From: Caballeronia sp. dw_19
Lineage (GTDB): Bacteria; Pseudomonadota; Gammaproteobacteria; Burkholderiales; Burkholderiaceae
DNA: 64,000 nt
NCBI RefSeq assembly: GCF_018449515.1
Contig: NZ_JAAVUQ010000037.1
Span: forward strand, 1-64,000
Direction of reading: 5' to 3'
Below, in pieces: positions 1-64,000 of the stretch. The translations under genes were made by a program, and so were the position numbers. A model generated the notes under the pieces. It was not told the DNA's origin. It saw only the letters and a program-made list of their open reading frames with translations, and made no database searches. Positions within the stretch are counted from its first letter, which is position 1, and the number at the start of each line of letters is the position of its first letter.

Positions 1-45
1 AATTACAAAACAATGTGAATCCCATTTGCCAAGCTTGGAATTCAG

Positions 46-2223
46 ATGTCACAGAAACGCCGCCAGTCTTTTCAAACGCCTGCACTGGCGCTCACCTGCA
101 TCGGCGCGGCGTTGCTGCTCGCCGGTTGCGGCGGCTCGAACGATTCGTCCGACCCCGCACAACCCGCCACGCCGAATACGCCAGCTCCCAATAACCCGGG
201 TGCCGCGACCACGACCGGCGTTGTTATCGGAAGCTATTTCACCAACGCCGTGGTGTGTCTCGACACCAATGCCAACGGCCGTTGCGATCCTAACGAACCC
301 GTTGCACGCTCCAACAATCAAGGCAAGTTCAGCCTGACTGGAACCGGGGCGGCGGTTATCGCGGAAATTGGCCTGGATGCCGCTGAGTTCGATCCCGATA
401 CACGCGTATCGAAGCCGGTTGCCGGCAAGGTCGTGTTGCGCGCGCCGAAAGAAGCGCCGTCGGTTGTCAGCTTCCATTCGACCTCCGTTGTGCAAGAGAT
501 GGAAGCCGGCAATCTACCGTTTGACGATGCCGTGCAGAAGGTCGCTATTTCCGTAGGCGTCGAAAGGTCAAAGCTGCTCGGCGACTTCCACGAAGAAACG
601 AACGTGGCTGTGAAGGCTGTGCTGAAGGACGCTTCGGAAGAAGGTTTGCAGCGCATTCGTACCGCGATTGCTGCCTCGGGCGAGAACGCCGATATCCGCA
701 CCGTGCTTGCGGGCGCGGCGCTGACGGATCGCTTCTATCAGACGAAGGCGCCGTATCGCGCGCAACAGGACGTGAGCACCTACGAGGCGGCTCCTGGCGG
801 CTATTCACCCGTGTATACGCAGATGGTGGCTCGCCACGGCTCGCGCGGCCTGTCGAGCCTCAAGTACGATCTGGCCGTCTACAACATGTGGAAGAAAGCG
901 CAGGACGAAGGCGCTCTGACGGCGCTTGGTGCAAAGCTTGGCCCCGATGTCCTGAAGATCATGAAGGCCAACGTGCTGCTGGGCTACGGGGTAAGCGGCA
1001 TTTCGACGCCGGGTTACGGCAATGAGACACAAGTTGGCATTACTGAACATACGCAGCTCGCGACGCGCATGTTGCAACGCTTGCCGGCTTACTGGAAACA
1101 AGTGGGCGACACCGCGAACGTCACGCCGCGCCAGATTGTAACGGTAACGTCGGGCGTGGATCGCGCAGTGGACAGCGGCAATTTCTTCATTCAATCGCTC
1201 AAGCGTTCGCAGCCCTCCCTGACGAGCCTCGTGACCTATCCGGCCGCGCCCGCGCCTTATCCAGACAACGGCACGGCGGTGAGTCAACCTGCGGGCACCA
1301 ACCGCTTCCTGCTGTATTTCCATAAGCTCGACAAGAAAGTGGATCTGGTCGCGAAGCCCGCCGATCCGCTGTACGCGACGTATATCGACAGCCTGGCATA
1401 TCAGGACTTCAAGAAGGACACCGATCTGATCGCCAAGCAAAGCGGCTTGACGCTGACACCTGAAGCAACCAGTGCCGGACGCGTGTTGCTTGAGCGCCTG
1501 TTCACACCCGCTTTCGTCGACAAGATCGCGAACGGCACCTATAGCTTTGCCAATACCGGCACGGTCACGTTCACGAGCGACGACGGGAAGTTCTCGCCGG
1601 TGCTCAATGGCGACGGCGGCACGACGATAAAGTCCCTCGGCGATGTCGGCTCGCTGCTCTATGAGTTGTACGTGATTTCACCTGCCATGAAGAGCGAAGC
1701 AGGCGTGGACTTCACGGCCTACATGCCGGTGGCGCAAGCGAAGTACTTTGCATCGACTAACGATGCATCGGACTTCTACGACAAGGGACCGGGCATGGCC
1801 GAGAAGGGCGATGTCACGCACCGGATGGCGCAGATTCTCGTTGACGACCTGTTCAACGAAGTCGACGCCATTGCTGCCGGCGATCGTTCGCACGCGGCCA
1901 AGCTGCGCTTCGCGCATGCGGAAATCGTGATGCCTCTGGCAGTTCACATGGGGTTGAAAGGCGTGTCGCAACCGTTGCCGAAGTCGGAGACGTTTAACTA
2001 CACGAACAGCACATGGCGCGGCGAGTATGTGTCGCCGATGGCCGCCAACATGCAGTGGGACGTGTATGCCGATGCAGGCGGCAAGCTGCTGGTGAAGATG
2101 CTCTACAACGAAAAGGAAACCGACTTCAAGGGCGAGTGTGATAGCGCGAAGGCGAAGGGAACGGCCCATTTCTACGAGTATTCCGCGCTTAAAGCCTGCT
2201 ATGGCCACGTAGCGAAGATGTAG
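46..2223 (+). CDS. Secreted histidine-type phosphatase lipoprotein (clade 2)
   Basis: Predicted lipoprotein phosphomonoesterase of the histidine phosphatase superfamily, clade 2 (acid phosphatase/phytase type), acting outside the inner membrane. The N-terminus has a hydrophobic segment and a lipobox ending LLLAGC, then a Pro/Asn/Thr-rich linker. The catalytic motif is RHGSR at residues 263-267, giving the phosphorylated His264. A distal HAE motif (His624-Glu626) supplies the proton donor, as in MINPP-like members rather than the HD of classic phytases. At 725 aa it is longer than usual (about 400-550) because of an extra N-terminal region of about 200 residues. That region contains a Ca-loop-like DTNANGRCDPNE motif that recurs in the phosphoesterase at 35299-37596. 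The gene stands alone and a hairpin follows it. Substrate is unknown; phosphate scavenging is inferred. Confidence 0.85.
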   Translation: MSQKRRQSFQTPALALTCIGAALLLAGCGGSNDSSDPAQPATPNTPAPNNPGAATTTGVVIGSYFTNAVVCLDTNANGRCDPNEPVARSNNQGKFSLTGTGAAVIAEIGLDAAEFDPDTRVSKPVAGKVVLRAPKEAPSVVSFHSTSVVQEMEAGNLPFDDAVQKVAISVGVERSKLLGDFHEETNVAVKAVLKDASEEGLQRIRTAIAASGENADIRTVLAGAALTDRFYQTKAPYRAQQDVSTYEAAPGGYSPVYTQMVARHGSRGLSSLKYDLAVYNMWKKAQDEGALTALGAKLGPDVLKIMKANVLLGYGVSGISTPGYGNETQVGITEHTQLATRMLQRLPAYWKQVGDTANVTPRQIVTVTSGVDRAVDSGNFFIQSLKRSQPSLTSLVTYPAAPAPYPDNGTAVSQPAGTNRFLLYFHKLDKKVDLVAKPADPLYATYIDSLAYQDFKKDTDLIAKQSGLTLTPEATSAGRVLLERLFTPAFVDKIANGTYSFANTGTVTFTSDDGKFSPVLNGDGGTTIKSLGDVGSLLYELYVISPAMKSEAGVDFTAYMPVAQAKYFASTNDASDFYDKGPGMAEKGDVTHRMAQILVDDLFNEVDAIAAGDRSHAAKLRFAHAEIVMPLAVHMGLKGVSQPLPKSETFNYTNSTWRGEYVSPMAANMQWDVYADAGGKLLVKMLYNEKETDFKGECDSAKAKGTAHFYEYSALKACYGHVAKM

Positions 2224-2232
2224 TAAAGCGAG

Positions 2233-2268
2233 CGAGCCGCCCAACCCAGTTCGGAACAGGGCGGCTCG
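2233..2268 (+). terminator. Hairpin after the phosphatase gene
   Basis: A 10-bp perfect inverted repeat (CGAGCCGCCC / GGGCGGCTCG) with a 16-nt loop begins 10 nt after the stop codon. There is no clear T-run, so it is a probable rather than a canonical intrinsic terminator. Confidence 0.5.
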
Positions 2269-2332
2269 TGCCATTACCGGCGCGATCCAACATGTCAACG
2301 CGCGGTCCGGCGTTCCCGGGACATCTCAGTAC

Positions 2333-2935
2333 TCAACTACCGCTCAATCGATGAATAATCAAGGCCAGCGCATCGGCTACCGAACATTGGGTGGTATCGA
2401 TGCGAACGTCCGGGGTCATCGGTTCCTCGTAGGGGGAATCGATACCCGTAAAATTCTTGATCGCCCCCTGTCTTGCAAGCTTATAAAGCCCTTTAGGATC
2501 GCGGCTTTCCGCGACCGCGATGGGCGCATGCACGTGCACTTCCACGAACCGGTGAGGTCCGGCAACGACGCGTGCCAGTTGCCGGTCGGCGGCAAAGGGT
2601 GAGACGGCACAGACCAGCACCAGCAGGCCGGCGTCAGCCATCAGTCGACTGACTTCGCTCAGCCGCCTGATGTTTTCATGCCGATGCTCGTCGGAGAATC
2701 CGAGATCTCGACATAGGCCGGTGCGCACGGTGTCGCCGTCCAATAGAAAACTGTGTTTGCCGTCGTTATGAAGCGCTACTTCCAGAGCGCCAGCGAGGGT
2801 GGACTTTCCGGCCGCGGGCAAACCTGTAAACCAAACGATGCCGGGCGTCTGTTGAAGCAACTCGGCGCGATCCTTCGCGCCGACTGCAAAAGCATGGGGG
2901 TGAACGTGAGGCGGCTTATCGGCTGACAGGTCCAT
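2333..2935 (-). CDS. cysC: Adenylyl-sulfate (APS) kinase
   Basis: Phosphorylates adenylyl sulfate with ATP to give PAPS, the sulfuryl donor for sulfotransferases. The 200-aa protein has a P-loop GLPAAGKST at residues 38-46, a LLDGDTVR motif and the family's FTGIDSPYEEP segment near the C-terminus. A strong GGAGG ribosome-binding site lies 4 nt before the ATG. It lies 42 nt downstream of, and on the same strand as, a sulfotransferase gene, so the two probably form one unit in which CysC supplies PAPS for that enzyme rather than for cysteine synthesis. No ATP sulfurylase gene is nearby, so APS must come from elsewhere in the genome. Confidence 0.93.
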   Translation of the reverse strand: MDLSADKPPHVHPHAFAVGAKDRAELLQQTPGIVWFTGLPAAGKSTLAGALEVALHNDGKHSFLLDGDTVRTGLCRDLGFSDEHRHENIRRLSEVSRLMADAGLLVLVCAVSPFAADRQLARVVAGPHRFVEVHVHAPIAVAESRDPKGLYKLARQGAIKNFTGIDSPYEEPMTPDVRIDTTQCSVADALALIIHRLSGS

Positions 2936-2977
2936 TTAACCTCCACGCAGGTTTATGCCGTTATGCATGACATGCAT

Positions 2978-4117
2978 TCAGTAGCGCCACTGTTCTGATA
3001 GCTCAAGGGCAAGCGCGAGCTTCTCTTTAATGACCTCCGTGACGTCGGTCGCCGATCCCATGGAACCCTTCTGCGACGCCACGAAGTTCAATGCGGAGGC
3101 GTGAATGGGTCGGATCATGCGTCCGTCAATTCCCTTCATTCGCACGGCATTGCGCCTCGTCTCCGCGACGAGATCTCGCGCACCGTTAAAGCCTGGCGTT
3201 ATATCGACCTGCGTTCGAACTTGCGTCCGCAATGCCGAGGCGTATTCGGGAGACTGCCCGAGCCTGTCGAGATCGACCAGCAGATCCGCGTTGCCGACCG
3301 AACGTAACGCGCAGAGAATCCACAGCGCCAAAAATGCCCGATAGGCATTGTCGCCCTCGACATTACGCACATATTGCTCGCAGGCCGCAGCATATTCATC
3401 GATCGAGGTAACAGGAGCAGGCGGCAAGCGAACGCCGCACACGTCAATGACCTGCTTGACGATGGGCTCGGCCTGATTGAGGCCCAACACGCGGAACGGA
3501 GCAGCAACGAAGAATGGATTGCTCCATTGTTGGTGGAGCAGCCATCCGGAGGCGAACTGCGATGCGGGATTTCGCAAGACGACCGCATGCATTACCTCGG
3601 GGAACGCGCTCTTGAACCATGGCAAGCGGCCGAGCGAACGGCAAAATTTGAAGACCGGTGTTTTACCCTGATTCGTCGTCTGGTCACAGAGGTTTTGCAA
3701 GTACGCCTGCAATGCTGGAAAGCCAGCATCCGGCACGGGCCCGAAGCGATCCGTACTAAAGCTCTTCCGATACCCGGCCACACCATGCGAGTTGTCCTGG
3801 ATGAACGGTCGATATTCGGTGAAGTAGGGCGCCGTGAGCGTCGGGTGACCCGAGGTCCAGGTCGGCTCCAGGGCGGGGATATCGGCCGCTCTCAGATCGC
3901 CGAGTATGGGATGAAGCGGCTCATAGAACGCCGTCACGGTCTGTAACGCCCGAAAGCGGGACCACACCCAGGTTCCCGCGCTTCTCCAGCCGGTGTGCAG
4001 GAAAATGCCGCGCGACCGTCCTTTCTCCTGCAGGACGGCATCCTGACCCGCGGGATCTACGGAAATGTGTCGGTTGTCATCGGCGGTGCGTGGGGCACTT
4101 CCAGATTGCTGCGTCAT
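2978..4117 (-). CDS. PAPS-dependent sulfotransferase
   Basis: Predicted cytosolic sulfotransferase of 379 aa. The 5'-phosphosulfate-binding loop appears as HTGWRSAGTWVWSRFR near residues 41-56. A 3'-phosphate-binding segment (VVLRNPASQFASGW) lies about 140 residues later with the expected Arg and Ser. The gene directly precedes cysC on the same strand, which strongly supports a PAPS-using role. The acceptor could be a glycan, lipid or small molecule and cannot be told from the sequence. It resembles the general bacterial sulfotransferase family rather than NodH specifically. Its start has only a weak AGAGAAAG ribosome-binding site. Confidence 0.8.
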   Translation of the reverse strand: MTQQSGSAPRTADDNRHISVDPAGQDAVLQEKGRSRGIFLHTGWRSAGTWVWSRFRALQTVTAFYEPLHPILGDLRAADIPALEPTWTSGHPTLTAPYFTEYRPFIQDNSHGVAGYRKSFSTDRFGPVPDAGFPALQAYLQNLCDQTTNQGKTPVFKFCRSLGRLPWFKSAFPEVMHAVVLRNPASQFASGWLLHQQWSNPFFVAAPFRVLGLNQAEPIVKQVIDVCGVRLPPAPVTSIDEYAAACEQYVRNVEGDNAYRAFLALWILCALRSVGNADLLVDLDRLGQSPEYASALRTQVRTQVDITPGFNGARDLVAETRRNAVRMKGIDGRMIRPIHASALNFVASQKGSMGSATDVTEVIKEKLALALELSEQWRY

Positions 4118-4426
4118 CGGCTTTCTCTAAAGTCCAGAGGGAAGGTTGGTTTATGTCTGCAGCGTCGGTGTCGCCCATTGCCTCAGTTCGCGTGTGTACG
4201 CAATCTGCAAGCTGCCATTCGGGCCGCTGTTAAAGGCCGTTGTTATAGACGACATGCGAGCGAGGATATCGGGAAACAGCCGATTGGGCCGCAGGTAGTG
4301 TAGTTCCGCCCGTCGGGGTCCGAGTTGCCGCGAAACCCCCAACGGTTACGATCGGTTACCCGCGTAGCTGCGTGAGAGGGTGCCGGTTTACCGAGGTACC
4401 AAGGGAAATAACAAAGGTATCCGGCG

Positions 4427-4720
4427 CTATTCGTAGCACCGATATTTTAAACCCTCGGCAGGAATGCGTCGGCGATAGCGACCATAACGGCGCAAGGGCG
4501 AAACGTCGCGCCAAGGCAGGCGGTCCTCGCACGTGACGACATCGCAGGAACCTCGATAAGCCAACCGATGGATTCGAAGCCCCCCAAATTCAGATCCTCG
4601 GGCAAAGCGCTCGGCTGACGCCGCATGCCGGCGGCTGAAAAACACCGGGCGACGTTCTTCCTCCTCTTCCTCCAATAGAAGCATCCATCGATCGCGGTCA
4701 AGCGTCGGGCTTTCGTTCAT
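4427..4720 (-). CDS. Small hypothetical protein, acidic run then basic tail
   Basis: Unrecognised 97-aa frame, start chosen at ATG 4720 behind GGGAACG (a longer GTG start at 4774 is possible). It contains a run of six glutamates (residues about 17-22) and a strongly basic Arg/Tyr-rich C-terminus. No signal peptide or membrane segment is visible. It lies alone between the sulfotransferase and the TonB receptor. It may be a spurious frame. Confidence 0.3.
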   Translation of the reverse strand: MNESPTLDRDRWMLLLEEEEEERRPVFFSRRHAASAERFARGSEFGGLRIHRLAYRGSCDVVTCEDRLPWRDVSPLRRYGRYRRRIPAEGLKYRCYE

Positions 4721-4807
4721 ACGCTCGTTCCCGAAAATTTTTGCCTTGTTTACGCAATAGCCCGGAATAAACACGAAGCGACATTCGTTAAGCCATGCAT
4801 TCCGTAA

Positions 4808-4831
4808 TGCTAATGCGAATGATTGCCATTG
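4808..4831 (+). promoter_or_regulatory. Candidate Fur box upstream of the TonB receptor
   Basis: The stretch TAATGCGAATGATTGCCATT (4811-4830) matches the beta-proteobacterial Fur-box pattern of repeated AATG/CATT hexamers. It lies about 80 nt before the receptor start, in an A+T-rich promoter region. Iron-repressed expression of the receptor is inferred. Confidence 0.65.
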
Positions 4832-4910
4832 TTATATCCATAAACAGGGCAGTGAACGATCCACGATCAATCGATGGCCGTAATTAAAATAGAGGAGAAG
4901 TGTAAACGTT

Positions 4911-7112
4911 ATGAAAATACATCAGAGGTACTTGAGAACCGGATTTCTTCTTCTGGCTGGCGCTGCACAAATCGACCGTGCCGTTGCCCAGCAGGTTCAA
5001 GACGGACCTCAACCGGCAAGCCTGCCGCCCATTCAAGTTCACGGCACTGCGCTGTCCAGCTACAGTCCTTTCAGCAGCGACGCCAGCGTCAATGACCCTA
5101 AGCAGGTCAGCGCCGCCAGCAAGACCGGCACGAAACTGGAGGACCTGCCGTCCAACGCCCAGGTCATTCCGCGCGCAGTGCTCTCCGAACAGGGCGCGAC
5201 CATGCTGCGGGAAGGCGTGAGCAACGCGAGCGGCGTCAATGTAGGCGGCCAGGATACGAAGGGCTATTACGATCACTTCCTGATCCGCGGCCTGAACGCC
5301 CAGATCTACAGCGATGGCTTTTCCGATGGCGATCTTCTGGGTGGCATCTCGCACTCGCTCAACGGCGTGCAGCGCATCGAAGTCCTTGAGGGGCCAGGGT
5401 CGGCACTCTTCGGCAGCGGGCCGCCTGGAGGCACGATCAACATCGTGCACTACACGCCGTCGCCGGAACTGCACTACGGCGCAAGCGTACAAGCCGGGTC
5501 GTTCGGCACCGTCACGAACAATGACTACATCACAGGCCCGACCGGCATCGCGGGTCTCAACTACCGGGTTGATGCCACCTTCTCCCATTCGGACGGGTTT
5601 CGCGACCTGAGTAGTCACGACTACGAGGTGAGACCTGCGCTGCAGTGGCAACTGGACAATCACACAATCGATTTCGCGCTGGACCTGCGCGAGATCCACG
5701 AAACACCGGACTCCTATGGATTGATCTATCTGAACGGCACGCCTATCAGCAATGTGTCGATCGACTCGAAATACTCCACGCCCTTTGCCTTCGCTCACGG
5801 AAGCTATGTGCGTCCCACGCTCTCGGATAAATGGCGGATCAACGACATCCTCACCATCAACAACCGCTTTTCGTACCTGCATCGCTCGCTCGACGTGCTG
5901 GGAAACGGCGACAGTACGAGCACGAAAGTGAGCGATGGCGAAGTGGTAGGGCGTCAACTGCGCCAGCAGGATGACTCGGACAACACCTTCGACTATCAGT
6001 TGGAGCCGGTCTGGCGCTTTGGAACCGGCAGTGTCGCTCACACCTTGCTGACCGGCTTCGAGTACCAGCACCAGACGATCGATACGAAGCGCTCGACCGC
6101 CGACCTTCCCAACATCGCCGACGCATTTGCGCCGGTCCCGCCGGAAACCTCCGTCGGCAATCTGACGTTCCTGTGCGACGCGAAGCATTCCTGCGACGAC
6201 GATCACCTCGCCGCTAACTACTACAGCATTTATGCTACCGACCAGATCGACGTCACGGACAAGTTCAAGGTCCGCGCGGGGGTACGCAAGGATTGGTGGG
6301 ACACGTCGCTGACGCCGCTCATCTCCGTGCCTGGGCGTTTCGGGACTGGAGGGCAGCCGCTCCTCGCCGGCGTCACGGATACCCGCGATGACGCCCCGGT
6401 GAGCTGGAATATCGGGGCCCTGTATAAGCTGCTGCCGTGGATGTCTCCCTACGTCGGCGTATCGAAAAGCCATCTCGCCAACTTCAATTCCGAAAATACA
6501 CAGAACGGCATTGGCGCGCCCGAGTCCGCGCTGCAGTATGAGGCGGGCATCAAGTTCGCGTTCCTCGACGATCGCCTGGTTTTGAACACTGCGCTCTTCG
6601 ACGTTTCACGGGACAACGTCGCAACGCTCACCACCATCAACGACGTGGAATCCGTGGTATTCGACAGCCAGAAGACGAAGGGCGCCGAGGCGTCGCTGGA
6701 CGCCGCAATCACCGACCGCTGGCACCTGTCGGCAAACGTGACGGCCCAACACGCGGTCATTACCGACAATCCCCAGGGTATCACTTCAGTGGGCAATCAT
6801 CCACAGGGCGTTCCGGCGTATATGGCGAATATATGGACTACGTATGACTTTTCAATCGCCGGTATCCCGGGGTTCCATGTGGGCGCAGGGTTGAACTATC
6901 TGGGCAAGAGTTACAGCGATATCACCAACGTCAATTCGATTCCGTCCTACGTGATTGCGAATGCCGCTTTCGGCTTTGAGGCACGGCATCGGGGCGTGGA
7001 CCTCAATGTGCACAACATCACTGACCGGAGATATTTCATTGCCGCTAACGCTGCAGGCGCGTATGTCGGTCAACCGCTGAGTGCCTTTGTCACCCTCCAT
7101 TCCGATTTCTAG
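4911..7112 (+). CDS. TonB-dependent siderophore receptor
   Basis: Outer-membrane receptor importing a ferric siderophore with energy from TonB-ExbBD. The 733-aa protein has a signal peptide ending near AVAQ (residue about 27), a plug domain (about residues 60-170, with LEDLPSNAQVIPRAVL, FLIRGLNAQIYSDG and IEVLEGPGSALFGSGPPGG) and a long beta-barrel ending in the aromatic signature LHSDF. There is no extra N-terminal signalling domain, so it is not an ECF-coupled transducer. A Fur-like box precedes it. No siderophore biosynthesis or TonB genes are in the window, so it may serve a xenosiderophore. The ligand is unknown. Confidence 0.93.
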   Translation: MKIHQRYLRTGFLLLAGAAQIDRAVAQQVQDGPQPASLPPIQVHGTALSSYSPFSSDASVNDPKQVSAASKTGTKLEDLPSNAQVIPRAVLSEQGATMLREGVSNASGVNVGGQDTKGYYDHFLIRGLNAQIYSDGFSDGDLLGGISHSLNGVQRIEVLEGPGSALFGSGPPGGTINIVHYTPSPELHYGASVQAGSFGTVTNNDYITGPTGIAGLNYRVDATFSHSDGFRDLSSHDYEVRPALQWQLDNHTIDFALDLREIHETPDSYGLIYLNGTPISNVSIDSKYSTPFAFAHGSYVRPTLSDKWRINDILTINNRFSYLHRSLDVLGNGDSTSTKVSDGEVVGRQLRQQDDSDNTFDYQLEPVWRFGTGSVAHTLLTGFEYQHQTIDTKRSTADLPNIADAFAPVPPETSVGNLTFLCDAKHSCDDDHLAANYYSIYATDQIDVTDKFKVRAGVRKDWWDTSLTPLISVPGRFGTGGQPLLAGVTDTRDDAPVSWNIGALYKLLPWMSPYVGVSKSHLANFNSENTQNGIGAPESALQYEAGIKFAFLDDRLVLNTALFDVSRDNVATLTTINDVESVVFDSQKTKGAEASLDAAITDRWHLSANVTAQHAVITDNPQGITSVGNHPQGVPAYMANIWTTYDFSIAGIPGFHVGAGLNYLGKSYSDITNVNSIPSYVIANAAFGFEARHRGVDLNVHNITDRRYFIAANAAGAYVGQPLSAFVTLHSDF

Positions 7113-7493
7113 GATGAGGCTCAGCCGCATTGGAGATCAAGCGATGCATTCGCAATGCCCAAAGCAAGAGCCGTTCGGGGGTGTCGCGGTCTTCTTCATC
7201 GTTAATCGACGAATTTTGGCGACCCGAATGTTACCGCGACATCGCCAATGCGACAAAGCCATGTTTTTCGCACATCTCGCGCCAGCAGAAAAAATAGTTC
7301 GGATTACGTATCACATAGGGATAAATGAATTAATTGAAATAGTCCCCATCCGTCCCTGGATCTCTCGACCGCAGTCCGCAGTTTACCTAACAAAATGAAA
7401 TAATAGTTATGTATATGTAATATATTAGTAATAATTAAACCCTAAAGTCGCGGCTCCATTCATTGATATAAAGCATTCGGAGCCGTAGAGTCG
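7113..7493. other. A+T-rich intergenic region
   Basis: No convincing gene. The last 120 nt are markedly A+T-rich (repeated TAATA/TATAT motifs) and probably hold the promoter of the metallophosphoesterase at 7494. I see no clear operator. Confidence 0.5.
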
Positions 7494-9626
7494 ATGAGCA
7501 AGAAACCCGCATCAACGTCAGTTGTTTCCGCTGAAAACATCATTCCCGACGTTCGCGACATAGCCAATCAAAGCCGCCGGTCGTTCGTCAGGATGAGCGT
7601 TCTCCTTCCTACACTTGGCGCAACGTCGATCCTCGCAGCATGCGGCGGCAGCAGCGATTCTGCTTCGGTCACGCCGGTTGCGAATACACCCGTTCCGACG
7701 CCGCCGGTCGCGCCCAGCCCGGTGTCGAGCTTCGGTCTCGCAGTGCTTCCGGACACGCAGTTCTACTCGCGCTATGCCACAGCCGAAACCGGCAATCAGT
7801 TCAAGAAGCTCTACGGCAGCGAGCCGTTCATGGCACAGACTCAATGGCTCGCGGACAACGCGAAGGCACTGAAGATCCCGTTTGTGATCCACGTTGGCGA
7901 TATCGTCGATCAGGTTGACAAGCCGCAGCAATGGGCAATCGCGGATACCGCAATGAAGGTGCTCGAAAAAAACCGCTTGCCGTATTCGGTGATAGCGGGC
8001 AATCACGACGTGCGTGACGACATCGGCTATGAAGAGAGCGCGGGCAACGGAGCGGGCACCGATGCCACCCGTGACCTCGCGGACGAGCCGTACCTGAAGT
8101 GGTTCGACACGAAGCGCGCCAAGCAGCAGGCAACGTTCGGCGGACGCGATCCAAGCGGCTTCCACTAGTACCATATTTTCGAAGCTGAAGGTCAGCGCTT
8201 CCTGGTGCTGGGCTTGTCATGGCGCGTATCGGACAACGGCATTGCATGGGCGCGCGACGTACTTCAGTCCCACCCGACGCTGCCTGCGATTCTCGTCAAT
8301 CACCAGTTGATCGCGATAGCAAACGACGCCGTGAGCCCGCAGGAAGTCGACTACGGGCTGATGCTGTGGGAGAAGCTGATCAAGAGCAACGACCAGATTT
8401 TCATGACGGTGAACGGTCACCATCACGGCTCTGCGCACCTCACGAAGATCAACGAATTCGGCAACCCGGTTGAAGAAATGGTGGTCGATTATCAGATGGC
8501 TTATCAAGGCGGCAACGGCTTGATGCGCTATTACGAATTCGACTTCACGAACAACGAAATCAAGGCGCTGTCGTTCTCGCCGTGGGTTCGTCAGAAGCCC
8601 GCCGAAACGCTAAACAGCTTCGATCAGGCCATGCTGACCGAAGCGAACCATCAGTTCACGATCAAGGTTGATTTCGCCAAGCGCTTCTCCGGTTTCGCGC
8701 CGAAGTTCAAGACCGCAGAGGCCACGAATACGTCGCTGACGGCTATCGCGACCTCGCTGATCATGGACGGCTTCAAGGGCATTCCGGTCGCGCCGGAAGT
8801 TCCCGCAAAGAACGCGGAAGATTATCCGAAGGTCGCGGAAACGCTGGCGCACTGGCGCTTCTTCGGTGGCACGGTGGGCTCCGCTGTCGCCGACGGCACA
8901 GTGATCAACGACGCCTCCGGCCGCAACAATGCCCTCAAGCGCGGGGCGCTGATTGGGAACGGCAGCGCGGGTCAGCTTGCCGACATGAAGTGGTCGGACG
9001 ATCGCCATCGCTTGTCGTCGGCTCCGGGCAGCGTGCAGTTTCTGAACACGGATGGTGCTCGTTTCAGCTACTTCATGACGGACGTTGCCGCAGCCATCAA
9101 CAAGGAGACGTTCAGGGACGGCTATACGGTCGAGATGTTCATCAAGCTCGACAAGTCGTGGACGGCAGCCAGGAACCAGTGGATGAACATCATGACGCGC
9201 GGTGGGCGCCGTGGAGATTTTCCGGCATGGGAAGGTGGCTGGGAAGTATCGCCGCCGGTTCAGTGCGCCATTTCGAACCTGAAGGAAGTGCAATGGGAAA
9301 TCACGACGACGGAGAAGGGCGACGGCGCGGGGCCCATGTTCGCGAGCACGAACTGGTCCGGCGAAATCCTGCTGGACGCGTGGATGCACGTGGCGATCGT
9401 TAATGATCCGGCCGCAAAACAAACGACTATGTATATTGAGGGCGCGCCGGTACTGCGCAACGCGGTGGACGCGGTCGGCCTTGCGACATTCGACTTGCCG
9501 TGGGCCGTGGGCGCGGGCTTGGGGAACGACGGTAACCTGAGCGGCGGTTTCCTCGGCGCCATGGGCGAAATCCGCATTACGCCGAAGCCGCTCCCGCCGG
9601 CGAAGTGGCTGACTGCTCGCGCTTGA
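7494..9626 (+). pseudogene. Metallophosphoesterase with LamG-like domain, interrupted by an amber codon
   Basis: The frame encodes an exported metallophosphoesterase but has an in-frame TAG at 8166-8168; the same frame continues without shift to a TGA at 9624-9626 (710 codons counting the amber). The N-terminus has a twin-arginine signal (RRSFVRM) with a lipobox ending ILAAC. The first part holds the metal motifs LPDTQF, GDIVDQ and GNHD; after the stop come GHHHGSAH and a C-terminal concanavalin/LamG-like domain (about the last 230 residues). The stop separates the GNHD motif from the GHxH motif, so the 224-aa product should be inactive. The sequence reads FH-stop-YHIFE, consistent with a single-base change from a CAG or GAG codon. 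A sequencing error or suppressed stop is also possible. A strong terminator follows. Confidence 0.85.
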
Positions 9627-9657
9627 TAACGCGGTCGTAGTTACGTAGCTATTGCGG

Positions 9658-9686
9658 GACGGGTTGGGACCGTGTCCCAACCCGTC
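9658..9686 (+). terminator. Intrinsic terminator after the metallophosphoesterase
   Basis: A 13-bp perfect stem (GACGGGTTGGGAC / GTCCCAACCCGTC) with a 3-nt loop is followed by ATCTTTCATT. Confidence 0.8.
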
Positions 9687-9774
9687 ATCTTTCATTGTGC
9701 TGCCACCGAATTACGAGGCAATCCGAAGCTCACTTGTTGCACTTGGGGCGGTTTCAGGAAACAGAATTTAAACG

Positions 9775-9819
9775 GTTATTGCGGATAAGGGCTACGACGC
9801 TGGTGCTTTCGTGCAAACG
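9775..9819 (+). mobile_element. Relic of an IS5-type transposase
   Basis: One short stretch translates as VIADKGYDAGAFVQT, the signature ADKGYD segment around the second catalytic Asp of IS5-family DDE transposases. Nothing before or after it extends the match, so this is a scrap of a lost insertion sequence. Confidence 0.5.
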
Positions 9820-9859
9820 AAAACAGCTCAAGGTATTTATCGCCTGAAGGCCAAGCTAT

Positions 9860-10288
9860 TCACGTGTTCTGAAGCTCGATACCGGTTTCGGCACACCACT
9901 GGCGCAGCGCTCGTTCGGCAGCGTCAGCTTCAAATCCATACCACTCCTCAAGTACACCGCACGATTCGAGCAAATCCTTGAACCGCGAGTACGCGCCTTG
10001 CCGCTGGAAAAATCCGTAGACCTGCGTGTACCGGTCAGGCAATTGCTCTGCGACAAAGCTCAGCGCGAGATCACGTCCAAGCTCAAGATCGGTCTTGTGC
10101 GGTATGGCGACGTAACGGTCCGAGACTTCAAGATCATCGGGAACATCGTCGTCAAGCCCGTCGGTAACCTCGGATGTCCAATAGATTGCGCCCGTATCCA
10201 GGGATATATACGCGCTGTGCTCTGTCGGCGCGGCAGCGCCAATGAACTCGAACGCCAGAATTAGATCTTCGTACTTAACCGTCACCAT
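9860..10288 (-). CDS. UPF0158 family protein
   Basis: Small soluble protein of 142 aa resembling the UPF0158 family of unknown function. The N-terminal part (residues about 1-50, YISLDTGAIYWTSE) and the central DRYVAIPHKTDLELGRDLA stretch are typical, followed by YSRFKDLLE and WYGFEADAAERALRQWC. The start at ATG 10288 is preferred because GGGAG lies 7 nt upstream; a longer frame runs into the IS6 remnant and is rejected. It sits between two transposase relics, so it may have arrived with, or survived, insertion-sequence activity. Confidence 0.75.
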   Translation of the reverse strand: MVTVKYEDLILAFEFIGAAAPTEHSAYISLDTGAIYWTSEVTDGLDDDVPDDLEVSDRYVAIPHKTDLELGRDLALSFVAEQLPDRYTQVYGFFQRQGAYSRFKDLLESCGVLEEWYGFEADAAERALRQWCAETGIELQNT

Positions 10289-10323
10289 AGCTGTGCTCCC
10301 AACTGTATCCCGTCGAAGGCGGA

Positions 10324-10340
10324 GGTTTTGTCGCGATAAA
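10324..10340. repeat. Candidate terminal repeat of an IS6-type element
   Basis: GGTTTTGTCGCGATAAA, about 40 nt past the transposase stop, resembles the GGnnCTGTnGCAAA ends of IS6-family elements. The matching end is not seen, as expected if the other side is deleted. Confidence 0.4.
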
Positions 10341-10379
10341 GCCATCTTGATGAGCAGACCCGAAATGACAAAGGACTGC

Positions 10380-10877
10380 TCATCTAACCATAGAATAAAA
10401 CTGCTCGGCGGAGGAAGGATGGGTGCCAATCTCGGTTTTTATCTGCCCCTTCCTGATCATATGCATTACTTCGATACCGGACAGGATGATGCGGGCGCAA
10501 CGAAGATCCTTGAAGCCCAACGTCGGTCGGGTGATGCGTTTGATGGCTCGATGGTCTTGCTCGACCACGTTATTCAGGTACTTGACTTGACGGATCGTGA
10601 TGGGTGTCTCCCGCTCGGCGTTCACCGCGTGCAGCGTAGCCAGATTAGAGCCGCTTTTGTCGAGGATTATCGTCTCGGGTACACCGTTCCGAGCGATCGG
10701 CTTTTTAAAGAAGCGCCGCGCTGCCACCTTGTCGCGCGTGGCTCTGAACAGGAAATCAATGGTTTTGCCCGCCTTGTCCACCGCCCGATAGAGGTACTTC
10801 CACTGGCCTTTGACTTCAATATACGTTTCGTCAATCCGCCAGCTCTTGCCTACCGGCTGCTTGTGCCTACGGGACAT
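10380..10877 (-). pseudogene. IS6-family transposase, N-terminally truncated
   Basis: The 165-aa frame carries the DDE core of an IS6/IS26-type transposase: first Asp in WRIDETYIEVKG, second Asp in IILDKSGSN, Glu in NVVEQDHRAIKR. Full-length members are about 230-240 aa; the N-terminal helix-turn-helix portion (about 65-70 residues) is missing and upstream DNA is unrelated. It is therefore almost certainly inactive. It abuts the zinc dehydrogenase at 11035, so the insertion may have brought or disrupted that gene's upstream region. Confidence 0.85.
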
Positions 10878-11034
10878 TGGGGCTCACTGGGGGCTCACTG
10901 CAACTGCAGCAAGTGCTGGACCCGCCCGATACCGTTTTCATTTGGGTATTGGGAGAGCGACGCTCAGGCGCAGCCGTTGCTACGGCGTTGCTATCGATAA
11001 CCACGTTGACACGAATGCCACCAGGGAGCCAGCG

Positions 11035-12243
11035 ATGAAAGCAGTCGTCTTTAAAGGAATTGGCGATATCTCACTCGATACCGTTTCCGACCCCACGTTG
11101 CAGCAGGATAACGATGCCATCGTACGACTCACGTCGAGCGCAATCTGCGGCACGGATTTGCATATGATTCGTGGCACGCTTGGCGGCATGGTGCCGGGTA
11201 CGATCCTGGGTCATGAAGGTGTGGGCGTAGTGGAAGAGGTGGGCAAGGGCGTGCGCAATATCAGGCGAGGTGATCGCGTGCTCATTCCATCCACCATTTC
11301 GTGCGGCTTTTGTTCGTATTGCCGCTTCGGCTATACCGCCCAATGTGATGTAGCGAACCCGAACGGCCCGAGCGCCGGCACTGCGTTTTTCGGGGGTCCG
11401 AAATCGACTGGCCCCATCAACGGCTTGCAGGCGGAATACGCGCGCACACCATTCGCCAATGCGAGCCTGATCAAGTTGCCCGACAGTATTGACGACGACC
11501 GCGCGATCCTGATGTCCGATATCTACCCGACCGGCTTCTTCGGCGCGCAACTCGCGGAGGTTTCGCTCGGGGATACGGTAGCCGTATTCGGAGCCGGTCC
11601 GGTGGGACAGTTCGCCATTGCGAGCGCGTTTCAGATGGGTGCCGGGCGTGTGATCGCAGTGGACCGCCTTCAGGACAGACTCGACAGCGCGCGGTCGCTC
11701 GGCGCCGAGGTCATCAACTTCGACGCCGAGGATCCCGTCGAAGCGATCATGGCGCTGACAGGCGGCATTGGCGTAGATCGGGTAATCGATGCAGTCGGTG
11801 TCGATGCGCAACATCCGGACAGCGGCCCAGCCGCTTCGGCGGATGAGAAAGAACAGGCGGAGTCCGAGAGCCGCGAGATTACATCGGAGCGGCGCCAGGA
11901 CGGCCCCAACTGGGTTCCCGGCAACGCGCCTGTCCAGGTGCTCAACTGGGCCGTGGCGGCCCTTGCAAAGGCCGGCACGCTGGGCGTAATCGGCGTATAT
12001 CCACCCAACGATCGCTTTTTTCCGATCGGCGCGGCGATGAATAAGAATCTCGTGATCAAAATGGGTAATTGCAACCATCGCTCGATCATTCCGCAGCTGG
12101 TGGAAAAGGTGCGCAACGGCTCGTTCGATCCGCTATCCGTACTGACGAACCGCGAGCCGATGATGAACGTGCTCGATGCGTATAAAGCGTTCGATGCCAG
12201 ACAGCCGGGCTGGCTCAAGGTAAAGCTCGCGGTGGACGGTTAA
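11035..12243 (+). CDS. Zinc-dependent alcohol/formaldehyde dehydrogenase family protein
   Basis: 402-aa medium-chain dehydrogenase of the group that includes glutathione-independent formaldehyde dehydrogenase. Catalytic-zinc residues are in CGTDLH and GHEGVGVVEEVG; the structural-zinc loop is CGFCSYCRFGYTAQC (residues about 95-110). The NAD-binding loop is GAGPVGQFA, followed by VDRLQDRLDSA. An insertion containing many Glu/Ser residues (around residues 265-290) matches the long form of the family. The start was chosen at ATG 11035 behind GGGAG, not at the upstream start that overlaps the IS remnant. A paralogue of the same superfamily lies at 27923. Substrate is unknown; aldehyde detoxification is plausible. 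Confidence 0.87.
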   Translation: MKAVVFKGIGDISLDTVSDPTLQQDNDAIVRLTSSAICGTDLHMIRGTLGGMVPGTILGHEGVGVVEEVGKGVRNIRRGDRVLIPSTISCGFCSYCRFGYTAQCDVANPNGPSAGTAFFGGPKSTGPINGLQAEYARTPFANASLIKLPDSIDDDRAILMSDIYPTGFFGAQLAEVSLGDTVAVFGAGPVGQFAIASAFQMGAGRVIAVDRLQDRLDSARSLGAEVINFDAEDPVEAIMALTGGIGVDRVIDAVGVDAQHPDSGPAASADEKEQAESESREITSERRQDGPNWVPGNAPVQVLNWAVAALAKAGTLGVIGVYPPNDRFFPIGAAMNKNLVIKMGNCNHRSIIPQLVEKVRNGSFDPLSVLTNREPMMNVLDAYKAFDARQPGWLKVKLAVDG

Positions 12244-12270
12244 GCGTCGCATACGGGAAAGGAGACTGAA

Positions 12271-12525
12271 ATGCAGATCCTCGAAAATTCACGCGTGCGA
12301 ACACCGTTTTCCGCCACAGTGATGCTCTCAGCGGTCCCCATCTTGCGAAAAATGTCGCAAAGTCGTTATCGAGTCGTGGAGATCACAGTCGAGACGTTTT
12401 TACTAAGCGGGAAGTATCCTCTTGCTCGAAGATGTACTGATGATGACCGCTACCTTGAAATTACGACGCGCGGGAAGGAGTGGCTCTCAGCAGCATTTCC
12501 TCTGGAAAGTACGAAGCGGAGATGA
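12271..12525 (+). CDS. Small hypothetical protein
   Basis: 84-aa frame 27 nt after the zinc dehydrogenase, with a strong ribosome-binding site AAAGGAG 6 nt before ATG. I recognise no family. The C-terminal half (YLEITTRGKEWLSA) reads like the end of a small winged-helix fold, but this is weak. The strong translation signal suggests either a real small protein or the start of a truncated gene. No neighbour downstream on this strand. Confidence 0.35.
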   Translation: MQILENSRVRTPFSATVMLSAVPILRKMSQSRYRVVEITVETFLLSGKYPLARRCTDDDRYLEITTRGKEWLSAAFPLESTKRR

Positions 12526-12668
12526 CCAAAGGGCGTAGCGGCGGATTAAATATCGCCGACGGAATGCATGCATCACGATGCTCGACAAGCGACGGGACGG
12601 CGCCCCCTTTCGCTGTGCCTGGACAGACTTCGTTCCTGGTCAGCGAACTCTGTGTTATGGCAAACGCC

Positions 12669-12697
12669 TGCCGCGGCCCTTTCTCGGGACCGCGGCA
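12669..12697 (-). terminator. G+C-rich hairpin at the end of the glycan operon
   Basis: TGCCGCGGCCC and GGG-A-CCGCGGCA pair as an 11-bp stem with one bulged base and a 6-nt loop, about 50 nt past the stop of the UDP-glucuronate decarboxylase gene. No long T-tract follows, so termination is probable but not certain. Confidence 0.4.
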
Positions 12698-12746
12698 AGC
12701 CGCTCCAGGCTATGTCGTGCGCCCGTTGCCCGGTGGCCGGCGGCGC

Positions 12747-13733
12747 TCACACGGGCACAGCTAGACCCAGCCGCCCCGCCGCTTCTTGCGTAAAACGATG
12801 GAAATAACGCGCTGTGCGATTCAGGCCTTCGTCGAGTCCGGTTTCCGGTTTCCATCCTAGTGTGTCGATTGCAAACGTGATGTCCGGTTGCCGATGACAA
12901 GGGTCGTCCATCGGCAATGGCACGAAGACGATCTCCGACCGCGACCTCGTCAGCTCGATAATTCGCCGTGCGATATCCAGCATCGACAACTCATGCGGAT
13001 TACCGAGGTTCATCGGACCCGTTATGCCTTCAGGACTGTTCATCAAGCTAATGAACGCGTCGATCATGTCGTCCACGTAACAGAATGACCGTGTTTGCAA
13101 ACCGTCGCCATAGATCGTGATCGGCTTGCCCTCAAGCGCCTGCATCATGAAGTTGGAGATCACCCGGCCATCGCATGGGTGCATCCGTGGGCCGTAGGTA
13201 TTGAAGATCCGCGCGATCTTGATTGACAAGCCATGTTGTCGCCGGTAATCCACGAACAACGTCTCCGCGCAGCGCTTGCCTTCGTCGTAGCACGCCCGCG
13301 GCCCCAGCGGATTTACATGACCCCAGTAGTCCTCCTTTTGCGGGTGAACAAGGGCGTCGCCATAGACCTCGCTGGTCGAGGCCTGAAATATTCGCGCCTT
13401 GACGCGCTTGGCCAGACCGAGCATGTTGATCGCACCATGCACACTCGTTTTTGTGGTCTGAACCGGATCATGTTGATAGTGAATCGGCGAAGCGGGGCAG
13501 GCCAGATTATAGATTTCATCCACTTCAACGTAGAGAGGGAAAGTCACGTCGTGACGCATGAGCTCGAAGTTCGCGCAGTCCAGCAAATGCGCGATGTTGT
13601 CTTTCGTGCCCGTGTAGAAGTTATCCACGCATAAGACGTCGTGCCCTTGCGCCACCAGGCGCTCGCACAGGTGCGACCCGAGAAAGCCGGCACCGCCGGT
13701 AACAAGAATGCGCTTGCGATGATGCTCTTTCAT
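12747..13733 (-). CDS. UDP-glucuronate decarboxylase (UDP-xylose synthase)
   Basis: Extended SDR enzyme converting UDP-glucuronate to UDP-xylose (328 aa). The Rossmann loop is GGAGFLGSH at residues 13-21; the catalytic Tyr149 and Lys153 lie in CYDEGKR; Ser/Thr and Glu come from the ASTSEVYGD segment; and [12 protein letters not shown] is typical of the family. It is the last gene of the ten-gene minus-strand glycan operon, 25 nt after a GT4 gene. In this context it should supply a pentose donor for one of the four family GT2/GT4 enzymes. A dTDP- or UDP-sugar 4,6-dehydratase is less likely because of the UXS-type YDEGKR motif. Confidence 0.87.
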
Positions 13734-13758
13734 GATGGCTCTCCAGGTTTAATTGCAG

Positions 13759-14718
13759 TCAACTGCTCACCTGACGCAGCGTTTCGTTCCAGTCGCGCAC
13801 GAAGCGGTCGATGTGAAAGCGGTCCATGGCGACCTTGCGTGCACCGTTACCGAGCCCTCGAGCTTCATCCGGATCGCGCAGCAGACGCTGCATCGCGTGG
13901 ATCAGCGCGCTCACGTCCGTGCCGATATACCCGCTCTCGCCGTTGCGGATGACGGTCGCGAGTTCGGTGGTCGCGAGTCCCACAATCGGCATGCCGATCA
14001 TCATGGCTTCTACGACGGCGAGCCCCAGGCTGGTCCAGCGAATCGGGTTGAAAAAGAAACGATAACTCGCGCTGAACGCCGCAAGATCCAGATTGCCGAT
14101 CTCGCCGATACCCCCAGCGGACGTTGCATCCATGCCGACAAGATCCAGCGGAACGTGTGCTTTCACGTTTGCATAGACGTCGTCGCCCAGACGCCGTCCG
14201 CGTTGCCTGAGATGGTTGATGACAACAATCCCGCGTGCCTTCTCGCCGGTGTGACGCACGCCTTCGGGAACGATCACGCCATGCTCGATCACCCGCGTCG
14301 GCGTGGTGCCGCAGTCCCACATCAGCTGGTTGAAATGCGTGACATGAACCAGCAGCGTGTTGGCGTCGTCAACCCAGTGGCGTTGTTCGTATGCGTTTTC
14401 CTGCGGCGGGTCATGTTCTATATACACACGTGGCAGGCGGCGTTGTGTTTCGCTAAGCAGATTGAGACGGTCGTCGTCCCATTGCGCTTTATGTTGGAAC
14501 AGAATGACGTCGAATTCCTGAGACGCAACCTTATCTACCGGTAGTTCGTGAACGTTATTACCCCAGGGCAGGACGCCAACCGTGCCTGCGTAACCCGGTG
14601 GATGACCGGACTTCGTCACGAGATAGAAGTCGTGATGCGCTTGCGTGAGGTAATACAAATAATTGCCATGGACGTGCCAGGTCAGCACGCGCAGGCGTCG
14701 GGAGGGGTTATTCGACAT
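13759..14718 (-). CDS. GT4-like glycosyltransferase
   Basis: 319-aa glycosyltransferase-like protein with a GT-B fold. The C-terminal donor-binding half holds NPIRWTSLGLAVVEAMMIGMPIVG, the E-x7-E type region of family 4, followed by NGESGYIG. The N-terminal half starts LRVLTWHVHGNYLYYL. It begins inside the end of the preceding GT9 gene (11-nt overlap), showing coupled translation. Sugar and acceptor are unknown; it acts in the cytoplasm on a growing glycan, by context. Confidence 0.78.
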   Translation of the reverse strand: MSNNPSRRLRVLTWHVHGNYLYYLTQAHHDFYLVTKSGHPPGYAGTVGVLPWGNNVHELPVDKVASQEFDVILFQHKAQWDDDRLNLLSETQRRLPRVYIEHDPPQENAYEQRHWVDDANTLLVHVTHFNQLMWDCGTTPTRVIEHGVIVPEGVRHTGEKARGIVVINHLRQRGRRLGDDVYANVKAHVPLDLVGMDATSAGGIGEIGNLDLAAFSASYRFFFNPIRWTSLGLAVVEAMMIGMPIVGLATTELATVIRNGESGYIGTDVSALIHAMQRLLRDPDEARGLGNGARKVAMDRFHIDRFVRDWNETLRQVSS

Positions 14719-15790
14719 GACTCATCGCCCGGTAAGCGTTGTCCGCTGCGTCGCATCCGTCTGACACGTGCATGAGTTGCTCGAACGCGGCGTCCATGAC
14801 CTGTTTGACGCCTATGTTTAGGGCGCACGGATGCCCGTACGGGCAGTCACGGAACGCGCATGGTCGGCATGGTGGATAGTGAGCAAGTATCCGGTGCCGC
14901 TCGCTGTCCAGTGGCGCCCATCTTTTGGTGTCGCTGCCCAACGCGATCACCACGCTCCGTGTTTTCATCGCAGCAGCGACGTGCGACATGCCGGTGTCGT
15001 TACATACAACAAGCCGTGCCTTCGATACCAGCGCAGCCAGGCCTCCAAGCGATGTCTTGCCGGCGAGATCGACCGCTCGTGCGTTTGTCGCGAGCGCGAT
15101 GCTCGACGTGAAGATGCGTTCGGCTACGGTACCGGTAATCGCGATCTGCCAGCCATCGTCGGCAAGCAAGGAAGTGACTCGAGCGAACCGATCAGCCGGC
15201 CACCGGCGTGACGGCAACTGCGCGCCGGGGTGAACGAGGATGAGTCGATCGGAACACAGCGCGAAGGTGTTCATCAGCGCTTCGCATTCGGCACGGTCAT
15301 TGTTGCTTAGCGGAACCTCAAGGCTGCTGTCTTGCGTCTCGATGCCCATAGCGTTCATCAACGCGGTATAGCGCAGGATCTCCGGCAGCGTGTCCGGCCA
15401 GCCAATGAAAATGCCGTCCCTAAGCGCTTCACCGGATTGTATAAATCCGGCATTGGCGCGCGCTCCCATTTTCCCGGCAATATCGTTCGCAATGCCGCCG
15501 CTTCCATGCATCTGTATCGCGAGATCGAAACGACGTTCGCGCATGGCGTTCCAGAAGCCTTCGAGATGTTCGTTTGTCTCCGCTTGCTCGGGAAATCCGA
15601 CTGCGCCGGGAAAGATGATCAGTTCATCGACGAGATGCGGGTAGCGCTCCACGAAACTTCGCGCCCACGGAAGACCGATCAAGGCTATGTGCGCATCGGG
15701 CTTTGCTCGTCGTAAGGCGCGCAGCGCAGGCACGGCACATAACATGTCGCCGAGTTGAAGCGCGCGGAAGATCGCGATCTTCTCGCTCAT
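14708..15790 (-). CDS. GT9 heptosyltransferase-like protein (second in operon)
   Basis: 360-aa GT-B enzyme of family 9, which transfers heptose from ADP-heptose in LPS core synthesis. It begins IAIFRALQLGDMLCAVPALRAL, has the HPGAQLPSRRWP donor-site motif and CNDTGMSHVAAAM near the C-terminus, and a Cys-rich stretch (PPCRPCAFRDCPYG). The start at 15790 is set by the ATGA overlap with the upstream GT2 gene and by homology; the longer frame is rejected. It is the second GT9 in the operon, suggesting at least two heptose or heptose-like residues in the product. Confidence 0.87.
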   Translation of the reverse strand: MSEKIAIFRALQLGDMLCAVPALRALRRAKPDAHIALIGLPWARSFVERYPHLVDELIIFPGAVGFPEQAETNEHLEGFWNAMRERRFDLAIQMHGSGGIANDIAGKMGARANAGFIQSGEALRDGIFIGWPDTLPEILRYTALMNAMGIETQDSSLEVPLSNNDRAECEALMNTFALCSDRLILVHPGAQLPSRRWPADRFARVTSLLADDGWQIAITGTVAERIFTSSIALATNARAVDLAGKTSLGGLAALVSKARLVVCNDTGMSHVAAAMKTRSVVIALGSDTKRWAPLDSERHRILAHYPPCRPCAFRDCPYGHPCALNIGVKQVMDAAFEQLMHVSDGCDAADNAYRAMSHVE

Positions 15791-16854
15791 AAGAAAAACA
15801 CCCTGAACTTGAACGCACCATAGAGGCGCCAATAGATGGAAAGAAACGGAATAAGTACCGATGTACATGCCATTTCGATCACGTGGGCGGGTGCGCGGGA
15901 CGTATCGGATAGCCGTTTGACGCAGAACCACGCGGTCATCGCAAGCCACGCCGCGGCTGCATAGCCCGCTATACGCGCATGGCCCAATACCGCGGCGCAA
16001 AACAAAATGACCACGGCAATGACGATGGCGTAATACAACAATGGGGGCCCGCGTCGAATACGGCGCTTGTACAACAGTGGGTATTTTTTATAAAGCAGCG
16101 CGTCAAACTGACTCTTCTTTTGCTGCGACAAACTCACGCCCCAGCGTGCTGGCCGTACCGGATGCAGGACGATGGCGTCGTCTGCGCGAGCGATCGGAAA
16201 GCCGGCTTCCATGAGGCCAAATTGCAAATCGGAATCCTCGCGCCACGCCGATGTAAAGCGCGCGTCAAACCCGCCGATTCGTTCAAGTGCCGCACGATCC
16301 ATAAACGCGTTGGCGGTCGCGAACTCCGCGTGCGCGAGGCCTGCAGCGTCGGTTTCATAGTCCGTGGGACGGCTCCCGAGCGGCACGATGATACGGCCCG
16401 ATACCGCGCCAGCGCCTCTTGCTAGCGCTTTCACCCCCGACGATAACCAACGCGCGTCCGGCTGGGTATCGTCGTCGGTGAAGGCAATGCTTGCCGCACG
16501 CGAGAGCCGCCATCCGGCGTTGCGCGCGCCCGCCGGGCCTTGCGTTGCCGTCACCGGTACATAGTGCACGCACGGCCCGTTCGCCGCGTGTTCCCGCGAG
16601 ATACGCTCAACGCTGGCGCGAGTCGCATCGTCGGGGCCGTCGTCGCAGACAATAATTTCGAAGCGAGCCGGATCGTAATCCTGCGTCAGCAGCGACGCGA
16701 GGCAGCGTTCGAGCATCGCCGGTCGGCGGTAAGTGGGAACAACCACGGAGATGTCGGGCGTCCGGGCTATGGGCGAATCGATTGCGTTCGCGTCAGCTTT
16801 ACTATGGAACTCGTCGAAGGCATCTGCCGCAAGCGCGCTCATAAATACGCTCAT
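15787..16854 (-). CDS. GT2 glycosyltransferase with C-terminal membrane segments
   Basis: 355-aa family 2 glycosyltransferase. The GT-A domain begins ISVVVPTYRRPAMLERCL and contains the DDG and DDD-type metal motifs (VCDDGPDD, FTDDDTQPD), then WREDSDLQFGL as the catalytic-base region. Two hydrophobic helices near the C-terminus (around YYAIVIAVVILFCAAVLG and AAAAWLAMTAWF) anchor it to the inner membrane. The start at 16854 overlaps the carbamoyltransferase stop by 4 nt (ATGA). Its own stop overlaps the next GT9 start in the same way. Confidence 0.86.
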   Translation of the reverse strand: MSVFMSALAADAFDEFHSKADANAIDSPIARTPDISVVVPTYRRPAMLERCLASLLTQDYDPARFEIIVCDDGPDDATRASVERISREHAANGPCVHYVPVTATQGPAGARNAGWRLSRAASIAFTDDDTQPDARWLSSGVKALARGAGAVSGRIIVPLGSRPTDYETDAAGLAHAEFATANAFMDRAALERIGGFDARFTSAWREDSDLQFGLMEAGFPIARADDAIVLHPVRPARWGVSLSQQKKSQFDALLYKKYPLLYKRRIRRGPPLLYYAIVIAVVILFCAAVLGHARIAGYAAAAWLAMTAWFCVKRLSDTSRAPAHVIEMACTSVLIPFLSIYWRLYGAFKFRVFFL

Positions 16855-18596
16855 ACCCCCACTCCATTTTTTTCGATCAGGAACGAGCCGATCACCAGTG
16901 CATCGAGCGGCGAGGTCCAGAACGATTCGAGCGCGTCGCGCGGCGAATTCACCATGGGCTCGCCTCTGGTGTTGAAGGATGTATTGACCAGGATGGGCAC
17001 GCCGGTGCGTCGCCTGAACGCATCGATAAGGTCGTAGTACAGCGCATGCTGACGGCGATTCACCGTTTGCACTCGTGCGGTCCCATCCACATGACGAACT
17101 GCCGGGATATGCTTTTCCTTGGCCGGGCGCACATCGAAGATGAACAGCATGAACGGCGCCACGCCGCCATCCACAAACCACTCGTTCGCGTAATCTTCCA
17201 TTACCACCGGCGCGACGGGCCTGAAATCCTCACGATCCTTGATCTCGTTGAGCCTTGCCTGCATGCGCGGATCGATAGGCGAGGCAAGGATCGAGCGTGC
17301 GCCGAGCGCGCGCGGCCCGAACTCCGTGCGGCCTTGATACCAGCCGATCACCCGGTTGGACGCAAGGATCTCCGCTGTTTCGCCGGCCACATCCCGGAGG
17401 CGACGGTAAGGCGCTTTGGTCCATTTCAAGAGTTGCTCGATCTCGTCATCCGCATACCCGGGGCCGAGGTACGCGTGGTCCATCTGCCACCGGCGCGAGC
17501 GGTCGCCGGATTCGGCGCGCTTGCGATAATCGATCCATAGCGCTGCGCCGAGTGCCGTGCCGGCATCACCGGACGCCGGTTGCACCCATACCTGGGCGAA
17601 CGGACCACGGTCCCGCACGCGTGCGTTCATCACGCAGTTCAATGCCACGCCGCCTGCCATCGCCAGATTTTCCAGGCCGGTTTGCGCATGCAGCCAGCCG
17701 GCAAGCTGCAGCACCGTTTCTTCCAGTGTGACCTGCAATGAATGCGCAATATCGAAGTGCTTCTGCTCGAGCGGCCCACCGCGTTCGCGTGCTGGCCCGA
17801 AGCGTTCAACGAGGCGCGGAGCATCGACCGTATAAGTGCCGTCATGCCGGTATCTCACGATCTCCCGGAACGCGTCGACATAGGCAGGCTTGCCGTACGA
17901 CGCCAGCGCCATCACCTTGTATTCGTCGGAGGAGTGAAGAAAACCCAGGTAGCCGGTCACGCTCTCGTACAGCAGCCCGAGCGAATGCGGCAACTCGACC
18001 TGCTTGAGCCGCTTGTATTCCCCATCCACGAATTGCCCAAGACTTGTCGTTACGCCTTCGCCGCGGCCGTCCATGGTCAGCACCGCCGTGTCCGTGAACG
18101 GCGCGGCGAGAAACGCACTGGCCTCATGCGAAAGATGATGGTCCACGTAGTGCCACTCGAAGCGCATCGTACGGCCGCCGCTGCGAAAGCGTTTCATCAG
18201 ATGATGCGGCGCACCGTCTGTCAGTTGTGCTCTCGCATTTACGATATAGCTTAAAAACAAGGGGTCCCAGGGCGAGTCGGAGGGATTGGCAAGCGGCTTA
18301 AGCCCGGGTTCGAGCGGCAGCTCGATCGATGCCCCCGCATTCGCGGGCATCGAGGAAAGCAGCTTTGGGTCGTACGAATACGCGACGTGATCAATATCAG
18401 CGAGCTCGATGCCGGCCTCTTTGAGACAGTAGTCAATCGCATCGAAGGGTAGTTGCCAGGTTGAGAAAGGCACCGGCCGCTTCGCGTGCTTGATATGCGT
18501 GAAACGCTCGTCCTCGGCCGCCGCAATGACGACGCCATCCTCGATCAGCGCAGCCGCGCTGTCGTGGTAAACCGCGTTGATGCCTAATGTGTACAT
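16851..18596 (-). CDS. Carbamoyltransferase, NodU/CmcH family
   Basis: 581-aa enzyme transferring a carbamoyl group from carbamoyl phosphate (through carbamoyl-AMP) to a hydroxyl, here presumably of a sugar. The N-terminal Kae1-like domain starts YTLGINAVYHDSAAAL and has the DHHLSHEASAFLAAPF metal-binding histidines and LTMDGRGE. The C-terminal half contains GWYQGRTEFGPRALGARSIL, HVDGTARVQTV and LVNTSFNTRGEPMVNSP, all diagnostic. Length is normal. It lies within the glycan operon, 28 nt after a GT9 gene and overlapping a GT2 gene by 4 nt, so carbamoylation of the operon's glycan is the likely role. Confidence 0.93.
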   Translation of the reverse strand: MYTLGINAVYHDSAAALIEDGVVIAAAEDERFTHIKHAKRPVPFSTWQLPFDAIDYCLKEAGIELADIDHVAYSYDPKLLSSMPANAGASIELPLEPGLKPLANPSDSPWDPLFLSYIVNARAQLTDGAPHHLMKRFRSGGRTMRFEWHYVDHHLSHEASAFLAAPFTDTAVLTMDGRGEGVTTSLGQFVDGEYKRLKQVELPHSLGLLYESVTGYLGFLHSSDEYKVMALASYGKPAYVDAFREIVRYRHDGTYTVDAPRLVERFGPARERGGPLEQKHFDIAHSLQVTLEETVLQLAGWLHAQTGLENLAMAGGVALNCVMNARVRDRGPFAQVWVQPASGDAGTALGAALWIDYRKRAESGDRSRRWQMDHAYLGPGYADDEIEQLLKWTKAPYRRLRDVAGETAEILASNRVIGWYQGRTEFGPRALGARSILASPIDPRMQARLNEIKDREDFRPVAPVVMEDYANEWFVDGGVAPFMLFIFDVRPAKEKHIPAVRHVDGTARVQTVNRRQHALYYDLIDAFRRRTGVPILVNTSFNTRGEPMVNSPRDALESFWTSPLDALVIGSFLIEKNGVGV

Positions 18597-18624
18597 GGGT
18601 TGATGGCCCTGGTGACGAAGCGTT

Positions 18625-19794
18625 TCATGAGGTGGTCAGCATTGCGTCGACGGCGCTCGATGCAGAATCGGCACGCAGCAGTCGCATGGTTGCATCGATT
18701 ACCTGTCCTACCGTGACGCCGGTAAGACAGGCATGATGTCCTTCGGGGCATACGCTGCGATAACACCATCGGCAAGGCACGTCGTGATGCAGGACGACAT
18801 GCGGCGTTTGCCACGGCGTATGTTGCGGATTCGTCAACGCGTACAGGTCGACCACCGCGGTACCGAGCGCCGACGCTATATGCACAGGCCCGCTGTTGTT
18901 CGATACCAGCACCTTGGCGCGATCGATCAGCGCTGCCAGCTCGCCGAGTTCGAGCGCGCCTGCGAGATTGATGGCCGACCGGTGTGCCCCGCATGCCTGC
19001 GCACACACGCCCGCTTCGTCTGCACTGCCGGTGATCAGTACCGGCCAGCCGGTCAGCTCCGAGAGCTGCGCGGCGACCTGTGCGAAGCGCTCGGCAGGAT
19101 AGCGCCGCGACGCGGCCGTGGCGCCGGGATGCATCACAATGAACGGGGCATCGAGCGAGATACCGCGCTGCGCAAGCTTGAGGTGCAACGACGCGGCATC
19201 GCGGGGTAGCACGTTTAAACGCATTCGCTGATTCGATGACACTGCGCCCACGTGCCTGACCAGCGCCAGTTGCCGTTCGACTTCATGCCGTGTACCGGTT
19301 TGCGGTTCGGGCTCGGCAATCCAGTCGGTTAATAGTGCATAGGGATTCTCGCGGCAGTGCGCGAGGCGTCTTGGAATGCCGGCTAGATGACACAGCATCG
19401 CGGCGGGCATCGGGTTCTGGCTATAGACGGTAAAAATCACGGCAGCGTCGAAAGCTTCTTCGCTCAGGCGTTTGGCGATCGCCAGGTCCACAGCCGCATC
19501 GGCGGGACGGTTGTTTTTCACCCACGGGGCGTCGTATTCGATCACCGCATCGACACTATCGATAAGCGCTGCCGCGCGTGCTCCGGAATGCGATGCCAGC
19601 AACGTGATGTGGCGATCAGGTGCCGAGCTACGCAAGGCGTGCAGGGCGGGGGTGGTCATGAGCACGTCGCCAAGGTTGTCCAGGCGCACGCAGAGGATGC
19701 GTTTGAGCTCGGCGCCCCACGGCCGTACCGACGTGGCTGCAGGCGCACGGGCATGCGAATCGACGTCGATCCGGACCACCGGCGTGTGCGTCAT
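18625..19794 (-). CDS. GT9 heptosyltransferase-like protein (first in operon)
   Basis: 389-aa GT9 enzyme with a 30-residue N-terminal extension. The core begins ILCVRLDNLGDVLMTTPALHAL, with MHPGATAASRRYPAERFAQV for the ADP-sugar site and VSNNSGPVHIASALGT near the C-terminus. It starts within the stop of the HAD phosphatase gene (ATGA overlap), an arrangement that fits delivery of heptose intermediates to a heptosyltransferase. It is clearly diverged from the second GT9 of the operon, so the two probably add different residues. Confidence 0.88.
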   Translation of the reverse strand: MTHTPVVRIDVDSHARAPAATSVRPWGAELKRILCVRLDNLGDVLMTTPALHALRSSAPDRHITLLASHSGARAAALIDSVDAVIEYDAPWVKNNRPADAAVDLAIAKRLSEEAFDAAVIFTVYSQNPMPAAMLCHLAGIPRRLAHCRENPYALLTDWIAEPEPQTGTRHEVERQLALVRHVGAVSSNQRMRLNVLPRDAASLHLKLAQRGISLDAPFIVMHPGATAASRRYPAERFAQVAAQLSELTGWPVLITGSADEAGVCAQACGAHRSAINLAGALELGELAALIDRAKVLVSNNSGPVHIASALGTAVVDLYALTNPQHTPWQTPHVVLHHDVPCRWCYRSVCPEGHHACLTGVTVGQVIDATMRLLRADSASSAVDAMLTTS

Positions 19795-20402
19795 GTCGTG
19801 AGCTCCGGTCGAATGCTGTGTCGAATCGTCAGCGCTGCGTCATGAAGGTTGGCTACCACGCAGTACGGTTGCCGAAAGAGTCCCCGACGCCACACGGTCT
19901 CGTTGCCGTTATCGATGAGGAGCGTGCGGCAACCGGCGCGATTGCCTGCCTCGACATCATCGAGAATGTCGCCGGCGAACCAGCTTTCTTCGAGTGCGAT
20001 CCCGTGTTCACGAGCGGCGCGCAGCAGCATGCCCGGCGCCGGCTTGCGGCAATTACAGAGCCGGTTATGAGGGGCAACGCTGCCGTCGGGATGATGCGTG
20101 CACCAGTAGATGCCGGACAGCATCGCGCCACAGTCGCGGACGAGTTCGTGCAGGCGCTTATTGACAATATCCAGCGCATCGATTGAAAATTTTCCCATCG
20201 CCACCCCGCTTTGATTGCTGATCACATAGAGCGGCAGGTCGAGCTCCGCGAAGATCCGCAGCGCGTCACACGCACCGGGCGCGAGCCGCATCAAGAGCGG
20301 ATCGACGTTATGTGGAACATCGGCGAGCAGCGTTCCGTCCTTGTCGAGGAAGATAGCGGGGCGCCGCATGGTGTTACTGCGCGCGCGTATCCGGAACGTC
20401 AT
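19791..20402 (-). CDS. HAD-IIIA phosphatase, GmhB-like
   Basis: About 200-aa HAD-IIIA phosphatase resembling GmhB, which removes the 7-phosphate (in the family: D,D-heptose 1,7-bisphosphate) during ADP-heptose synthesis. Motif I is FLDKDGTLL, motif II SNQSG, and a zinc loop follows with CTHHPDG and CNCRKPAPGML; motif III is AGDILDDVEAG. The start at 20402 gives an ATGA overlap with the upstream GT4 gene, matching the operon's other junctions; 20369 is an alternative closer to the first motif. Presence of a dedicated copy here suggests an operon-specific heptose supply. Confidence 0.85.
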   Translation of the reverse strand: MTFRIRARSNTMRRPAIFLDKDGTLLADVPHNVDPLLMRLAPGACDALRIFAELDLPLYVISNQSGVAMGKFSIDALDIVNKRLHELVRDCGAMLSGIYWCTHHPDGSVAPHNRLCNCRKPAPGMLLRAAREHGIALEESWFAGDILDDVEAGNRAGCRTLLIDNGNETVWRRGLFRQPYCVVANLHDAALTIRHSIRPELTT

Positions 20403-21703
20403 ACGGAAGCCCCACCGGTTGCGAGCCAAGCGTCGTGCACGTTGTTATACGCATGCCGTGCTGCATCGGCGGCCACGTCGATCCCGGCCACGCGTGCATA
20501 GACTTCACTGAGTGTGTCCGCCACGCTTTCCCACGTGAACATCTCCTTGGCGCGCGCGAGCCCTGCTGCGCCCATGCTTTGTGCACGCTGCGGGTCGCGC
20601 TTGAGCGTGACCAAGCCGTGGGCGACGGCGAGAGGGTCTTTCGGCGGCACGAGCAATCCGCTCTCGCCATGCGCTACCGAATAACGAATGCCGCCAACGT
20701 TCGCGCCGATCACCGGCGTGCTGCAGGCCATCGCTTCCAACGGGGTAATGCCGAATGGTTCGTACCAGGGCGTCGTGACGAATACGTCCGCCGCGTTGTA
20801 GTAAAGACGCAGGTTCGCACGTGCTCGACGGCCGAGGAAATTGACGCGATCCGTTACGCCGCATTCACGTGCAATGACGCGCAAGCGGCCGATCTCGGGC
20901 GTCGCGATCTCGTTGGCTTCGTCGGAGTTGCCACCTACCACATAGAGATGGGCTTCCTCGCCAAGCGCGCAGTTACACAAGCCAATGGCACGTACCACCG
21001 TGTCGATACCCTTGCGCGGCACCATCCGTCCCAGTTGCAGCGCGATGAAACGGTCCAGCGGCCAGCCCAGTTCCGCGCGGGCAGCGTACTTGTCGACAGG
21101 GTGAAATTCCTCGTGGTCGAAACCGCAGGGCACAACGTCGATACGACCGTTATCCGCTTGATAGAGCGAGACCAGATCCGATTCATCCTGCTGGCACTCG
21201 GCGATCACCGAGTCGGACTCGCGCACGAGCCTGTCCTCGATGTCGAAGCGCTCGTCAGGGAAACCATCATCTGCGCCCTGATGCAGGCGCCGTACGCGAC
21301 CAAGCGCATGAAAGGTCGTCACAAGAGGAATGCCAAGCGATTCCTTCACACGCAGACCGACCAGTCCGGACATAAAGAAGTTGGCGTGCACGACGTCGTA
21401 GCGTGATGGTTCATGACGGAAAAATTGGACGACGAAACGCGCGAAGTCCTCCATGTACGGAAGGAGTTGCTCCTTCGGCAACTGGCGTTTCGGGCCAGCC
21501 GGTACATTGATGACACGTACCCCGTTCAGGCGCGAGACAAGCGGCAACAACGACTTGTCGCAACGCGTGAAGACGTCGACGTGGTGACCTTTTCGGGCAA
21601 GCTGACGTGCGACGTTCGCGACATAGATATTTTGACCGCCGCTGTCGACGCTGCCGGTAGCGGCGAGCGGCGACGCGTGCTCGCTGATGAGTGCGATCTT
21701 CAC
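20399..21703 (-). CDS. GT4 glycosyltransferase
   Basis: 434-aa family 4 glycosyltransferase of the sucrose-phosphate-synthase-like type. It begins KIALISEHASPLAATG with SGGQNIYVANVARQLARKGH, and the donor site shows VGGNSDEANEI, then PWYEPFGITPLEAMACSTPVI (split by me for brevity) and SGLLVPPKDP. GTG at 21703 is preferred as start because AAAGGA lies 8 nt upstream and homology begins there; ATG at 21748 or 21757 would add a poor leader. A 191-nt gap separates it from the preceding GT2, the only sizeable gap in the operon, which could hold an internal promoter. Confidence 0.87.
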   Translation of the reverse strand: MKIALISEHASPLAATGSVDSGGQNIYVANVARQLARKGHHVDVFTRCDKSLLPLVSRLNGVRVINVPAGPKRQLPKEQLLPYMEDFARFVVQFFRHEPSRYDVVHANFFMSGLVGLRVKESLGIPLVTTFHALGRVRRLHQGADDGFPDERFDIEDRLVRESDSVIAECQQDESDLVSLYQADNGRIDVVPCGFDHEEFHPVDKYAARAELGWPLDRFIALQLGRMVPRKGIDTVVRAIGLCNCALGEEAHLYVVGGNSDEANEIATPEIGRLRVIARECGVTDRVNFLGRRARANLRLYYNAADVFVTTPWYEPFGITPLEAMACSTPVIGANVGGIRYSVAHGESGLLVPPKDPLAVAHGLVTLKRDPQRAQSMGAAGLARAKEMFTWESVADTLSEVYARVAGIDVAADAARHAYNNVHDAWLATGGASV

Positions 21704-21894
21704 AGTGGTGTCCTTTGTCGACGAGTCTTGGTATGCGGTGGCGCCCATGATCAACATCGGCGTGCATCACACACAGCATTCGTTGTGCCCATTGGGAAGC
21801 GAACGAAACAAGCGTCGGTTCGTTGCCATACCTACGCATTTTTTTTGCGTGCGCTTCAAGGACGCCGGACAGCGGCTATTGGGCTTGTGAAGAA

Positions 21895-22860
21895 TTACAT
21901 CGGGTGCGTAGACGCGTCAGGGCCGGCGTCGCCCGTGTCGTCGATCGCTTGCGAGCGACGTACGGCCTCCCGCATTTGCTCAACTTCAAGCGGAATCGCG
22001 CGACGCCGGGTCAACGCCCACGGCAGTGCAGCGAACAACGCCAAGGCGTCGCGAAAAAAAGAACCTTCGCGGCGCATGACGTGCACTGCGGCCCGTGTGG
22101 CGCGCCACCCTTCGCCCCACGACAAGCGCATCCATGCAACCCACGCGGCATTGCGGGCGAGCAGTCGACGCCGGAGCGCGCTGTCCCGCAGCGGGGAGGG
22201 ATGGTGATGGACGATCAATTCTTCGGCGTACACAATGGCGAAGCCGCATGCGAGCACATCGAGTGAGGCCAGCGTTTCTTCGCCGCCGATAAAAAAGCGC
22301 GATTCGTATCCGCCTATCTGCCGATAGAGCGGCGTTCTGAACACACAGGCCCCGGCCATATACCCGATCAGTGAAGGGCCGGGCAAGCCGGCGGCGTCAA
22401 GCGGGCTGCGTGCCATCAGCCGGCAGGTCGCGTCGGTGTCGCCTGCTTCGCCGACCAGCACCCGGGCGCTCAGCACGCCGACACGGGGTGACTGGTCCAA
22501 CAATTGGACCGCGCGCGATAGCGATCCCGGATGCCACCACGTGTCGTCATCGCAGAATGCAACGTACTCCGTACTCGCGCTTGCGACGCCGAGGTTGCGT
22601 CCGGCTGCACCAAGGTTTTTCTGTGCGGTAATGAGGGTGACCCCGGGGAAGCGCTCGGCAATATGTTCCGCAGTGGCATCGGTCGAGCCATTGTCGACAA
22701 CGATCAGACGCGCTCGGTCAGGTAGCGCGCTCAGTCGCGCGAGGGTCTCGAGCACTTGCGCCGAGCGGTTGTACGTCAGCACGACGACCGATATCTTCGG
22801 AGGTGCATCCGCGGCCGGCCGGCCGTCCCCTGGGGCGTCGTCGTTCTTCACGTTCCTCAT
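21895..22860 (-). CDS. GT2 glycosyltransferase
   Basis: 321-aa soluble GT-A enzyme of family 2. The nucleotide-binding start is ISVVVLTYNRSAQVLETL, with VVDNGSTDATAEHI and FCDDDTWWHPGSL for metal binding. No C-terminal membrane segment is evident. It begins at 22860 with an ATGA overlap on the PIG-L deacetylase gene. The sugar it adds is unknown. Confidence 0.86.
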   Translation of the reverse strand: MRNVKNDDAPGDGRPAADAPPKISVVVLTYNRSAQVLETLARLSALPDRARLIVVDNGSTDATAEHIAERFPGVTLITAQKNLGAAGRNLGVASASTEYVAFCDDDTWWHPGSLSRAVQLLDQSPRVGVLSARVLVGEAGDTDATCRLMARSPLDAAGLPGPSLIGYMAGACVFRTPLYRQIGGYESRFFIGGEETLASLDVLACGFAIVYAEELIVHHHPSPLRDSALRRRLLARNAAWVAWMRLSWGEGWRATRAAVHVMRREGSFFRDALALFAALPWALTRRRAIPLEVEQMREAVRRSQAIDDTGDAGPDASTHPM

Positions 22861-23558
22861 GCCGCTAGCTCAAGCTTCCAACAGCGTTCGGTACAAAAGA
22901 CATCGTCGTAGCCATCAGGTCCGAACGCCTTGAGCTGGCTTGCGTACGCTTTGACGGCTTCGCGTTTCGCGGCCTGATGGGACGGATCGGCTCGCCAGTT
23001 CTCAATGACCGGTGTCGCGGTGATGCCGCGCGAAACGAGCTCCGCCATGCGTATTTGCAACTGGCCGGCCAGACGCCGGTAGAGAGCGTCCTCATAAGCG
23101 AAGCAGACCAACTCCGGGTTGGCTAGCCAGACATCGGTGCATGCGCGATGCACGAGTTCGTGGTCGGAGTGGAACAAGCCGAGGGGGATCATGAGCGTAC
23201 GAGCCCCGTGGCGGTGCAGCGACCGATCGAGCGCCTGGGCGATCGCGTCCTGAGTCGGGGCATGCGCGGGCAGTGCAAACGGAACATATTGTGCATCGAG
23301 AAAATCCCCTCGATCGGGCACCGCACTCAGGACATCCAGGGCGCGGCGGTTTTCCAGCGAGCGTTCATGCATTGCGTGAGCGGCGTTATCGAAGCCGCAC
23401 TGGCGGTCCCACTTCGTCATGACATCTGCGGCGGGGCAGCCGGAGAAGACGGTGTAAACGACTGCTCCCGGATGAGCGGCGAGCGTCGTTCCGCAACTGA
23501 AGACGGCGTCGTCGAAATGCGGTGACATCACCAGTGGACGAGCAAGGGTATCGGACAT
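22857..23558 (-). CDS. PIG-L family deacetylase
   Basis: 233-aa zinc-dependent LmbE/PIG-L-type enzyme that removes an N-acetyl group from an amino sugar. The metal motif is SPHFDDAVFS near residue 12 (family form HPDD; here His-Phe-Asp-Asp) and a later SDHELVHRACTDVW segment supplies a further histidine. It is the first gene of the glycan operon, and its start lies 36 nt after a strong hairpin terminator of the upstream gene. It probably deacetylates a GlcNAc-type residue of the operon's glycan or lipid intermediate. Confidence 0.85.
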   Translation of the reverse strand: MSDTLARPLVMSPHFDDAVFSCGTTLAAHPGAVVYTVFSGCPAADVMTKWDRQCGFDNAAHAMHERSLENRRALDVLSAVPDRGDFLDAQYVPFALPAHAPTQDAIAQALDRSLHRHGARTLMIPLGLFHSDHELVHRACTDVWLANPELVCFAYEDALYRRLAGQLQIRMAELVSRGITATPVIENWRADPSHQAAKREAVKAYASQLKAFGPDGYDDVFCTERCWKLELAA

Positions 23559-23594
23559 GGCGAGGTGACAAGAGAAATGTCATCCGAAAACGCA

Positions 23595-23619
23595 AAACGC
23601 GGACCTGGGGTCCGCGTTT
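23595..23619 (-). terminator. Intrinsic terminator between the membrane-protein gene and the glycan operon
   Basis: An 11-bp perfect stem (AAACGCGGACC / GGTCCGCGTTT, 3-nt loop) is followed on the minus strand by TGCGTTTTC. It lies 56 nt after the 151-aa gene and only 36 nt before the PIG-L start, so any read-through into the glycan operon must pass it. Confidence 0.75.
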
Positions 23620-23674
23620 ACATGCGTTTGGTCAAGCCAGGTCGATGCGCGAGCCGCAAGCCTGTCCGCCCTGT

Positions 23675-24130
23675 TTATGCGGTCTGCGAGAATTCCCGTG
23701 CCCGCGCTCGGATTTGCTCGAGTTCGCCGATTGTAAAAGCGCGCTGCTCCATCTCAATGGCTTGCTGATACGCGGCGCCGCCGGGCAGCCGATTCAACAA
23801 GGCGCGGATCTCGCCAGTCATCGTGTGATCAGCCGGTTCGAACGAGTACAGGTGCAGCTTCTTTTCTCCCCGCTCGTACATAAACCACGTACAACTGGCG
23901 AACACAGTCACGCCGACGATTTCCTGCAAGCCGAGAATGGTCGTGTCCGGCAAGGCCCACGCCTGAAGCAGCATGATGGCGAGAACCCCGGCGAGGGCGA
24001 GGGTAATAGTGGCCGAGAGACCGTCGCGCATGCTCGTGAGCAAGCGCTTTTGCAGATACTCCAGTTCTAGACGTGAGGGTGCGACGAGGGTGTTATTTGG
24101 GGAATGATCAAACGGTATGAGGACTGCCAT
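23675..24130 (-). CDS. Hypothetical two-helix membrane protein
   Basis: 151-aa protein of unknown function. Two hydrophobic segments (about residues 39-58, with TITLALAGVLAIMLL, and 65-85, with LQEIVGVTVFASCTWFMY) flank a short loop; the N-terminal 35 residues and a charged, Glu/Arg-rich C-terminal helix (from about residue 105) are predicted cytoplasmic. It is monocistronic, ended by a strong terminator. Its position before the glycan operon and in a stress-gene region is the only functional hint. Confidence 0.6.
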   Translation of the reverse strand: MAVLIPFDHSPNNTLVAPSRLELEYLQKRLLTSMRDGLSATITLALAGVLAIMLLQAWALPDTTILGLQEIVGVTVFASCTWFMYERGEKKLHLYSFEPADHTMTGEIRALLNRLPGGAAYQQAIEMEQRAFTIGELEQIRARAREFSQTA

Positions 24131-24688
24131 TGCGTTTTTCGTCCAGCGAATAAGGTGTTTTGTACTGCTCTTCAGACTTTAACGGCTCGTGACCGGAAAA
24201 GTTGACATTGAAAATTAGGTCCGGGTTTATGGACGCAAAAAAATTATTCGATTGAGGTTTTGGGCTGCGGAAATCCCGGAGCGAGCGATGGAAGCTCAGG
24301 TTGTCGGCGCATCTGCGGAGACAATGACCGCGTCATCAACGTCCGTTTCGCAACGCAAACCAGGGCAAAGGATGTTCTCTTCCATCGAAGGCGAAAGATT
24401 CGTCAACCACGTTCCCGGGTCTCCGTCCCGCGGGTGTGCCCTTGACGTGCGAAAGACAATGAGGCTGCCGTCGAAGACGGTGGTGCGGCACACTCGACCG
24501 CCGACAACATATCGGTTCGATATGCTTAAGGATCGACGGGTGGGGAATCTGCAATGTGATCAGCCAAAGCGCAGCGGGGAGAAAACGGCGATGGCGGCTT
24601 CGGTCCGGCTCCGCCGATGCTGTACACATTAGGCCAAATCCGGCACACGGATTGCACAGGTTGCTAGGTCCTTCCCGCGGGAGCAAAA
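24131..24688. other. Intergenic region with a possible promoter
   Basis: No convincing gene. TTGACA at 24202-24207 with GTTTAT 17 nt later is a possible plus-strand sigma-70 promoter, but it lies far from the next gene. The rest shows no clear structure. Confidence 0.35.
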
Positions 24689-25198
24689 ATGGACGCGCGC
24701 AGCGGAACAAGCACTGACCTCGACCTCGACGTGAACGAAGCTTTCGACCGTCGCTGGCGTATTAGTGAGTGCGCGATTATTTTGCTTCTTTGTACCCTGT
24801 GTTTCGCCGGGCTGGCGGGCTTACTTGGCTCAGGTCCGATGAGCCACGCATTCGTGCACTTCCAGAGTGGGACTATTACTGACATCCGGTACGAGCGCAT
24901 CGTTCGGAACCACGGCTCGAGCTGGATGCGGCTTGGATTGGCTGCGGGAGCATCGGGCACGATTACCGTACACCTGGATCGGCGAATGATTCATTCGGTA
25001 GCGATAGAAAATGTCGTCCCGACGCCGTTGTCTGAGAGCGTGTCTGACCGGGGCGTAACTTACGTTTTCAACGTGGCGAACGCGGAGGAGGGCGCATCGC
25101 TCAATTTCAAAATGTCGCCTTATCGATTCGGTGTTATTGAAACGACGCTTTCCGCTGGAAATCGACCCATGAACCTCGTCCAGGTCGTCCTCCCCTGA
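24689..25198 (+). CDS. Hypothetical membrane-anchored protein
   Basis: 169-aa protein with one strong hydrophobic helix (about residues 29-48, IILLLCTLCFAGLAGLLG) after a 28-residue acidic N-terminus. The remaining 120 residues look like a periplasmic beta-rich domain. No family recognised. CGGGAG lies 5 nt before ATG. It is followed 2 nt after its stop by a DUF421 gene, so the two are co-translated and probably act together at the membrane. Confidence 0.6.
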   Translation: MDARSGTSTDLDLDVNEAFDRRWRISECAIILLLCTLCFAGLAGLLGSGPMSHAFVHFQSGTITDIRYERIVRNHGSSWMRLGLAAGASGTITVHLDRRMIHSVAIENVVPTPLSESVSDRGVTYVFNVANAEEGASLNFKMSPYRFGVIETTLSAGNRPMNLVQVVLP

Positions 25199-25200
25199 TC

Positions 25201-25647
25201 ATGGACATTGTTCTTCGCGCTGCCGGCGCCTACCTTTTCCTGCTGATCGTGTTGCGCATCACGACCCACCGGGTCAGTCGAACGATGACACCCCTCGACA
25301 TGGTAATCATGTTTCTCTTTGGTGGCCTATCTAGCCAGGCGGTGCTTGCTGGCGACCAGTCGATTACGGCGGCGTTAGCGTCGGTCAGCACGATTTCGAT
25401 GCTTCACGTCTTCGTTTCCGTAGCCAAGAGGCGGTGGCCGAGTCTTGGCAGAGTGGCGGAAGGGACGCCTACCATCGTGTACGCAAACGGGCAGTGGGAC
25501 GAAAGGCGCTTGCGCGAGATGCGCATCTATAAGGGCGATGTTCTCGCTGAAATGCGTCAACGGGGCATTTCGCATCTGGACGACGTCAAATACGCGATTG
25601 TCGAAAATCATGGCGGCATTTCGATCATGGCGACTGACACCCGATAA
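25201..25647 (+). CDS. DUF421/YetF-type membrane protein
   Basis: 148-aa protein with an N-terminal membrane region (about residues 5-70: AAGAYLFLLIVLRITTHR, MVIMFLFGGLSSQAVL) and a C-terminal YetF-like soluble domain (GTPTIVYANGQWDERRLREM, VLAEMRQRGISHLDDVKYAIVE). Function unknown; members are found in many soil bacteria and spore formers. It is shorter than Bacillus YetF (about 230 aa) because it lacks the second half of the YetF domain, as is common in proteobacteria. The gene directly follows the 169-aa membrane protein. Confidence 0.82.
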   Translation: MDIVLRAAGAYLFLLIVLRITTHRVSRTMTPLDMVIMFLFGGLSSQAVLAGDQSITAALASVSTISMLHVFVSVAKRRWPSLGRVAEGTPTIVYANGQWDERRLREMRIYKGDVLAEMRQRGISHLDDVKYAIVENHGGISIMATDTR

Positions 25648-25725
25648 CAATAAAGTTGGAATGGTCGTTGCTCAAGGACCCTTTGGGCGTTCTCTCACGA
25701 GCCCGGCAAAATTGGTATTCGGGAG

Positions 25726-25863
25726 CTACAGACGAAAGCGCGGTGGAGTCACGTGGGTCGAGGCGCGAGCCAGCTGGGGCAGCGCCTTCGTCAGTTGCTT
25801 CTCCGCACTATAAACATTTGAAAGAGCGTGGATAAACAGGTCCTGCATTGTTTTAGCGGCCAT
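25726..25863 (-). pseudogene. Truncated YciE/DUF892 ferritin-like gene (N-terminal stub)
   Basis: The first 33 residues (MAAKTMQDLFIHALSNVYSA, then EKQLTKALPQLARAS) match the start of YciE-like DUF892 proteins, normally about 165 aa. The frame then runs into unrelated residues and stops after 45 aa. The C-terminal three helices with the metal ligands are absent. A 7-bp inverted repeat (CTCACTT / AAGTGAG) sits just upstream at 25870-25886. Confidence 0.7.
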
Positions 25864-26007
25864 GGGGAACTCACTTGGTAAGTGAGCGTTGAATGATGTC
25901 TGCGCCTCGGGCACGCATCGAAAATGCAATCAACGTAGCCGGTTTAGTACGGCCTCAAGCAGATGATTGTGGTCTGGAAAAAGATAAAAAAATTTTGAGC
26001 CGGATCT

Positions 26008-26036
26008 CTTGAAAATTTCCAACAATGTTCTATTTT
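26008..26036 (+). promoter_or_regulatory. Candidate heat-shock (sigma-32) promoter
   Basis: CTTGAAA at 26008-26014 matches the sigma-32 -35 box. A weak CTATTTT at 26030-26036 lies 15 nt later where the -10 is expected. It lies about 120 nt upstream of the tandem hsp20 genes, which fits known RpoH control of this family. The -10 match is poor. Confidence 0.4.
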
Positions 26037-26159
26037 CGATTCCGTAAGCAGTCGCGGTGTTCGCGCTGCGTGTTTCGATTGGTTTGTCCGAGGCTTGGGC
26101 AGACGAACTGGAGCGCGTATGCCGGTTCGTCTCCTGCCGCAATTTGGGAGATAGCAGCC

Positions 26160-26594
26160 ATGAGTGACCTTCTTTTCAATAACAGCCTGTTTGATGAGCT
26201 CGACCGTTTTCAGCGTCAAATGTCGTCGTTGTTCACCGGCCTGCCATCAAGCATCCGCGCGTCGCGGCTAAACGGCTTTCCGCAAATTAACCTCGGGAGC
26301 ACGGACGACTCCGTAGAGATTGTCGCGTTTGCGCCCGGGATCGATCCGGCCAAACTGGAACTGACCGTGGACAAGGGGTTGCTGACCATCAGCGGCGAGC
26401 GTGCGCGTGTCGAGTCCCAGTCGGAAGGACGTTCTTATGCGCAAGAACGCTTTGCCGGCGCCTTCCGCCGCGCAATCGAGTTACCGCGCGATGCCGACCC
26501 GGACAACGTGAAGGCGCGCTACGCGAACGGTTGCCTGACGATCAGTATTGGCAAGCGTGAGACGTCGCGCCCGCGCACTATCGCAATTCAATGA
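26160..26594 (+). CDS. Hsp20/alpha-crystallin family small heat-shock protein
   Basis: 144-aa ATP-independent holdase chaperone binding unfolding proteins in the cytoplasm. The alpha-crystallin domain spans about residues 40-140, with DSVEIVAFAPGIDPAKLELT, GLLTISGER and the closing ARYANGCLTISIGKRE, including the conserved G-x-L motif (GCLTI). The start at ATG 26160 is set by GGGAG 11 nt upstream; the longer frame starting at 26025 is rejected. It is the first of a pair, 31 nt before the second Hsp20 gene. Confidence 0.9.
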   Translation: MSDLLFNNSLFDELDRFQRQMSSLFTGLPSSIRASRLNGFPQINLGSTDDSVEIVAFAPGIDPAKLELTVDKGLLTISGERARVESQSEGRSYAQERFAGAFRRAIELPRDADPDNVKARYANGCLTISIGKRETSRPRTIAIQ

Positions 26595-26625
26595 CCAACC
26601 CGTCACCTCATTGGAGGAGAGCATC

Positions 26626-27033
26626 ATGAATACTCAGACCCAGCTCGCCGAACGCAATACCGGCACTGTCGCGCGCAACGGTGACACACAGGCGCAAAAG
26701 GGTCCCGCGATCGTTCCTGCCGTCGATATTTACGAGGACGCGCATGGCATCACGTTATGGGCCGATCTGCCGGGCGTATCGCGGGACCGGTTGAACGTCC
26801 ACGTACAGGACGGCAATCTCTTCATTGAAGGCCAGGCGTCGATCGACACACCTGACGGCCTGCGCTTGCATCACGCGGAGATTCGCGAGCCACGTTTCGC
26901 CCGAGCATTTTCATTGAGCGCGGACTTCGATATTGCGAAGATCGATGCCAATCTTAGCGACGGCGTGCTTAAACTCAGCATTCCGCGCCGAGAGGAAGCA
27001 CGGCCGCGCCGCATTGAAGTCAGCGTTGGATAA
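26626..27033 (+). CDS. Hsp20/alpha-crystallin family small heat-shock protein (second copy)
   Basis: 135-aa small heat-shock protein, with crystallin domain at about residues 30-130 (IYEDAHGITLWADLPGVSRD, GNLFIEGQ, LSDGVLKLSIPRRE). GGAGGAGA precedes the ATG by 6 nt. It is diverged from its upstream neighbour, as is common where two Hsp20 subclasses form hetero-oligomers. It shares the operon with that gene and probably with the 128-aa gene at 27110. Confidence 0.9.
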   Translation: MNTQTQLAERNTGTVARNGDTQAQKGPAIVPAVDIYEDAHGITLWADLPGVSRDRLNVHVQDGNLFIEGQASIDTPDGLRLHHAEIREPRFARAFSLSADFDIAKIDANLSDGVLKLSIPRREEARPRRIEVSVG

Positions 27034-27109
27034 ATACCTTGAGGCGCCCGCGAATGGTTGACTCCCATCGTGGGCGCCACATCGACAGACCAGCTAACGG
27101 GAGCCTGCC

Positions 27110-27496
27110 GTGGAATTTGAAACTGACTGGAAGACCTTGGGCAAACACCGGGTTCGCCTGCGTGCGACTCGCGGCTTTCCCACCGAGACCTTGCATACGG
27201 TGGCCGACGTCGCGCGTCTTGCCATCGAGAACAACATGAGTGCACGCGCAAGACTGGTGGAAGTAGTCTATCGCGACCAGGACAAGGCCTATGACATTTT
27301 CGTGGGAACTACGATGCCCGATGACCGGCGCTGCGTGGCGCAGCTCGAAGTTGCCTTGGCCACCGTGCTGGGGGTACTGCCCGAACAGGTCACGATGACG
27401 GTCAATGCCGTCGAGCAGAGGGAAGTTGACCTGAACTTTGGCCTCTACGAGCGGCTGCTTTCGCAGAAGCTCGGCTCAGTGCCGCCGATCCAGTGA
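27110..27496 (+). CDS. Hypothetical protein in the hsp20 operon
   Basis: 128-aa soluble protein of unknown family starting with GTG 27110 behind GGGAG. It has no signal peptide or membrane segment and is mixed alpha/beta in appearance (RVRLRATRGFPTETLHTVAD, LVEVVYRDQDKAYDIFVGTT). It lies 76 nt after the second Hsp20 gene and probably belongs to the same heat-inducible transcript. Confidence 0.6.
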   Translation: MEFETDWKTLGKHRVRLRATRGFPTETLHTVADVARLAIENNMSARARLVEVVYRDQDKAYDIFVGTTMPDDRRCVAQLEVALATVLGVLPEQVTMTVNAVEQREVDLNFGLYERLLSQKLGSVPPIQ

Positions 27497-27922
27497 CCCC
27501 GACTGGTCTCCAAAAACTTTGCCGCAACGTCACGAGCCGTGAACTCGCATGAGGCGATCCGAATGGTCCGTACTCTGCTGACCTCAGCCCTGCCGATGCG
27601 ATTCGTCGCGTACACGTATTGAAACTTCGGTTCAACAAGGCAATTTCGCCGGCTTTATTTATTGAGTGATCGGGGTGCCCCTTGCAGGGTAGGGAACGTT
27701 TCGCAAAGCTTGGAATGCAACATGCCGCCCCAAGAAATCTCCACTTCTCGCCGCACTTCCGGACGACAGTACACCGTGATCGACAATCATCGCGGCGTCC
27801 GATCATGGCAATGAACACGCGGTAACCATGAGTTGGAATAGTGGTTGCTGGATAGACTGTGTCGAGCGATTCTTCAGGCCTTTCCTCACGAGCCTCGGCA
27901 CATCGTTATTCAGGAGCTGAAA
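27497..27922. other. Intergenic region
   Basis: No convincing gene or strong hairpin seen. The frame that runs into 27923 from upstream lacks a ribosome-binding site and homology. Confidence 0.4.
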
Positions 27923-29092
27923 ATGAGAGCGCTTCGTTGGCATGGCAAGCACGATATCCGTTGCGACACGGTTGCGGATCCAATCATTGAGGAAGGGCGC
28001 GACGCGATCATCAAGGTTTCGACCTGCGCGATTTGCGGGTCGGACCTGCATTTGTTCGATGGCTTCATGCCGACTATGGAAAGTGGCGACATCATGGGCC
28101 ATGAATTCATGGGCGAAGTGGTCGAGGTAGGTATGGATAACAAAGCACTGCAGATCGGAGATCGGGTCGTCATTCCCTTCACGATATTCTGCGGTGAGTG
28201 CGACCAGTGCAAGCGCGGCAACTTCTCCGTATGCGAGCGAAGCAATCGTAACAAGGAGAAGGCTGACAAAGTCTTCGGCCACTCAACTGCCGGGCTTTTC
28301 GGATATTCCCATTTGACCGGTGGATACGCCGGAGGCCAGGCCGAATACGTCCGGGTACCAATGGCCGACACGACCCACGTGAAAATACCTGATGGTCTGA
28401 CTGACGAGCAGGTCTTGTTCTTGGGCGATATTTTTCCGACTGGCTGGCAGGCGGCGGTCAATTGCGATATCCAGCCCGACGATACGGTCGCAATCTGGGG
28501 CGCGGGGCCTGTTGGCCAGATGGCGATCCGCAGTGCCGTACTACTCGGGGCGAAGCAGGTTGTCGTAATCGACCGGGTACCGGAGCGGCTTGCGATGGCA
28601 AAGGAGGGCGGTGCAATTACGATTAACTTCGATGAGGAAAGCGTGCTTGACAGGTTGAAAGAGTTGACCAATGGTAAGGGGCCGGAGAAATGTATCGATG
28701 CGGTGGGCATGGAGTCTCATGCCACTCGATCGTTTGATGCCATGTATGACCGCGTCAAACAGGCCGTCATGCTGGAGAGCGACCGGCCGCATGTCTTGAG
28801 GGAAATGATTTACGTCTGCCGTCCTGCGGGCATCCTGTCCGTGCCGGGTGTGTATGGCGGCTTGATCGACAAGATTCCGTTTGGCGCCTCTATGAACAAA
28901 GGGCTCACATGGAAAATGGGCCAGACGCACGTGAACCGATGGACAGACAACTTACTGCATCGAATTCAGGAAGGCCAGATCGATCCTTCGTTTGTGATTA
29001 CGCACACGGTCCCGCTGGAAGACGGACCCGGCATGTACAAGACATTCCGCGACAAGGAGGACGGCTGTATCAAGGTGGTCCTCAAGCCATAG
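27923..29092 (+). CDS. Zinc-dependent alcohol dehydrogenase (formaldehyde/threonine dehydrogenase-like)
   Basis: 389-aa medium-chain zinc dehydrogenase. Catalytic zinc: [13 protein letters not shown] and [12 protein letters not shown]; structural zinc loop [18 protein letters not shown] loop [13 protein letters not shown] followed by [17 protein letters not shown] lies 6 nt before ATG 27923. The family (often annotated glutathione-dependent formaldehyde dehydrogenase or Tdh-like) acts on small alcohols and aldehydes. It sits after the hsp20 operon in a stress-linked region. It is related to, but clearly distinct from, the dehydrogenase at 11035. Confidence 0.87.
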
Positions 29093-29338
29093 CGGACGCG
29101 CACCGGTGGCTCACGGTCGCGGTCGGCCGGAAGTCGTGTCGTTATACAGGGTGGGACTACAAGCTGTCAGGCCAGCGTAGCGGAGTTATTAAAAATGAGT
29201 CAATATTTAACTCCGTCTTTGCCATTTTCGGCGTCGGCGCACTTTCTCAACCGATGCTCAACGACGTCGGGAGCGGATCGACACAAGCCTGTGTCGTGGC
29301 CATGCCTGCGCTTACGGCCCGAAAACAGAAACTCACGG

Positions 29339-31750
29339 ATGGCTAAGGCACCGATGACGACGCAAGAACCGCAAAACACGCAATTCGAAGCCAACGACGA
29401 CTGGACTCGGCAATGGGTTGCTTCGACAGCGGACTACTCGATTTTCCTGATCACGCCCGAAGGCAAAGTCACCAGTTGGAATCCAGGCGGCGCCAGGATC
29501 GAAGGATATCGACCCGAAGAAATCATCGGCCGGCATTTTTCCGTTCTCTATACCGATGACGATCGCCACAATGGAGTTCCCGATGCGCTTATGGACACTG
29601 TCCGCCGAATGGGACGCCATGATTCGGAGGGGTGGCGTCGGCGGATGGATGGCAGCACCTTTTGGGCGAGCGTGGTGACGACCGCGCTGAGTGACGCGCA
29701 GGGCGAGTTCCGGGGGGCCGTGCAGGTGGTGCGCGACGTCAGCGAGAAACGCAAGGCACACGAGGCCGTGGTCGAAAGTGAACGGCGTTTCCGGCTACTG
29801 GTTCAGGGAGTGACGGACTACGCCATCTTCATGCTCTCGCCCGACGGTTATGTGACGAACTGGAATAACGGCGCACGGCGCATCAAGGGATATAGCGAGG
29901 AGGAGATCGTCGGTTCGCATTTCTCGAGATTCTATACGCCAGAAGACGCCGCTGCCGGGGTACCGCAGCGTGGTCTGGAGACAGCCACGCGCGATGGCCG
30001 CTTCGAGGCAGAAGGCTGGCGAGTACGTCGCGACGGGACGACCTTCTGGGCCCACGTGATCATTGACGCAATCCGCGAACACGACGGAGCGCTCGTCGGC
30101 TTTGCAAAGATCACGCAGGACATCACCGAGCGGCGCGAGGCCAACGAGCTGCTGGAACAAACGCGGGCGGCGCTGTTCCAGGCACAGAAAATGGAAGCAA
30201 TTGGCAAGCTGACGGGCGGTGTTGCCCACGACTTCAACAACGTACTGCAGGTGCTGAGGGGAAATCTCGAATTACTGGAGAACCGGCATCGCCGGGATGC
30301 CTGGAGTGGCGTGCGACTCGCCCACGCAATCGATGCTGTCGAGCGTGGCGCGAAGCTCGCCTCACAACTGCTGGCGTTCGGTCGGCGACAGGCGTTACGC
30401 CCTGTCGTGGTGAACCTGGCAGCGATGGTTCGCGGGATCGACAGCATGCTGGCTCGTGCGCTGGGCGAGACGATCAACGTGGAGACAGTCGTTGCTGCCG
30501 GCCTGTGGAATACGCTGGTCGATACCCACCAGCTCGAGAATGTGGTGCTGAACCTGGCGATCAATGCGCGCGACGCAATGCCCGCGGGTGGACGTCTCAC
30601 CATTGAACTGGCCAACGCGATGCTGGACGATCGTTATGTGCGCCCCCTCACGGATGTTCCTCCGGGCCAGTACGTGATGCTTGGGGTGACGGACACCGGC
30701 GCAGGCATGCCCCCGGATGTCGTCGAGCGCGCCTTCGACCCGTTCTTTACGACCAAGCCGGAGGGACAAGGCACGGGTCTCGGCCTGAGCATGGCTTATG
30801 GCTTCGTGAAGCAGAGTGGCGGACACATCAGGATCTACAGCGAAGTGAGACATGGCACGACGGTCAGGATTTATCTGCCGAGGTCGATGGAGGCTGCCGT
30901 TGATCCACAATCAAGGAACGAGCACACGGTGCTGATGGGCGGCAAAGAGACCATACTGGTCGTGGAGGACGATGCGAAGGTTCAGTCGACGGTGATCGAC
31001 ATGCTGGTGGGACTGGGTTATTCCGTTCTCAAGGCCGACAATGCGGAGCAGGCGCTGACCGTGATCCGCAGCGGCGTTCACATTGACGTCCTCTTCACTG
31101 ATGTCGTCATGCCCGGCACGCTGCGGAGCCCCGAAATGGCCCGGCAGGCAGCCTTGCTGCTACCTCACCTGAAGATTTTGTTTACCTCCGGGTACACGCA
31201 GAATGCGATCGTGCATGGAGGAAGACTGGATCCGGGAGTCGAACTTCTCAGCAAGCCCTATAGCCAGGAAGAATTGGCACACAAGCTGCGTTACATTCTT
31301 GGCACGCCGGGAGAGACGCTCCCGGCAACCGCTGACAGCCCGGATACCGCACCAGCCAATGCGGGCTCGCTGCCAGCCACGCCGTTGCATGTCCTTGTGG
31401 TCGAGGACGACGCGGCTTCCCTGGATGCGGTCTGTGAAATCCTGCAGATGCTGGGTCACGAAGCGGTGAAGGCGGCGGATGCGGCCCGCGCGATGGAGCA
31501 CCTGCGTTCTGAGCGGTTCGATGTGCTGTTGACTGACTTGAATCTGCCCGGGACTTCTGGACTCGAGCTGGCACGACAGGCTGTCGCTGCGGATCCCGAT
31601 CTTCACGTTGTATTTGCGTCGGGAGATGAATTGCCCGACGATCTGTTGTTTGAATTTCCGTCCAAGACGCTGCGCAAGCCCTACGCGATAGACGAACTCA
31701 ATGACGCCCTTGGGGCGATTCGAGGCACCTCGCGCTCTGCCAGTCGTTAA
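29339..31750 (+). CDS. Hybrid sensor histidine kinase, PAS-PAS-HisKA-HATPase-REC-REC
   Basis: 803-aa soluble hybrid kinase. Two PAS domains (about residues 15-135 and 145-260, both with YSIF/YAIF..P.G.V..WN.GA.RI.GY) sense an intracellular signal, and each repeats the same FWA.V..... loop. The HisKA box is [13 protein letters not shown] with phospho-His297. HATPase follows with [20 protein letters not shown] and [12 protein letters not shown]. Two receiver domains end the protein, with phospho-Asp588 (FTDVVMPG) and Asp733 (LTDLNLPG). No membrane segment or HPt domain is present. The start at 29339 could instead be 29354, which has the better TAAGG site. No cognate response-regulator gene adjoins it. 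Confidence 0.87.
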
Positions 31751-31951
31751 TCGCGCCGCAGACGTGCGAGTCTCCACTTTGGCCTATGCCTACCCCGAAG
31801 GGATGGAGTCGTCCATCACATCAAAACCGCACAAGGCACCGTCACTTTGTTCTATTCACTGACGGTGTAGAGGTGTAGAGAACCGTTATCATGGCAGTGA
31901 TTTCAGGCCTCACGACAACACAACCCTTCCAGCTTATCGCTTGCCATTCCG

Positions 31952-32848
31952 ATGTCCATAACAGTTAGCTTCCCCGTCGAAGTGCGCGATTGGATCACCC
32001 ACAATCTCACCCGCGGCGTTGCGCCACCGGCGATTGTGCGCGAGCTCGTCGATCGAAATAACGCAGTCGAACTCGCGTCGGCAATGGTCGATGCGGTCTC
32101 CTCGGCTTTTTTGTACGGCACGGCGTTGCCAGGCGAGACGCTCGAAATTGGCGGTGCGCCGCTCACCTATGAAGCGGAGCCCTTGCGGGTGCCGAACGAT
32201 CCGCTGATCCGGCTCGGTGAGCGCAAGGTGCGCGTGATTTCGCGTATGCACCGGCCCGCCGCAGTACTGCTCGACAATTTTCTCAGCGCGAACGAATGCG
32301 AGCAGTTGATCTCGCTCGCGCGGCCGCGTCTGGACCGTTCGACCGTGGTCGATCCCGTGACCGGGCGGAATGTGGTGGCAGGGCATCGCAGTAGCCATGG
32401 CATGTTTTTTCGCTTGGGCGAAACCCCGCTGATCGCGCGCCTTGAAGCGCGTATCGCCTCACTCACCGGCCTGCCTGCCGAGAACGGCGAAGGCCTGCAA
32501 CTTCTGCACTACGAAGCGGGCGCCGAATCGACGCCGCATGTCGACTATCTGGTCCCGGGCAACCCGGCGAATCGAGAGTCGATCGCGCGCAGCGGACAGC
32601 GTGTGGGCACACTGCTGATGTATCTGAACGATGTGGAAGGCGGAGGTGAAACCGTGTTCCCCCAGATCGGATGGTCGGTGGTGCCGCGGCGCGGCCAGGC
32701 ACTCTATTTCGAATACGGCAACCGTTCCGGGCTCGCCGACCCGAGCTCCCTGCACGCAAGCACGCCCTTGCGGACGGGCGAGAAGTGGGTGGCCACCAAA
32801 TGGATCCGCACGCGCCGCTTTGCGCCTCGCGTGTCCGGCGTGGAGTGA
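31952..32848 (+). CDS. Prolyl 4-hydroxylase-like 2OG-Fe(II) oxygenase
   Basis: 298-aa enzyme of the P4Hc type, hydroxylating a protein or small-molecule substrate with 2-oxoglutarate and O2. The C-terminal double-stranded beta-helix has the iron ligands His196, Asp198 (STPHVDY) and His268 (SSLHAST), and Lys278 (GEKWVATKW) for 2-oxoglutarate. The N-terminal 100 residues are family-specific and helical. It is monocistronic and convergent with the lipoprotein gene at 32888. The substrate is unknown; bacterial relatives modify EF-Tu or other proteins. Confidence 0.87.
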   Translation: MSITVSFPVEVRDWITHNLTRGVAPPAIVRELVDRNNAVELASAMVDAVSSAFLYGTALPGETLEIGGAPLTYEAEPLRVPNDPLIRLGERKVRVISRMHRPAAVLLDNFLSANECEQLISLARPRLDRSTVVDPVTGRNVVAGHRSSHGMFFRLGETPLIARLEARIASLTGLPAENGEGLQLLHYEAGAESTPHVDYLVPGNPANRESIARSGQRVGTLLMYLNDVEGGGETVFPQIGWSVVPRRGQALYFEYGNRSGLADPSSLHASTPLRTGEKWVATKWIRTRRFAPRVSGVE

Positions 32849-32887
32849 CCCGGGGGGCGGCTGAGCACCCCTCCGGCCCGCTGGGTT

Positions 32888-33559
32888 TCAGCGCACGAAG
32901 ACCTCGTCGGCGACCCAGCCCTTCGACGTCAAATACACGCCCTCGCGCAACTGCATCGTGCCTTCGCCTTCGATCACGCGCTTGACCATCGGGAACACGC
33001 GTTGCGCGTCGGCACTCCTGGCCCACGGCGCAGGATCGATCTTGTAGGTGTAGATGACCGAGGTGGCGGTCTGGCCGTTCACCTGCGCCGGCCGCTCCCA
33101 GCCCACTACCTTGTCGAGCGAAAGCGTGGCCGCGCAGAAATCGGCCGGATGCGTGACGCGCGAGGTGGCGGTCGCCACCACTTCCGGAATATGCAGATAG
33201 TACTTCTGACCGTCGGCCGTCAACTGGTACTGGCGCGCGTTCGCGCGGATCTTCTTGCTGTTCTCGTCGGTGCGTTCGACCACCACGTCCTTGCCTGCGA
33301 CCAGGCCGAGTTTCTCAAGTACCGGCATCTGTAACGCGTCGCGGGTACCGGCGGCCATATCGTCCGTTGTCACGTAGATCGGCCAGTCGTATTTAGCGAG
33401 GCACAGGTGGCCACGCTGGGCAAGAAAAGTGTTGATGGTGGCCGTGAAATTCTCCCGGCTGACGTCTTGGCTTTTGTCATGGCAGCCGGCGATCAGGGTC
33501 AGGGCGCTCAGGGCGAATGCGCCACAAGCAATGCGGCCGGCGGTGGAACGTCGCGTCAT
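32888..33559 (-). CDS. Hypothetical lipoprotein
   Basis: 223-aa predicted lipoprotein: Arg-rich start, hydrophobic segment and lipobox ALTLIAGC (Cys25 or so). No known family recognised; it repeats short segments with conserved aromatic residues (KYDWPIYVTTDDM, VYLTSKGWVADEVFVR), suggesting a periplasmic beta-rich domain. It is followed 39 nt away, convergently, by the prolyl-hydroxylase gene. Upstream neighbour is the cytochrome c peroxidase, on the same strand 98 nt away. Confidence 0.65.
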   Translation of the reverse strand: MTRRSTAGRIACGAFALSALTLIAGCHDKSQDVSRENFTATINTFLAQRGHLCLAKYDWPIYVTTDDMAAGTRDALQMPVLEKLGLVAGKDVVVERTDENSKKIRANARQYQLTADGQKYYLHIPEVVATATSRVTHPADFCAATLSLDKVVGWERPAQVNGQTATSVIYTYKIDPAPWARSADAQRVFPMVKRVIEGEGTMQLREGVYLTSKGWVADEVFVR

Positions 33560-33657
33560 GGTGTTTGTTGCTCAGGTTGGATTGCTAAAGTACGAGTTGA
33601 ATTTTTTCGACGCACGGCCCCCGATAGGGCAGGCCGCCCGCCTGGACCATGGCTTTG

Positions 33658-35124
33658 TCAGTTCACGCAGTTGCCGCTGGCCGGCGGCGTGGCGGGCACT
33701 TGATAGCCGTCGGTCAGCGTGTTCAGGAAGCAGACCAGGTCCGCGATGTTTTGCTGCGTCAACTGCGGCGCCGAGTGGACCACGCGCGCCTGCGCACCGT
33801 CGGCCGCTGTCGTGCCGCCAGCCGCCGTCTGACCTTGGCCCATGGGCAATTCCTCGTCGATATTGCCCTGGTACGCCACTGGCAGATCGTTGAACGACTG
33901 GGCCGTCGCACCCGAGGCGGATGTCGGGAACAGCGCGTAGGACGGGTTCTGCACAGGCTGGCCGGGGTTGCCGCCCGTGCTTGGGTACCAGTACTCCGGG
34001 TTCGTGTCGCGCGTGTTATAGAAATTCAGCACCTGCACGAGCGAGTGGAACACGCCGTTGTGAAAGAACACGGAGCGCGTCGCGACATTGCGCAGCGTCG
34101 GCACTTTGAAGCGGCCGCAATATGGGTCGGGGACATTGACGCCGGTGATCGAATCCGGGCCCGCGCCGCTGCTGGCTGTGCCCGGCGGGTGGAGGTTGTT
34201 GAGCGGGCCGCACAGACCCATGTCGACGTACGACGCAGCGGCGTTGCTCGGGATCGGGTCGGGGTTGCCCGGGATCTGCGTGTCGTTGCGCGGCGCACCG
34301 ATCGCCTGATAGGTGAAGTCGGTCATGAGCGCGACCGAGCCGTTGAAGTTCGCTCCGGCATAGTGGCAGGCTACGCATCCGGCGCCAGTACCCGTGTCAT
34401 TGAAGAGTTGGAGGCCGCGCATTTCCGCCGCTGTCAACGTGCCACCGATCTTGTTGGAGACATACAGGTCGAACTTGCTCGCGTAGGGCGCGAAGCTCGG
34501 ATCTTCCTGCTGATAGGCCTGGAGGGCGAGACCGATATCGTTGAACGTGGCGTTGGCGTCAGAGAACACGCCTGAGCCGAATGCCTGCTGGAACAGCGCC
34601 GCGTAGGACGCTTTCTGTACGGCCTGCACCACGGCGGCTGGCGACGGGTTGTTCATTTCGATCGGATTGAGCAGCGGCAGGGCCGGTTGGGTGGCAAGCG
34701 TCGCGGCGCGACCATCCAGCATGAAACCGCCGCCAGGCGCGTTCTGCGTGATGCCGTCCGGGTTCTCGGCGATATCGTTGTAGGGCGGCGTCATGGATTT
34801 GTAGCGCAGTGAAGGTACGGCGCGCTGGCCCGCCTGCGACGGATCGGAACCGAGCTGCACGGACAGGCTGTTGGGCGGCCCGTACGCGAACTGAGGGTTG
34901 TGGCAGGTGGCGCAGGCCATGTTCTTGCCGCCTGACAGATTCTGGTCGAAGAACAACTGCTGGCCGACTTGTGCAGCGACGCTAAGCGTCACCGGCGCCG
35001 GGGGCGCGACGACGCCCGATGGGCTGCCCGACGACGTCTGGGTCGAGTCGCCGCTGCCACCGCCGCCACAGGCGGCCAAAATTAGTGAGAGCGCGCAGAT
35101 CGCGCCGAGGGAGAGTTTTCGCAT
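33658..35124 (-). CDS. Di-haem cytochrome c peroxidase family lipoprotein
   Basis: 488-aa exported protein of the CCP/MauG family, reducing H2O2 or oxidising a partner at the cell surface. It has a lipobox LILAAC near residue 19 and a Gly/Ser-rich linker. Haem motifs are CATCH (Cys71-His75) and CVACH (Cys250-His254). The start at 35124 is set by the signal peptide; upstream residues of the frame do not fit. It lies 174 nt downstream of the phosphoesterase gene on the same strand, with a hairpin between them. Longer than classical CCP (about 330 aa), closer to MauG-like surface proteins. Confidence 0.85.
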   Translation of the reverse strand: MRKLSLGAICALSLILAACGGGGSGDSTQTSSGSPSGVVAPPAPVTLSVAAQVGQQLFFDQNLSGGKNMACATCHNPQFAYGPPNSLSVQLGSDPSQAGQRAVPSLRYKSMTPPYNDIAENPDGITQNAPGGGFMLDGRAATLATQPALPLLNPIEMNNPSPAAVVQAVQKASYAALFQQAFGSGVFSDANATFNDIGLALQAYQQEDPSFAPYASKFDLYVSNKIGGTLTAAEMRGLQLFNDTGTGAGCVACHYAGANFNGSVALMTDFTYQAIGAPRNDTQIPGNPDPIPSNAAASYVDMGLCGPLNNLHPPGTASSGAGPDSITGVNVPDPYCGRFKVPTLRNVATRSVFFHNGVFHSLVQVLNFYNTRDTNPEYWYPSTGGNPGQPVQNPSYALFPTSASGATAQSFNDLPVAYQGNIDEELPMGQGQTAAGGTTAADGAQARVVHSAPQLTQQNIADLVCFLNTLTDGYQVPATPPASGNCVN

Positions 35125-35222
35125 ATCGAGTCTTTGGAACCCTGACTCCAATCGCCGGGCGGTCCTGACAGGGCCGAAGGCCGCTTGGCGATGGGACGGA
35201 TAGAACGGAAACTGCCAGGCCA

Positions 35223-35287
35223 CAAAAAACGCGGCCCGGCAGGGAGATCACACTTGCCGCAGCGGGAGGCAGTGAGCCGCCTCCCGC
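35223..35287 (-). terminator. Hairpin and T-run after the phosphoesterase gene
   Basis: GCGGGAGGC and GCCTCCCGC (35262-35270 and 35279-35287) pair perfectly 12 nt past the stop codon on the minus strand. A run of six T lies about 35 nt further on. The spacing is loose, so a terminator is likely but not canonical. Confidence 0.45.
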
Positions 35288-35298
35288 GAGCCGCGTGC

Positions 35299-37596
35299 TT
35301 ACTGGGCGAGTGCCCAGACGTTGGTCTGGGTTGGGTCCGGGCCCGGAGCGCGCGATGCCAGCGACGTACCCGTCACATCGACCGGGTTCAGCTTCTGCGT
35401 GTAGCCTGCCGGCGTGATGTAGGCATGGTTCATCGGACGCACGGAGTCGAAGTGCGTATCCGCGCTGGCCGCGAGTTCCGGGAGGTTCACGATGTTGCTC
35501 GCGATGAACGACTCGGTGTACTTCGCGCGAGCGAGGTACGTCTGCGGCTGGGCCGGGTCAGCGACCTGGAACATGTCCTGCAGCGTACGCACCAGCGCGA
35601 AGTGGCTGTACTCGTCGCTGTCGATCACCTTCGGGTTGGCCTGGTTCGTCGCCACACCGAAGATCGAGTTGCCGTGACCGTGGTTGCCCGCGCTGTAATC
35701 CGTCGTTGTCGTCTGCGTGAACTTGCCGTTCGCGAACGTGAGCGGTTGCTGACCGACGTTCGACGTCACCGGGTTCCAGCCACAGCACGAGGTGGAGCTG
35801 CCTTCGCCTTCGTCGAACATCACGACGATGGCCACCTTGCGTTGCTTGTTGGACCAGATCGGCGATGCCTGGATCTTCGCGACCACCTGACGTACGTAGT
35901 CATCGCCACGCTGGACGATATTCTCGCTGCCGCTGAGGCACGAAGGATCGGAGCCAGTGCCGTGCATGTCGTCGCACTGGTCGGGCATGATGAAGTTCAG
36001 ATTGCCCACGTCACCGCTCGCGAGGTCGGTGCTGAACTGGTCGGTGTTGTAGCCGGCCGGGACAGGGTACGCCGTCGCTTTCGACCAGTCGGCGGCGGAG
36101 TATTGCGTGCCGAAGATGGTGCGGTTGTCGGCGAAGAACTCAGGCAGGCTGCGCGTCTGCTGATAGGCCATGCCAGGATGGTGCTTGGTCTTGTACAGCG
36201 CACCCGGAACCTTGAAAGGCCCACCGGCGGAACCCGGACCCGTGTAGGTGTCCGATATTGCGTTATCGGCAATACTGTCGGCGCGCGGATCCTGGCCCGG
36301 GTTCATCGATTCGCTATACGAGCGCCACGTCAGGCCCGCTTGCGAAATCAGGTTGAAAATCGACGGCGCCGTGATGTTGTGGTTGGCGCTGGCGGTGACG
36401 TTGCAGGACGAACTCCCAAAGCCCGACAGGTGACTGGAGTCTTGCGGCGGCAACGCGGTAGTCGCGACGAGCGGCTGGCCGTCCGAGGCCTTGCCACCGG
36501 TGAACGCCACGTCCGTCGGCGCGGCCGAGGCGGCACAGCCCCACCAGTTGTCGTCCACGATGCCCCAGTCGTCCCCGCCGCCGAGTGCCGTGTAGTTCGG
36601 CTCGCTCGGGTTACCCGTCGAGTAATAGGTCGTGAACTGATTGTTGGCGCTCAGGAACGCGTTGATGTTCGGAGCCTGCGTCGCACCGAGAATCCCCGGG
36701 GTGCCCGTAACCGGGGCCACGCTGTGGTTCTCGAGCATGATGATGAAGACGTTGTCGTAGCGCGGGATGCCTTCGACGTTGAACGCGGCTTGCTGGGCTT
36801 GCGCGAACGTGATGGGCGTTTGCGTCTGCGTCGGCTTCACGATCGTTGCGGCGCTTACGCCCGCGACACCGACCAGCGACGGGTCGCCGCCGGGCACGGC
36901 GAGGTTGTCGGGGTACAGGTCGCCGCGGTCGAGCTTCGTCGTGGCGTAGGTGTAGCGGTTCGCGAGCTGGTTGTCTTCGAACAGCACAGCCTGCTGCTCA
37001 GGACCCGAAAGCTTGTTCACATCGCTGAGTACGTCAGCAGCCGGTACCGACACCGACGCCGCACCCAGGACCGGTGCGCTCAGGCGGTTGACCAGGTTGC
37101 TCTTCTCGGTCGCGTAGACTGTGCCGTTCGCTTCGACGAGACGCTGGACTTCGCTCGACATCGGGCTGATCACGACGTTCGTCGCACCCTGGTCGGCGAT
37201 CTGCGCAGCCGAGGCGCGCAGGATCAGATGGCTTGGGGCGGCTGCACCGGTTGCCGTGTTGGTGGCCTTGGTGCTCACGTCGGCGATCAACGGGCCGCTG
37301 GCGGTGGACTGCAGCGTGAAGTGGCCGGTGCTGTCGGTTGTCGTGCTGACTTCCGATGTATCGCACTTGCCGTTGCCGTTCACGTCGACGCACACGGTGG
37401 CGCCGGCATAGTAGCCTGCCTTGAGGGTTGGATTGCCGGTCGTGCTGCCAGGCATGAAGCCGGCCGCGGCTACCACACCGCTATTGCTGACCGATGCCGG
37501 CGAATTGTTGTCGTTGCCTCCGCAGGCGGTCAGCACGCAGGCTGCCGCGATTGAGGTTAGAAGAAATCCAGTGCGACTTGTTGAAATGACCGACAT
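35299..37596 (-). CDS. Secreted phosphoesterase (phospholipase C/acid phosphatase family)
   Basis: 765-aa lipoprotein of the phosphoesterase family (Pfam 'Phosphoesterase', related to phospholipase C and AcpA-type acid phosphatases). Lipobox VLTAC (Cys25). An N-terminal region of about 270 residues contains a Ca-loop-like DVNGNGKCDTSE motif, also present in the phosphatase at 46-2223. The catalytic domain begins YDNVFIIMLENHS (metal-binding Glu-Asn) and shows DEGEGSSTSCCGW and NHGHGNSIFG later. No cleavage specificity can be given. A pair of direct repeats lies in the promoter region. It precedes the cytochrome c peroxidase on the same strand. Confidence 0.85.
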   Translation of the reverse strand: MSVISTSRTGFLLTSIAAACVLTACGGNDNNSPASVSNSGVVAAAGFMPGSTTGNPTLKAGYYAGATVCVDVNGNGKCDTSEVSTTTDSTGHFTLQSTASGPLIADVSTKATNTATGAAAPSHLILRASAAQIADQGATNVVISPMSSEVQRLVEANGTVYATEKSNLVNRLSAPVLGAASVSVPAADVLSDVNKLSGPEQQAVLFEDNQLANRYTYATTKLDRGDLYPDNLAVPGGDPSLVGVAGVSAATIVKPTQTQTPITFAQAQQAAFNVEGIPRYDNVFIIMLENHSVAPVTGTPGILGATQAPNINAFLSANNQFTTYYSTGNPSEPNYTALGGGDDWGIVDDNWWGCAASAAPTDVAFTGGKASDGQPLVATTALPPQDSSHLSGFGSSSCNVTASANHNITAPSIFNLISQAGLTWRSYSESMNPGQDPRADSIADNAISDTYTGPGSAGGPFKVPGALYKTKHHPGMAYQQTRSLPEFFADNRTIFGTQYSAADWSKATAYPVPAGYNTDQFSTDLASGDVGNLNFIMPDQCDDMHGTGSDPSCLSGSENIVQRGDDYVRQVVAKIQASPIWSNKQRKVAIVVMFDEGEGSSTSCCGWNPVTSNVGQQPLTFANGKFTQTTTTDYSAGNHGHGNSIFGVATNQANPKVIDSDEYSHFALVRTLQDMFQVADPAQPQTYLARAKYTESFIASNIVNLPELAASADTHFDSVRPMNHAYITPAGYTQKLNPVDVTGTSLASRAPGPDPTQTNVWALAQ

Positions 37597-37633
37597 GTGT
37601 GGGGGTCCCCGGTTGGATGGGTGTACTAGTTTC

Positions 37634-37668
37634 TCGTTCCCTTACTTTTACTATTTCGTTCTCTTACT
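37634..37668 (-). promoter_or_regulatory. Direct-repeat operator candidate upstream of the phosphoesterase
   Basis: TCGTTCCCTTACT (37634-37646) and TCGTTCTCTTACT (37656-37668) match at 12 of 13 positions and start exactly 22 nt apart, two helical turns. They end 38-72 nt upstream of the phosphoesterase start. Such spacing suits a tandem-repeat-binding response regulator (PhoB, for example), but the sequence does not match the Pho-box consensus. Confidence 0.45.
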
Positions 37669-37966
37669 ACTTTTAAATCTGGCCGAATTGGAACATTGCC
37701 AAATGAAATCTTGGGGTCAGAAACCTGAACGTTTGCTTTCGAAATGATTAGTGCGTGTAGATGTTTCACGATGAGCCGCCCCTTGGATTGGCGAAATTCG
37801 TTACCAGAAGAATGTGACAAATCGATGTTTGGATAAACCGCTGAAGTTCTCAGACACGGGTGAGGCAGCCGGTTATGATCACGCCTCAGTCGCGAATGAG
37901 AACTTAGGCAGACTTGGTCCATTGCCCCATCAACCTATCTCCCTCGCGCCGATACCCGAGCAGTAA

Positions 37967-38034
37967 ATGTCTGCAATCCTGATCGTTGAAGACGACCCTT
38001 AAATAGCCGAACTACTGTGGCTGTATGCACAGCA
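37967..38034 (+). pseudogene. Response-regulator start, broken by TAA and then joined to leuA
   Basis: ATG at 37967 begins MSAILIVEDDP and stops at TAA 38000-38002; in the same frame the text continues [13 protein letters not shown], a typical receiver-domain start. The match ends around 38034 where leuA-like sequence begins in another frame. The product is dead: a stop and a deletion junction within 25 codons. Confidence 0.7.
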
Positions 38035-38336
38035 AGGCGGTGGTAGGCGAGAACGCTTTTGCGCATGCGTCGGGCATTCACCAGGACGGCATGCTGAAGG
38101 CGCGCGAAACCTATGAGATCATGCGCGCCGAAGAGGTGGGGTGGGAAGCCAGCAGGCTGGTGCTCGGAAAGTTGTCAGGCCGTAATGCGTTCAGGCAGCG
38201 CTTGCAGGCGCTGGCCATTCTGCCCGAACAGGAAGCGGAACTGGATCTGGCGTTCATCCGCTTCAAGGCGCTCGCCGACCAACAACCGGAGATCAGTGAC
38301 CACGACCTCCGAATGTTGATGTCGACTGTCCCTTAA
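38025..38336 (+). pseudogene. Internal fragment of 2-isopropylmalate synthase (leuA)
   Basis: About 100 residues match the middle of Leu[20 protein letters not shown], then [20 protein letters not shown] and [14 protein letters not shown]. LeuA is about 510-570 aa; the catalytic TIM barrel and the end of the allosteric domain are both missing. The frame is open but has no catalytic residues, and no proper start. It is fused to a broken response-regulator start upstream and overlaps another stub downstream. Confidence 0.85.
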
Positions 38337-38383
38337 GCAAGAGCCTGGCCGATCTTGCCGAAGCCGATAATTGCACAGCTCAT
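38333..38383 (-). pseudogene. Start of an F420-type NADP oxidoreductase (stub)
   Basis: The minus strand reads MSCAIIGFGKIGQALA then stops: the Rossmann start of NADPH-dependent F420 reductase-like proteins (AIIGFGKIGQALA). An AAGGACA site lies 5 nt before the ATG, so the gene's translation start is preserved while everything after codon 16 is gone. Its stop overlaps that of the leuA fragment. Confidence 0.65.
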
Positions 38384-38456
38384 ATGTTGTCCTTAGGTTT
38401 ACCACGCCCTAAGGGCTCCGAATATCGAATGGAGCGCCCGGCCCGGGCGTAGCGCG

Positions 38457-39191
38457 TCAGAGTTGCGCCAGACCGCCGTCAACGGCGACCTCGCTGGCGG
38501 TCATGAAGCTGCTGTCCGACGACGCGAGAAAGGCGGCCACGGCCCCGATCTCCGCCGGATCGGCCATGCGCTGGAGCGGAGTCATCGCGGCGTAGATCTT
38601 CTGGCCCTCCTCACCGAGCGCTTCCTTCGCGAGTTCGGTCGCCGTCGCCCCGGGCGACAGCACGTTTACGCGGATGCCGGTGCCCTTCAGGTCCTCTGCC
38701 CAGGTCCGCGCGAGGTTGCGCACTGCCGCCTTGCTCGCGCTGTAGGCGCTCATTCCCGGGGCGCCCGTGGTGCCGGCGCTCGATCCGGTCAGGATGATCG
38801 AACCGCCTTCGCCCATCAACGGCAGCGCCTTCTGGACCGTGAAGATCGTACCCTTCACATTGGTGTCGAAAGTTTCGTCAATGTGCTTGGCGGTGATCTT
38901 GCCGAGCGGAAGCTGGCTTCCAGCGCCGGCATTCGCGAAGACGATGTCGAGGGTTCCGCGCTCGGCCTTCACCGCTGCGTAGAGTCGGTCGAGGTCGGCC
39001 AGATCGGAGACCGAGCCCTTCACCGCGCGGGCATTGGGCCCGAGGTCGGCCACAGCGGCGTCGATCGCTTCCTGCCGGCGGCCGAAGATGAAGACAAAGG
39101 CACCCTCCTCGATGAAGCGCTTTGCTGCGGCGCGGCCGATGCCGGTAGCGCCACCGGTGATCACAGCGGTCTTTCCATTCAGTCTGGTCAT
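38457..39191 (-). CDS. SDR family oxidoreductase
   Basis: 244-aa classical short-chain dehydrogenase. Cofactor loop ITGGATGIGRAAAK (residues about 10-23), NAG motif VFANAG, catalytic Ser of LTGSSAGT, and Tyr-Lys in YSASKAA; C-terminus ASEVAVDGG. The ATG at 39191 is chosen over 39200 for its spacing from GGAAGG. It is divergent from the HxlR regulator gene with a 111-nt shared promoter region, the usual arrangement of an HxlR-controlled oxidoreductase. Substrate unknown. Confidence 0.88.
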   Translation of the reverse strand: MTRLNGKTAVITGGATGIGRAAAKRFIEEGAFVFIFGRRQEAIDAAVADLGPNARAVKGSVSDLADLDRLYAAVKAERGTLDIVFANAGAGSQLPLGKITAKHIDETFDTNVKGTIFTVQKALPLMGEGGSIILTGSSAGTTGAPGMSAYSASKAAVRNLARTWAEDLKGTGIRVNVLSPGATATELAKEALGEEGQKIYAAMTPLQRMADPAEIGAVAAFLASSDSSFMTASEVAVDGGLAQL

Positions 39192-39261
39192 GTCGTGCAT
39201 CCTTCCTTGGAGTAGTACGGAAGCAGGGAACTGCTTGCTTGAGGGCAGTATGCAGTTCTGA

Positions 39262-39293
39262 TAACCTAAGGACAAGTATGCACCTTTTGGTAA
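39262..39293. promoter_or_regulatory. Candidate HxlR operator in the SDR-hxlR intergenic region
   Basis: Half-sites TAACCTAAGG (39262-39271) and CCTTTTGGTAA (39283-39293) form an imperfect inverted repeat centred in the divergent promoter region. This is where an HxlR-type dimer would bind to control both genes. Confidence 0.45.
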
Positions 39294-39302
39294 CCATGAA
39301 AA

Positions 39303-39677
39303 ATGACTGACTGTACTCAAAATCAAAACTGCGGTGGCCGCTACTCCTACGGGCTCGCCGCCACGCTCAGCATCATCTCGGGCAAGTGGAAGCCGCTGAT
39401 CCTGTACTTCCTGCTCGACGGCCCGAAGCGCTACGGCGAGCTCAAGCGCAACGTCCATGGCGTCAGCGCCAAGGTGCTGATCCAGCAATTGAAGGAACTG
39501 GAGGCCGATCGCGTGCTGGCGCGGACCGACTACAAGGAGGTGCCGCCGCGCGTGGACTACGCGCTGACCCCGCTCGGCCGCAGTCTGGCCGACAAGATTG
39601 TCCCGCTGTGCACCTGGGGAACCGAGAACATGGCAGAAATGGTGAGCATTCTCGCCGAGCGCGACAGTTTGCTTTAG
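39303..39677 (+). CDS. HxlR family transcriptional regulator
   Basis: 124-aa winged-helix regulator. The N-terminal Cys pair (Cys4 and Cys10) and the core LAATLSIISGKWKPLILYFL, followed by YGELKRNVHGVSAKVLIQQL and DRVLARTDY, are typical of HxlR/MarR-like proteins that respond to electrophiles or aldehydes through cysteines. It likely controls the divergent SDR gene. The start at ATG 39303 has no good ribosome-binding site. Confidence 0.87.
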   Translation: MTDCTQNQNCGGRYSYGLAATLSIISGKWKPLILYFLLDGPKRYGELKRNVHGVSAKVLIQQLKELEADRVLARTDYKEVPPRVDYALTPLGRSLADKIVPLCTWGTENMAEMVSILAERDSLL

Positions 39678-41496
<1,819 letters not shown>

Positions 41497-41571
41497 TTTT
41501 GGTCCTTCAATAAATGTTAAAGAGCAGAATGAGTTATCGACACTGCCATCAATCCAACGTGCGATCTGTGA

Positions 41572-41673
41572 TCAAACCGGTTTTTGCTTTAATGCCGGGG
41601 CCATCACGACAGCAAAGGGAACATCCTGCCGTTCCACGGCGGTGCGGATCACATCGTCAAGTTCGCTCATCAT
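41572..41673 (-). pseudogene. Start of a serine hydrolase/beta-lactamase-like gene (stub)
   Basis: The minus-strand frame reads MMSELDDVIRTAVERQDVPF, then AVVMAP, like the N-terminus of class-C-type beta-lactamase/EstB serine hydrolases. It ends after 33 codons with unrelated residues. AAGGAAAG lies just before the ATG and a conserved leader element is 100 nt upstream, so the regulatory start survives while the gene body is lost. Confidence 0.55.
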
Positions 41674-41772
41674 CTTTCCTTCAGTGATCAACCAGCGCTG
41701 GGACGTTCAACCGAATGCCAAGCCTTCGGGCGAATCTATCCAACTCCGTTCGCTCTGGGAAGGCGCTTGACA

Positions 41773-41799
41773 GGATATGAGTCATTCCAAAACGGGATC
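41773..41799 (-). promoter_or_regulatory. Conserved leader element, copy C
   Basis: On the minus strand this contains TTTGGAATGACTCATATCC, identical over 19 nt to copy B at 58727-58758 and near-identical to copy A at 56614-56645. It ends 99 nt before the stub's ATG; copy B ends 103 nt before its gene's ATG. Confidence 0.6.
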
Positions 41800-42483
41800 A
41801 ATGCGAGCGACTCGGGTGTCGTTGCAATACCCTAGCCCATTCGCTTTGGCAATGTACCTATATAAAGATCATCTCAGGTTGCCTCAGTTCACATCAGGTA
41901 TTCACAAGGACAGGGACGGCACGAGGGGATAGCCTGAAGTCGCTTTATCCGGTACCCGCGAAGCGGGTTGCGTCATAGGGTTGCGTCCTAGGCAGGACGC
42001 CGGATTCGCCCGCCTCGTTACCATCCGCGATTGCACCGTGCCGATGGAGATCACTTTTCATCCACATTTGGCACTGTGCCGGCTGATCTAGCCCGTGATT
42101 TCACTGCTGTGCGATGAGTGCCGAGCTGCAGTCGTGCGGTTGACGGGGTTCGTGCTTGCAGTTCGCGCCGAAATCGGATTCTGCAAACATACCGCGCACT
42201 GGGGATTGTTGGTCCACCTCGAAGACTGCTGTCATGAATTCGCTGATTATCTTCTCCCTTCGGATCGCTAGGATTCTTCAACAGGTTCGCGGTGGGGCAA
42301 GACTCCAATCGGCCACGAGAAATCATTGCGACGGCCGTGGGTCAGAATTTCACCTACGAGTTACGGCTACCTAAAGAGCGCATCCGAGTGCATCCGGCGC
42401 ACAGGTGCCGAGCGAGCTTTTGAGTTTTCAACTCCGATGTGGAAAAACAATTCGGCTTCTTATTAACATCTGAAGGAATCAAC
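41800..42483. other. Intergenic region between hydrolase stub and MDR copy 2
   Basis: No convincing gene. A perfect 6-bp hairpin (ACCCGC gaa GCGGGT) lies at 41954-41968. AAGGA before ATG 42484 is the ribosome-binding site of the next gene. The rest may be eroded coding DNA. Confidence 0.35.
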
Positions 42484-43473
42484 ATGTCACGTATTGTCCA
42501 GTTTTCAACCTACGGTGGTCCCGACGTTCTCGAATTCAAAGACATTGACGTACCTTTGCCGGGACCAGGTGAACTGCGTATCCGTGTTAAGGCGCTTGGC
42601 CTGAACCGAGCTGAATCAATGTGGCGCACCGGCGAATATATTGAGGAGGTCAAACTTCCCGCCCGGATCGGGTATGAGGCAGCCGGCTTTGTGGATGCTG
42701 TCGGTCCGGGTGTGACAGGTTTTGCCGTGGGCGATGCGGTCAATACCGTTCCGGCATTCTCGCAAAATCAGTACGGCATGTACGGCGAGCTGGTCGTCGC
42801 GCCCGTGTCGGCCGTTGTGAAACATCTGCCGAGTCTGTCGTTTGAGCAGGCGGCGTCGATCTGGATGATGTTTATCACGGTGTACGGCGCCTTTATCGAG
42901 GCCGCCAAACTTCAACCGGGCGATTTCGTGCTGATCCCTGCTGCATCTAGCAGCGTCGGATTGGCCTCGATCCAGCTTGTTAACATGGTTGGTGCAACAC
43001 CGATCGCCTTGACCCGGACCAAGGCTAAACGCCAGCAATTGCTCGAGGCGGGCGCGGCGGAGGTCATCGTCACTGACGAGCAGGACCTGGTCGCGGAAGT
43101 ACTGCGAATTACCGACGGTGTTGGGGCACGTGTTGTATTCGATCCGGTAGGTGGGCCGAGTTTCGGCAAGCTTATCAAAGCCATGAAGACCGGTGGGATC
43201 CTGCTTGCGTATGGTGCGCTAAGTGAAGAACCTGCACAAATTTCCTATCTCGATCTGCTGATCAAGCTTCCGACGATTATCGGCTATACGATCTGGAGTA
43301 CCACCGGTGACCCTGTGCGTCAAAAGGCTGCCGTCGAGTTCATCAAGGCGGGCCTCACGTCGGGTGCCCTGACACCCGTGATCGACAGGACGTTCACCTT
43401 CGACGAAATAGTCGATGCACATCATTATCTGGAAGCCAATAACCAGTTTGGGAAGATTGTAGTTACTGTGTAG
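42484..43473 (+). CDS. Zinc-independent MDR oxidoreductase (quinone-reductase-like), copy 2
   Basis: 329-aa enzyme almost the same as the one at 40501-41496 in order of motifs (GGPDVLEFKDIDVPLPGPGE, GLNRAESMWRTG, IPAASSSVGLASIQLVN). It runs divergently from that copy across about 1 kb of debris. AAGGA lies 7 nt before ATG 42484; the longer upstream frame is rejected. Function is inferred as NADPH-dependent quinone or enone reduction. A hairpin follows 8 nt after its stop. Confidence 0.87.
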   Translation: MSRIVQFSTYGGPDVLEFKDIDVPLPGPGELRIRVKALGLNRAESMWRTGEYIEEVKLPARIGYEAAGFVDAVGPGVTGFAVGDAVNTVPAFSQNQYGMYGELVVAPVSAVVKHLPSLSFEQAASIWMMFITVYGAFIEAAKLQPGDFVLIPAASSSVGLASIQLVNMVGATPIALTRTKAKRQQLLEAGAAEVIVTDEQDLVAEVLRITDGVGARVVFDPVGGPSFGKLIKAMKTGGILLAYGALSEEPAQISYLDLLIKLPTIIGYTIWSTTGDPVRQKAAVEFIKAGLTSGALTPVIDRTFTFDEIVDAHHYLEANNQFGKIVVTV

Positions 43474-43480
43474 CGGCTGT

Positions 43481-43510
43481 CGTGGACCGTGCTTGAGTTC
43501 GCGGTCCACG
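43481..43510 (+). terminator. Hairpin after MDR copy 2
   Basis: CGTGGACCG and CGGTCCACG pair as a 9-bp stem with a 12-nt loop, 8 nt after the stop codon. There is no T-run, so its terminator role is probable only. Confidence 0.5.
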
Positions 43511-44335
43511 TACCCGACAACCCCGGAGAAAATGCGGGCAGCGGTCTGGCCGAAAAGACACCGCGTTATAACTAAAGGTACCTATTTAAGGTGGTGACGA
43601 GAACGATCGAGATCGAGTCGTTAGCGAAACCCGGTGCGCCAATTGTTCGACCGCCTTGCGTGCTGACCGGTCCATTCATATTCCGGACGAGACTGAATAC
43701 ACCGAACCGGCGCTGAACCGACCCAGGCTGATCGATCATCCGGCCAGATGAGTTCGCGAGGAAAGTGAAGCATCGGACGCTGTACTTGTTCGAGTCCTCA
43801 GCCTGCATCCGTTAGCTCGCCTTGAAAGCGAACCCGCGGCCTGCGACGCGCACCATCTGATCGATCCGGCTGACGAGATGCATTTCCATTCTGCTTGGCT
43901 TGGCTAGGGTCCAGAGTGCAAGATGTTCGAAGGTGCCGCGGCCCGTAAGCGACCGGGATGCTCCGGATGTCGCAGAGGGTTGATTGTCGAGCTATCAATT
44001 GCAAGCCTTGTGCGCAAAAAAATGTCGAGGGTCATTGGCCCTCTGAAGCCTATTCAAAGTCGCTCGCATGTGCAAATCCATCATTCACTATTCCGCTGCC
44101 ATGGCTTTGCGCGAACGACATGAATGATTCTTCCCCTTCGGGAACCGAGTCTCGATCCCATTTCATCCCGACAGTCTGTTCGCCAGCGAAATTGGAAACG
44201 GTTGTTGCGACGCCTGCGTAAGAATAATAGATCGAAAATAGTGCACGACAATTATCCTCATTACCGGGGAGAGTTGCGCTATCGGGTGTGCACCAGAGGC
44301 CGTCGCCAGGTCTTGAAAAGACAATCAACAAAATG
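43511..44335. other. Intergenic region, no convincing gene
   Basis: Short frames exist on both strands but none shows a known family, a good ribosome-binding site or Burkholderia-like codon use. The A+T content rises toward 44,340. It may be debris like the region 37.9-42 kb. Confidence 0.35.
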
Positions 44336-44364
44336 TTGACATCATAAAATTTATGTTGAATTAT
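44336..44364 (+). promoter_or_regulatory. Sigma-70 promoter with embedded palindrome, amino-compound operon
   Basis: TTGACA (44336-44341), a 17-nt spacer and AATTAT (44359-44364) form a good sigma-70 promoter 95 nt before the permease start. The spacer contains a perfect 13-nt palindrome CATAAAATTTATG (44343-44355), a likely repressor site. The convergent regulator at 48558 is a candidate to bind it. Confidence 0.6.
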
Positions 44365-44459
44365 TCGATGTCGGCACGAGTACGACCTACTCGCCTTGGC
44401 GGCAGCCAAGTGAGAACAGCGGTCTTTTCAAAAACAACAAACACGGCATGGAGGGTCAT

Positions 44460-45779
44460 ATGGCGGAGAGTCGTTCGCACCTGAAAAAAGGAATAAACAT
44501 CATCGACGTGGTTGCAATCGGCGTGGGATCCGCGGTCGGGGTGTCGATATTTTCGATCATGGCGCCGGCCGCCAAAGTGGCGGGCTCGGGCATGCCGGTC
44601 GCACTGCTTATCGCGGCGATTCCAATGGTCGTCTTTGCGGTTATCTATGCGTACATGGGTTCGATCATTCCGCGCTCGGGCGCGTCGTATGACTGGCCTG
44701 CGAAGTTCGTGCATCCGTACGTCGGATTCATGGTCGCGTGGCTGCGTATTCTCGGCAACACGGGTGCAATCGTGGTGCTGGCGCTGGTGATGGTCAAGTA
44801 CGTATCCAAATCAGTCGTCGTACCCGAAAAGCCCACGATGCTGGCGATCATGTTTGTCTTCTACCTCGCAAACCTGTTCGGGGTGCAGCTCGCGGCGCGG
44901 GTCGAGCGCGTCCTGGTTGTGCTCAAGCTGATTGCCTTCTGCGTGTTTGTCGTCGCGGGTTTCGAAACCGTGCAGGCCATGCACTTTCGACCGATACTCG
45001 GTTTTGGATGGGGTGGCGTCGTTGCTGCGCTGCCGCTGCTGATCTCGCTGTATATGGGCATCGAAAGCGCGACAGAGGTGGGTGAGGAGATTCAGAACGG
45101 CAAGACTGCGATTGGTAAAGGTATCGCATGGGCCGTCGGGCTGAGCGGGATCGTGTACCTTGCCGTGTCGTCGGTAACACTCGGCGTGCTCGGCGCACCG
45201 GCGCTCGCCGGCAGCGACGCACCGTTGATTGACGCGGGAAGTCATTTCCTCGGCGCATTCAACAAGCCGTTGATCATCTTCGCGGCGGTCGCCTCTATCT
45301 CGACCAGCATCAACGCCATTTTTATGACATTTACCCGCTTCCTTTTCGCAATGGGACGCGACGGGGTACTGCCTCCGGCGCTCGCCAAGGTGCACCCGAA
45401 GTGGCAAACCCCTCACGTAGCCACGACTGTCGTCTTCGTATGCAGCGTTGCTGGATTGCTGCTCGGTACTAATCTGGTGTTCCTGTTCCTGGCCGTCAAC
45501 ATCCCGACAATGCTCAAGTACTTCAGCAACTGCTGGTCGGCGGTGCGGCTCGCGAAGCACCATCCCGCACTGCATGAGGAAGCGAAGTTCCGGCTCAGCA
45601 AACGCGCTGTCATGGGTTGGGGTTATACCGGTATGGCCCTCGCGCTTGCGATCATTGCCGTCGGCATTACGACTGACTGGCGACCGTATGCAATCCTGGC
45701 CGTGTGGGCGGTCGTCGGCACGGCTTATTGGCTGAGCGCACGCAGGCGGTCTATTGCAATGACGGAGCGCAGGGCATGA
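44460..45779 (+). CDS. APC family amino acid permease
   Basis: 439-aa inner-membrane transporter with about 12 helices, of the APC superfamily, carrying an amino acid or amine. The first helix has VVAIGVGSAVGVSIFSIM (the G-S-x-G-x-G unwound substrate-binding loop), followed by SGMPVALLIAAIPMVVFAVI and an antiporter-like SIIPRSGASYDW. ATG 44460 is preferred to 44448 because GGAGGG lies 5 nt before it. Its stop overlaps the next gene's start (ATGA). First gene of the amino-compound operon. Confidence 0.88.
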   Translation: MAESRSHLKKGINIIDVVAIGVGSAVGVSIFSIMAPAAKVAGSGMPVALLIAAIPMVVFAVIYAYMGSIIPRSGASYDWPAKFVHPYVGFMVAWLRILGNTGAIVVLALVMVKYVSKSVVVPEKPTMLAIMFVFYLANLFGVQLAARVERVLVVLKLIAFCVFVVAGFETVQAMHFRPILGFGWGGVVAALPLLISLYMGIESATEVGEEIQNGKTAIGKGIAWAVGLSGIVYLAVSSVTLGVLGAPALAGSDAPLIDAGSHFLGAFNKPLIIFAAVASISTSINAIFMTFTRFLFAMGRDGVLPPALAKVHPKWQTPHVATTVVFVCSVAGLLLGTNLVFLFLAVNIPTMLKYFSNCWSAVRLAKHHPALHEEAKFRLSKRAVMGWGYTGMALALAIIAVGITTDWRPYAILAVWAVVGTAYWLSARRRSIAMTERRA

Positions 45780-46855
45780 CCATCAATACAGAAGCACTCA
45801 AGCTGGATTTCCCCTATCTTGCCGAGCGCTGCTATCTGAATACGGCGGCGGCCGGCCTTTCCTGGGCAGGGCAGGGCGCTGCAGCGGCGCAGTTCTACGA
45901 CAGCGAAAAATCGCGTGGCATCAACGGGCGCCACGAATGGCGCAGCCGTCTGGACTCGGCCGAACGAAACGTGCGCGCATTGCTCGGGGGCTTCAGCGGA
46001 CACATCAATTTCTTAAGTAATACTACTGAAGCGTTGAACCTCGTAGCGCACAGCATCAAGTGGATCGCCGGTGACGAAATAGTGGCTCTGGCTGATGAGT
46101 TCCCATCGGTATTGCATGCATGGCACGGTGCACAAACCGCAGGGGCGAAGATAGTCGTGGTCGAGGCCCGTGGCGAGAGCACACGCACGGCCGCACTCTG
46201 CAACGCGATCACCGGCAAAACACGCGTGATCGCGGTGTCCCATGTGCACTGGGTAACAGGCACGGCAATCGATCTTCAGCAACTCGGCAGGAAGTGCCGC
46301 GACCATGGCGTGCTGCTTGTCGTGGACGGCATTCAGGCGATGGGCGCCATTCCCGTATCGCTGGAATTCGTCGACATCTATTGCGGAGCCGTTTTCAAGT
46401 GGTTGCTATCCGGATTCGGTCTATCGATTCTCGCGGTCAGTCAGCGGGCATTCGATCAGATGCGACCCGCCTATGTCGGCTATCCGAATCTCCCACCCGA
46501 ACGAAGTCTCAACTATGGGCATGTCAACTATCCCGGTATCTACGCACTGGACGCCACGCTGGAACATCTTCAGGCCTATGGCTGGCGCGACATCCATTCG
46601 GCCGTGGCGCGCAACGCGGCACGGCTCGCGGCAGGAGCCGTGCGCCTCGGCTACACCGTCGCAGCGCCTCAGGACGCGCGTGCCGGCATTGTCAGTCTCG
46701 TCGCCGACGACGCCCGCTCATTGCGTGATGCTCTGGCGAAACGAGGCATCGATGTGGAAGAGCGTTCCGGCCTGCTCCGGTGTTCGCCGCATTTCTACAA
46801 CACGGATGAAGATGTCGACCGCTTGCTAGACGCTTTGTCTGTCCTTTCGGCTTAG
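45776..46855 (+). CDS. Class V aminotransferase/PLP-dependent enzyme
   Basis: 359-aa fold-type I PLP enzyme related to cysteine desulfurases and isopenicillin-N-epimerase-like proteins. PLP-stacking and binding segment: HVHWVTGTAIDLQQL, Asp184 and Gln187 in VVDGIQAMG, Schiff-base Lys208 in GAVFKWLLSG. It starts within the permease stop (ATGA overlap). It could epimerise, deaminate or desulfurate the imported compound. The permease and RidA neighbours favour an amino-acid-derived imine intermediate. Confidence 0.85.
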   Translation: MTINTEALKLDFPYLAERCYLNTAAAGLSWAGQGAAAAQFYDSEKSRGINGRHEWRSRLDSAERNVRALLGGFSGHINFLSNTTEALNLVAHSIKWIAGDEIVALADEFPSVLHAWHGAQTAGAKIVVVEARGESTRTAALCNAITGKTRVIAVSHVHWVTGTAIDLQQLGRKCRDHGVLLVVDGIQAMGAIPVSLEFVDIYCGAVFKWLLSGFGLSILAVSQRAFDQMRPAYVGYPNLPPERSLNYGHVNYPGIYALDATLEHLQAYGWRDIHSAVARNAARLAAGAVRLGYTVAAPQDARAGIVSLVADDARSLRDALAKRGIDVEERSGLLRCSPHFYNTDEDVDRLLDALSVLSA

Positions 46856-46860
46856 CCTGG

Positions 46861-47346
46861 ATGAACACCAAGAATATGACTATTTTTCAACGCCTGAAAG
46901 AATTGCAACTGGATTTACCCGAGGCACCCAAACCCGCCGCATCGTACGTGACTGTGGTCGAGGCTTCGAACCTTATTTTTGTCTCGGGACAAGGGCCGCT
47001 CATTGGTGCGAAGCCTGTCTATACGGGACGCATCGGTGAGGCGCTTACTGAGGAGCAGGGGTACCAGGCCGCGAGGCTTTCCGCGCTGAATGCGCTGGCG
47101 GCGCTCGATGCCGAGATCGGTCTTGAGCGTGTAATGCGCATCGTAAAGCTGACCGGGTGGGTGAGCAGTGCGCCCGATTTCTACTACCAGCATCGGGTAG
47201 TCGATGGCGCCTCCGACCTCCTGATCGATCTGTTCGGTCAGGACGGCCTGCATACCCGATGCGCATTGGGCGTGCATGTTCTTCCGTTCAATATACCGGT
47301 CGAGATCGAGTTGATCGCAGCACTGAAACCAGGCGCCGCTGATTAA
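46861..47346 (+). CDS. RidA family (YjgF/UK114) imine/enamine deaminase
   Basis: 161-aa protein of the RidA family, hydrolysing reactive 2-aminoacrylate-type imines that PLP enzymes release. Characteristic segments are NLIFVSGQGPL and RIGEALTEEQGYQAARLSALN, then LERVMRIVKLTGWV and the closing LPFNIPVEIELIAAL. RidA members usually have about 130 aa; the extra length is at the N-terminus (start may be 46876). It lies 5 nt after the PLP enzyme gene and so protects against that enzyme's product. Confidence 0.87.
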   Translation: MNTKNMTIFQRLKELQLDLPEAPKPAASYVTVVEASNLIFVSGQGPLIGAKPVYTGRIGEALTEEQGYQAARLSALNALAALDAEIGLERVMRIVKLTGWVSSAPDFYYQHRVVDGASDLLIDLFGQDGLHTRCALGVHVLPFNIPVEIELIAALKPGAAD

Positions 47347-47430
47347 CGCCGTCGATTGATCAGCTCGGGCTGGAACTAAAAACACGTTCGTTTAACTCTG
47401 AAGATCCACGCTATAAATATAGGAATGCAG

Positions 47431-48561
47431 ATGAAAATATTGAAGCGTCTCACCTGTACGATGGCAATGGCGACACTCGCGGTGTCCACCACAGTGCGTG
47501 CGCAATCGAGCGTCACCCTGTACGGGGTGATCGACACCAGCCTGCGGTATACCACCAACAACAAAGGGGCGAATGGGCCGGCCGGCCAGTACGCACTGAC
47601 GGAAGGCGGCATACAGGGCAGCCGCTGGGGATTCAGAGGTGCCGAAGATCTGGGGGGAGGCACGAAAGCGGTGTTCGACCTTGAAAGCGGATTTCTGCTC
47701 AACAACGGAACCTTCGACCAGCAGGGACAATTGTTCGGGCGGCAAGCCTGGGTGGGCCTGAGCAATCCGACATATGGACGGCTGCTCGCCGGACGCATCT
47801 ACGGCATTCCGTTCGGCTTGCTCAGCGATTTCGATCCGTTGGGAATTGGTAACTATCTTGAGAACGCATACCTTCCGCGGATCGTCGGTGTTCGCTACGA
47901 CAACACAATCGATTATTCGATCTCTCGCGGCCCCTTCACACTGGAACTGCAGCGCGGTATGGGCGGCCAGCCAGGAAGTACGACTGTCGGCAGTACGAAT
48001 GCCGCAGCGCTGAGCTACAACCGCAACGGGGTGGAAGTGGGCGGTGTTGCGCAAGAGTCCCGAGACGCAGCCGACCACAAGCTGGTAATTTTTGGCGCAG
48101 GTGGCAATTACGCGATTGGACCGGCAACGCTGTATCTGTTGTACGTCAATGCAAAGCGCGACGCAGGCTTTGCGCCGTCGTCGACGACCGGTTCGCCATT
48201 AGCGAACACGAGCCTGTTAGGCAATGCGAACACGGTCGCCGGTGCCAACACGCAGACCGCACGCCGGACGGATTCTTACTTCTCGGCGGGTTTCGGCTAT
48301 AAGGTGCGGCCCGATATCATTGCTTCGTTGGGGCTGTTTCTCGACAACGTCAGCCACGTCACCGCTGACAACGGCGGCAAGATCAGGACGGGCTTTCTGG
48401 ACGTCGATTATCTGCTCAGCAAGCGCACGGATGTCTATGTGGAGGTTGACCGGAACATCCTGAGCGGAGCATCCGTCACTGACCCCAACAATCCTGTCCT
48501 GACGTTCGCGGGTCGCAGTACGAGGACGGGTGTGGGACTTGGGATGAGAACACATTTCTAG
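47431..48561 (+). CDS. General porin, Burkholderia type
   Basis: 376-aa outer-membrane trimeric porin. Signal peptide MKILKRLTCTMAMATLAVST with cleavage near VRAQ; mature start SSVTLYGVIDTSLRY and GSRWGFRGAEDLGGG are the family signature; barrel ends GVGLGMRTHF with terminal Phe. ATG 47431 is preferred to 47425 for its spacing from TAGGA. It closes the permease-PLP-RidA operon and would let the substrate cross the outer membrane. Its stop overlaps convergently with the regulator's stop. Confidence 0.9.
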   Translation: MKILKRLTCTMAMATLAVSTTVRAQSSVTLYGVIDTSLRYTTNNKGANGPAGQYALTEGGIQGSRWGFRGAEDLGGGTKAVFDLESGFLLNNGTFDQQGQLFGRQAWVGLSNPTYGRLLAGRIYGIPFGLLSDFDPLGIGNYLENAYLPRIVGVRYDNTIDYSISRGPFTLELQRGMGGQPGSTTVGSTNAAALSYNRNGVEVGGVAQESRDAADHKLVIFGAGGNYAIGPATLYLLYVNAKRDAGFAPSSTTGSPLANTSLLGNANTVAGANTQTARRTDSYFSAGFGYKVRPDIIASLGLFLDNVSHVTADNGGKIRTGFLDVDYLLSKRTDVYVEVDRNILSGASVTDPNNPVLTFAGRSTRTGVGLGMRTHF

Positions 48562-49346
48562 GGGAGCGTGACCCCGCGTTTTTTCGTCGGTCGTTTCAGT
48601 GCCGGCCGCTTGGACCGGACCGGCGCTGTCGTCGAATCGAGGCTGTCGCCACGTGGTTGGCCTAGCTCTTCGAGGTAGTTATAGACCGTAAAACGGGTGA
48701 CCGACAGCGATTGTGCGACTCGCTCGACAGCACCCTTGATCATGAAGACACCGCGCTTCGTGAGTTCTGACACTACCTTCAATTTTTCGCTTTTGTCCAT
48801 CAATGCAACCGGCACGCCAGCGCGCTGAATGGCCCCGCTCACGATGTCTTCGATCAGTTCGTCGATAGTTGGACGATGCCCCGGCTCTTTCGGTTCCGGT
48901 TCGGTTTGCCGGGCAAGTAGTCTTCCCAGGCTGGCGTGAAGGAGCTGGTAGTCGGTCAGGTCGGTATTCGCGCAAACGGACGCGAAGGGCGCGCCTTTCT
49001 TATTGCGTAGCAGTACGGTCATCGATAACAATTCTCTGCCATCTTTGGTACGAGACCGGTAGCGCCCCACCGAGGTGGTGATGCCTTTCGACGGCGGCCG
49101 GGTGTTCAGCAGGAGGTCGAAGCCTTTGTCGTCCACCGGTGCAGCGATAATCGGATCCCCGACTTGCCGCCCCGTCACGTGGCCGTTGACGATCGCGAAC
49201 GTTGAGTGCGCCGGATTTCGCATGTCATGAAGGATCAACTCGGTATTGGCGCTGATGACTGAACTCAAGCCATCAAGAACAGAAGCCAGAATCTCCAGGA
49301 GCTTCTGCTCCTCGTCCCCGGTAGTGATCGTCTTTTCCGACATCAT
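48558..49346 (-). CDS. YheO/DauR-type PAS and helix-turn-helix regulator
   Basis: About 262-aa regulator with an N-terminal YheO-like PAS domain (about residues 10-140, with ISANTELILHDMRNPAHS and GRQVGDPI) and a C-terminal DauR-like HTH (LTKRGVFMIKGAVERVAQSL, VTRFTVYNYL). DauR represses D-arginine catabolism in Pseudomonas; here the convergent permease-PLP-RidA-porin operon is the likely target. A Lys/Arg-rich tail follows the HTH. The start is uncertain: ATG 49346, ATG 49343 or TTG 49370. Confidence 0.85.
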   Translation of the reverse strand: MMSEKTITTGDEEQKLLEILASVLDGLSSVISANTELILHDMRNPAHSTFAIVNGHVTGRQVGDPIIAAPVDDKGFDLLLNTRPPSKGITTSVGRYRSRTKDGRELLSMTVLLRNKKGAPFASVCANTDLTDYQLLHASLGRLLARQTEPEPKEPGHRPTIDELIEDIVSGAIQRAGVPVALMDKSEKLKVVSELTKRGVFMIKGAVERVAQSLSVTRFTVYNYLEELGQPRGDSLDSTTAPVRSKRPALKRPTKKRGVTLP

Positions 49347-49601
49347 GAGATCAGTCAGTTTTTGTTTCAAGAATCGTTCTCGCTAAGCTGGGCTTTCCGG
49401 CAAGGTGCGCATGCCGACCGGCACGTGCAACGCGACTATCGCAGGAGATTTGCTGGACGCGGATTAAGTCCATACCAATCCGCTGACTAGTTTAGCGGCT
49501 TTTTCGAAGGCCAGGCACCGCGGAAGAAAACTCGAATCGAGGAAAATGCGATTAGTTCACTTCCGCTGTTGGGGTAACGGAAGATCCCGATTGAGAGAGG
49601 C

Positions 49602-52457
49602 TCAGTTGATAGTGTCTATCAATGCCCGCGCAGCCTTAAGATCGCTGCTATCCCGGCCCTCCAGGAAGCGCTGGTACACAGGTACGATGAGCTCGCGCGC
49701 CTCCCGCGCTTGGCCTTGGCGCCGCTTGAGCGCAGCGAGGCTTGTCGCGCAACGTAGTTCCCACGAGAGAAACTGGTGACTCCGTGCTTGTGCAAGTGCA
49801 TCGCTGAGCATCGCTTCAGCGGCCGATTCAGCAGACGGCCCTCGCGTTGCCAGCAGCAGTTCGGCGTTCACCCGCAGAAGTTCTGGCAGCGAACATTCGT
49901 CGCCGGTCTCCATTGCGCGTTCAACAGCTGGGTTGATCAGATCCACAGCTTGTGCGAGCTTGCCATGCTTGGCGAGCAATTGGGCCGTTGCTGACAGAAA
50001 CGGCGTCAGGGAAACATAGAAGCGCTTCGAGCCGATGCCAACCATCGCCGGGTAGATCGTCTGACTATAAGCGGAAGTAGATCCTGCAAGCAGTTCGAGG
50101 AACCCCTGCCACATCTGCGCACGAGCTTTCCAGGTAGATATGCCGTGACGCCGTGTTTCGATCGTCATCGCCACGACCGCTTGGGCGAGAGTCGCCTCGT
50201 CTCCGGTCAGGACCGCGAGGGTGCAGACCGCTTCGCTCAGCGCGTAGCAGAGCGAGACGGGATGGTCAAGCTCACGTGCATCGTCGAGCGATTGTTGCGC
50301 CGCAAGCCTGGCCTGGTCGATGCGCCCCATAAACCAGTGCGTATGCGCGAGCGAGGCGTGCGACAGCATTCTTTCGTCATAGAGGAAGCGTATGCGCTGT
50401 GCTCGCGGAAGTTGAGTGCGCGAGCTGGCTGCGCGCACGAGGTTGGCGAGCGCCTCGCCGAGCTCGCCCAGGAACAGATGCGACATGCCTGTCAACCGGT
50501 ACGCGGCCAACCTGTCGCAGGTCCGGAAGGATGACATTGCCACGGCGCTAAAGCGTTCTGAGAGCGGGTGCGCTTTCGCGTATTGTCCGTTAAGGTATAA
50601 GCACATCCAGCATCCCCACATGCCGAGCAACTGATACGGCACGTTGCCGGTGCGCGTGGCAATATCCAGTGCGGTGCTGAATGCTGTGCTCGTTTCCGGG
50701 CCTACGGCGTGGCACAGTAGACACATACCGCGCGCCGAATATAGCTTCATCTCCCGCTCACCGATCGGGGCACCGTTTTGAGCAAGCCATTCGAGAGCCC
50801 TGTCGACACGCGCAAGACATTCCTCCAGCAGAGCGAGGTGCATCGAAAGGGGGATGCTTGCGATTGTCAGGTCAGCCGCGATTTTCGGATCTCCTCCAGC
50901 CGAAAAGCCCCATTTGATTGCGGCTCGAAGGTCTGCAAGATGCGGTGCGTAGGCGGCGCTCCAGTCGATATCGATCTGTTCTGCTGCCTGCTCTTCGGCG
51001 CGCTGGAAAATTCCAAGAAGGTGGCGTGCGTGGCGGCTCGACCATTCGTTCAAGGTGCCGTCGGCGCGCAACTTGTCATGCGCGTAGGCGCGTGTCGTTT
51101 CGAGCAGCCTGTAACGAACACTTCCAGCGTCGGGCACGGTGGAGACAAGTGATTTGTTGACCAGTTCGATGAGCACGCTAACGATTGAGCTAGCCGATAT
51201 CTCGTCGCTGCTCGCCACCGCCTGAGCAGCTTCCATCGAGAATGGGCCCGCGAACAGGCTGAGCCGGTCTAGCACGGTGCGTTGAATCTCGGGCAGCAGG
51301 CTATAACTCCAGTCCAGGGTAGCCCTCAACGTCTGCTGTCTTGGTAGCGCGGTGCGGGCACCAAGCGTGAGGAGTTGAAAGCGATCGTCAAGACGGTCCG
51401 CAACGCCCCGCAGGCCCACCGTTGGCACACAGGCCGCGGCGAGTTCAATCGCTAGCGGAATTCCGTCAAGCTGGCGGCAGATGCGCACTTCCAGCGGCAA
51501 AGCCGATTCTCTGTCGCTGTATAAGTGGATATCCGCGCCGGCGCGCTCCTCAAACAGCCGGACGGCGCCGAATTCACGTGCATCCGCAGCGGTGTCGTCA
51601 AGGGGGACTTCGAGCGACGGCACTCGATAGACGTACTCGCCGGGAATGCGTAGCGGCTCGCGGCTCGTCGCGAGAATCGTTGCGCGGGGAGCGATGTGGA
51701 GTAGCGTTTCGGCCATTTGCGCGGCGCTCTGGATCAGATGCTCACAATTGTCGAGCAAGAGCAGTAGATGTCGCGTATGGAGACTCGTTGCAAGCCTGTC
51801 GAGAGACGGCGTGCCGTCGCCCGGGGGAAAACCCAGGGCCACGGCGAGGGTTGTTGGCAGATAGTCTGCCGATGACGTTGCAGCGAGTTCCGCCAGGTAC
51901 ACACCGTCGGCGAAGTGCGGCATAAGTTGACGTGCGGTCTCAACCGCAAGGCGGGTTTTTCCAACGCCCCCCGAACCGACGAGCGTGATCAGTCGATGTC
52001 GCAGCGCCACTTCGCCAACTTCGCGCAAAGCCTTTTCTCGACCGATGATCGGCGAAATATTCGCTGGAAGCCGAACACCGGAGAGCGCCGGGGGCGGCGT
52101 TACTGCGACGGGCGCACCGGTTGCAGTTGGCCCTTTCGCGGCGAGTTCACCAATGAACTGGTAACCCCTTCCTGTGACTGTGTGTATCGCGGCACGGTCA
52201 TCGCCCAGCACTCGCCGGAGCACCGAAATCTGCCCTTCAAGCGTGTTCTCTTCGACGATGCGGTCTCGCCAAACCAGCGTAATAATCTGATCTTTGCTCA
52301 AGACTGAGCCGCGGGCCTCGAGCAGAACAAGTAGAAGGTCGAATGTGCGGTCACCAATTTCGACCTTGACACCGTTGTGCAGCAATTCGCGCCGGCGAGG
52401 CACAACGACCGTGGTGCCGAACGAAAAATCGTCGAATTGCAGCGTTCGCGAATCCAT
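49602..52457 (-). CDS. STAND-type regulator: OmpR-like winged helix, NB-ARC ATPase, TPR-like repeats
   Basis: 951-aa transcription regulator. Residues about 5-103 form an OmpR/PhoB-type winged helix (TFDLLLVLLEARG to TVTGRGYQFIG). The P-loop GSGGVGKT lies at 161-168, with Walker B LLLLLDNCEHL, ILATSREPLRIPGE and GIPLAIELAAACVP typical of NB-ARC/AfsR-like ATPases. The long C-terminal part is helical and TPR-like. The regulator presumably oligomerises on a ligand, with ATP. Target genes are unknown. It lies alone on its strand after a gap of about 470 nt. Confidence 0.88.
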   Translation of the reverse strand: MDSRTLQFDDFSFGTTVVVPRRRELLHNGVKVEIGDRTFDLLLVLLEARGSVLSKDQIITLVWRDRIVEENTLEGQISVLRRVLGDDRAAIHTVTGRGYQFIGELAAKGPTATGAPVAVTPPPALSGVRLPANISPIIGREKALREVGEVALRHRLITLVGSGGVGKTRLAVETARQLMPHFADGVYLAELAATSSADYLPTTLAVALGFPPGDGTPSLDRLATSLHTRHLLLLLDNCEHLIQSAAQMAETLLHIAPRATILATSREPLRIPGEYVYRVPSLEVPLDDTAADAREFGAVRLFEERAGADIHLYSDRESALPLEVRICRQLDGIPLAIELAAACVPTVGLRGVADRLDDRFQLLTLGARTALPRQQTLRATLDWSYSLLPEIQRTVLDRLSLFAGPFSMEAAQAVASSDEISASSIVSVLIELVNKSLVSTVPDAGSVRYRLLETTRAYAHDKLRADGTLNEWSSRHARHLLGIFQRAEEQAAEQIDIDWSAAYAPHLADLRAAIKWGFSAGGDPKIAADLTIASIPLSMHLALLEECLARVDRALEWLAQNGAPIGEREMKLYSARGMCLLCHAVGPETSTAFSTALDIATRTGNVPYQLLGMWGCWMCLYLNGQYAKAHPLSERFSAVAMSSFRTCDRLAAYRLTGMSHLFLGELGEALANLVRAASSRTQLPRAQRIRFLYDERMLSHASLAHTHWFMGRIDQARLAAQQSLDDARELDHPVSLCYALSEAVCTLAVLTGDEATLAQAVVAMTIETRRHGISTWKARAQMWQGFLELLAGSTSAYSQTIYPAMVGIGSKRFYVSLTPFLSATAQLLAKHGKLAQAVDLINPAVERAMETGDECSLPELLRVNAELLLATRGPSAESAAEAMLSDALAQARSHQFLSWELRCATSLAALKRRQGQAREARELIVPVYQRFLEGRDSSDLKAARALIDTIN

Positions 52458-52923
52458 CTCAGACCCTTTGTGGGAGTGAAGGGAAACTGTCGGAGAGTGG
52501 CGTTCAAGTATCGCACAGCCGATGAAACGATAAACGATGAATATGAACGGTGCAGCCGCGTTGTGAGGGAAACCTGCCGTATCTCAGGTCGGCACGGCGT
52601 GCAGCAACATGCGTTTTCTCGTGAATGCCGGAATCCGCGCCCGTAATCTCGCAGATTGTTATGGCATAACGAGCCGTGCATTCGGCTTATCCAGCCGCGC
52701 CATGCGGGCGTTCCCTGCACGGTCAATTCGACGCGCGCAGAAGGTTTGACGCAGGCAGGATGCGGTTTCTGATCTGCGTGCGGTCGTGCCTTTCCGGCAA
52801 CTCCGGCGTGTGCCGTACTACGGTCGAAAGTGGGGAACCGCTGCGACCCGGCGTCATTGTCGGTAGCCGTGTCCTGTTGCAGCTCGAAGCCCTCAAAACA
52901 AGTCGCTGGCGTTCTGGAGGCAT
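52458..52923. other. Intergenic region, no convincing gene
   Basis: Holds the promoter region of the STAND regulator. No known gene, hairpin or repeat is evident. Confidence 0.35.
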
Positions 52924-53745
52924 TCAGTCCGCGAGGAATGCAAAGATGTCGGCGTTGACCTCATGCGGGAGGGTCGAGCACAGCCCGTGAGGCGCGCCGG
53001 GATAGATCTTGACGGTTGAGTTGCGTGTGAGCTGTGCAGCGAGCAGGGTGGAGTTGCCGATAGGCACGACTTGATCGTCGCTGCCGTGGATGAAAAGGGT
53101 CGGCACGTTGAACTTGTTCAGGTCATCGGTGAAGTCGGTTTCGGAGAAGGCCTTGATGCACTCATACTCGGCCTGGATCGAGCCCATCATGCCAGCCGCC
53201 CAGAAGGAATCGATAACGCCCTGAACCGGCTGCGCACCCGGGCGGTTATAGCCATAGAACGGCACGGCGAGATCCCTGAAGAGCTGCGTCCTCTGCGTCG
53301 CGGTCTTCTGCCGGAGATCGTTGAATACCTCAATTGGGAGACCACCGGGGTTGGTTGGCGTCTTCAGCATGAGAGGCGGCACTGCGCTGATGAGGATCAC
53401 CTTGGACACCCGCTCGGTGCCGTGCCGGCCCACATAGCGCGTGACTTCGCCGCCACCCGCCGAGTGGCCGATCAGTGTGGCCTCGCTGAGGTCCAGCGCG
53501 CCAATGAGCGTCGCGAGATCGTCTGCATACGTGTCCATCTCGTGGCCGTTCCACGGCTGGCTTGAGCGGCCGTGTCCGCGACGATCATGCGCGATGACAC
53601 GATAGCCTTTATGCAGCAGAAACAGCATTTGCGCATCCCAGGCGTCGGCGTCAAGCGGCCAGCAGTGAGAGAGCACGATCGGCGGCCCGTTGCCCCAGTC
53701 CTTGTAAAAGAGTTGGGTGCCGTCTTTCATTGTTAGATGACTCAT
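52924..53745 (-). CDS. Alpha/beta hydrolase, non-haem haloperoxidase/arylesterase-like
   Basis: 273-aa alpha/beta hydrolase. Oxyanion start [16 protein letters not shown], nucleophile elbow GHSAGGG with Ser95, an acid in [10 protein letters not shown] and a distal His in [10 protein letters not shown]. The set matches the cofactor-free haloperoxidase/esterase group. Substrate unknown. It lies 77 nt downstream of the LysR gene on the same strand and is probably its co-transcribed partner. Confidence 0.88.
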
Positions 53746-53822
53746 GTTGCCCGATCGATGAGGAGCGCTTGGGAGCGTCGCAGAAAAGGTTGGGGTACTG
53801 GGTTTTGCGTGACGTTAAAATA

Positions 53823-54830
53823 TCAGACAGTTGCCTCTGCCGCATTTGCCGTCTTGAGGTGGAGCGGCTTGGAAGCTGCACGGTCGGCTTGAACTGATGG
53901 CCGTTGCGTCTCGCTCTTTTCCGTATCGGATCGCAGAGCGTTTTCGCTGAAAATTTTCGTAATCCAGTCAATGAACGCCCGAACGGCAAACGATATGTGG
54001 CGGTTCTGTGGATAGACGGCGGAAATTGGCACCGGAAAGGGCTTCGACCTGGGCAGAATCTCGATCAGTCGGCCAGATTGCAAATAGGGGGTTGCCGTAA
54101 AGCGCCCAAGCTGAATGATGCCGACGCCGTCGAGAGCACTCTTCAAATGGGCCTCTGCGTCGTTGACTGCCAGATGTCCTTTCATCCGTACTTCAACCGG
54201 CTCGCCTCCGACGGAGAACGTCAGGCTCGCGATCTTGCCGGTACGGCTCGAAAAGCGATTTGTCGCAATGTGGTGGTCGAGCTTCTCGATTGTCGTCGGC
54301 GTGCCGTAGAGCTCAAGATATGCGGGACTTGCGACTGTTATCACCTGATATAGACCGACGCGTTTCGCAACGAGATCCGAATCTTTTAAGGTGCCGACAC
54401 GGATGGCGCAGTCGACCCCCTCCTGGATCAGATCGACGTTCCTCTCGCCGAAACCGAGCATCAACTCGATGTCGGGATAGCACGCGTAAAACTCGCGGAT
54501 TTTAGGCAAGACCATGACGTGCCCCAGGGCGCCGGGTATATCGACGCGAAGCCGGCCGCTTGCCGCGAGGCTAATGTCTTTAAACGATCCTTCGGTTTCT
54601 TCGACGTCGGCCAATATTCGGAGGCAACGCTGATAGTATCCGGCACCATGCGGCGTGAGGGCGACTCGACGAGTGGTGCGTTGCAGTAACCGAACGTTCA
54701 AATGATTTTCGAGTCGCTGGATGGTCACGGAGACGGACGCGCGCGGTAGCTCCAGGGCATCGGCGGCACGCGTGAAGCTGTTCGTCTCCACGACTCTTGT
54801 GAAAACCTTCATGGCATGGAGTCGGTCCAT
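53823..54830 (-). CDS. LysR family transcriptional regulator
   Basis: 335-aa LTTR with N-terminal HTH (residues 1-60: MDRLHAMKVFTRVVETNSFT, RAADALELPRASVSV, RLENHLNVRLLQRTTRRV) and periplasmic-binding-like effector domain. The ATG follows GGAGAGGGAAA. The C-terminal 40 residues form a charged, unusual extension (SEKSETQRPSVQADRAAS). It precedes the hydrolase gene on the same strand. Confidence 0.9.
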   Translation of the reverse strand: MDRLHAMKVFTRVVETNSFTRAADALELPRASVSVTIQRLENHLNVRLLQRTTRRVALTPHGAGYYQRCLRILADVEETEGSFKDISLAASGRLRVDIPGALGHVMVLPKIREFYACYPDIELMLGFGERNVDLIQEGVDCAIRVGTLKDSDLVAKRVGLYQVITVASPAYLELYGTPTTIEKLDHHIATNRFSSRTGKIASLTFSVGGEPVEVRMKGHLAVNDAEAHLKSALDGVGIIQLGRFTATPYLQSGRLIEILPRSKPFPVPISAVYPQNRHISFAVRAFIDWITKIFSENALRSDTEKSETQRPSVQADRAASKPLHLKTANAAEATV

Positions 54831-55493
54831 TTTCCCTCTCCTCGGCTATTGCATTGGAATCCCGCCGCGCTGGGTGCCAGGACGGCGCCGGTTGCTCAGG
54901 CTTGCCTCGCCGGAAGTCAGATCGAGCGGCCAATGTCAGACTACCTCTTCGCGGCGTTGCGGTCCTGTTCCAGACCTGATAGAAACTGAGGCGACCTGCG
55001 GTGGCTTTTGTAGGTTTGCGCTACAGACAAATGGTCCGGCGACACAAATTGCTCCACGTACGCCTGCCAGAGCCTCTTCAACGTAGCAATTCAGGACTCC
55101 CGAGTGGGCCGCCGGCACGGGCCTGGGCTATGGGGGCATACCATGGCGTCGCATCTTTGTGGTGCCGTGGATTTCCCCATCCGCCAAGCTGTTCACACCT
55201 GGCGAACAGGCGGCCGCAATATCCAAAGCATCGGCCCGAAAGTTCCTTCCTATTTTCGCCGCTGGCTCAAGGATTGGCGTCACCAGAGATAATGCTCTCG
55301 TCAAATTTTCCTTTTGACGAGAGCGAAGCCGCGGGCTGATTCCGGCGCATGATCGAAGCCGGGTGCTTCGACCTGTGGGGATGGGAGCAGGAAGAGGTAC
55401 CGCCGGGCATGCATTAAGTGCTGGTTGACTGCTGTGAAGGTTGGCTTGACGGTTGGTTGGAGGCCGTACAGGGACGGTGCTCCAGTGCACAGG
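54831..55493. other. Intergenic region with a perfect hairpin
   Basis: About 660 nt with no convincing gene. Its main feature is the perfect 12-bp inverted repeat at 55294-55324, listed separately. The rest may be eroded coding DNA. Confidence 0.35.
55294..55324. repeat. Perfect 12-bp inverted repeat
   Basis: GCTCTCGTCAAA and TTTGACGAGAGC flank a 7-nt loop TTTTCCT. Neither strand has a T-run after the stem, so it is not a canonical terminator. It could be an operator, a recombination or IS-end remnant, or an RNA hairpin. Confidence 0.6.
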
Positions 55494-56252
55494 TCAAGCG
55501 GTCATGCCTCCGTCCACGCTGATATTTTGCCCGTGAATGAAGTGTCCGGCGGGCGATGCCAGCAGCAATGCGAGTCCCGCTACATCGGAGGGTTCGGCGA
55601 TGCGTCGCATCGGCGTCATTGCGACGATAGCCGCCTCACGATTCGGATCTTCCCAGAGAACTCTCGAGAAGTCCGTTCGGACCGGGCCGGGGTTGATCGA
55701 GTTGACGTTGATATTGGACGGGCCGAGTTCGAGCGCGAGGTTACGGACGTATTGATCGATGGCGGCTTTCGCCATTGCGTAAAGGCCCAGGTTCAGCGAA
55801 CCCCGCTTTGCTGCGCGGCTCGACATGAAGATCAACGAACCCTGCTTACGCTTGACCATTGGCGGCACGAGGGCATTCACGATGGCCAGATTCGCCTGTA
55901 CGTTGTCCCGCATGACCTTGCCCAAGTCTTCGGGGTCCTGGGACAACAGCGCACCGTTTGGCGTGTTGGCGGCTGCATTGAGCACCAGTACATCAACGCG
56001 TCCGAATGCTGCCAGCGCTTGCACCGAAAACTCGGCCACGCTTTGAGTGTGGCAGACGTCAAGAATTAATCCTCGTACTTCGATCCCCTCCGACTGCAAT
56101 AACGCTGCAGCTTCTGCTGCTGCAGCCGAGGTACGGGCCGAAATTATCACCGAGGCACCGGCGGCACCGAGGGCCCGCGCAATCGCGAAACCCATGCCCT
56201 TGCTCGCGCCCGTGACTACCGCGACACGTCCCGAAAGATTGAACATTTCCAT
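55494..56252 (-). CDS. SDR family oxidoreductase
   Basis: 252-aa classical short-chain dehydrogenase. Cofactor loop VTGASKGMGFAIA, LNAAANT in place of the usual NNAG, catalytic Ser in FMSSRAAKRG, Tyr-Lys in YAMAKAA, and C-terminal HFIHGQNISVDGGMTA. The ATG at 56252 follows AGGAG by 7 nt; GTG 56255 is an alternative. Its upstream region holds an inverted repeat (GCTTTA...TAAAGC) near 56349-56372. Substrate unknown. Confidence 0.86.
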   Translation of the reverse strand: MEMFNLSGRVAVVTGASKGMGFAIARALGAAGASVIISARTSAAAAEAAALLQSEGIEVRGLILDVCHTQSVAEFSVQALAAFGRVDVLVLNAAANTPNGALLSQDPEDLGKVMRDNVQANLAIVNALVPPMVKRKQGSLIFMSSRAAKRGSLNLGLYAMAKAAIDQYVRNLALELGPSNINVNSINPGPVRTDFSRVLWEDPNREAAIVAMTPMRRIAEPSDVAGLALLLASPAGHFIHGQNISVDGGMTA

Positions 56253-56613
56253 CACGGCGCTCCTGAAAGGTTAGGTGCGCGCCGGGGCAGAACGGAGCAG
56301 GCCCGAACCGCGCGGGACCGACACTAGCAGCGCACAACTTTCCTGGCTAATGCTTTATAGGCCTAAAGCCATACCTTCGAAGCATGGCGTCCGTTGCATG
56401 GAGATTGACTGATCTTAAGGATTGAAATCAGCCCCAACGCGTCCTTTTTGGCGTCTCGACACAGGCAATGCTACGCAGCAAAGACTGGCAGGCCTCATCA
56501 GAACGTATCAGGTCGCATCAGATCTGCCAAAGGACAACGCCTTTCCCGGCTTGTACATTGAAGTCGCTGCCCTCGAAGTGGCGACTTGGGCCCCTGTATC
56601 GCATCAGGCAGTT

Positions 56614-56645
56614 CATTCATCCCAGTTTGGAATGACGGATATCCG
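56614..56645 (+). promoter_or_regulatory. Conserved leader element, copy A
   Basis: This 32-nt element matches copy B (58727-58758) at 28 of 32 positions. Sequence before it (from about 56510) is also alignable to the region before copy B, with identical CAGGTCGCATCAG and similar TGTACATT stretches. It lies 28 nt before the short frame at 56674 and about 285 nt before the amidohydrolase. Confidence 0.6.
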
Positions 56646-56673
56646 GTTTTGAGTCTTCTCGAAGGTATAGCCA

Positions 56674-56799
56674 ATGGATAAATTCCCGACCAACGGGCCG
56701 GTGCCCAGTCGCGACGTGGCCGCAGCCTTCAACCAGGAAAATGGACATCACCTTGGTCAGGATTCACCCTTAGCGCCCGGGGTGAGAACCGGGCGTTGA
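56674..56799 (+). CDS. Short hypothetical frame, possibly a truncated gene start
   Basis: 41-aa frame starting MDKFPTNGPVPSRDVAAAF behind GAAGG. It looks like a protein N-terminus followed by unrelated residues, but no family is recognised. It resembles the pattern of other start stubs in this window. Confidence 0.25.
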   Translation: MDKFPTNGPVPSRDVAAAFNQENGHHLGQDSPLAPGVRTGR

Positions 56800-56930
56800 A
56801 CCGACGGTTTAAGGCGGCTTCGACCTCGACACAATGAGCACCCGAAGCCGGTTACTTGCGATCGTGAGATTAAAGCGAGGCGATCCACGCGAGGCTTTTC
56901 CAGCGATGGCTGATAACGAGGTAAGAGATC

Positions 56931-58013
56931 ATGATCAGGGACGTATTCGTTGTCGATGCATCGGCCCACAGCTACAACCTCTCTGCGGAGAACCATGCCG
57001 CCGGTCGATATTCGAAGGCCGTCGTGGACGCCTTTTATGGCGCCCATCATGGACTGTCTCCATCTGGATATCGGATCCCGTATGAGCATTACACGCGAGA
57101 CTGGACACTCGAGGAAACGGCAAACATGCTGTTTGTCGAAAGCGATTACGACTTCGCATGCCATCACGTGACCCCGATCAACGCATTCAAGGATGGTGGT
57201 TGCAGCATTGCTAAAGCTCGTGAAGCCCGTGAGAGGTGGCCGGGCCGCTTTCAGGTCTACGCTGGCGTAGACCCCGTATTTCCAGAGCAGGCGCTCGACT
57301 CGCTGGAGCAACAAGTTGAAGAGCTGAAACCGGTTGGGCTCAAGCTTTATCCGAACAGCTATAAGGCGGATGGTGTTATCGGATGGCACATGGATGACCC
57401 GGAAATCGCGTTCCCGGTTTTCCAGCGCGCCCTCGACCTTGGGCTTAAGGCCGTCGCCATCCATAAGGCCTTGCCTCTCGGGCCCGTGCCGATGGATCAC
57501 TATCGGATGGACGACATAGATGCGGCCGCTGACGCATTTCCAGATTTGCAGTTTGAGGTCGTCCACGGTGGCTTCGCGTTCATCGAGGAGACGGCATTTC
57601 AACTTGCACGATTCCCGAACGTCTGGGTAAACCTTGAGACTACAGCAAACCTTGCGGTGGCAAAACCGGGCGCGTTCGAACGAGTCATTGCGGGCCTGAT
57701 TACCCACGCCGGAGACGGGGCTCTCGATCGGATCATGTGGGCGTCGGGTGCCAGTGTTATTCACGGAGAACCGCCGCTACAGTGGTTTTGGGAGCGATTT
57801 AAGTTTTCAGACGAGATGCGGGAGCGGGAAGGTTTGCCGGAGATTACTGAGGAGATCAAGAGAAAGATTCTCGGGCTCAACTATCTGCGGATGCATGGGC
57901 TCGATGCAAAAGTCCTGGCCCGAAACATGGAGGGTGATGAGTTTTCCAACGCTCGGTCCAAGGGCAAAGCGAAACCGTACGAAACGACTCTTGCAAAGGG
58001 GCTCGCAGCATGA
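56931..58013 (+). CDS. Amidohydrolase-related protein (monooxygenase-cluster type)
   Basis: 360-aa TIM-barrel protein of the amidohydrolase-2 superfamily. The usual metal site is partly absent: the first strand reads VDASAHSYN instead of D-x-H-x-H, and the late Asp position reads MWASGAS instead of FGSDxP. Histidines remain in AIHKALPLGP and VVHGGFAF. The length is normal. Its start overlaps nothing upstream and its stop overlaps the DUF59 gene (ATGA). Such pairs accompany propane-type di-iron monooxygenases in other bacteria, where they are thought to help activity or assembly. No such enzyme is in the window. Confidence 0.8.
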   Translation: MIRDVFVVDASAHSYNLSAENHAAGRYSKAVVDAFYGAHHGLSPSGYRIPYEHYTRDWTLEETANMLFVESDYDFACHHVTPINAFKDGGCSIAKAREARERWPGRFQVYAGVDPVFPEQALDSLEQQVEELKPVGLKLYPNSYKADGVIGWHMDDPEIAFPVFQRALDLGLKAVAIHKALPLGPVPMDHYRMDDIDAAADAFPDLQFEVVHGGFAFIEETAFQLARFPNVWVNLETTANLAVAKPGAFERVIAGLITHAGDGALDRIMWASGASVIHGEPPLQWFWERFKFSDEMREREGLPEITEEIKRKILGLNYLRMHGLDAKVLARNMEGDEFSNARSKGKAKPYETTLAKGLAA

Positions 58014-58423
58014 CAGCCATTTCCCAGGAAGGCGTGATGTCTCGGCTGCATGGCGTCATTGACCCATGCAGCGCCGCCACCAGAGTCCCCTTGTCGATTG
58101 TTGAAATGGGGATGATCGAGCGTGTCGAAGTCCTGTCGGGGGTGGTGACGGTCGCACTTCGTATGACTTCGCCGTTGTGCCATGCGCTACCTTACTTCGA
58201 GATGGAGATCGAGAGCGTGCTTGGCGACGTTCCCGGTGTCGTGGGCGTCAAATGCACGTTCGACCATGGCGGGAACTGGCAACCCGACAATATGACTTCC
58301 GTTGCTCAACGAAAGCTTGCGGAGCAACGGGAGTTGGTCCGGCGCAGGGCAGGGGAAAGGGATGCCGCTCGCTATCAGGTGCTCAATCCTGTGGGAGTAC
58401 TGAAGGTCGTGAAATCAGCTTGA
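58010..58423 (+). CDS. MIP18/DUF59 family metal-sulfur cluster assembly-like protein
   Basis: 137-aa protein with the DUF59 fold (about residues 10-90): LHGVIDPCS, LSIVEMGMIERVEV, LRMTSPLCHALPYFEMEIE. The Cys of TSPLC is the family's conserved cysteine position. SufT/PaaD relatives help mature iron-sulfur or di-iron enzymes. It starts inside the stop of the amidohydrolase gene (ATGA overlap), so both are made together. Confidence 0.8.
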   Translation: MTAISQEGVMSRLHGVIDPCSAATRVPLSIVEMGMIERVEVLSGVVTVALRMTSPLCHALPYFEMEIESVLGDVPGVVGVKCTFDHGGNWQPDNMTSVAQRKLAEQRELVRRRAGERDAARYQVLNPVGVLKVVKSA

Positions 58424-58726
58424 GTTTCTGTCGCGACTCAGCTGATCGCATGGCCACGCAACGCTGACTTTCATCAATGTCGCTGCCACTGCCGCTATTG
58501 AATTAACCTGGAAACAAGCATGAGCTTGAAAAAATTCTCCGGAGAGGCACTCCAGGTCGCATCAGCTTGTACCAAGGACCGACCCAAAGCGGCGCTGTAC
58601 ATTAAGTTCATGCCACTTGAGCAGGCTCCGGTAGCACGAGGCGTATCTGTTCCGCGGAATGGGTTACGAAGTATTCCGCACGCCTTCCCGGATCCAGACT
58701 TTCCGATGTTTCACACCGGACGCTAT

Positions 58727-58758
58727 CACTCATCCCCGTTTGGAATGACTCATATCCG
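58727..58758 (+). promoter_or_regulatory. Conserved leader element, copy B
   Basis: Contains TTTGGAATGACTCATATCC, including the palindrome ATGACTCAT. It lies 103 nt before the Old Yellow Enzyme start, where a promoter or operator is expected. Identical over 19 nt to copy C. Confidence 0.6.
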
Positions 58759-58861
58759 ATTTCGGGCCTTCTCGACCTACAGCGGAATGGCTAAAGTCCA
58801 CCTCAACGAATCGGCACCTCGTCGAACGTCTCAGTCCTCACTAGCTACCATAGGAAAGATC

Positions 58862-59965
58862 ATGGCTCACTTGTTCACGCCGAAGAAGGTAGGCGCTTAT
58901 ACGCTCTCCCATCGGGTTGTTCTGGCACCGATGACGCGCCTTCGTACGATTCAGCCTGGCGACATCCCGAGTCCGATGATGGCCGACTTCTACGGCCAGC
59001 GGGCTTCGGAGGGCGGCCTCGAAATCATCGAAGGTGTCAGCATCTCGATCGTTGCCCGGTCGTACCTGGGTGCGGCGAGCTTCTATCACGACGGGCAGGT
59101 CGAAGGATGGAAAGCCATTGCCAATGCCGTCCACGCGAAAGGCGGCCGCGTTTTCATGCAGTTGATTCACGGCGGGCGTCAAAGCCACGTTGAAATGACG
59201 GGTGGCGTCGATCCAGTCGCACCGTCGGTGGTGCCATTCGAAGGTGTTGCGCTGACGAAGGATGGTTTCGTGCCGGCGTCGCCGCACCGTGCGCTCGACA
59301 TCGAAGAGATCCCCGGCATCATCGAAGAGTTTCGTGTCGCTGCTCAACGAGCGCTCGACGCCGGTTTCGACGGCGTCGAACTGCACGGCGCCAATGGTTA
59401 CCTCGTCGACCAGTTCATCCAGGACGGCACCAACAAGCGCGCGGATGCCTACGGCGGCCCGATCGAAAACCGCGTGCGGTTCCTGCGTGAGGCCGTCGAG
59501 GCGCTGATTTCGGTGTGGGGCGCCGACCGGGTCGGCGTTCGGATTTCCCCGTCCGGTGAATGGGGGGGTATTTCCGACAGCAATCCCGAAGCCACCTTCA
59601 GCTACGTGGCAAAGGTACTCAACGACTACAAGATCGCTTATCTGCACGTGATCGAACCCCGCATCAAGGGCGACGAGACGCTGCACGAAGGCCATGCGCC
59701 AGTCGCGGTGAAGTATCTGCGTCCGCATTTCACTGGTCCGATTATCGCCGCTGGCGGATTCGACGGCGCCAGCGCGGAAGCCATCGTTGCTTCCGGTGAC
59801 GCAGACCTTGTGGCCTTCGGACGTCACTTCACCTCGAACCCCGACCTGCCTTACCGCGTCAAGCACAAGCTGCCCCTCACGCCGTATGTGCGCGCCGGGT
59901 TTTGGGGCGGCGATGAGAAGCACTATACGGATTTCCCCACTTACGAAGCTGCCGCGACGGCTTAA
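58862..59965 (+). CDS. Old Yellow Enzyme family flavin oxidoreductase (NemA-like)
   Basis: 367-aa FMN-dependent enoate/nitro-compound reductase. It begins FTPKKVGAYTLSHRVVLAPM; substrate- and FMN-binding segments QLIHGGRQSH, ELHGANGYLVDQF and RSDA-like TNKRADAYGGP are typical; the C-terminal part has AAGGFDGASAEAIV and VAFGRHFTSNPDLP. The start at 58862 follows AGGAAAG; the longer upstream frame covers the leader and is rejected. Reduction of toxic enones or nitro compounds is inferred. It is probably co-transcribed with the MDR gene 41 nt downstream. Confidence 0.92.
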   Translation: MAHLFTPKKVGAYTLSHRVVLAPMTRLRTIQPGDIPSPMMADFYGQRASEGGLEIIEGVSISIVARSYLGAASFYHDGQVEGWKAIANAVHAKGGRVFMQLIHGGRQSHVEMTGGVDPVAPSVVPFEGVALTKDGFVPASPHRALDIEEIPGIIEEFRVAAQRALDAGFDGVELHGANGYLVDQFIQDGTNKRADAYGGPIENRVRFLREAVEALISVWGADRVGVRISPSGEWGGISDSNPEATFSYVAKVLNDYKIAYLHVIEPRIKGDETLHEGHAPVAVKYLRPHFTGPIIAAGGFDGASAEAIVASGDADLVAFGRHFTSNPDLPYRVKHKLPLTPYVRAGFWGGDEKHYTDFPTYEAAATA

Positions 59966-60006
59966 GTCAACGTCGTTTTCTTATTCACCCAGTTCAGGAG
60001 GCTTAC

Positions 60007-60996
60007 ATGTCACGTACTATCAAGTTCGCAAAAGCTGGTGGCCCGGAAGTCCTCGAGTTCATCGAGACGCAGGTGCCGGCTCCCGGCCCGAACGAGGTTC
60101 GCATTAACGTAAAGGCAATTGGTATCAACCGTGCCGAGTCGATGTGGCGCCTCGATGACTATATCGAGCCCGTCAAGTTTCCGGCGGGTCTGGGGTATGA
60201 GGCTGCGGGCGTCGTTGATGCGATCGGCGCGAACGTAACTGGCATCGCGGTGGGCGACGAGGTGGACGTGATCCCCTCGTTCTCCTTTAACCAGTACTTC
60301 ACGTATGGCGAGGTCATTACCATGCCGGACTACGCCGTGGTGAAGCACCCGAAATCGCTGTCGTTTGCCGAAGCCGCGTCGGTCTGGATGATGTTCCTGA
60401 CGGCCTACGGCGCGCTCATCGAGGACGCCAAGGTGGGCAAGGGCGACTTTGTCATCGTACCCGCCGCCTCCAGCAGCGTCGGGCTCGCCGCGATCCAGAT
60501 CGCCAACTACGCCGGCGCGGCTTCCATCGCGCTGACACGAACATCTGCCAAGCGCAAGCAGTTGCTTGAAGCCGGTGCTACGCATGTGATTGCCACCGAC
60601 GAAGTCGATATGGTTGCGGAGGTCTTGCGCATCACCGACGGCAAAGGTGCTCGCGTCGCTTTCGATCCGGTCGGCGGCCCTAACTTCCCTAAACTGATTT
60701 CCGCGCTGGCCTTTCAGGGTACGGTCTACATCTACGGCGCGCTTGCCGAGGGCGACACACCCATTCCGGTACTGGCAATGATCGCCAAGATGCCAACCAT
60801 CAAGGCGCACAATGTCTGGCTGACGACCGGTAACGAAACACGGCGCAAGGCTGGAGTGGAATTCATCCTCAAGGGCCTTGAGAGCGGCGCGCTCAAGCCA
60901 ATAATCGATCGTAGTTTCAAGTTCGATGAGATGGTCGAGGTCCACCGGTATCTTGAGACCAACGGCCAGTTTGGCAAGATCGTAGTAACGGTTTAA
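60007..60996 (+). CDS. Zinc-independent MDR oxidoreductase (quinone-reductase-like), copy 3
   Basis: 329-aa paralogue of the enzymes at 40501 and 42484, more diverged (GGPEVLEFIETQVPAPGPNE, INRAESMWRLDDYIEPVKFP, VPAASSSVGLAAIQIAN). AGGAGG lies 6 nt before ATG. It follows the Old Yellow Enzyme gene by 41 nt, suggesting joint reduction of the same class of electrophiles. Confidence 0.88.
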   Translation: MSRTIKFAKAGGPEVLEFIETQVPAPGPNEVRINVKAIGINRAESMWRLDDYIEPVKFPAGLGYEAAGVVDAIGANVTGIAVGDEVDVIPSFSFNQYFTYGEVITMPDYAVVKHPKSLSFAEAASVWMMFLTAYGALIEDAKVGKGDFVIVPAASSSVGLAAIQIANYAGAASIALTRTSAKRKQLLEAGATHVIATDEVDMVAEVLRITDGKGARVAFDPVGGPNFPKLISALAFQGTVYIYGALAEGDTPIPVLAMIAKMPTIKAHNVWLTTGNETRRKAGVEFILKGLESGALKPIIDRSFKFDEMVEVHRYLETNGQFGKIVVTV

Positions 60997-61233
60997 GCGG
61001 CAACGCGGCGCCACGAGCCGGGGTATGAGGTGTTTCTCGCCCGCTCCCGGCGATGCATCTACTTCGCAACGGGCGCCGCGGTCTCGATATATTCCGACCG
61101 GAGTAAAAGCGCTCCGCGGCGCACGGGGCTTTAGTTCTTGTTTCCACTAATCGTCCACGTATTTTGTAGTACTGACCGGATATATCGTGCGTTGTCGCAC
61201 GGGACTTGCCGGTCCTATTGAGAGTCACACGTC

Positions 61234-62454
61234 ATGTCCACGAAATTGTCCGTTGATCGGCAGGGAAGGCAAACGGCGCAATCCCTATCGAACCGCTTGC
61301 CGTTAGCGGGGCTTCTTGCGCTCGCTATGACAGGGTTCATTGCGATTCTCACCGAAACGCTGCCGGCCGGCTTGCTTCCTGAAATAAGTCATGGGCTGGG
61401 CGTGCCGGAAAGTTGGACGGGGCAACTGGTGACCCTCTATGCGCTCGGGTCTGTCGCCGCCGCGATTCCTTTGACCGCAGCCACGCGCGGCTGGCGGCGC
61501 CGTCGAGTGCTGCTGCTGGCAATTGCGGGGTTTTTTGTTTTCAACAACGTAACAGCGCTTTCTGCATGGTATCCGGTGACACTGGCCGCCCGATTCATGG
61601 CAGGCGTTGCCGCTGGACTGACCTGGGGTTTGATTCCCGGATATGCCCGCCAGATGGTCGCTGCGCATCTTCAGGGCCGAGCGATGGCCGTCGCACTGGT
61701 CGGCACTCCCATCGCGCTTGCGCTTGGGGTGCCTGCAGGCACGTGGCTCGGCGATCTCGTCGGCTGGCGCGCTGCGTTTGGGTTCATGTCGGCGCTGACA
61801 GTCGTGCTCGTGATATGGGTGTTGTGGAAAGCACCGGATCTTCCCGGGCAGGCAAAGGACAAACAACGCGGCGTTAAAGACGTCTTTCTCATGCCGGGCG
61901 TGCGGCCGGTCTTATTCGTGATTCTCGCCTGGATGCTCGCCCACAATATGCTCTATACCTACATCGCCCCATTTCTTGTGCCAGCCAACCTGACGAACCA
62001 TGTTGACTTCGTGCTACTGGACTTTGGGGTGTCTGCATTGCTTGGTATCTGGCTCACCGGCGCCTTGATTGACAGGTGGCTCCGAGCTCTCGTTTTGCTT
62101 AGTCTCGGCGTCTTCGCGTTAGCGTCGGCGAGCCTCGGCGTAGATGGAACAGTGGCGGGTGTCATTTACCTTGCGGTCGCGCTGTGGGGCCTCACGTTCG
62201 GCGGTGCTGCAACGTTGTTGCAAACGGCGTCTGCCGACGCGGCGGGTGACGGGGCCGACACAGCTCAATCCATGATCGTGACCGTGTGGAACGGAGCGAT
62301 CGCAGGCGGGGGGCTGATCGGCGGCATCCTCCTCGATACAGCCGGGGTCAGCGTGATGGCATGGGTGCTGCTCGCATTGGCCCTGGTGGGGCTGGTTGTG
62401 GCGTGGCGATCGTGCGCACACGCCTTTAAACCCGGTAGCCGCTTTTCCGTCTAG
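61234..62454 (+). CDS. MFS transporter, drug-efflux type
   Basis: 406-aa 12-helix transporter of the major facilitator superfamily (DHA1-like). N-terminal half: LLALAMTGFIAILTETLPAG, AARFMAGVAAGLTWGLIPGY; the loop after helix 6 is charged (QAKDKQRGVKD). GAGAG precedes its ATG. A second, distinct MFS gene follows. Export of a toxic or xenobiotic compound is inferred from the neighbouring oxidoreductases. Confidence 0.86.
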   Translation: MSTKLSVDRQGRQTAQSLSNRLPLAGLLALAMTGFIAILTETLPAGLLPEISHGLGVPESWTGQLVTLYALGSVAAAIPLTAATRGWRRRRVLLLAIAGFFVFNNVTALSAWYPVTLAARFMAGVAAGLTWGLIPGYARQMVAAHLQGRAMAVALVGTPIALALGVPAGTWLGDLVGWRAAFGFMSALTVVLVIWVLWKAPDLPGQAKDKQRGVKDVFLMPGVRPVLFVILAWMLAHNMLYTYIAPFLVPANLTNHVDFVLLDFGVSALLGIWLTGALIDRWLRALVLLSLGVFALASASLGVDGTVAGVIYLAVALWGLTFGGAATLLQTASADAAGDGADTAQSMIVTVWNGAIAGGGLIGGILLDTAGVSVMAWVLLALALVGLVVAWRSCAHAFKPGSRFSV

Positions 62455-62507
62455 GTGCCAAGCCGCTGTACGGAGCAGAGAACATTTCGTCAGTCAGGAG
62501 TTAGATC

Positions 62508-63716
62508 ATGCCGTTGGCTCTTCTCGCGCTAACCATAGGCGCATTCGCAATTGGTACAACTGAATTCGTGATCGTGGGCCTGATACCCACAATCGCTTCG
62601 AACCTGAACGTCAACCTGCCGTCCGCAGGGCTTCTGGTGAGCTTTTATGCGCTCGGCGTAGCGGTGGGTGCGCCAGTTCTCACGGCCCTCACAGGGCGGG
62701 TTCCGCGCAAGGTACTGCTGGTCGCATTGATGGCGCTTTTTACCGCCGCAAACCTTCTTGCATGGCGAGCTCCAGGGTATGACACATTAATCGTGGCTCG
62801 CGTTTTGAGCGGACTCGCTCACGGGGCATTTTTCTCAGTAGGCTCGGTTATCGCGACTAGCCTCGTGCCCAAAGAGAAATCCGCGAGCGCAATCGCCACG
62901 ATGTTTAGTGGGTTGACGGTGGCTTTTGTAACAGGTGTTCCCCTCGGCACGATTGTGGGTCAACACTTTGGCTGGCGCGCCACGTTTCTGGTCGTCGCCG
63001 CTTTCGGGCTCATTGCAATGACGGGTGCGCTCGTCTTCGTTCCGAAGAACATTGCCCACACGGTGCCTGCATCGATCCGCAGACAGGCTGAGCTTTTTGC
63101 GCAGCCGCGCTTGCTGCTTGTCTTTGCGATGACCGCAGTGGGCTATGGCGGCTCACTCATCGCCTTTACCTATGTCGCACCTATTCTCGAGCAGATATCG
63201 GGATTCACTCCAACAGTCGTTGGCGTGGTGTTACTTGTCTATGGCGTATCAGTAGCTGTCGGGAATTTTTGGGGAGGCAAGTTCGCTGATACGCATGGAC
63301 CCATACCTGCCCTCAAAGTAATATTCGGTGTGCTCGCGGTCGTGCTGCTCCTTCTGGAGGTTACCGCTTCCAGCAAGGCGCTCGTTCTGCTTACCGTGCT
63401 CGCGTGGGGCGCCGTCGCATTCGGCAATGTCCCGGCGTTGCAGGTCTATGTCGTGAAGCAGGCGGAGCGGTTTGCGCCCCATTCCGTCGGGGTAGCATCC
63501 GGTATGAATATCGCGGCGTTTAACCTTGGCGTAGCCGGAGGATCCTCGGCTGGAGGGCAAATCGTGACCCACCTTGGCCTCATGCACACGCCGTGGATCG
63601 CGGCACTTGTAGTCCTCGCCGCGTTGGCGCTCACGATCCTCAGCGGTCGGCTGGACGGACGGACCCGGCGACCGGGCAAGGCGGCCGTGCGGACCGCATC
63701 GACATGTGTCCTTTAG
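62508..63716 (+). CDS. MFS transporter (YdhP/AraJ-like)
   Basis: 402-aa 12-helix MFS protein. The first helix AFAIGTTEFVIVGLIPTIA and the motif A-like GRVPRKVLLVALMALFTAAN are typical of the YdhP/arabinose-efflux group. AGGAG lies 8 nt before ATG. It is 53 nt after the first MFS gene and probably in the same transcript. Confidence 0.88.
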   Translation: MPLALLALTIGAFAIGTTEFVIVGLIPTIASNLNVNLPSAGLLVSFYALGVAVGAPVLTALTGRVPRKVLLVALMALFTAANLLAWRAPGYDTLIVARVLSGLAHGAFFSVGSVIATSLVPKEKSASAIATMFSGLTVAFVTGVPLGTIVGQHFGWRATFLVVAAFGLIAMTGALVFVPKNIAHTVPASIRRQAELFAQPRLLLVFAMTAVGYGGSLIAFTYVAPILEQISGFTPTVVGVVLLVYGVSVAVGNFWGGKFADTHGPIPALKVIFGVLAVVLLLLEVTASSKALVLLTVLAWGAVAFGNVPALQVYVVKQAERFAPHSVGVASGMNIAAFNLGVAGGSSAGGQIVTHLGLMHTPWIAALVVLAALALTILSGRLDGRTRRPGKAAVRTASTCVL

Positions 63717-63855
63717 CCCCGAGATCCAGCCTTAGTCGTTCGGTTCGGCGAGTGGGGTGGGGTGCCGATTGTAGGCGAGACCTGAATGACGCGAAATTCA
63801 TACCGGTACTTGGAATAAGATTTAATGTTTTCGCGCGAGAGCTATTCCTCTGAAG

Positions 63856-64000
63856 CTAATCAGCGAGACAAGCTTCCGCGAAAGACGCGAATTGCCTCGC
63901 CTTCGTACTGGCCAGGCGTCCGGTCGGGTAAACCGCCGACAGGCTTATCGTCGGCAGGATCCAATCGTCCATCACCGAGATCACGACGCCCGATTTCAAC
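63856..64000 (-). CDS. LysR family regulator, C-terminal part only (runs off the window)
   Basis: The minus strand from the window edge reads SVMDDWILPTISLSAVYPTG then VRQF-like TKARQFASFAEACLAD and a TAG stop at 63856-63858. The L..AVYP.GR and closing F..F.. are the usual end of LysR effector domains. It runs convergently with the MFS genes. Its target may be those genes. Confidence 0.75.
   Translation of the reverse strand, partial: LKSGVVISVMDDWILPTISLSAVYPTGRLASTKARQFASFAEACLAD

Follow-up and report, generated by a model that had tools for sequence, protein, structure and literature searches.

In Streptomyces coelicolor, the cwg ('cell wall glycan') operon comprises 12 genes (SCO6179-6190). 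In the portions of the published reports available to us it is described as partly sigma-E dependent, vancomycin induced and part of the cell-envelope-stress regulon (PMC6767563), with a first gene that is activated by salt (PMC13011467). In 2019 its product was still merely a predicted cell wall glycan (PMC6767563), and the literature searched, as far as accessible, yielded no account of the chemistry of that product. A second point of reference is WapO of Pseudomonas, a putative carbamoyltransferase of the LPS core.

Here we analyse a cluster on a 64,000-nucleotide stretch from Caballeronia sp. dw_19 (the window), in which ten ORFs (A-J) fill positions 12747-23558 of the minus strand (Table 1). 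Five junctions (A/B, C/D, D/E, F/G and G/H) are ATGA overlaps and the H/I junction is an overlap of 11 nt, while gaps of 137 nt (B/C), 28 nt (E/F) and 25 nt (I/J) separate the other genes. The TTG that opens the longest ORF of gene D is not its start, which lies at 20402 or 20369, and genes G and H start at 16854 and 15790; the family searches used D as 195 aa from 20378 and H as 359 aa. The ten genes, their overlaps and the gene families listed by a first-pass annotation were all borne out. Its description of a ten-gene operon held for the colinearity, with an order that recurs in other genera; transcription as one unit is putative, and the A-B set lies 137 nt from C.

Table 1 Predicted genes and leader element of the cluster.
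Feature	Position	Strand	Details
Gene A: PIG-L family deacetylase	22857..23558	-	233 aa, or 223 aa with later start
Gene B: GT2 glycosyltransferase	21895..22860	-	321 aa; PF00535 90 bits
Gene C: GT4, MshA / sucrose-phosphate-synthase group	20399..21757	-	452 aa
Gene D: GmhB-like HAD phosphatase	19791..20402	-	203 aa; 192 aa if started at 20369
Gene E: GT9 glycosyltransferase, actinomycete cwgE group	18625..19794	-	PF01075 115 bits
Gene F: O-carbamoyltransferase (NodU/CmcH-type), actinomycete cwgB group	16851..18596	-	581 aa
Gene G: GT2 glycosyltransferase	15787..16854	-	355 aa; PF00535 94 bits
Gene H: GT9 glycosyltransferase, actinomycete cwgJ group	14708..15790	-	360 aa; PF01075 113 bits
Gene I: GT4 glycosyltransferase	13759..14718	-	319 aa; PF13692 45 bits
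Gene J: UDP-glucuronate decarboxylase (UDP-xylose synthase, UXS)	12747..13733	-	328 aa
11-bp perfect inverted repeat, leader upstream of gene A; membership in locus uncertain	23595..23619	-	

Motifs could be read directly in the A, D, F and J proteins. Gene A carries PHFDD and HSDH, slightly exceeds the PF02585 cut-off (30.2 versus 28.2 bits) and is weakly similar to glycopeptide deacetylases. Gene D, with DKDGT, CTHHP and CNCRKP, matches a D,D-heptose 1,7-bisphosphate phosphatase in the PDB (E 4e-28) and remains below the TIGR00213 cut-off (107.5 versus 149.6 bits). Gene F matches PF16861 (232 bits) and PF02543 (215 bits) and, in the PDB, novobiocin-type carbamoyltransferases as well as GdmN and TobZ. 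Gene J combines UXS-level similarity (human UXS1, E 7e-124) with the SDR catalytic motifs SEVYG and YDEGK, which identifies it, as far as sequence goes, as a UDP-xylose synthase. Gene C scores below the cut-off of TIGR03449 (311.8 versus 462.5 bits), and its PDB matches include Tll1590 (242 bits) and 3c48 (229 bits). A strong hydrophobic segment occurs only in G among the ten proteins, at its C-terminus (Kyte-Doolittle peak at residues 272-290). Family searches of the ten proteins found no polymerase, flippase or ligase, as the first-pass annotation had stated, and likewise no lipid-carrier initiating enzyme, no Kdo, lipid A or heptose kinase genes, and neither GmhA nor HldE. The lack of an initiating enzyme, polymerase or ligase, together with the confinement of the hydrophobic segment to G, means that the acceptor could be soluble. 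Elsewhere, the host genome encodes an HldA-type kinase that scores above its cut-off and a second GmhB-like protein that scores below.

The closest gene sets were found in actinomycetes. A Streptomyces plasmid locus (L108) consists of 12 genes in a row, with homologues of nine of the ten window genes (all but PIG-L) and with GmhA- and HldE-like genes, so that the earlier remark that no named pathway with exactly this set was known is not supported in view of cwg. The S. coelicolor sequence lay outside the comparison, and L108 served as a stand-in for cwg on the grounds of how many genes it has, how they are ordered and how the published names fit them: its positions 5 (GT9), 8 (SIS, GmhA-like) and 9 (HldE-like) fit the published cwgE, cwgH and cwgI, whereas cwgD, published as a 'putative dehydratase', fits poorly with its HAD phosphatase counterpart. 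Domain II of the L108 HldE-like protein lies above its cut-off (184 versus 181.5), while the GmhA-like protein (148 versus 209) and the kinase domain of the HldE-like protein (114 versus 345) lie below. L108 holds two homologues of gene B (43-46%), and the actinomycete cluster genes match C at 41-43% and I at 32-36%. A Nonomuraea locus has homologues of eight window genes, without A and B. Partial sets occur in Streptomyces fungicidicus (J, F, GT2, GT4, SIS and HldE, with no GT9 or HAD match) and in Arthrobacter (D, E, H-type, I, C and HldE, with no F, G or J match).

Phylogenetic trees placed E with the actinomycete cwgE counterparts (clade 100/98), H with the cwgJ counterparts (96/91) and F with the cwgB counterparts (100/99). 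The host WaaF and WaaC-type genes fell outside the E and H clades, on long branches of the GT9 tree, and NolO fell outside the F clade; the actinomycete members of both trees came from species other than S. coelicolor. Judged by these comparisons, the cwg operon is the nearest known system to the window cluster. We consider it probable that the cluster is a Gram-negative counterpart of cwg that builds a heptose- and carbamoyl-bearing envelope-stress glycan distinct from the LPS core.

The grouping of E, H and F with actinomycete genes, apart from WaaC/WaaF and NolO, makes it unlikely that the cluster serves to modify the LPS core or outer core, with the GT9 enzymes adding heptose to lipid A-core and F carbamoylating it in the manner proposed for WapO. 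The score of E, which lies above the cut-off of the NCBIfam model of LPS heptosyltransferase II (TIGR02195; 142.3 versus 134.6), speaks for such a role, as does the Pseudomonas core region, which, in the part of the description available, has a PIG-L gene and a carbamoyltransferase gene together with a pair of heptosyltransferase genes (PMC8005017). However, H falls below the same cut-off (109.8), the ten genes include none for lipid A, Kdo, ligase or heptose kinase functions, and F, at E 1e-150, was present in 57 of 160 family genomes and absent from the other 103. The GT9 tree indicates that E and H are not WaaC/WaaF orthologues, with the long outside branches to be kept in mind, and an LPS-core origin was rejected as first choice on this tree. 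Gram-positive actinomycetes are not known to have LPS. The grouping of the GT9 enzymes with theirs, apart from the host WaaC/WaaF, weakens the core-like oligosaccharide offered by the first-pass annotation.

A diffusible or cytosolic product that forms no surface glycan, be it a glycoside for secretion or a stress oligosaccharide that stays soluble, appears quite improbable, even though several features agree with it. Gene C falls in the MshA / sucrose-phosphate-synthase group, whose known members, to our knowledge, use soluble acceptors; F resembles antibiotic carbamoyltransferases, and hydrophobic segments are few. In addition, genes for a GT9, a carbamoyltransferase and HldE stand in an apparent natural-product cluster on two plasmids of Streptomyces (L129 and L130). 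Yet no scaffold builder (NRPS, PKS and the like) is found among the ten, the F-type protein of L129 does not join the cluster clade, and cwg is assigned to the cell-envelope-stress regulon in the available portion of PMC6767563. L129 and L130 were rejected as cwg-type clusters, sharing only distant F- (34%), GT9- (24%) and HldE-type genes. A Tsukamurella locus was also rejected as a relative, as it shares the C-type GT4 alone, going by annotation.

The search for the same gene order in other genomes, proposed with the first-pass annotation, showed that it recurs in other genera. Among 54 named loci, which include contig fragments and some loci with only a related carbamoyltransferase, the order ABCDEFGHIJ was kept in 10, CDEFGHIJ was colinear in 31 and DEFGHI in 37. 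This recurrence puts the gene set, on this comparative evidence, beyond chance. A and B shift position independently of the remaining genes, and the locus is best described from gene order as an eight-gene core (C-J) with a two-gene module (A-B). That unrelated sugar genes became colinear by accident is highly improbable: the mobility of A and B, and the detachment of C and J in some loci (L081, L082 and L103), would fit a loose collection, but the synteny contradicts it and the actinomycete homologues are also clustered together.

In Caballeronia udeis, the closest named relative found for the host, only ~35 residues of D still match; the nine remaining genes are conserved at 79-94%, and C. 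udeis keeps a further GmhB-like gene. Among 34 gene A leaders, the palindrome upstream of A is the same only in the window and C. udeis, where a 10-bp hairpin has the loop of the window and an altered stem; seven other leaders carry unlike palindromes.

The 'stress-gene region' of the first-pass annotation holds locally, with two tandem HSP20 genes at 26025-27033, and only in part across genomes. Of the 57 F-bearing genomes, at least 2 have HSP20 genes no further than 20 kb from F (1.4 expected) and at least 12 have BON-domain genes there (4.3 expected); both are lower bounds from near matches selected by eye, and the relatives among these genomes are not independent. A general HSP20 linkage, not above chance in the 57 genomes, was rejected. 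The accessible parts of the literature on the Burkholderia low-oxygen-activated locus do not name the window cluster.

A linked accessory is an ABC exporter that carries a fused receiver domain. By matches to its last 297 residues it was counted by hand in 48 of the 57 cluster-bearing genomes and in none of the 103 others, the ABC part being putative in the counted genomes. Of the 48, 44 have open frames of at least 898 aa (one of them, G084, with an internal stop), and four (G116, G147, G156 and G213), with frames of just 150-334 aa, were included for their proximity to F. Nine F-negative genomes (G083, G095, G102, G162, G170, G178, G193, G199 and G206) gave matches over the receiver half only, in frames of 668-860 aa, which were set aside as presumed other proteins. 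Fisher's test on the association ignores relatedness. The host of the window has no such fusion, and a 951-aa ORF at 49602-52457 was rejected as the exporter, being a regulator with an AAA domain. The titles and abstracts listed contained no published Gram-negative cwg and no published ABC-receiver fusion, the latter search being narrow and its result weak.

It is probable that Burkholderiales and actinomycetes produce similar sugar chains, heptose-containing and carbamoylated but different from ordinary LPS, in line with the heptose-type carbamoylated glycan first suggested from the sequence. The following scheme, with its donors, its sequence of steps, its acceptor, its export and its role in stress, is inferred. 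A short oligosaccharide would most likely be assembled in the cytoplasm, with E and H transferring heptose from ADP-heptose, supplied in Gram-negatives by the chromosomal LPS pathway and in actinomycetes by the operon's own GmhA, HldE and GmhB-like enzymes. J would make UDP-xylose as a pentose supply, the GT2 and GT4 enzymes would attach further sugars, the PIG-L enzyme (A) would remove an N-acetyl group and F would attach the O-carbamoyl group. The product would probably be displayed at the surface and act as an envelope-stress glycan, a role transferred from what is published on how cwg is regulated. Export of this shared glycan, in most Gram-negative carriers, by a new kind of transporter, a phosphorylation-gated ABC-receiver fusion, is a tentative and rather doubtful extension. 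The transporter would comprise an Atm1-like ABC exporter, a degenerate histidine-kinase-like module and a catalytically complete C-terminal response-regulator receiver, and a kinase acting in trans would phosphorylate the receiver and so gate export, suggesting an unusual direct coupling of two-component signalling to transport.

The gene families of cwg, long known in Streptomyces as a vancomycin-induced sigma-E target, are now seen in Gram-negatives, which provides a second kind of organism for identifying the product. The Gram-negative clusters lack heptose-precursor genes, which their hosts own for LPS, and this predicts the donor sugar. Caution is needed where automatic annotation may call E-like genes LPS heptosyltransferase II although they lie outside that clade.

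Bleomycin-type carbamoylated disaccharide pathways also bring GT9-like and carbamoyltransferase genes together, but the window's ten genes include no peptide or polyketide scaffold genes. F belongs to the same protein superfamily as the rhizobial NodU and NolO (~40% to NolO), yet scores 198 against a NodU cut-off of 1000, and no nod genes occur among the ten, so neither score nor neighbours indicate Nod factor carbamoylation. The Pseudomonas WapO core locus (PA5000-PA5012 / PSPTO_4983-5003) resembles the window cluster in its heptosyltransferase pair, carbamoyltransferase and PIG-L gene, but differs in having WaaC/WaaF, heptose kinases and core-specific glycosyltransferases; a UXS and an MshA-group GT4 are not mentioned in the accessible part of the description, by which alone it was compared, WapO lying outside the trees (PMC8005017). 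With cwg, by way of L108, the window cluster shares a co-located carbamoyltransferase, GT2, GmhB-like HAD phosphatase, two GT9 and two GT4 enzymes and a UXS-type epimerase of the J family, whereas cwg has GmhA- and HldE-like genes, no PIG-L gene, another gene order and a Gram-positive host.

The 78,121-base contig that holds the window as its bases 1-64000 belongs to a genome of 9.06 Mb. The ten genes reported by the first-pass annotation, with their five ATGA overlaps and one 11-nt overlap, were all seen in the window together with intergenic gaps of 137, 28 and 25 nt, and the cluster is real. Pfam, NCBIfam and PDB searches backed the family assigned to each gene: A is a PIG-L protein, B and G are GT2 and C and I GT4 proteins, D is a GmhB-like HAD protein, E and H are GT9 proteins, F is an O-carbamoyltransferase and J is a UDP-xylose synthase. 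A, D, F and J each carry the motifs of their families. The nearest named relative found for F is that of Caballeronia udeis (93%). A perfect inverted repeat lies upstream of A; the hairpin in the C. udeis leader of A keeps the loop unchanged and differs by paired substitutions in the stem, and among 34 leaders only these two have the repeat.

Positions of the cluster, its neighbours and related features
Feature	Sequence	Position	Strand
Genes A to J, lettered in transcription order	window	23558 down to 12747	minus
11-bp inverted repeat	window	23595-23619	
Two HSP20 genes	window	26025-27033	
Hybrid histidine kinase	window	29195-31750	
Remnant of D, C. udeis	L049	8560-8830	
Double cluster copies (L040-L043), genome G005	contigs C19, C11		
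Double cluster copies (L040-L043), genome G021	contigs C34, C6		
ABC-receiver fusion	L105	19875-22538	
ABC-receiver fusion	L104	7632-10322	
ABC-receiver fusion	L103	10019-12763	
Partial ABC-receiver match, B. cenocepacia	L106	about 10056-11519 and onward	
Radical SAM to HldE gene row, Streptomyces plasmid	L129	5184-16330	
Radical SAM to HldE gene row, Streptomyces plasmid	L130	5195-16914	

In a first survey, F was present at ≥80% identity in 16 of 37 genus genomes, host counted, one match being partial at a contig end and one containing an in-frame stop; two genomes hold two full ten-gene copies each. At E 1e-150 or better, F occurred in 57 of 160 family genomes. A named genome collection supplied 54 loci, among them contig fragments and wider carbamoyltransferase-family members without the cluster. 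Of these, 31 keep CDEFGHIJ colinear, 37 keep DEFGHI and 10 keep ABCDEFGHIJ, and all ten genes are present, order disregarded, in 28. Hosts include Caballeronia, Paraburkholderia, Trinickia, Ralstonia, Cupriavidus, Chitinasiproducens and Pigmentiphaga. A and B are frequently inverted or placed elsewhere, and Burkholderia multivorans and B. cenocepacia have A-B and C-J as nearby but separate units, so that C to J form the natural unit, to which A-B is added as a movable module. Close relatives of F, at 59-72%, were also seen in MAGs that carry the labels Wolfebacteria, Planctomycetes, Pedobacter and Ktedonobacteraceae (L070, L078, L085, L094, L099 and L102), which may be misbinned contigs or recent transfers.

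The nearest known relative of the cluster is the cwg ("cell wall glycan") operon of Streptomyces coelicolor, of which Hong et al. 2002 is reportedly the founding paper. In a GT9 tree of 43 rows, with long branches flagged among the outside rows and one cwgJ-type row, E and its Gram-negative relatives grouped with actinomycete cwgE-type genes (support 100/98) and H with cwgJ-type genes (96/91). In a 33-row carbamoyltransferase tree, a 100/99 clade united the 17 F rows from Gram-negatives with three cluster genes of actinomycetes; NolO, on a long branch, and the other 12 sampled carbamoyltransferases fell outside it. The three genes are therefore concordant in their grouping with actinomycete genes. 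The host's WaaF (L001) and two WaaC-type genes (L002 and L003), which NCBIfam names with scores of 471, 403 and 313 bits, lie outside both the E and H clades; that the cluster serves LPS-core synthesis is possible but less likely.

GmhA- and HldE-like genes lie inside the actinomycete operon, whereas they are missing from the Gram-negative cluster. For the HldA-type kinase and GmhB steps, the host has genes elsewhere: the kinase scores above its cut-off, and the second GmhB-like gene below. E and H would take ADP-heptose as donor. In C. udeis, D is a remnant of about 35 matching residues, while identity is 79-94% for the other nine genes and a different GmhB-like gene is retained. In this one genome, the loss fits supply from the LPS pathway; the remnant could also represent early decay.

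A frequent neighbour of the cluster is a protein of ~890 aa in which the membrane and ATPase domains of an ABC transporter are followed by a receiver at the C-terminus, as assigned by Pfam scan of two members and by sequence clustering and alignment for the others. Of the 54 named loci, 30 contain a member of at least 800 aa. By hand count, its C-terminal part was matched in 48 of 57 F-bearing family genomes and in none of the 103 F-less ones (Fisher's p 5e-32, relatedness ignored), on the same contig as F in 47 of the 48 at 3.3 to 12.4 kb. A search of 72,556 plasmid records with the whole protein gave 25 matches at E 1e-100 or better, seven of them over ≥80% of its length, and all seven fall within the nine records with F at ≥66%. 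Of the remaining two, B. cenocepacia has a match over 55%; the F-bearing plasmid record of Paraburkholderia sp. FT54 is absent among the 15 ABC-receiver matches listed. At L106 of B. cenocepacia, where the match ends at ~55%, the frames are called shorter, whereas the protein is full length in B. multivorans. Across 15 aligned full-length members, the Walker A, Walker B, signature, Q and H motifs of the ABC part are invariant, as are the receiver's acidic pair, phospho-acceptor aspartate and lysine. A structure model of the last 299 residues has mean pLDDT 87.2 and pTM 0.50. Between ATPase and receiver, helices and strands alternate in a way that resembles a histidine-kinase ATPase domain, but Pfam finds no such domain in that segment, and this reading is a guess. 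The C-terminal part had no match in the window's own genome at E 1e-20; the closest ABC exporter there shows 48% identity, confined to the transporter part. We therefore treat the fusion as an accessory that is linked to the cluster type but lies outside the window's cluster.

The proposed stress-gene setting held for the window, where two HSP20 genes lie near the cluster, and was seen in part more widely: of 57 cluster-bearing genomes, at least 2 have HSP20 no more than 20 kb from F against 1.4 expected, and at least 12 have BON-domain genes there against 4.3, both counts being lower bounds read by eye from shortened lists. Eight of the 12 BON genomes come from one genus group (g35) and three from another (g27). 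The stress link is suggestive, leaning more on published cwg regulation. The cwg promoter is described as vancomycin induced and in part sigma-E dependent (PMC6767563), and cwgA as activated also by salt (PMC13011467). The Streptomyces plasmid locus L108 adjoins CBS, PP2C, STAS and ANTAR genes. A possible regulator near the window cluster is a histidine kinase of the hybrid type that contains PAS domains as well as receivers.

L108 contains 12 consecutive genes, with GT classes assigned by homology: epimerase, carbamoyltransferase, GT2, HAD, GT9, GT4, GT4, SIS (GmhA-like), HldE-like, GT9, GT2 and GT2. Homologues of nine of the ten window genes are present, A being the one missing (J 50%, F 47%, B 44-46%, C 41%, D 39%, G 38%, E 34%, I 34% and H 29% identity). 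The GmhA profile scored 148, under its cut-off of 209, and the HldE kinase domain 114, under 345, whereas the HldE nucleotidyltransferase domain scored 184, over 181.5. The Nonomuraea locus L107 has eight homologues, without A and B. Some actinomycete loci are incomplete. In S. fungicidicus L109, SIS and HldE accompany J-, F-, G- and C-type genes, and neither GT9 nor HAD was matched; in Arthrobacter L110, HldE accompanies C-, D-, E-, H- and I-type genes, and F, G and J had no match. In two further Streptomyces plasmids, radical SAM, P450, serine hydroxymethyltransferase, GT9, carbamoyltransferase, GDSL esterase and HldE genes are consecutive, a row that looks like a heptose-bearing natural-product cluster. 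S. coelicolor cwg is described as 12 genes, SCO6179-6190, predicted to synthesise a cell wall glycan (PMC6767563), with a putative heptosyltransferase fifth, a phosphoheptose isomerase eighth and a bifunctional synthase/transferase ninth (PMC5839063, PMC5882110), in agreement with the order of L108; the fourth is named a "putative dehydratase", as against the HAD phosphatase of L108, a label that we guess derives from HisB-like proteins. The product of the window cluster probably contains heptose, pentose and carbamoyl; that it is diffusible is possible but less likely. Overall, the cluster is best regarded as a variant of the cwg glycan operon carried by Gram-negatives.
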